NCBI GenBank assembly: GCA_030698645.1
Contig: JAUYMV010000644.1
Location: 1-18,883, forward strand
DNA: 18,883 nucleotides
From: Mesorhizobium sp.
GTDB taxonomy: Bacteria; Pseudomonadota; Alphaproteobacteria; Rhizobiales; Rhizobiaceae
Reading direction: 5' to 3'
Of this stretch, positions 1 through 18,883 are shown piece after piece. Position 1 is the stretch's first letter. Each line of letters starts with the position of its first letter. A model generated the notes under the pieces. That model was not told where the DNA came from, ran no database searches, and was given only the letters and a program-made list of their open reading frames with translations. A program made the translations under genes and the position numbers.

Positions 1-71
1 GCGCCGCCACCCACGAACCTGATCGCCTTGGCGACGCTTCTCGGGGCGTCCGCCGCAGCGCGGCGTCTTCG

Positions 72-1241
72 CTATCGGATCAGGCCAAGAGCGGCGACGT
101 CGACGCCCAGAGGGGCTGCGAGATCTTCGATCGAATCGTAAAGCAGTTCCAGCGCATAGTGGGGGTTGTGGACATGGACGCCCGGGTCGGAGCCGACGAA
201 CTTCCAGTTGTAGGCGGCCTTCAGCATGCGCGGGCTCCATGCGTTGTAGGACACGGGCTTGCCGTCCACCTGATCCGCCACGCCGTCGCCGTTTGCGTCT
301 GCGAAGAAATAGGGATGGCGGCTGCCGTCATAGTGGAGGGGCACGCCAACGACCTTCACCGCGTAGTCCTCGATCATCGTCTTGAGGCGGCTCGCATTGG
401 CGGTGATGTCGCCTCTGATGCCCTTCTTCAGATCGCCGCTGCCGTCGAAGCTAATACGCGAGATGCGGATGTCCGCCGGCTTGCCCGAGGCGTGACAGGT
501 CAGGCAGGTCTCTTCCGCGACGGTCAAGCTGTGCGGGTCGTGGCAGGAGACGCAGCTTGCCACCGGCTTGGCGTGCAGGAAGCGGCCGGAGTAGTCCTTG
601 CCGGGATACTGGTAGCCCATGCCGCCATAGCCGCCGAGCAGCGTCGCCGCCGCGGTCGCGTAATGCGGGTTTATGAAGGTTAGCTTCGGGTCCGCGGTGT
701 CCTCGGCCTTTCCGTCGACGGCGCGCGAGATGGTCACGCCCGCCGCGCGGCCCTGATGGCAGGTCATGCACGAAAGCTCGCCGCCATCGACCGGATGGCT
801 GATACCGCTCGGCAGCGAAATCGACGTGATCGAGGCCAGCCCCGCATTGTGGCAGGTCTCGCAGTCGACCACCCCGCCGACCTTGACGGGTTGTGCGGGC
901 AAGCCGGGCGCGCTGCCGTCGAGTCCATGCAGGGAGCGGAACCCGGCGCCCGAATGGCAGACGGCACAGACCGGCGGGATCACTCCGTCGGCGTTCCAGT
1001 GGGAGAATGATTCCGAAGCCGCGTCCGAATGGCCGGAGCGTGCCCAGGCGGCGATATATTCGCCCTGCGGTATCGCAATCCGCTCGGGCGCGAATGGACC
1101 TGACTTGGGCATCACATAGATCGGCGCCGCCTCAGCGGCCGGTGCGGACTGGGCGCGCCCTTCTTTCGTGTCCTGCAGAAGTGCGACAGCCGCCGACAGG
1201 GCGGTGCAAAAAATCGCGATCGGTATGAACAGGCGGCGCAT
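72..1241 (-). CDS. secreted pentahaem c-type cytochrome
   Basis: Five CxxCH haem-attachment motifs are visible (CAVCH, CETCH, CMTCH, CVSCH, CLTCH) at about residues 92-96, 127-131, 158-162, 230-234 and 246-250 of a 389-residue protein. The N-terminus (MRRLFIPIAIF...) is a Sec signal peptide, with possible cleavage near AQS-A, so the mature protein should be periplasmic. No other membrane segment is seen. The C-terminal third lacks haem motifs but holds a calcium-type loop (DANGDGVADQVDG) and a His-rich helix (HNPHYALELL) that may supply distal haem ligands. I chose the ATG at 1241 because the signal peptide begins there and GAGG precedes it. An in-frame ATG at 1268 would add nine residues. 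The gene is divergent from nqrA and shares its control region. Role inferred: periplasmic electron carrier or reductase linked to the NQR complex. Not assigned to a named family. Confidence 0.9.
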   Translation of the reverse strand: MRRLFIPIAIFCTALSAAVALLQDTKEGRAQSAPAAEAAPIYVMPKSGPFAPERIAIPQGEYIAAWARSGHSDAASESFSHWNADGVIPPVCAVCHSGAGFRSLHGLDGSAPGLPAQPVKVGGVVDCETCHNAGLASITSISLPSGISHPVDGGELSCMTCHQGRAAGVTISRAVDGKAEDTADPKLTFINPHYATAAATLLGGYGGMGYQYPGKDYSGRFLHAKPVASCVSCHDPHSLTVAEETCLTCHASGKPADIRISRISFDGSGDLKKGIRGDITANASRLKTMIEDYAVKVVGVPLHYDGSRHPYFFADANGDGVADQVDGKPVSYNAWSPRMLKAAYNWKFVGSDPGVHVHNPHYALELLYDSIEDLAAPLGVDVAALGLIR

Positions 1242-1275
1242 CTTGGCCTCGCAGCTTGCTGGGGTCATGGGCGTT

Positions 1276-1294
1276 CGTTAGCGTCATGCTAACG
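1276..1294. repeat. 19-bp perfect inverted repeat, candidate operator
   Basis: CGTTAGC at 1276-1282 and GCTAACG at 1288-1294 are exact reverse complements separated by five bases. The repeat lies in the divergent cytochrome/nqrA promoter region. It covers the expected transcription start of the cytochrome gene and lies near the -35 position of the candidate plus-strand promoter. The short arms and spacer look like a dimeric regulator site rather than a terminator. I do not recognise the regulator. Confidence 0.5.
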
Positions 1295-1295
1295 A

Positions 1296-1303
1296 TGTAT
1301 AAA
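1296..1303. promoter_or_regulatory. overlapping divergent -10 elements
   Basis: The AT-rich block TGTATAAA reads as TATAAA (1298-1303) on the plus strand, toward nqrA, and as TTTATA/TATACA on the minus strand, toward the cytochrome gene. It stands out in otherwise GC-rich DNA. No convincing plus-strand -35 hexamer is seen 16-18 bases upstream. On the minus strand the FNR-type box lies about 33-35 bp from the -10 centre, close to class II activator geometry. Start sites are inferred only. Confidence 0.4.
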
Positions 1304-1326
1304 GGCAGCCGCAACGACGCATGGCA

Positions 1327-1340
1327 CTGATACAGATCAA
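1327..1340. promoter_or_regulatory. FNR/FixK/Dnr-type anaerobox
   Basis: CTGATACAGATCAA matches the Crp/Fnr-family consensus TTGAT-N4-ATCAA at nine of the ten defined positions. Relative to the candidate minus-strand -10 it sits near the -41.5 activation position for the cytochrome gene. It lies 17 bases upstream of the nqrA TTG start and downstream of the candidate plus-strand -10, where a bound regulator would more likely block nqr transcription. Which protein binds, and with what effect, is inference. Confidence 0.55.
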
Positions 1341-1357
1341 TGTCGGAGGACGGAATC

Positions 1358-2629
1358 TTGGCTTTACTCGACCGTGGACAGACCGAGCCGACCGATACCC
1401 TCAAGAGCGCGAGTGCTGAGATCCAGACCCGTATCACCGACCAATGCGCGCTGTTCTCGCAGCCGCAAGACGACTTTCGCGTCGAAACCCTGGTCGCACA
1501 AGGCGCGCGGGTCCGGCAGGGTGCGCCGGTGCTGCGATCCCGCCGCCAACCCGAGTTGACGCTGGTTGCGCCGGTCGCAGGCGAAGTCGCCGCCATTGAG
1601 TTCGGGCCAGGGCGGCGGCTCGTCCACATTCTCTTCTTCCATCTGCCCGACGCCGGACGTCACGCCCATGATGTCGCGGCCGCGCGCGGCGGCGACGATG
1701 CCCCGGCCACGCGCGCGCTGTTGTTGTCCGCCGGAATGTGGACGCGCCTGCGCTCGCGCCCCTTCGGCCGCGTTCCTGCGCCGGCCGAGCAGCCTTCCGC
1801 CATCTTCGTCATGGCTCTCGACACGCGACTGGACGCCCCCCCGCCGACGCTTGCCCTGGCGGGACGAGAGGAGGATTTTTTGCGCGGCTTGCGCGCGCTT
1901 GCGAGGCTGACCGCCGGTCCGCTGGTTGTCTGCCACGACGGCAGCGCCATACCCGCGCAAATCGCAGGCTTGGGCGAAAACGTCCGGTTCCACCGGATCG
2001 CCCCGGTGCATCCGAAAGGCCTGGCCGGGCTGCAGATCGCCGCGCTGCATCCGGCGGAAGCCGGCCGCCCGGTGTGGGACGTCCACGCCGAGGACGTCGC
2101 CGATTTCGGCGCGCTGCTGGCGACCGGATTGGTGCCGGAGACGCGGCTGGTTTCGGTGTCGGGACTGGCGCTGCGCGAGAACCGTCTTATGCGCTGCCAG
2201 CCCGGCGCCGATCTGCGCGCACTATGCTTCGACATCGTCAAGCCGGGCCCGCACCGGCTGCTAACCGGTCTACACGACGGCGTCGAGGCCCGTTGGCTCG
2301 GCCCCTGGGCGCGCCAGGTGGTCGCGGTCAAGGGCGCAACGGCTCCGCCCCGGCGGCACTGGTTTTCCGCCGCCTTGCGCAGCGCCGGACGGCCCCTGCC
2401 GATCATTCCGACGGCCGCCCTCGATGAGGCTTTCGGCGGTCTGCTCCCATCGACCGCGCTGATGCGCGCGCTGGCCGCCAACGACGCCGAGACCGCCGCT
2501 CGGTTCGGCGCCCTTTCGCTTATCGAGGAGGATTTGGCGCTCGCTGACTATCTGACCGCCGCCAGGCCCCGCTTTGCGATCATGCTGCGCGCCATGCTCG
2601 ACCGCGTGGCCGCCGAGGAGCGGGCGTGA
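1358..2629 (+). CDS. nqrA: Na+-translocating NADH:quinone reductase subunit A (divergent)
   Basis: NqrA is the cytoplasmic subunit of Na+-NQR, on the quinone side of the complex. The 423 residues follow the family along their length: an N-terminal RGQTEP at the usual KGLDLPI position, a biotinyl-like early domain (VAPVAGEV), RSRPFGRVPAP near the usual RTRPFSKVP, and a C-terminal GALSLIEEDLALADYL at the usual LGALELDEEDLALCTF. The Cys residues often found in that last block are absent, and the stretch before it is shortened. I chose TTG at 1358 because GGAGG at 1345-1349 precedes it by eight bases and the protein then begins where NqrA normally does. An upstream in-frame ATG at 1340 has no ribosome site and overlaps the FNR-type box. 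The gene overlaps nqrB by four bases. It is the most divergent soluble subunit here. Confidence 0.85.
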   Translation: MALLDRGQTEPTDTLKSASAEIQTRITDQCALFSQPQDDFRVETLVAQGARVRQGAPVLRSRRQPELTLVAPVAGEVAAIEFGPGRRLVHILFFHLPDAGRHAHDVAAARGGDDAPATRALLLSAGMWTRLRSRPFGRVPAPAEQPSAIFVMALDTRLDAPPPTLALAGREEDFLRGLRALARLTAGPLVVCHDGSAIPAQIAGLGENVRFHRIAPVHPKGLAGLQIAALHPAEAGRPVWDVHAEDVADFGALLATGLVPETRLVSVSGLALRENRLMRCQPGADLRALCFDIVKPGPHRLLTGLHDGVEARWLGPWARQVVAVKGATAPPRRHWFSAALRSAGRPLPIIPTAALDEAFGGLLPSTALMRALAANDAETAARFGALSLIEEDLALADYLTAARPRFAIMLRAMLDRVAAEERA

Positions 2630-3399
2630 CGCGCGGCATCTGGGATCGTGAGACGGTCGCCCTGCTGCTTCTGGCGGCAGCCCTGCCGCTCGCGGCGACA
2701 TGGCTGCTTTCGACCGGCATGACCGGCGCGCTGCGGCTCGTCTTCGTGCTGGTTGCCGCGGGCCTCTGGCACGTGGCCTTCATGCTGGCGCGCGCGCAGC
2801 CGCCATCCTTCGCCGGCGCATTGACCGCGCTCGCGATCGCCCTGCTTGCGCCGGTCGACCTGGGCCCAATCCCGATGCTGCTCGGCATCAGTTTCGGCGT
2901 GGTGGCCGGCGAGCTTGCCTTCGGCGGCTGGGGCCGCAACGTGGTCAATCCGGCGACGCTCGCCATCGCCTTCCTCGGCTTCGGCTTTCCGGCCGCGCCA
3001 TGGCCGGTCCTGCCGATCCAGCTGGGCTGGTCGGTGATCGCCGTCGTGGCGATCGGAACCTTCGCGGGCGTGATCGCGTGGCGCGTGGTGGCGGGCGCGG
3101 GGGCCGCGATCGCCGTCGGATGGTATTCGCTCGGACTGGGCATGCCCGTCGCCACCGCCGCGGCGGTAGTCCTCGTTCTGCTGGTCTGCGATCCGGTGAC
3201 CAGCGCGTCCACCAACCTCGGACGATGGCTCTACGGGCTGCTCTACGGCGCGCTGGTGTTGCTCTTCGCGCTCGGCTGGAAGGGGGCGGTCCCGGTTCAG
3301 GTCGCGGTCTCCGCGGCGCTTCTCGCTTCGCTTGCAGCCCCGCTTCTCGACGAAATTGCCATCCGTCTGTGGCTTGCCCGGAGGAAACGCCTTGGCTGA
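2626..3399 (+). CDS. nqrB: NQR subunit B, short form lacking the FMN-bearing loop (NqrB/RnfD family)
   Basis: NqrB is the membrane subunit that normally holds a covalent FMN and riboflavin. This protein has 257 residues, against roughly 400-415 usually. It keeps FGGWGRNVVNPA (residues 99-110, matching FGGTGRNFLNPA) and DPVTSASTNLGRWLYG (189-204, matching DPVSASFTNSGKWAYG), plus hydrophobic segments throughout. The N-terminal extension of about 100 residues is missing. After FPAAPWP (about 127) it passes straight to the next membrane segment, so the loop carrying the S-G-A-T flavinylation motif is absent. The reading frame is continuous, so this is not a frameshift. GTG start, with GAGGAG upstream, overlapping nqrA. 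Its place between nqrA and nqrC supports NqrB over RnfD. Function without FMN-B is inferred to be altered. Confidence 0.85.
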   Translation: MTRGIWDRETVALLLLAAALPLAATWLLSTGMTGALRLVFVLVAAGLWHVAFMLARAQPPSFAGALTALAIALLAPVDLGPIPMLLGISFGVVAGELAFGGWGRNVVNPATLAIAFLGFGFPAAPWPVLPIQLGWSVIAVVAIGTFAGVIAWRVVAGAGAAIAVGWYSLGLGMPVATAAAVVLVLLVCDPVTSASTNLGRWLYGLLYGALVLLFALGWKGAVPVQVAVSAALLASLAAPLLDEIAIRLWLARRKRLG

Positions 3400-4192
3400 T
3401 CTCAATCCTCTCTCGCTCTGGCGGCGCTTCATCGCGACGCCGAACGACAACCGCGCGAAGACGCTTTTCGTCGCCTTTCTCGTCTCGCTGATCTGCGCGC
3501 TGCTCGTGACCGGCGCGACCGTCATGCTGCGCCCGATCCAGGCGCAGAACCGCGCGGCCGAGCAGCAGGCACGACTGGAAGCGCTGATCTCGGCCGTCCC
3601 CGGCATTTCCGACTTGATCGCCGAATCCGGTGGGGATGCGCTCTCGACCGTCGTCATCGACCTCGACGCCGGGACTGCTGCCGCCGCAGTGACCCCGGAG
3701 ACGTTGGAGGCAGCACTCTCCGACCAGGCGAACTGGACGACCCTTGCAGCCGCTGACGACACCGCAGGCATCGGCAATCGCCCGAACTATGCCCAGATCT
3801 ACCTGCTGCGGAGCGGCGACGCCGTCTCGCTCGCCATCCTACCGGTGGTCGGAAGCGGCTACGGCGGTCGCATCCAGGCGCTGCTGGCGCTGCGTGGCGA
3901 CATGCAGACCCTGGCGGGCATCGCGGTGACGGAGCAGTCGGAGACGCCAGGTCTCGGCGCGCGGATCGAGGAGCCGCAATGGCAACAAGGCTTCGCCGGC
4001 AAGCGTCTGGTCGACGACACGGGCGCGACGCGCTTCGCCGTGGCACGCGGGCCGGCGCGCACCGAATACGAGGTGGACGGCATCACCGGCGCGACGCGCA
4101 CCAGCAACGCCATGACGCAGATGGTGCGCTTCTGGGTTGGCCCGAAGGGCTATGGCCCGCTGATCGCCGCCATCCGTCGCGGAGAGTTTTAG
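3392..4192 (+). CDS. nqrC: NQR subunit C, covalent-FMN periplasmic subunit
   Basis: NqrC is a single-pass membrane protein whose periplasmic FMN-binding domain carries FMN bound through a phosphoester to threonine. The 266-residue product has a cytoplasmic N-terminus (ADLNPLSLWRRF), one membrane helix at about residues 24-46 (TLFVAFLVSLICALLVTGA), the family motif ETPGLGARIEEPQW, and DGITGATRT with the acceptor Thr at about 235. I chose TTG at 3392: GGAGG at 3380-3384 lies seven bases upstream and the product then begins just before the helix. The longer frame from 3332 would run deep into nqrB. The eight-base overlap with nqrB indicates translational coupling. ApbE from the same operon is the expected flavinylating enzyme. 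Confidence 0.93.
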   Translation: MADLNPLSLWRRFIATPNDNRAKTLFVAFLVSLICALLVTGATVMLRPIQAQNRAAEQQARLEALISAVPGISDLIAESGGDALSTVVIDLDAGTAAAAVTPETLEAALSDQANWTTLAAADDTAGIGNRPNYAQIYLLRSGDAVSLAILPVVGSGYGGRIQALLALRGDMQTLAGIAVTEQSETPGLGARIEEPQWQQGFAGKRLVDDTGATRFAVARGPARTEYEVDGITGATRTSNAMTQMVRFWVGPKGYGPLIAAIRRGEF

Positions 4193-4195
4193 GCG

Positions 4196-4858
4196 ATGGC
4201 GGCCAGCGAAAGCCTGTGGAGCACATTGACGGCGCCGCTGATCCGGCAGAACCCGGTCATGTTGCAGATCCTCGGCATCTGCTCGGCGCTCGCCGTCACG
4301 ACCTCGCTCGATACCGCGCTGACGATGTCGGCTTCGCTGACCGTGGTCGTGGTGATGGCAGCGGGCGTCATCAGCCTGATCCGCCGGCATATCCCCAATT
4401 CGATCCGGCTGATCGTCCAGATCATCATCATCGCTTCCATGGTTATCGTCACCGACCAGTTCCTGAAGGCCTATTTCTTCGAGCTGAGCCAGCGCCTCTC
4501 GGTCTTCGTCAGCCTGATCGCCACCAACTGCATCGTGCTTGGCCGTACCGAATCCTACGCCCGCAACCACCGGCCGCTGCCTTCCATGGTCGATGCGCTC
4601 GGCAGCGGACTGGGCTACGGGCTGGTGCTCACGCTCATCGGCGCCTGCCGCGAACTGTTCGGCAGCGGCAAACTGCTCGGCCACCAGGTCCTGCCACTGG
4701 CCGAGCAGGGCGGCTGGTTTACGCCGCTCAGCCTGATGCTGATGGCGCCCAGCGCCTTCTTCCTGCTCGGCGGTCTTGTGTGGGCGGTGCGCAGCATCTG
4801 GCCCGAACAGGCCGATGCGCCGGATTTCCCGCCGCATGATCTCAGGGAGGAGCGCTGA
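4196..4858 (+). CDS. nqrD: NQR subunit D, membrane Fe-S subunit
   Basis: NqrD is a six-helix membrane subunit that pairs with NqrE to hold an intramembrane 2Fe-2S centre between the cytoplasmic and periplasmic redox sites. The 220-residue protein shows PVMLQILGICSALAVTT near the N-terminus and SLIATNCIVLGRTESYA in the middle. The two key cysteines fall at residues 29 and 112, the same numbers as in the Vibrio cholerae protein. The helices and length are normal for the family. The ATG start has GGAGAG upstream and lies three bases after the nqrC stop. The gene overlaps nqrE by one base (TGATG). Confidence 0.95.
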   Translation: MAASESLWSTLTAPLIRQNPVMLQILGICSALAVTTSLDTALTMSASLTVVVVMAAGVISLIRRHIPNSIRLIVQIIIIASMVIVTDQFLKAYFFELSQRLSVFVSLIATNCIVLGRTESYARNHRPLPSMVDALGSGLGYGLVLTLIGACRELFGSGKLLGHQVLPLAEQGGWFTPLSLMLMAPSAFFLLGGLVWAVRSIWPEQADAPDFPPHDLREER

Positions 4859-5469
4859 TGGCCGATCTCGGCGCGCTTTTTCTGCGGGCAGCGTTCGTCG
4901 AGAACATGCCGCTGACCTATTTCCTAGGACTCTGCACCTTTCTGGCGCTGTCGCGGCGCCCGGATACGGCCTTTGGCCTTGGCCTTGCGATCACCGTGGT
5001 AATGGGCGTCTCGGTGCCGCTCAACCAACTCATCTATGCCGGCATTCTCGCCCCCGGTGCGTGGCGCTGGGCAGGCATGCCGGAGATCGACCTCTCCTAT
5101 CTGTCGCTCATCACCTTCATCGGCGTGATCGCCGCCACCGTCCAGTTGCTCGAAATGGTGCTCGAGCGATTCATGCCGCGCATCCACGCATCTTTCGGTG
5201 TGTTCCTGCCGCTTCTCACGGTGCAGTGCGCCATTCTTGGCGGAAGCCTGTTCATGGTCGAGCGCCGCTACGATCTGGCGGAGGCCGCGGTCTACGGGGT
5301 GGGCAGCGGCGCGGGGTTCGCGCTCGCGGTGGTCATGCTCGGTGCCATCCGCAGCCGGCTCGCCTATGCCGACCTTCCGGCGGGCCTGCGTGGCCTGGGC
5401 ATCGCCTTCCTGCTCGCCGGCATGATGTCGCTCGGCTTTTCCTCCTTCGCGCAGATGGCCGCGCAATGA
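4858..5469 (+). CDS. nqrE: NQR subunit E, membrane Fe-S subunit
   Basis: NqrE is the inverted-topology partner of NqrD in the membrane core. The 203-residue product contains FVENMPLTYFLGLCTFLALS (Cys26) and LPLLTVQCAILGGSLFMVER (Cys124), the two cluster-ligand positions. It ends with the conserved LPAGLRGLGIAFLLAGMMSLGF block. Length and helix pattern are normal. A strong GGAGG precedes the ATG, which overlaps the nqrD stop, and its own stop overlaps the nqrF start (ATGA). Nothing unusual is seen, which contrasts with the reduced NqrB. Confidence 0.95.
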   Translation: MADLGALFLRAAFVENMPLTYFLGLCTFLALSRRPDTAFGLGLAITVVMGVSVPLNQLIYAGILAPGAWRWAGMPEIDLSYLSLITFIGVIAATVQLLEMVLERFMPRIHASFGVFLPLLTVQCAILGGSLFMVERRYDLAEAAVYGVGSGAGFALAVVMLGAIRSRLAYADLPAGLRGLGIAFLLAGMMSLGFSSFAQMAAQ

Positions 5470-6686
5470 CCGAGATCGCGCTGGGATCAATCTTCATAAC
5501 CCTGCTCGTCGTCGCGCTGACGGGCGCGCTGATCCTGGCGCGCAATCGGCTGATACCGCAGGAGGCGGTGACCGTCACCATCAACGGGAGAAAGCGCATC
5601 GAGGCCGCCCGCGGCGACCAGCTTCTCTCGGTCCTTCAGGGCGCCGGCATCGCCATCCCCGCCGCCTGCGGCGGCAGCGGGACTTGTGGCCTCTGCCGCG
5701 TCACGGTCGAGGGCACCGGACTTGGCGATGCGCAGGCGACGGAGCTCGGCATTCTGTCGCCCGCCGACCGTCGCAACCATGTTCGCCTTGCCTGCCAGAC
5801 CAAGCTGCGCGGTCCGGTGGACGTAACCGTCGCAGCGGACGTGCTGGCGGCGGAGAGTTTTCCCTGCCGGGTGCTCTCCAACCGCATGCTGGCGCCGCTG
5901 ATCCGCGAACTGGTGCTCGAGCTTCCGGAGGGGCGCGAATTCAGGTTCCGCGCCGGCGCCTTCATGCAGCTCACCGCGCCCGCCTACACGCTCGACTTCG
6001 CCACGGTGGAACTGGATTCCGCCCACGAGCAGGCGTGGCGCATCGCCGGCTGGCCAGCCCTGAAGTCGGTCTCCGCCGCGCCGGTGACGCGCGCCTATTC
6101 GATTGCCAGCCGGCCGCGGGATGTCGGTCGCATTGTCTTCAACATCCGCCTCGCCGTGCCGCCCGCCGGGCGCGAGCAGGACGTTCCGCCCGGCGTCGTC
6201 TCGTCCTATTTGTTCGCCTTGCGCGAAGGCGATACGGTCGAGGCCGGCGGACCTTTCGGCGACTTCCATGTCCAGCCGACCGAACGCGAGATCGTGTTCA
6301 TCGGCGGCGGCGTCGGCATGGCGCCGCTGCGCGCCATGATCCACGAGCAGATTGGCCTGGGGACAAGGCGGCGCATCTCCTATTTCTACGGCGCGCGCAC
6401 CGCGGCCGACCTCTTCTATGTCGAGGAGTTCGAGGCGATCGCGGCCAAGAACAGCAATTTCACCTGGACGCCGGCGCTCTCCGACCCCGCCCATTCGGAC
6501 CGCTGGACCGGCGCGACCGGCTTCATCCACGACATCGTACGCAAGGCGCTCGCCACCCATCCCGCACCGTATGAGTGCGAATACTATCTGTGCGGACCGC
6601 CGGTCATGATCTCTGCGGTGCTCGCCATGCTCAACCGGCTGGGCGTCGAGCCGCACTCCATCTACAATGACGACTTCGGAGGCTGA
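5466..6686 (+). CDS. nqrF: NQR subunit F, NADH-oxidising flavoprotein
   Basis: NqrF accepts hydride from NADH on FAD and passes single electrons to its 2Fe-2S cluster. The 406-residue protein has an N-terminal membrane anchor (residues 4-26), a plant-type ferredoxin domain with cysteines 68, 74, 77 and 110 (CGGSGTCGLC plus a distal Cys), a flavin-binding RAYSIAS motif, a nucleotide-binding GGGVGMAPLRAM and the C-terminal YLCGPP. All catalytic elements of the family are present at normal length. The start is the ATG overlapping the nqrE stop. The frame is open further upstream, but that part is a shadow of nqrD/E. Three bases separate it from apbE. Confidence 0.96.
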   Translation: MTEIALGSIFITLLVVALTGALILARNRLIPQEAVTVTINGRKRIEAARGDQLLSVLQGAGIAIPAACGGSGTCGLCRVTVEGTGLGDAQATELGILSPADRRNHVRLACQTKLRGPVDVTVAADVLAAESFPCRVLSNRMLAPLIRELVLELPEGREFRFRAGAFMQLTAPAYTLDFATVELDSAHEQAWRIAGWPALKSVSAAPVTRAYSIASRPRDVGRIVFNIRLAVPPAGREQDVPPGVVSSYLFALREGDTVEAGGPFGDFHVQPTEREIVFIGGGVGMAPLRAMIHEQIGLGTRRRISYFYGARTAADLFYVEEFEAIAAKNSNFTWTPALSDPAHSDRWTGATGFIHDIVRKALATHPAPYECEYYLCGPPVMISAVLAMLNRLGVEPHSIYNDDFGG

Positions 6687-6689
6687 ACC

Positions 6690-7691
6690 ATGCGTTCCAG
6701 ACCCACGGCACTCGACAGACGCTGCTTTCTTGCCTTGGGCGGCGCGCTCTGCCTTGCAGGCGTCGCGCCTGCCCGCGCCACGGAGGCGTCCCCCCTGACT
6801 GGCTTGAACGGCGCGGCCTTCGGCACGCATTGGAGCATTTCGCTGCCGGCCGGAGCCGGCCTCTCCGGACTACGGTTACGTCTCGATGCGCTTCTGGCAG
6901 AGCTCGACCTTGCCTTCTCTCCGTGGCGGCCGGACAGCATCGTCGCCCGGTTCAATGCGGGCACGGCGCGCGACATGTCCGTCACGGAGGAGATCGCGGC
7001 GGTGACAGGCGCAGCCCTCCGGATCGCGGCGGCAAGCGGCGGCGCGTTCGACCCGACCGTCGGGCCGCTGGTCGCCCGCTGGGGTTTCGGCCCGATTCGG
7101 GCCGGCGGGACGCGGCCCGGAGGCTGGCTCAAGCTGGCGGCTGGAAACGGACATATCGCGAGGGCCGAAACGGACCTGACGCTCGACCTCTGCGGCATCG
7201 CCAAGGGACATGCGCTCGACCGCATGGTGGCGCTGCTGCACGATGCGGGTCACGAGCATTTCTTAATCGAGTTTGGCGGCGAACTCGCCGCGCGCGGTCG
7301 GCACCCGTCGGGCAGGGCCTGGCAGGTCGGCATCGAGACGCCGCTCCCCGGAACCGAGGAAATCGCCGGCGTGCTGCGGCTGGACGGCATGGCGGTCGCC
7401 ACGTCCGGGGACCTGGTCAACGGCTACGACGTTGGCCGCCGACGCTACAGCCACATCATTGATCCCACGACCGGCGAGCCGGTCGAGAGTGCGCTGGCCT
7501 CGGTATCGGTACTGACGGCGACCGCGCGGGAGGCCGATGGCTGGGCGACGGCGCTGATGTCGGCCGGGCAGGCCGGACCGGACCTCGCGCGCCGTCTGGA
7601 CATCGCGGCGCTGTTCCTCTTCCGCGACGGACCGGGTCTGCGCAGCGTCGCGACCGGGACCTTCCGGCGGCATTTCGACGAGGCTGTCTGA
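6690..7691 (+). CDS. apbE: FAD:protein FMN transferase
   Basis: ApbE cleaves FAD and attaches FMN to threonine in S/T-G-A-T motifs of exported or membrane proteins. The 333-residue product has a twin-arginine-like signal (DRRCFLALGGAL, then AxA near residue 30), GGAFDPTVGPLVARWGFG (118-134), LDLCGIAKGHALDR (165-178), FGGELAARG, ATSGDLVNGY (238-246) and YSHIIDPTTGEPV (253-265). CGGAGG precedes the ATG. In canonical operons ApbE modifies both NqrB and NqrC; here only NqrC has the acceptor motif, unless other targets lie outside the window. Its stop overlaps the nqrM start by one base. Confidence 0.95.
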   Translation: MRSRPTALDRRCFLALGGALCLAGVAPARATEASPLTGLNGAAFGTHWSISLPAGAGLSGLRLRLDALLAELDLAFSPWRPDSIVARFNAGTARDMSVTEEIAAVTGAALRIAAASGGAFDPTVGPLVARWGFGPIRAGGTRPGGWLKLAAGNGHIARAETDLTLDLCGIAKGHALDRMVALLHDAGHEHFLIEFGGELAARGRHPSGRAWQVGIETPLPGTEEIAGVLRLDGMAVATSGDLVNGYDVGRRRYSHIIDPTTGEPVESALASVSVLTATAREADGWATALMSAGQAGPDLARRLDIAALFLFRDGPGLRSVATGTFRRHFDEAV

Positions 7692-7858
7692 TGGAAGCGC
7701 TCCTTGCCGTCCTGATCGTCAGCCTCGCCGGCGTCGGCCTCGGCGTCGGCCTCATGCTCGGTCGCGGTGCGCCGCGCAGGAGCTGCGATGGCCTTGCATG
7801 CCTCGGCGGGACACGCTGCGAGGGCTGTCCCCATGCCGAACCGGAGCAGGCACAATGA
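7691..7858 (+). CDS. nqrM: NqrM, small membrane maturation factor for NQR
   Basis: This 55-residue protein has one N-terminal membrane helix (residues 3-24, rich in Leu, Val and Gly) followed by a four-cysteine segment: Cys32, Cys37, Cys43 and Cys46 (SCDGLACLGGTRCEGCPH). The layout and position after apbE match NqrM (DUF539), which is needed to assemble the Fe centre of NqrD/NqrE. ATG at 7691 overlaps the apbE stop, and its own stop overlaps the next ATG (ATGA), so translation is coupled both ways. It is easily missed because of its size. Confidence 0.9.
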   Translation: MEALLAVLIVSLAGVGLGVGLMLGRGAPRRSCDGLACLGGTRCEGCPHAEPEQAQ

Positions 7859-8274
7859 CGACCGATGCCGTCATCGAGCACATCATGCGGACCGATTTCC
7901 TCCGGCTGTCGCCTTCCATGCCGATCAGGGAAGCTGTGGCAGCCTTTGCGCGCGGGCGTGAGTCCGCTGCGCCGGTCATCGACGGGGACGGTGCCCTTGC
8001 CGGCATCCTGACCGAGAAGGACTGCTTCCGGCCGATGCTCAACGCCTGCTATTATCAGCAATGGGACGGCAGCGTTGCGGCCTTCATGACCCGCGACGTG
8101 AGGGCGCTCTCGGTCGACCTCGATCTCGTCTCGGCCGCGGAAGAGTTCCTGGCCCGGTCCCACCGGGTCTATCCCGTCCTGCGCGATGGCGAAATTGTCG
8201 GACTGCTGCACAGGTCGGACCTTTTCGCGGCCATCCTCGCACTCTCGGAACGTGGGGCGGTTTCGGCGGGCTGA
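7855..8274 (+). CDS. tandem CBS-domain protein
   Basis: This 139-residue soluble protein consists almost entirely of two CBS motifs. The first, about residues 5-62, has IMRTDFLRLSPSMPIREAVAAF and APVIDGDGALAGILTEKDC. The second, about 74-130, has FMTRDVRALSVDLDLVSAAEEF and YPVLRDGEIVGLLHRSDLF. CBS pairs bind adenosine nucleotides (AMP, ATP, NAD or similar) and act as energy sensors; the ligand cannot be read here. The ATG at 7855 lies inside the nqrM stop, placing it in the nqr operon, so a role in tuning NQR activity or assembly is plausible but inferred. A longer in-frame start at 7798 would overlap nqrM and adds non-CBS sequence. Confidence 0.88.
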   Translation: MTTDAVIEHIMRTDFLRLSPSMPIREAVAAFARGRESAAPVIDGDGALAGILTEKDCFRPMLNACYYQQWDGSVAAFMTRDVRALSVDLDLVSAAEEFLARSHRVYPVLRDGEIVGLLHRSDLFAAILALSERGAVSAG

Positions 8275-8374
8275 CCGGCTCAGTGAAGCAGCCCTTCGCC
8301 TGCGTGGACCCCGAGGTTCCTGCCGGATGTCCGGCTTCATTGGACGGGCTCAAAGCACGGGCCGACGCGGCCTT

Positions 8375-8397
8375 GAGGCGGACCGAAGGCCCGCCTC
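8375..8397. terminator. candidate bidirectional hairpin between convergent operons
   Basis: GAGGCGG (8375-8381) and CCGCCTC (8391-8397) form a perfect 7-bp stem with a nine-base loop. It lies between the CBS gene and the oppositely oriented aldehyde dehydrogenase. There is no T tract on either side, so it is not a textbook intrinsic terminator. Confidence 0.35.
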
Positions 8398-8423
8398 GCT
8401 AGGTCCGATCCCGCCGGCCGCCT

Positions 8424-9935
8424 CTACTCAACGTCGAAGGAGACGCCCTGGGCCAGGGGCAGCGCGTGGGAATAGTTCACCGTGTTGGTGGCGCGGCGCA
8501 TATAGGCCCGCCAGGCGTCCGATCCGCTCTCGCGGCCGCCGCCGGTTTCCTTCTCGCCGCCGAACGCGCCGCCGATCTCAGCTCCCGAGGTGCCGATGTT
8601 GACGTTCGCGATGCCGCAGTCGGACCCCTCCGCCGACAGGAAGCGCTCCGCCTCGCGCAGGTCGAGCGTGAAGATCGACGAGGACAGCCCCGCGCCGACC
8701 GCGTTGTGCGCCGCAATCGCCTCCTCGAGATCGCTGTAGCGCATCACATAGAGGATCGGCGCGAAGGTCTCTTCCAGGACCGGGCCGTCCTGCTCGGGCA
8801 TCTCGACGATTGCCGGTCGTGCATAATAGGCGTCCGCGTCGCGCGTCGCGAAACGCTCGCCGCCGGTCACCTTGCCGCCCAGCGATTTCGCCGCGGCCAG
8901 CGCCCTTTGCATGTTGTCGAAGGCCGCCTTGTCGATGAGCGGGCCGATCAGCGCCGACGTTTCCAGCGGGTTTCCGATCGAGACGCTCTCATAGGCCTTC
9001 CTCAGGCGGGGAACGAGGGACTCATAGACGCTGTCGTGCACGAACAGCCGCCGCATGGTCGTGCAGCGCTGGCCCGCCGTCCCCATCGCGCCGAAGGCGA
9101 TCGCGCGCAGCGCCATGTCGAGGTCCGCTGTCGGACAGACGATGCCGGCATTGTTGCCGCCGAGTTCGAGGATCGCGCGGGCGAACCGCTTCGCCAGGCG
9201 CGGGCCGACATCGCGCCCCATGCGGGTCGAGCCGGTGGCGGATACCAGGGCGACCTTTGGATGGTCGACAAGCACCTCGCCGATGGATCGGTCGCCTATG
9301 AGCACCTGGAGCAGCCCGTCCGGCGCATCGCCGAACCGCTTCAGCGCGCGGCCGAAGATCGCCTGGCACGCGAGGGCGGTCAGCGGCGTCTTTTCCGACG
9401 GCTTCCAGACGACGCTATCGCCGCAGACGAGGGCGAGCGCCGCGTTCCACGACCAGACGGCGACGGGGAAGTTGAAGGCCGAGATGACGCCGACGACGCC
9501 GAGCGGATGCCAGGTTTCCATCATGCGGTGCCCCGCTCGCTCGGTCGCGATGGTCAGACCGTAGAGCTGGCGCGACAGTCCGACCGCGAAGTCACAGATG
9601 TCGATCATCTCCTGCACCTCGCCGAGGCCTTCCGATGGGATCTTGCCGACCTCGATCGAGACCAGCCGGCCGAGATCCTGCTTCGAGGCGCGCAGTTCCT
9701 CGCCGAGCAGGCGCACCAGTTCGCCGCGCCGCGGCGGCGGCACGTTGCGCCAGACGCGGAACGCGGCGGCGGCGGCCTCGATCGCCTCGCCCGCATCGGC
9801 TGGCGAGATCGTCCTGAGGGAAGCGATCTGGGAACCGGAAACCGGGCTCCTGACTGTCATGTCGCCGCCCGAGAGCAGCCCGGCGTCGACGCCGAGGCGA
9901 ACGAGGATGCTGCTGGTTTCTTGCTTCAGGTCCAT
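8424..9935 (-). CDS. amaB: ALDH7-family aldehyde dehydrogenase (aminoadipate semialdehyde / piperideine-6-carboxylate dehydrogenase type)
   Basis: The enzyme oxidises L-2-aminoadipate 6-semialdehyde (in equilibrium with piperideine-6-carboxylate) to aminoadipate with NAD+ in lysine catabolism. The 503-residue protein has the ALDH fold with FNFP (154-157), WKPSEKTP, ELGGNN (Glu257) and the catalytic Cys291 in TAGQRCTTMRRLFVH. The C-terminal TSGAEIGGAFGGEKETGGGR, followed by ESGSDAWRAYMRRATNTVNY, is nearly the antiquitin (ALDH7A1) signature, which sets it apart from other ALDH groups. ATG at 9935 is preferred. The frame runs on to 10085, but that extension is Arg-rich and unlike the family. The ribosome site is weak. 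It stands alone, with no lysine-pathway neighbours. Family certain; exact substrate likely. Confidence 0.93.
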   Translation of the reverse strand: MDLKQETSSILVRLGVDAGLLSGGDMTVRSPVSGSQIASLRTISPADAGEAIEAAAAAFRVWRNVPPPRRGELVRLLGEELRASKQDLGRLVSIEVGKIPSEGLGEVQEMIDICDFAVGLSRQLYGLTIATERAGHRMMETWHPLGVVGVISAFNFPVAVWSWNAALALVCGDSVVWKPSEKTPLTALACQAIFGRALKRFGDAPDGLLQVLIGDRSIGEVLVDHPKVALVSATGSTRMGRDVGPRLAKRFARAILELGGNNAGIVCPTADLDMALRAIAFGAMGTAGQRCTTMRRLFVHDSVYESLVPRLRKAYESVSIGNPLETSALIGPLIDKAAFDNMQRALAAAKSLGGKVTGGERFATRDADAYYARPAIVEMPEQDGPVLEETFAPILYVMRYSDLEEAIAAHNAVGAGLSSSIFTLDLREAERFLSAEGSDCGIANVNIGTSGAEIGGAFGGEKETGGGRESGSDAWRAYMRRATNTVNYSHALPLAQGVSFDVE

Positions 9936-10268
9936 GATCGTGTCTTGCCTTTTTCGTTTCGTTCCGGTCCCGCGTCGATGCCGCGACTCACGCTCGGTCG
10001 GGTTGATCCGTCTTGGCGGCGCGGGGGGGCTCCGTTTGCCGGGCTGCATGCGCCGCTCGACATGACACGCCCTGTGTCGACCCAACCCATATTCGGCCCT
10101 GACGCTTCCGTCGAGTCGACCACGCCACGATCCGAAGCGGCGCGAAAGTTTGTCGAATTGTGCCGACCGGCTATCATGATCCGGCCGAGTTTGGCACTAT
10201 GCTACTGGCCTAGCAGGCGGCGCAGGCGCCGGTCGATCCGTGCATTTCGCGGCGGGAGAAACGGCGGA
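9936..10268. other. 333-base divergent intergenic region (amaB / lptB)
   Basis: No supportable gene is seen. The part near lptB holds a candidate promoter (10150-10177). A short inverted repeat, GACAC at 10064-10068 and GTGTC at 10074-10078, could be an operator for either gene, but five-base arms are weak evidence. A run of seven G lies at about 10023-10029. Confidence 0.4.
10150..10177 (+). promoter_or_regulatory. candidate housekeeping promoter for lptB
   Basis: TTGTCG (10150-10155) and TATCAT (10172-10177) are separated by 16 bases, resembling -35 and -10 elements. They lie about 90 bases upstream of the lptB start in non-coding DNA. The fit is moderate only. Confidence 0.35.
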
Positions 10269-11024
10269 GTGACGGAAGGTAGAGTGAACCAGACGGCTCC
10301 AGTCGCCAAGCTGAGCGGATTTCGGCTGCACAAGTCGTTCTCGGCGCGCGAGGTCGTCGCGGGCGTCGACCTGCATATCCGGCGCGGCGAAATCGTCGGC
10401 CTGCTCGGCGCGTCAGGATCTGGCAAATCCACGATCTTCAACATGATCGCCGGCCTGTTGCGGCCCGACGAGGGACAGATCGTCATCGACAGTCGCGACA
10501 TAACGAACGCCGGCATCGACGCCAGGGCGCGCCTCGGCATCGGCTATGTTCCCCAGTCTCCATCGCTGTTTCCCAAGCTGACGGCCGAGCAGAACCTGCG
10601 CATCGCGATCGAGGCGAGTGGCACGCGAGGCGCCGCCGTCGAGCCGGTCCTGACCGCGATCTGCAGGGCGTTCAACCTCGACGCGTTTCGACGCACCCGC
10701 CTGGCAAACCTCTCTGGCGGCCAGCGCAAATGGGTCGAGATCGCTTTCGCGATGTGCGGAAAGCCGCGATTCCTTCTCCTCGACGAGCCCTTTGCCGGCC
10801 TCGACCCGATCGCATCCAACCAGCTTTCCGCCTTCGTTTCGAGGCTCGCCAGGCTGGGCATCGGAATATTGCTGACCGACCACAATGTGCGCAATGCTCT
10901 GCAACTCGTCGAGCGCGCCTATGTGATCGACACCGGAATGATCATCGCATCGGGAAACTCCAGCGACATCGTCAATGACGATGATGTGCGAACTGTTTTC
11001 CTCGGCGACAAATTCGCGCTGTAG
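10269..11024 (+). CDS. lptB: LptB-type ABC transporter ATPase
   Basis: LptB is the cytoplasmic ATPase that, with LptF and LptG, extracts lipopolysaccharide from the inner membrane. The 251-residue protein has Walker A GASGSGKST (47-55), a Q-loop in YVPQSPSLFPKLTAEQNL, the signature LSGGQRKWVEIAF (148 on), Walker B FLLLDEPFAGLDP (168-180), an H-loop at His205 (TDHNVRNAL) and the C-terminal VFLGDKFAL that resembles the LptB ending YLGEDFRL. These details separate it from branched-chain amino acid ATPases. GTG at 10269 is used, with GGGAG ten bases upstream. GTG at 10284, behind GGAAGG, is nearly as good. The lptFG genes follow, supporting the assignment. It could be a paralogue of a housekeeping LptB elsewhere. 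Confidence 0.85.
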   Translation: MTEGRVNQTAPVAKLSGFRLHKSFSAREVVAGVDLHIRRGEIVGLLGASGSGKSTIFNMIAGLLRPDEGQIVIDSRDITNAGIDARARLGIGYVPQSPSLFPKLTAEQNLRIAIEASGTRGAAVEPVLTAICRAFNLDAFRRTRLANLSGGQRKWVEIAFAMCGKPRFLLLDEPFAGLDPIASNQLSAFVSRLARLGIGILLTDHNVRNALQLVERAYVIDTGMIIASGNSSDIVNDDDVRTVFLGDKFAL

Positions 11025-11053
11025 CGAAGTCACCGATACATTTGCTAGGAGAC

Positions 11054-11197
11054 ATGGATTCACGCGACCGGCCGGTACGCATCGACAGGAACGACATGGC
11101 GTCTGCGACAGCAGGAGGATACGCAGGGGAGCGGGCCGCTCGGAGTGGCCTCCGCTGCCTCGCACCCGGCGGCCGCAGGCACGGATCGCGACGCTGA
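11054..11197 (+). CDS. possible small leader ORF coupled to lptF
   Basis: ATG at 11054 follows AGGAG (11047-11051) at a spacing of two bases and opens 47 codons. The TGA stop at 11195-11197 shares its last base with the lptF ATG (TGATG). The predicted peptide (MDSRDRPVRIDRNDMASATA...) is Arg-rich with no recognisable domain. Third-position G+C is about 70% by hand count, lower than expected for genes here. It may be a translated leader that feeds ribosomes to lptF, which has no good site of its own, or it may be chance. Not assigned a function. Confidence 0.3.
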   Translation: MDSRDRPVRIDRNDMASATAGGYAGERAARSGLRCLAPGGRRHGSRR

Positions 11198-12381
11198 TGC
11201 GCTATGCCGGTGCGATCACGCTGTCGATCATCGTCCTCTTCGTCGCGATCTTCGCGACGCTGGTTTCTGTCTTCGCGATCGAAAAGCTCACCAACATCAT
11301 CGACATCTTCCTGCGCTTCAAGATCGAGCCGCGGATCCTGCTGTTGCTGTATGCGTCGATCCTGCCGGACGTGGCGGACTTCATCCTGCCCATTGCGGTT
11401 CTCATCGCCGTCTATGTCGTCGTCCTGCGCAAGCGGGAGGCGCGCGAATTCCTGGTTCTGTCAAGCGCCGGCGTCGGCCACAGGCATCTGCTGGTCGCTG
11501 GCTTCGGTTCGGCGGTGGTCGCCGTCGTGCTGTGCGGCGTGCTGTCCGGCTTCGTCAAGCCCTATGCCAGCCTGGCGTACCGTCAGCAATATGCGCAGGC
11601 CTTCGCCAACGCCTTGTCGAAGGGCATATCGGGCGGCCAGATCTACCGGCAGGAAGAGAACTTCATGTTCGTCTCCGCGCCGAGCGCGGGGGCGGCAAAG
11701 CAGATGCGCGTCTTCAGTTTCAAGGAGGAGCGTCTTGAGCGGCTCACCATTTCCGATTGCGCCGAACTGCGCGCGTTTGGCGAGCGCATCCTCGCCGATC
11801 TCTGCGATGCGCGCATCTATCTGTTCGGTGTCGACCCGCCTGGCGTCGACAATCGCCGACGCGACGCGTCGTCCCCGCCTTCCGACGTATCCGGCTGCCG
11901 GTTCTGCACGACCGAGACGGGCGATCTCGACGTCGCGCGCATTCAGATCGGACGCTCGTCGCTCGCCTTCGACATGAACACGCTGCTCGGGCAGGTCGCC
12001 GAGCCGCAGAGCCGCAACCGGTCCGTCGTCGATCTGCTCGGGATGCGCAATGGCGTCTTCCGTTCCGCCTCGGATGCGCGGCTGGCGGGAACCTACATTC
12101 TCCTCTCGCTGACATGCCTGCTCGCGGTCAGCATCGCGTTCGGCGCCGTCGCCGCGACGGCGCAACGCACCGGGCCGCTGGCGCTCGGCGGCGGGATCGC
12201 GCTGTTGATCGCCGCGATCGTCGCCGCCAGTTCCGGGATCCTGCTGATCGGGCCGGTCAGGAATCCGCTCTATTTCGCCGGATTGGTCGGCACGACTGCG
12301 CTGATCTGTGCCGGAACGATCGTATTCGTGGTCTACGCCTTTCATCGAAAACTCGTCACGCCGATGTTCATGCAGGCATGA
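11197..12381 (+). CDS. lptF: LptF/LptG-family permease (first copy)
   Basis: LptF is an inner-membrane permease half whose periplasmic jellyroll domain receives LPS for transfer to LptC/LptA. The 394-residue product shows the family layout: three N-terminal helices (about 4-28, 59-78, 97-118), a periplasmic domain of about 120-297, and three C-terminal helices (about 298-320, 328-350, 358-380). The segment FILPIAVLIAVYVVVLRKREAREF is typical of the family second helix and loop. A CxxC (CRFC, 234-237) lies in the periplasmic domain. ATG at 11197 is the only canonical start in a sensible place and has a poor ribosome site. The start may depend on coupling from the small ORF upstream. It overlaps lptG by four bases. 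LptF and LptG are hard to tell apart by eye, so the symbol is by gene order. Confidence 0.85.
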   Translation: MRYAGAITLSIIVLFVAIFATLVSVFAIEKLTNIIDIFLRFKIEPRILLLLYASILPDVADFILPIAVLIAVYVVVLRKREAREFLVLSSAGVGHRHLLVAGFGSAVVAVVLCGVLSGFVKPYASLAYRQQYAQAFANALSKGISGGQIYRQEENFMFVSAPSAGAAKQMRVFSFKEERLERLTISDCAELRAFGERILADLCDARIYLFGVDPPGVDNRRRDASSPPSDVSGCRFCTTETGDLDVARIQIGRSSLAFDMNTLLGQVAEPQSRNRSVVDLLGMRNGVFRSASDARLAGTYILLSLTCLLAVSIAFGAVAATAQRTGPLALGGGIALLIAAIVAASSGILLIGPVRNPLYFAGLVGTTALICAGTIVFVVYAFHRKLVTPMFMQA

Positions 12382-13598
12382 CACCGTTCCGCACCCTGTC
12401 TGCAACTGTGGCGCGTCACGTCAGGCGTTGGCCGCCACGTCTCGGCCTCTACGGCCGGGTCATGCTCTTCCACTATGTCTGGCACATCCAGATCGTTTTC
12501 CTTGCGCTTGTGGGGGCGGTAACCGCCATCAACATTTCGCCCGAGGTTGCCGGCGTCTGGGCCGGCGACGGGGCCGACGGCTATTGGACGAGCGTGGCGC
12601 GGTTGTCGGAATATGTCTTCTACCGGCTGCTGGACAATGGCTCGCAGGTGTTTCCGGTGGCATTCGTGCTGGGCATCGTCTGGGCCGAGGTGGCGCATGT
12701 GCACAGCGGCCGGCAGACCATGGTGCGCACCGCCGGAATGCCCTTCGAGCGCGCCGCGACCGCGCTTTTTCTCGTCGCGGGGCTTTCCGTTCCGGTGCAG
12801 TTCCTGATCGACAATGCGGTGCGGCCCTATGCCTTCATGAGCCTCAGCCTCAAGGGACTGGGCGAATATGGCTGGGCCTATGGACAGGAGCACGCGAAGC
12901 AGACCCGATGGCTGCCGTTCGACGGCGACATCGTGCAGTTGGAGGTAGGGGACGATCCCGAGCCGCGCATGTCGCATATTACATTCTACGAATTCTCGCG
13001 TGACGGCGATCTGCGGCGTCTGGTCGACGCGGAGGCGGCCGAGGCGCATCCCGACGGCGCGCTCACTCTGACCAACGCGCGCGCATGGGATTTCTCGCGC
13101 AGCCCGGCGGCGGCCGCCGACGAGACGGAGGTCATCGACATGGCGGCACGGTTCACCGAGCACGCCAGGCTCGACATGGATCTCGCCATCGCGCCGCTCT
13201 GGCTCGAGTATCGCGGGATCGCCGCGAAATACATTCCGCTCGCAGATCTCGCGCGCCTGGCGCGTGCAACCGGCGTGCCAGACAACGCGCCGCACTACGC
13301 GGTGTGGCTGAAGATCCGTTTCGCCCAGGCCTTCGCGCCCGGCCTGATCGCCGTGTGCCTCAGCGGAATTTTCTTCATTTTTCTGGATCGCTTCGGCCTG
13401 CGCATCGCGGCCGCGATCATGCTCTTGGCGGGCTATCTCGGTTTCACCGCGGTCCGCGTCATGGCGGTGGTCGCCGACCACGGCGTGTTGCCGGACTTGA
13501 TCGCCATCTGGTCGCTGCCGGCCCTTCTTGCGATCGCGGCAATCCTGCTGATCCGCTTCATCCGCCGCCGCGACCGATACTACGAACCGGGCGGCTGA
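12378..13598 (+). CDS. lptG: LptF/LptG-family permease (second copy)
   Basis: This is the second permease half of the LptB2FG-type complex. The 406-residue product has an Arg-rich cytoplasmic N-terminus, helices at about 28-50, 90-108 and 128-148, a soluble periplasmic domain of about 150-310 (containing WLPFDGDIVQLEV and MSHITFYEFSRDGDLRRLVD, like the family beta-strand repeats), and three C-terminal helices with IFFIFLDRFGLRIAAAIMLL. The length slightly exceeds the usual 360-390. ATG overlaps the lptF stop (ATGA). It ends 16 bases before the convergent lipid-kinase gene. Sequence similarity to textbook LptG is modest, so a specialised lipid substrate is possible but unproven. Confidence 0.82.
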   Translation: MTPFRTLSATVARHVRRWPPRLGLYGRVMLFHYVWHIQIVFLALVGAVTAINISPEVAGVWAGDGADGYWTSVARLSEYVFYRLLDNGSQVFPVAFVLGIVWAEVAHVHSGRQTMVRTAGMPFERAATALFLVAGLSVPVQFLIDNAVRPYAFMSLSLKGLGEYGWAYGQEHAKQTRWLPFDGDIVQLEVGDDPEPRMSHITFYEFSRDGDLRRLVDAEAAEAHPDGALTLTNARAWDFSRSPAAAADETEVIDMAARFTEHARLDMDLAIAPLWLEYRGIAAKYIPLADLARLARATGVPDNAPHYAVWLKIRFAQAFAPGLIAVCLSGIFFIFLDRFGLRIAAAIMLLAGYLGFTAVRVMAVVADHGVLPDLIAIWSLPALLAIAAILLIRFIRRRDRYYEPGG

Positions 13599-13603
13599 CC
13601 GCC
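13590..13603. terminator. short GC hairpin at convergent gene ends
   Basis: GGCGG (13590-13594) and CCGCC (13599-13603) pair around a four-base loop that includes the lptG stop codon. It lies at the junction of lptG and the opposing lipid-kinase gene. There is no T tract, so termination is only a suggestion. Confidence 0.25.
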
Positions 13604-13614
13604 GCGGCCGGCCC

Positions 13615-14547
13615 TCAGCAGCACAGCCGCAACGCCCTCGGCGCGATGTCGAACGTGGCGCCGAGCCTGCCCGGCGACTCGCCATCGATGTCCAGGAGAA
13701 CCGGGCCGGCTTCCTCGCCGATCGCCTCCACGCTGACGCGGCGCGCCCGCTCGATGGTGATGGACGGATGCTGGCGATGCCTGCCGCCATAAACCATCTG
13801 CAGATCGCGCAGCAGGATCAGCTTCGAGGTTGCGCGCAGCGTCACCACGTCGAACATCCCGTCATCCAGTTCCGCGTCGGGAGCTATCATAATGCCGCCG
13901 CCGAAATAACGTCCGATGGCCACAGCCACGACGGCGATCTCGCTGTCGACTGCCGGCCCGTCGTCCAGCCGTATGCGAACCGCCTGTGGGCGGTGCGCGA
14001 CGAATGCGCCGACGGTCGCGGCCAAAAAAAGCGCCTTGGTGGGCACGAACGGCGGACGGCGGGCGTTCAGCTTGCGGTCGATCGCACCGGAGATGCCGAA
14101 ACTGGCGATGTTGGCGAAGAGCCTGGACGTCTCCTGCCCGGAATCGTCCAGGAAGGAGACGCGGCCGAGATCTATTTCCCTCACCCCGCCGCCGCAGGCC
14201 TCGTCGATCATCGCGTCCATGCCCGATCGACGCATCAGGCTGCGGGTGAGATCGGAGCCGGTCCCGACCGTCACCATGCCGAGGGCGACGCGGCGCATGG
14301 CATCCGCCCCGGCGGCTGCGAGGCCGTTAACCGCCTCGTTGACGGTGCCGTCGCCGCCCACCGCGATGACCCGATCGGCCCCCCCGAGTACCGCGTCGCG
14401 GACGAGAGCGGTCGCATGCCCGGTCCATTCCGTTTCACGGTGATCGAAAGCGCCGAGCCGCTCGCGAAGCCTTGCGGCGACATGCGGCCAGGCGCGGCGT
14501 GCACGGCCACCGCCGGCCAACGGGTTGACCACTACGAATACGCTCAC
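13615..14547 (-). CDS. diacylglycerol-kinase-family lipid kinase (YegS/DgkB-like)
   Basis: The 310-residue protein has the DAGK catalytic fold: VVNPLAGGGRA (6-16), GGDGTVNEAVNG (64-75, the nucleotide-binding GGDGT), VTVGTGSDLTR (92-102), GGGIMIAPDAELDDGMFDV (216-234) and a C-terminal DIDGE (286-290). Members phosphorylate the hydroxyl of diacylglycerol, sphingoid or related lipids using ATP at the membrane face. The substrate cannot be predicted. GTG at 14547 has GGAGG four bases upstream, and the product starts right at the first beta strand. The frame stays open far upstream, but that part is a shadow of the glycosyltransferase gene. It lies 89 bases downstream of that gene on the same strand, a likely operon, and is convergent with lptG. 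Confidence 0.9.
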   Translation of the reverse strand: MSVFVVVNPLAGGGRARRAWPHVAARLRERLGAFDHRETEWTGHATALVRDAVLGGADRVIAVGGDGTVNEAVNGLAAAGADAMRRVALGMVTVGTGSDLTRSLMRRSGMDAMIDEACGGGVREIDLGRVSFLDDSGQETSRLFANIASFGISGAIDRKLNARRPPFVPTKALFLAATVGAFVAHRPQAVRIRLDDGPAVDSEIAVVAVAIGRYFGGGIMIAPDAELDDGMFDVVTLRATSKLILLRDLQMVYGGRHRQHPSITIERARRVSVEAIGEEAGPVLLDIDGESPGRLGATFDIAPRALRLCC

Positions 14548-14636
14548 CCCATCCTCCCCCGTGTCGCGTGGTGCGACGACATGACATAGCGGAGCGGATG
14601 CGTCGTCGGCAAACGGAAGTTCTCTCGCCCGTTGCC

Positions 14637-15443
14637 CTAAAGCCAGCGCCGGATGGCGCGGTAGAGCGGCATCGGCAGCATGTTGATCATGCCGGGGTGG
14701 ATGAAGAGCCGCGCGCCGTCCCGCACCAGTTGCTCGTGATAGGGAACGTGCTCGCAGATGGTCCGCCCGTTGACGAAACCGACATAGCGGCCGCCAAGCG
14801 CGACGGTCATCCGGTATATGCCGAAGCCGCCGAACGCCGAGTCCACGCGGAACGGTGCGCGGAACGGGCAGATCGGCCGGTTTCGCCAGGTGAGATGGCG
14901 CAGCCGCGCCCAGCGTCGCCGCCAGCCGGGCGGCGCGGCTTCGATCCGCACCTCGAAATCGTCCGGCGAACGCGGGTGCCTGAGCGCCCAGACATCGTAG
15001 TAGTAGAAGAGCTGGTTCGCGAAGAGTCCGTCCCAACCCTCGAACGCCATGCACCGGCGCAGCGTCTCGGGCCGGATGGCCAGGCTCACATCGTCCATAT
15101 CCATTACCACGAGATAATCCGCGGAACTGAGGTCGGGACGCGACGCGATCAGGTCCAGGATGTGGTTGCGGGCCGTCGTGACGACATTCGACCTGCCTTC
15201 GCCCCGCAGGCCGATGCCATCCAGACAGATCACGGTGCGCCGCGAATCCGCGGCTGCCCACGCAGCCAGGATGGATTTCGTCGCGTCGACGGAGTCGTTT
15301 TCAGCGACGATGAAATGCGCCGCCGAAAACACGCTCTCCAGGCGCGACCACCGTTCGAGCGCCGCCGGCAGATAGCGGGCGCAGTCGCGCGCTGTGCCGA
15401 CGAAGACCGCCGACCCCACGGCTGACCTCTGCTGCCGGATCAC
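14637..15443 (-). CDS. GT-A-like glycosyltransferase
   Basis: The 268-residue soluble protein opens with SAVFVGTARDCARYLPAALE and AENDSVDATKSILAAW, the nucleotide-sugar-binding part of GT-A folds. It carries a DxD-type motif in YLVVMDMDDVS (Asp115-Asp118) for metal and sugar-nucleotide binding. Later come YYDVWALRHPRSPDDF, SAFGGFGIYR (202-211) and CEHVPYHE (230-237), plausibly acceptor and catalytic regions. The layout recalls capsule mannosyltransferases of the CAP59/GT69 kind, but I am not certain of the family. The start is GTG at 15443 with a weak ribosome site. It is probably co-transcribed with the lipid kinase and sits next to a polysaccharide exporter, so it may add a sugar to a surface glycolipid or glycan. 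Confidence 0.75.
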   Translation of the reverse strand: MIRQQRSAVGSAVFVGTARDCARYLPAALERWSRLESVFSAAHFIVAENDSVDATKSILAAWAAADSRRTVICLDGIGLRGEGRSNVVTTARNHILDLIASRPDLSSADYLVVMDMDDVSLAIRPETLRRCMAFEGWDGLFANQLFYYYDVWALRHPRSPDDFEVRIEAAPPGWRRRWARLRHLTWRNRPICPFRAPFRVDSAFGGFGIYRMTVALGGRYVGFVNGRTICEHVPYHEQLVRDGARLFIHPGMINMLPMPLYRAIRRWL

Positions 15444-15778
15444 CCGAACGCCCCCATCGCTGCCTTCCGTCCGCCGATTTCACAGTCGCCGGGTTCGCCC
15501 CGCGCACGAGCGCTGATCACACGGAGGACCCTCTTTCCGCAACCCCTGCCGGAACCGCCGCGCACCTTGTTCGATCGCGGCCGGCGCGACATCGGATCGC
15601 CCGATCGTCGTCGGCCGGACTCCCGCGGCGCGGTGTCGCTATCGCGTCCGTTGCGAACGCCCGCGGACAGGCGGGACTATCGACGCGCCAATGGTTTTTT
15701 TCGCGCCCCTTTGTCTATATACCGGCCATTCCGGTGGTCGGCAAAACCGTCTCCGGCCAGGCAATTCGAATCGAGCAC
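15444..15778. other. 335-base divergent intergenic region (glycosyltransferase / wzm)
   Basis: No supportable gene is seen; small frames here lack a ribosome site or family features. The wzm-proximal end is AT-rich, with a run of seven T at 15695-15701 and a TATATA at 15716-15721. The rest is GC-rich with scattered CGATCG-like palindromes expected by composition. Confidence 0.4.
15716..15721 (+). promoter_or_regulatory. candidate -10 element for the wzm-wzt operon
   Basis: TATATA lies about 58 bases upstream of the wzm ATG in the most AT-rich stretch of the region. The position 17 bases upstream is part of a T run with no clear TTGACA-like hexamer, so the promoter call rests on the -10 alone. 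Confidence 0.3.
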
Positions 15779-16600
15779 ATGATTTCAGCCACCACCATTC
15801 TGCCCTTCGAGCCGTTCCTTTCGCTCTGGCGTCATCGCGAGCTTTTCCGGCGCGTCCTGGTGCGCGACATCCAGTCGTCCTTCCGGGGCAGCGTTCTTGG
15901 CCTCGCATGGATCGTCGTCATTCCGCTCACCCTGGTCGCGATCTACAGTTTCGTGTTCGGGAGCATCCTCAATTCCTCGTGGGCGATCCAGCCGCGCAGC
16001 CCCTACGAGGTGCCGCTGATCTATTTCTCCGGCCTGATGGTGTTCGGTTTCTTCATGGAGACCATCACCCGCTCCACCACGCATATCCGGGACCAAAAGA
16101 CCTACGTGACGAAGATCATCTTCCCGGTCGACATCCTGTGCTGGGTGCTGGTCGGCACGGCGCTGTTCAAGTTCTTCGTAAACCTGGTTCTCCTGCTGAC
16201 ATTCATCACCCTGCTCACCGGCGCCTTCCCGGTCAAGGCCTTGCTGTTGCCGCTGCTGATGGTTCCGTTCGTCCTGCTCACCGTCGGCCTCGCCTGGATC
16301 CTGGCCGGCGTCGGGGCCTTCATCCGCGACCTGTCGCACGCATTGCAGGCGCTTGGTCCGGTCATCATGTTCATCAGCCCGGTTTTCTATGCGGCGGCGC
16401 AGGTCCCGGAGGCTGCCCGTCCCTTCTATTTCATCAATCCGCTCACCTTCATGCTGGAAAGCGTGCGCGGACTCCTGTTCTTTGACCAGGCGTTCTCCCT
16501 CCAGGGCTATCTCGCCTACAGCGCCGCCGCCCTTGTGGTCTTTTCCTTCGGTTACGCGTTCTTTCAGCGGCTGCGACCGGGATTTGCCGATGTCGTCTGA
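15779..16600 (+). CDS. wzm: ABC-2 polysaccharide export permease (Wzm/KpsM type)
   Basis: Wzm forms the membrane channel that exports lipid-linked O-antigen, capsule or teichoic-type polymers. The 273-residue protein has the ABC-2 layout: a cytoplasmic N-terminal amphipathic stretch (LSLWRHRELFRRVLVRDIQSSFRGSVLG, given here only as residues about 13-40), six predicted helices, and the conserved ISPVFYAAAQVPEAARPFYFINPLT near residue 200-225. ATG at 15779 gives normal family length. GTG at 15734 would add 15 residues. Its stop lies 11 bases inside the next gene. The paired ATPases downstream confirm the exporter class. Confidence 0.9.
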   Translation: MISATTILPFEPFLSLWRHRELFRRVLVRDIQSSFRGSVLGLAWIVVIPLTLVAIYSFVFGSILNSSWAIQPRSPYEVPLIYFSGLMVFGFFMETITRSTTHIRDQKTYVTKIIFPVDILCWVLVGTALFKFFVNLVLLLTFITLLTGAFPVKALLLPLLMVPFVLLTVGLAWILAGVGAFIRDLSHALQALGPVIMFISPVFYAAAQVPEAARPFYFINPLTFMLESVRGLLFFDQAFSLQGYLAYSAAALVVFSFGYAFFQRLRPGFADVV

Positions 16601-17921
16601 GCCTTACGTTCGGGCGCGCGGGCTCGGCAAGAAATTCAAGCTCTACGACCATCCATGGCAGCGCCTGGCGGATGTCGGCTTCGGCATCAGCCGCGGGCGC
16701 GACCACTGGGCGCTCCGGGATGTCGACCTCGACTTGCGTATGGGCGATTGTGTCGGCATCGTCGGCCGCAATGGTGCCGGCAAATCCACCCTGCTCGAGC
16801 TCATCTGCGGCATTTTGCAGCCGAGCGAAGGCGTCGTCGAGACGCACGGCAGGATCGCCGCTCTCCTTCAGTTGGGGGCCGGATTCAATCCCGAGTTCTC
16901 CGGCCGCGAGAACGTCTTCCTCGGCGCCTCGCTCTATGGTCTCAGCACCGAAGAGACCAGGGCCCGGTTTGCCGCGATCGAAGCTTTCGCCGGTATCGGC
17001 GACTACATCGACCGGCCGGTCCGGGAATATTCGAGCGGCATGTACGCCCGACTCGCCTTCTCGGTCTGCGCGCATGTGGATGCGGAAATTCTGGTCGTCG
17101 ACGAAATCCTCGGCGTCGGCGACGTCCGGTTCCAGCAGAAGTCGATGCGCTTCCTGCGCTCCTTCCGGAAGCGCGGAATCATTCTGTTCGTTTCGCACAA
17201 CGAGCACGCCGTTGCTGCGATCTGCCGGACCGGGGTATGGATCGACGGCGGACGGGTCGCGGCGACCGGGACGACGAAACAGGTCCTCTATCGCTATCGG
17301 CGCGAGATGTCGCGGCTGCGCGGGCCCGATCACGGCTTTGTGGAACTGGGGGAAGTCGGCGGGGGTGAAACGGACGGCGGCGGATCATCCGCGCGCGCCA
17401 GCTCGTTCGAAGGTGGAGCAGACCGCGGCCTGCCGGAGTTCCATCCCGACGACGCGCCCGAGCCGACCGACGGCGGCGCCATCGTGGCGACCCGCCTGGC
17501 TGGCGAGGACGGCCTGTCCTTCGCCGCGGCGAGAGGCGGCGAGACGCTGAAGCTGACTGTTACCTGCCGGGCACTCCTGCGGCTGGAGCACCCACATGTA
17601 TGCTTTGCCTTGCGCAATCCCATGGGTCAGGTCGTGTTTTCGGGCGACAGCCGGGATTTTCCGCATGCCGACGTCGCGGCTCTCGAGGCCGGCGACGAGG
17701 TCGAGGTCCAGTTCCGCTTCAGGCTGCCCTTCCTGCCGACGGCGAATTATCCGATCGAAGTGTTCTTCCTCTGCGAGGAGGCCGGTGCCCTGTCCTGCCT
17801 CGCGCGCGTAGAGGCCGCGGTGATCGTCCAGATGCTGTCGCAGCACGTGTCGGACGGCGCCGCCAACGTCGCCATGGACGATGTCGTCCTTCTCGTCGGT
17901 TCCGAGGTCGCAGCGACGTGA
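16590..17921 (+). CDS. wzt: Wzt-type polysaccharide ABC ATPase with C-terminal carbohydrate-binding domain (first copy)
   Basis: Wzt powers export by Wzm and, in many O-antigen systems, recognises the finished glycan with a C-terminal beta-sandwich. The 443-residue protein has Walker A GRNGAGKST (59-67), LQLGAGFNPEFSGRENV (94-110), the class signature YSSGM (147-151), Walker B ILVVDE (167-172) and His203. A Gly/Ser/Glu-rich linker (about 255-292) leads to a domain at about 295-440 with features of the Wzt C-terminal fold (CFALRNPMGQVVFSG, FLPTANYPIEVFFL). All catalytic residues are present. ATG overlaps wzm, and the stop overlaps the GTG of the next gene (GTGA). Its core aligns without gaps with the second copy. 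Confidence 0.92.
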   Translation: MSSEPYVRARGLGKKFKLYDHPWQRLADVGFGISRGRDHWALRDVDLDLRMGDCVGIVGRNGAGKSTLLELICGILQPSEGVVETHGRIAALLQLGAGFNPEFSGRENVFLGASLYGLSTEETRARFAAIEAFAGIGDYIDRPVREYSSGMYARLAFSVCAHVDAEILVVDEILGVGDVRFQQKSMRFLRSFRKRGIILFVSHNEHAVAAICRTGVWIDGGRVAATGTTKQVLYRYRREMSRLRGPDHGFVELGEVGGGETDGGGSSARASSFEGGADRGLPEFHPDDAPEPTDGGAIVATRLAGEDGLSFAAARGGETLKLTVTCRALLRLEHPHVCFALRNPMGQVVFSGDSRDFPHADVAALEAGDEVEVQFRFRLPFLPTANYPIEVFFLCEEAGALSCLARVEAAVIVQMLSQHVSDGAANVAMDDVVLLVGSEVAAT

Positions 17922-18883
17922 GCGGCGAAATCCTCATGCGGGCGACTGGGCTCGGCAAGGCCTATCCGCGGCGCGAGAATCCGTTTGCCCACATGCGCGG
18001 CCTGCTGTTTGCGAGCGCCATGAAGCAGGGTTCGTGGGCCCTGCAGGATGTCGGGCTTTCGCTCGCGCGCGGCGAGGCGCTCGGCGTCGTCGGACGCAAC
18101 GGCGCCGGCAAGTCGACCTTGCTGCAGATCCTCTGCGGCACGCAGACGCCAAGCACCGGATCGGTCGAATCCACCGGCCGCATTGCGGCCATGCTTGAAC
18201 TCGGCGCCGGCTTCAACCCGGAGTTCACGGGGCGCGAGAATGTCAGCCTGAACGCCTCGATCTACGGTCTGAGCGATCGCCAGATCGCCGAGCGCTACCC
18301 GCGGATCGCCGCCTTCGCCGATATCGGAGAATTCATCGACCGGCCCGTGGAGGAGTATTCGAGCGGCATGCGGGCCCGCCTGGCCTTCGCCATATGCGCG
18401 CATGTCGACGCCGACATTCTGGTCATCGACGAGGTCCTGGGCGTCGGCGACGCGGCGTTCCAGGCGAAATGCCGCGCCTTCATGGAGGATTTCCTTCGCC
18501 GGGGCGCAGTCATCTTCGTCTCGCACGATGACCAGGCCGTCTTGTCCGTCTGCAACCGGGCAATGTGGCTGGAGAAGGGCCGCCTGGTGGCCACCGGGCC
18601 GGCGGATACGGTAATGCGACAGTATCGAGAGGCGATGGCCGGCGCCGACGGGCAACCGGTCCGGTCTGTGCCCGCCGAGCCCAGACTTGACCACATCGAG
18701 GATTCGGCGCCCGAAGTCGAGGATGGCCGCGTCGGCGCGAACCCGATCCAGGTTTCGCCGTTTCTTCCCCATGCGCCCCTGCACGGGCACGGCGGTGCGG
18801 TGATCGACGATACCTATTTCTCCGACGCCGACGGACGGCGGCTGGATCGGCTAGAGGGGGGCCGGACAGTGGTGCTGAACATC
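17918..18883 (+). CDS. second Wzt-type ATPase, 3' end beyond window (partial)
   Basis: GTG at 17918 overlaps the first wzt stop, and the frame stays open for 322 codons to the window edge. Walker A GRNGAGKST (59-67), LELGAGFNPEFTGRENV, YSSGM (147-151), Walker B ILVIDE (167-172) and His203 fall at exactly the same residue numbers as in the first copy. By hand I count about 111 identities in 190 ungapped positions (residues 51-240). After residue 240 the linker differs. The region from about 292 (GGAVIDDTYFSDADG..., then LEGGRTVVLNI) looks like the start of a Wzt C-terminal domain. The ATPase looks active. It is a tandem duplicate that probably binds another glycan feature or pairs with the first copy. 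Confidence 0.92.
   Translation, partial: MSGEILMRATGLGKAYPRRENPFAHMRGLLFASAMKQGSWALQDVGLSLARGEALGVVGRNGAGKSTLLQILCGTQTPSTGSVESTGRIAAMLELGAGFNPEFTGRENVSLNASIYGLSDRQIAERYPRIAAFADIGEFIDRPVEEYSSGMRARLAFAICAHVDADILVIDEVLGVGDAAFQAKCRAFMEDFLRRGAVIFVSHDDQAVLSVCNRAMWLEKGRLVATGPADTVMRQYREAMAGADGQPVRSVPAEPRLDHIEDSAPEVEDGRVGANPIQVSPFLPHAPLHGHGGAVIDDTYFSDADGRRLDRLEGGRTVVLNI

Follow-up and report, generated by a model that had tools for sequence, protein, structure and literature searches.

A lineage of Nqr-like operons with a short NqrB and a divergent pentahaem cytochrome gene, and a proposed route for electrons to the periplasm

The window analysed here is a stretch of 18,883 nucleotides from Mesorhizobium sp. 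(assembly GCA_030698645.1, contig JAUYMV010000644.1). It holds nqrA to nqrF as six genes of one operon, in the order also seen at the other loci that encode a short NqrB, together with accessory genes and a divergent cytochrome gene (Table 1). For nqrA the list of open reading frames gives the ATG at 1340, and a TTG at 1358 behind a GGAGGA looks likelier when read from the sequence; the true start of the cytochrome is likely M10, position 1241, its signal peptide being judged by eye. The 55-residue protein, which we take to be NqrM-like from the place of its gene and its cysteine pattern, gave no match in a Pfam search even at an E-value of 10.

Table 1. Genes and other features of the nqr region, by position in the window
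Feature	Position	Strand	Description
Pentahaem c-type cytochrome	72..1268	-	398 aa; five CXXCH; divergent to nqrA
FNR/CRP-type box CTGATACAGATCAA	1327..1340	.	TTGATN4ATCAA with one mismatch; lies between nqrA and the cytochrome gene
nqrA-like	1340..2629	+	429 aa; lacks a conserved Cys cluster; scores under the nqrA equivalog cut-offs
Short nqrB	2626..3399	+	GTG start; 257 aa; intact frame
Junction replacing FMN loop	2995..3030	+	Residues ~124-135 of short NqrB; exact place alignment-dependent
nqrC	3392..4192	+	TTG start; FMN_bind domain; DGITGAT flavinylation motif
nqrD	4196..4858	+	Over TIGR01939 cut-off; C29 and C112
nqrE	4858..5469	+	Over TIGR01940 cut-off; C26 and C124
nqrF	5466..6686	+	2Fe-2S, FAD and NAD domains; over TIGR01941 cut-off
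apbE	6690..7691	+	FAD:protein FMN transferase; in 70/80 loci
NqrM-like small protein	7691..7858	+	55 aa; hydrophobic N-terminus; four Cys, three nearly invariant
Twin-CBS-domain protein	7855..8274	+	Nearly constant last operon gene; in 75/80 loci

The TIGRFAM equivalog cut-offs were passed by nqrC, nqrD, nqrE and nqrF and failed by far by nqrA and nqrB, whose scores against the NCBIfam cut-offs were 190.6 versus 321 bits and 70.2 versus 349.9 bits respectively. A sequence-only reading of this DNA had described the redox motifs of NqrC, NqrD, NqrE and NqrF as intact, and this was borne out by the NqrC motif and the conserved cysteines. The pattern [ST]GA[ST] was present in NqrC in 77 of 77 complete sequences among 80 loci (two cut by contig ends and one with a broken frame, L076, were left out). 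Among sequences of similar length, the NqrD cysteines C29 and C112 were conserved in 75 and 76 of 76, and both those of NqrE (C26, C124) and those of NqrF (C68, C74, C77, C110) in 79 of 79.

The short NqrB matched a single Pfam family, PF03116 (NQR2_RnfD_RnfE), with a score of 67.5 bits (cut-off 27.7). The same reading had proposed that this protein lacks both the FMN-bearing S-G-A-T loop and the N-terminal extension of canonical NqrB while keeping the core motifs, and the alignment with Vibrio cholerae NqrB (PDB sequence) agrees on all points. Residues 39-124 of the short protein correspond to 134-219 of the V. cholerae protein and residues 134-253 to 294-408, so that the segment with the FMN-threonine is missing; GRNxxNPA lies at residues 103-110 and DPVTSAS at 189-195. 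The loop gap spans 9 residues in the short NqrB versus 74 in V. cholerae by phmmer, and 26 versus 70-76 in canonical NqrBs by MAFFT, the net loss therefore being about 45-65 residues depending on the alignment. No [ST]GA[ST] is present elsewhere in the window's NqrB. The segment is shortened in 93 of 93 short NqrBs, none having a flavinylation motif at the canonical site; the pattern occurs in three others (L010, L047, L111), at a different place in each and never where canonical NqrB has its threonine. Databases label the short protein RnfD or NqrB, and its difference is hidden by these names. Its Kyte-Doolittle segments overlap too heavily for helices to be counted.

A search for other short NqrBs with the same gene order showed that all 80 loci fetched, nearly all from Rhodobacterales or Rhizobiales, encode a form of 253-273 residues. 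Laboratory strains that carry the operon include Shinella granuli DSM 18401 and Paracoccus solventivorans DSM 6637. In a tree rooted with Rnf and sampled from Pseudomonadota, 26 short-NqrB operons grouped together as a single clade (UFBoot 93), and the 21 canonical NQR in the sample came out as its sister (UFBoot 99); group II of the short forms was paraphyletic to group I. By these sequence comparisons the short NqrB is a sister lineage of canonical NQR and no one-off loss. A phylum sample of 249 genomes gave the short form in G000 and G292 and in no others, all remaining matches at E 1e-8 or better being frames of 367-440 residues, and in the window's own genus it was found in none of six genomes. 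Genome counts of the short form are lower bounds, because the genome search missed G434, which was found by tblastn in locus L090.

In 77 of the 80 short-NqrB loci a pentahaem cytochrome gene lies next to nqrA and points away from it; of the three without such a gene, two end with their contigs and one has a transposase-like ORF in the expected place of nqrA. Five CXXCH motifs were counted in 76 of 77 extracted cytochromes, and ten histidines are conserved, five within CXXCH and five more in 88-89 of 89 sequences. No ORF with at least two CXXCH was seen in the 6-12 kb fetched around canonical nqr operons (14 from Alphaproteobacteria, 8 from other Pseudomonadota) or around 6 Rnf loci. In one family of 248 genomes, two weak matches (E ~1e-4) being dropped, 31 have the short NqrB, and the cytochrome was found in 27 of these (broken in G341, on another contig in G486), the other four giving no match; among the 217 without short NqrB it was found in 12. 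Among 289 genomes sampled across the class, strong matches (E < 1e-50) were confined to 2, the same 2 that have the short NqrB; Fisher values for such counts are indicative only, related genomes being counted as independent. Clustering of neighbouring ORFs at the 80 loci, based on a crude ORF call, gave no further constant gene beyond the operon and the cytochrome.

The same cytochrome also occurs apart from the operon. In 8 of 11 such lone loci fetched (a further lone genome, G446, was left out) it is divergent to a protein with Ferric_reduct, FAD_binding_8 and NAD_binding_1 domains, while the remaining 3 showed no NAD(P)H partner next to it; a second copy in G375 also faces a ferric-reductase/NOX-type protein, giving 9 of 12 loci. 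Ferric-reductase/NOX-type transmembrane NAD(P)H oxidoreductases send electrons outwards and are not known to pump ions. The exchange of partners extends to the cytochrome slot of the operon: among three short-NqrB operons lacking the pentahaem cytochrome, L104 has a tetrahaem cytochrome there, L108 an EB_dh haem protein and L105 neither of the two. FNR-type boxes were over-represented in 75 of the divergent regions taken together, and likewise in 9 regions of cytochromes linked to a ferric reductase, and showed no enrichment upstream of canonical nqrA. Such boxes suggest that the system may be used at low oxygen.

The residues of NqrB that serve quinone, riboflavin and Na+ were then compared. 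The quinone site, as described in the available text of PMC12174285 and PMC10643135, includes the N-terminal helices, N156 and F159. These helices are absent from the short NqrB; in group I, N156 is Ser in 81/81, F159 is Gly or Ala in 77/81 and G141 is kept in 64/81. Judged by the N-terminal helices, L138, G141, N156 and F159 together, the short NqrB does not have the quinone site of Na+-NQR. The riboflavin ligands G198, N200, T162, N203, A205 and D346 are mostly kept in group I (N200 in 78/81, N203 in 72/81, D346 in 77/81) and are present in the window's own NqrB, and they are partly lost in group II, where N200 is Gly in 7/12 and N203 is Ser in 6/12. Along the Na+ path, E157 at the entry, F338 and F342 are altered, both gate phenylalanines are gone from most group I proteins, the stretch with the ligand A263 is missing, and other residues stand in place of the acid at the periplasmic exit, which 20 of the 21 full-length sequences used for comparison share. 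NqrA is retained in groups I and II; group III (L134) keeps nqrBCDEF-apbE-cbs, and an nqrA gene was not found in the 16 kb fetched.

Taken together, these data point to an Nqr-like complex with six subunits and a lineage of its own. We think it fairly likely that its route back to quinone by way of NqrB has been dismantled, with the periplasmic five-haem cytochrome probably being the new receiver of electrons. Electrons from NADH would enter the FAD and 2Fe-2S cluster of NqrF, cross by the 2Fe-2S cluster between NqrD and NqrE and reach NqrC with its FMN on the periplasmic side. The genomic pattern favours, with reasonable confidence, an exit from this FMN to the pentahaem cytochrome instead of a passage through FMN-B and riboflavin to ubiquinone; the cytochrome, whose ten conserved histidines suit five haems, would carry electrons toward a further acceptor. 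The short NqrB would stay as a scaffold, keeping a riboflavin side branch in group I, and ion pumping, if any, would more likely take place in NqrD/E, because much of the Na+ path proposed for NqrB is missing from the short form. The outward exit is argued for by the cytochrome gene at nearly all short-NqrB loci and its absence near canonical operons, by co-occurrence across genomes and the exchange of partners, by the equivalog scores that set NqrC-F apart from NqrA and NqrB, by the altered quinone site, by FNR-type boxes in both partner arrangements and by L134 without nqrA. Against it stand the riboflavin ligands of group I, which would be pointless if NqrB received no electrons, the retention of NqrA by groups I and II, the 4 short-NqrB genomes without the cytochrome, the 12 with it and no short NqrB (3 of the 11 fetched showing no NAD(P)H partner beside it), the lack of the short form in the six same-genus genomes, and the fact that a gene neighbourhood is no proof of contact between NqrC and the cytochrome. 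That this is a third RNF/NQR branch, an NADH:cytochrome c oxidoreductase bypassing the quinone pool and bc1, with pumping by NqrD/E alone and NqrB reduced to scaffolding plus a riboflavin side branch, is a more tentative proposal that we hold to be possible and somewhat doubtful.

The complex might instead still be an NADH:quinone oxidoreductase, in which the FMN of NqrC docks in the loop gap and reduces the riboflavin of NqrB, a remodelled site passes electrons to quinone and the cytochrome does another task within the same regulon. The riboflavin ligands of group I, the retained NqrA and G141 would fit such a flow, as would the two-subunit Nqr/Rnf-like complexes, which in the available text of PMC11334425 likewise lack the NqrB threonine and are modelled with the outer subunit's flavinylation site close to where the non-covalent flavin binds. 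The replaced N156 and F159, the missing N-terminal helices, the ligand changes of group II, the association with periplasmic haem proteins and L134 speak against it, and we regard it as unlikely. Electrons could also run the other way, from a periplasmic donor through the cytochrome to NqrC, with the ion gradient driving NAD+ reduction. NQR/RNF steps can be reversible in principle (reverse Rnf is treated in the available parts of PMC12174285 and PMC11889175) and the anatomy would fix no direction; yet the other partner of the cytochrome belongs to an outward-sending family and the neighbour clustering gave no constant extra gene, for example of lithotrophy, which makes reverse flow quite improbable. 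A damaged or misassembled nqrB, leaving the complex non-functional or served by an unlinked full-length NqrB, has nothing in its favour except the small size and the chance of missing a second gene in a genome 93% complete, and is hardly credible given the same length class at all 80 loci, no further PF03116 gene having been found in that genome, and a canonical NqrB match besides the short form in only 2 of 30 short-NqrB genomes (G426, G452). The form is kept over dozens of genera, and neither of the two conditions named to refute the earlier view was seen, as this protein has no other flavinylation motif and no second PF03116 gene was found in the genome; there is thus good support for a complex that is functional but rewired. 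The cytochrome gene, as the most likely new exit, and the changes in the quinone site and Na+ path of NqrB had gone unnoticed there.

With Na+-NQR, for example that of V. cholerae, the short-NqrB system shares gene order, NqrF, the NqrD/E cysteines, the covalent-FMN motif of NqrC, apbE and, in group I, the riboflavin ligands; it differs by the absent FMN-threonine, the changed quinone-site and Na+-path residues, a divergent NqrA, the added CBS and multihaem cytochrome genes and its position as a sister clade. Rnf uses RnfB and RnfC with Fe-S clusters, whereas the window has NqrF, and an NqrA without a conserved cysteine cluster. Ferric-reductase/NOX-type proteins, which replace the short-Nqr operon beside the same cytochrome and share NAD_binding_1 with NqrF, are single proteins with a Ferric_reduct membrane domain and no NqrB-E. 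Two-subunit NQR/RNF-like systems, as far as the available text of PMC8238504 and PMC11334425 goes, consist of an NqrB-NqrF fusion and an NqrC-like subunit; they share an NqrB-type membrane domain without flavinylated threonine and a proposed one-way flow to extracytosolic acceptors, but lack NqrA, D and E, in contrast to the six subunits, separate nqrF gene and cytochrome partner found here. The Rnf operon of Methanosarcina acetivorans includes the multihaem c cytochrome MmcA, an electron conduit according to the available text of PMC11024163. The likeness lies in a related ion-pump core whose genes adjoin that of a multihaem c cytochrome. MmcA-Rnf is archaeal, ferredoxin-fed and heptahaem (OTR-related), the present system a bacterial, NADH-fed Nqr type with five haems. 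If correct, the proposed route would be a bacterial counterpart to MmcA-Rnf and would add a quinone-free path from NADH to the periplasm.

Where this family moves ions is disputed. The available text of Hau et al. 2023 (PMC10643135) takes the ions through NqrB, and that of PMC11889175 through the RnfA/E pair, equivalent to NqrE/D, with RnfD uninvolved. The short-NqrB lineage lacks much of the proposed NqrB path and keeps NqrD/E intact. Whether it pumps would be a direct test of both models, and, if the third-branch reading is right, such a natural complex would decide the pumping site of the family.

As for the role in the cell, denitrification was rejected as a general purpose: in two sets of 31 genomes, one with short NqrB and one without, NosZ exceeded its cut-off in 9 of each, and NapA in 3 and 10 respectively, with two further partial matches (G441, G486) on the short-NqrB side, the 31 without being hand-picked (15 without an NqrB match, 16 canonical); the window's own genome has no NosZ or NapA match. 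NrfA, the cytochrome c nitrite reductase, has a CXXCK catalytic haem and four CXXCH. A catalytic NrfA-like enzyme is not favoured for the pentahaem cytochrome, because profile matches are only weak (Cytochrom_C552, 21 bits, below the cut-off of 24.1), all haem motifs are CXXCH and five more histidines are conserved. The complex is also not the sole NADH dehydrogenase of the cell, as NuoF of complex I is present.

Complexes containing the short NqrB are a conserved sister lineage of Na+-NQR, and this lineage probably hands its electrons to a periplasmic cytochrome. The window's own NqrB frame is intact and PF03116 is the sole Pfam family matched; a second PF03116 gene was not found in the window's own genome (93% complete), in which complex I NuoF is present. 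In an alignment with V. cholerae NqrB (phmmer against the PDB, the family profile being similar), residues 39-124 of the short protein match 134-219, and its residues 134-253 match 294-408; both the FMN-threonine segment and the N-terminal extension are absent. The finding that the FMN loop is lacking, proposed for this protein in the sequence-only reading, is real and larger than first reported, being the property of a conserved lineage rather than of a single case. Protein relatives are 208-264 aa long among the matches listed (120 of 623). When one genome per species was scanned, 119 loci were confirmed, and across the best 80 of 119 the short NqrB measures 253-273 aa; by record titles, these 80 come nearly throughout from Rhodobacterales and Rhizobiales, with one labelled Marinicella. 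Public records name P0041, P0059, P0107 and other relatives 'RnfABCDGE type electron transport complex subunit D' or NqrB, so that the missing FMN site is hidden by the name.

Coordinates of features in the window and at two loci from other genomes
Feature	Position	Strand	Remark
Pentahaem cytochrome gene	72-1268	-	divergent to the nqr operon
Perfect palindrome CGTTAGC-GTCAT-GCTAACG	1276-1294		divergent promoter region
Operon nqrA-nqrB-nqrC-nqrD-nqrE-nqrF-apbE-(small NqrM-like)-cbs	1340-8274	+	
Short nqrB	2626-3399	+	intact frame
Twin-CBS gene	7855-8274	+	last operon gene, nearly constant: 75/80 loci
Two adjacent ABC-transporter ATPase frames	16353-18883		
L095, pentahaem cytochrome and partners	4866-8549		
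L134, nqrBCDEF-apbE-nqrM-cbs	7239-12909		third type of short NqrB

Residues, as named by Hau et al. (PMC10643135) and in the review PMC12174285, were mapped on 81 sequences of the window's type (group I) and 12 more distant ones (group II). The FMN-threonine and A263 stretch is absent from 93/93. The region of E273 and the backbone ligand V275 was omitted by phmmer and partly aligned by MAFFT (9 or 26 residues remain); an acid stands there in 20/21 of the sequences used for comparison, whereas most of the 93 have Val, Leu, Ala, Ile or Pro at this place. Group I further shows replacement of quinone-site N156 by Ser (81/81) and F159 by Gly/Ala (77/81), of E157 in the Na+ path by Phe/Leu (72/81), and of the gate residues F338 by Val/Ile/Leu (74/81) and F342 by Leu (73/81), with quinone-site G141 retained in 64/81. 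Group II mostly retains the gate (F338 10/12, F342 11/12). The sister lineage should not be classed as Na+-NQR, since tests for two features that define the NqrB of that complex came out negative.

The riboflavin ligands are largely preserved in group I (G198 81/81, N200 78/81, N203 72/81, A205 80/81, D346 77/81, and T162 63/81 with Ser in 12). This is the weak point of an exit through the cytochrome, and it keeps alive the alternative that electrons still reach quinone through the NqrB riboflavin. Group II keeps G198 (12/12) and D346 (11/12), with N200 changed to Gly in 7/12 and N203 to Ser in 6/12.

The complex has an intact input side and a changed output side. TIGRFAM equivalog cut-offs were passed by NqrC (149.1 vs 144), NqrD (275 vs 244.9), NqrE (266.8 vs 247.6) and NqrF (405.6 vs 295). 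NqrA (190.6 vs 321.1) and NqrB (70.2 vs 349.9) fell short of theirs, and NqrC and NqrE also missed some narrower NCBIfam models. Cluster cysteines of NqrD, NqrE and NqrF are conserved, and the flavinylation motif was found in 77/77 complete NqrC from the 80 loci. As far as NqrC, the complex may work like Na+-NQR.

By tblastn, the pentahaem cytochrome lies divergent to nqrA at 77/80 loci, and CBS, apbE and the small NqrM-like gene were detected at 75, 70 and 69 respectively. The three loci without it comprise two ending inside nqrA (L036, L066) and one, L010, with what we take to be a transposase-like ORF at the expected nqrA place. Exactly five CXXCH occur in 76/77 extracted cytochromes (L039 left out). 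Among 89 sequences from all contexts (length >330 aa, five CXXCH), the five motif histidines and H80, H202, H232 and H246 are conserved in 89/89 and H367 in 88/89, the next best being H90 with 82. Read most simply, the protein would be an electron carrier with five bis-His haems. As a control, no ORF with at least two CXXCH was found at 14 canonical alphaproteobacterial nqr operons (6-11 kb fetched), where apbE lies upstream of and divergent to nqrA in 11/14, nor at 8 further canonical nqr and 6 Rnf loci. Near position 6800, beyond the cytochrome gene, L067 and 9 other loci (10/80) carry a gene which presumably resembles a cation:proton antiporter. The twin-CBS protein may be a sensor of nucleotides or NADH for the Nqr-like complex.

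A one-family sample of 248 genomes has the cytochrome in 27/31 genomes with short NqrB (30 from the genome search plus G434, found through a fetched locus) vs 12/217 without, two matches at E ~1e-4 being dropped and 37 further genomes with weaker NqrB matches only (frames 294-451 aa) being counted as canonical. Two of these 37, G335 and G339, also have the cytochrome, which stands elsewhere in the genome. Lone-cytochrome loci were fetched from 11 of the 12 genomes, together with a second copy in G375. In 8/11 and the second copy, the divergent neighbour of the cytochrome belongs to a single protein family (61-67% identity to the L088 member), three scanned members of which contain Ferric_reduct, FAD_binding_8 and NAD_binding_1. 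This two-gene module of cytochrome and ferric-reductase/NOX-type NAD(P)H protein (L088, L089, L091, L092, L094, L096, L097, L099, L112) seems to serve as an alternative to the short-Nqr operon. At L095 a nine-CXXCH OTR-like cytochrome (Cytochrome_cB, PF11783) and cytochrome b561 follow downstream, which may represent a quinol-fed version of the system; no clear partner was seen beside the cytochrome at L093 and L098. Three fetched group II operons (L104, L105, L108) lack the pentahaem gene despite sequence upstream of nqrA, the divergent slot holding a tetrahaem cytochrome in L104, an EB_dh haem protein in L108 and neither in L105. Consequently, one periplasmic cytochrome is common to two different NAD(P)H modules, one of which, given L104 and L108, also pairs with other haem proteins, and it is chiefly on this exchange of partners that the case for electrons leaving outwards rests.

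Electrons would then pass from NADH through FAD and 2Fe-2S (F) and 2Fe-2S (D/E) to FMN (C), and from there to the pentahaem cytochrome and a periplasmic acceptor. The NqrC FMN is described in the review PMC12174285 as a mobile shuttle at the periplasmic side, so that handover to a periplasmic cytochrome would need no new membrane crossing. In the open PMC literature, as judged by titles and abstract starts, no paper was found on a six-subunit NQR whose NqrB is short and FMN-less or which has a cytochrome partner; parts of PMC8238504, PMC12174285, PMC4014512 (few terms), PMC11889175, PMC10643135, PMC11024163 and PMC11334425 were consulted.

In a NqrD+E tree (51 taxa, 447 columns, rooted on 4 Rnf, 2/6 fetched Rnf loci having no usable D or E), all 26 operons with short NqrB group in a single clade (UFBoot 93) and 21 canonical NQR from alpha- and other Pseudomonadota in another (UFBoot 99; whole NQR 100), the same split being obtained with NqrD+E+F (39 taxa, support 1.0). 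Since RnfD carries the flavinylated Thr (motif in 3/4 frames examined), the simplest course of events is that the short lineage lost it. The short form was absent from 40/40 relatives of the window's organism, 6 of the same genus included, indicating a patchy spread, and occurred in two alphaproteobacteria only among 249 genomes of the phylum sample. Group II emerged from the 248-genome family sample, with profile matches of 229-297 aa among those listed (120 of 234). Both short and canonical NqrB matches occur in G426 and G452, so the two complexes can coexist. At L134 nqrA was not found within the 16 kb fetched, and a tetrahaem cytochrome lies ~2 kb upstream of the operon.

Use at low oxygen is pointed to, at the level of predicted sites, by FNR-type boxes (TTGATN4ATCAA), which were sought in 75 divergent regions, namely the window and 74 loci with both starts placeable. 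Boxes with <=1 mismatch occur in 12/75 (0.4 in shuffles, 0.1 for other palindromes) and with <=2 mismatches in 30/75 (4.7 and 4.4), most single regions (45/75) having no clear box; tight gene borders lower the counts to 9 and 26 of 75 and omit the box of the window itself, which abuts nqrA at its annotated start. Ferric-reductase-linked regions carry the box (<=2 mismatches) in 7/9 vs 0.1, and 13 canonical nqrA upstream regions gave 2 vs 1.4. The palindrome in the window's promoter region is a possible second operator. The two ATPase frames look, from their translations, like a tandem polysaccharide-export ATPase pair behind a permease.
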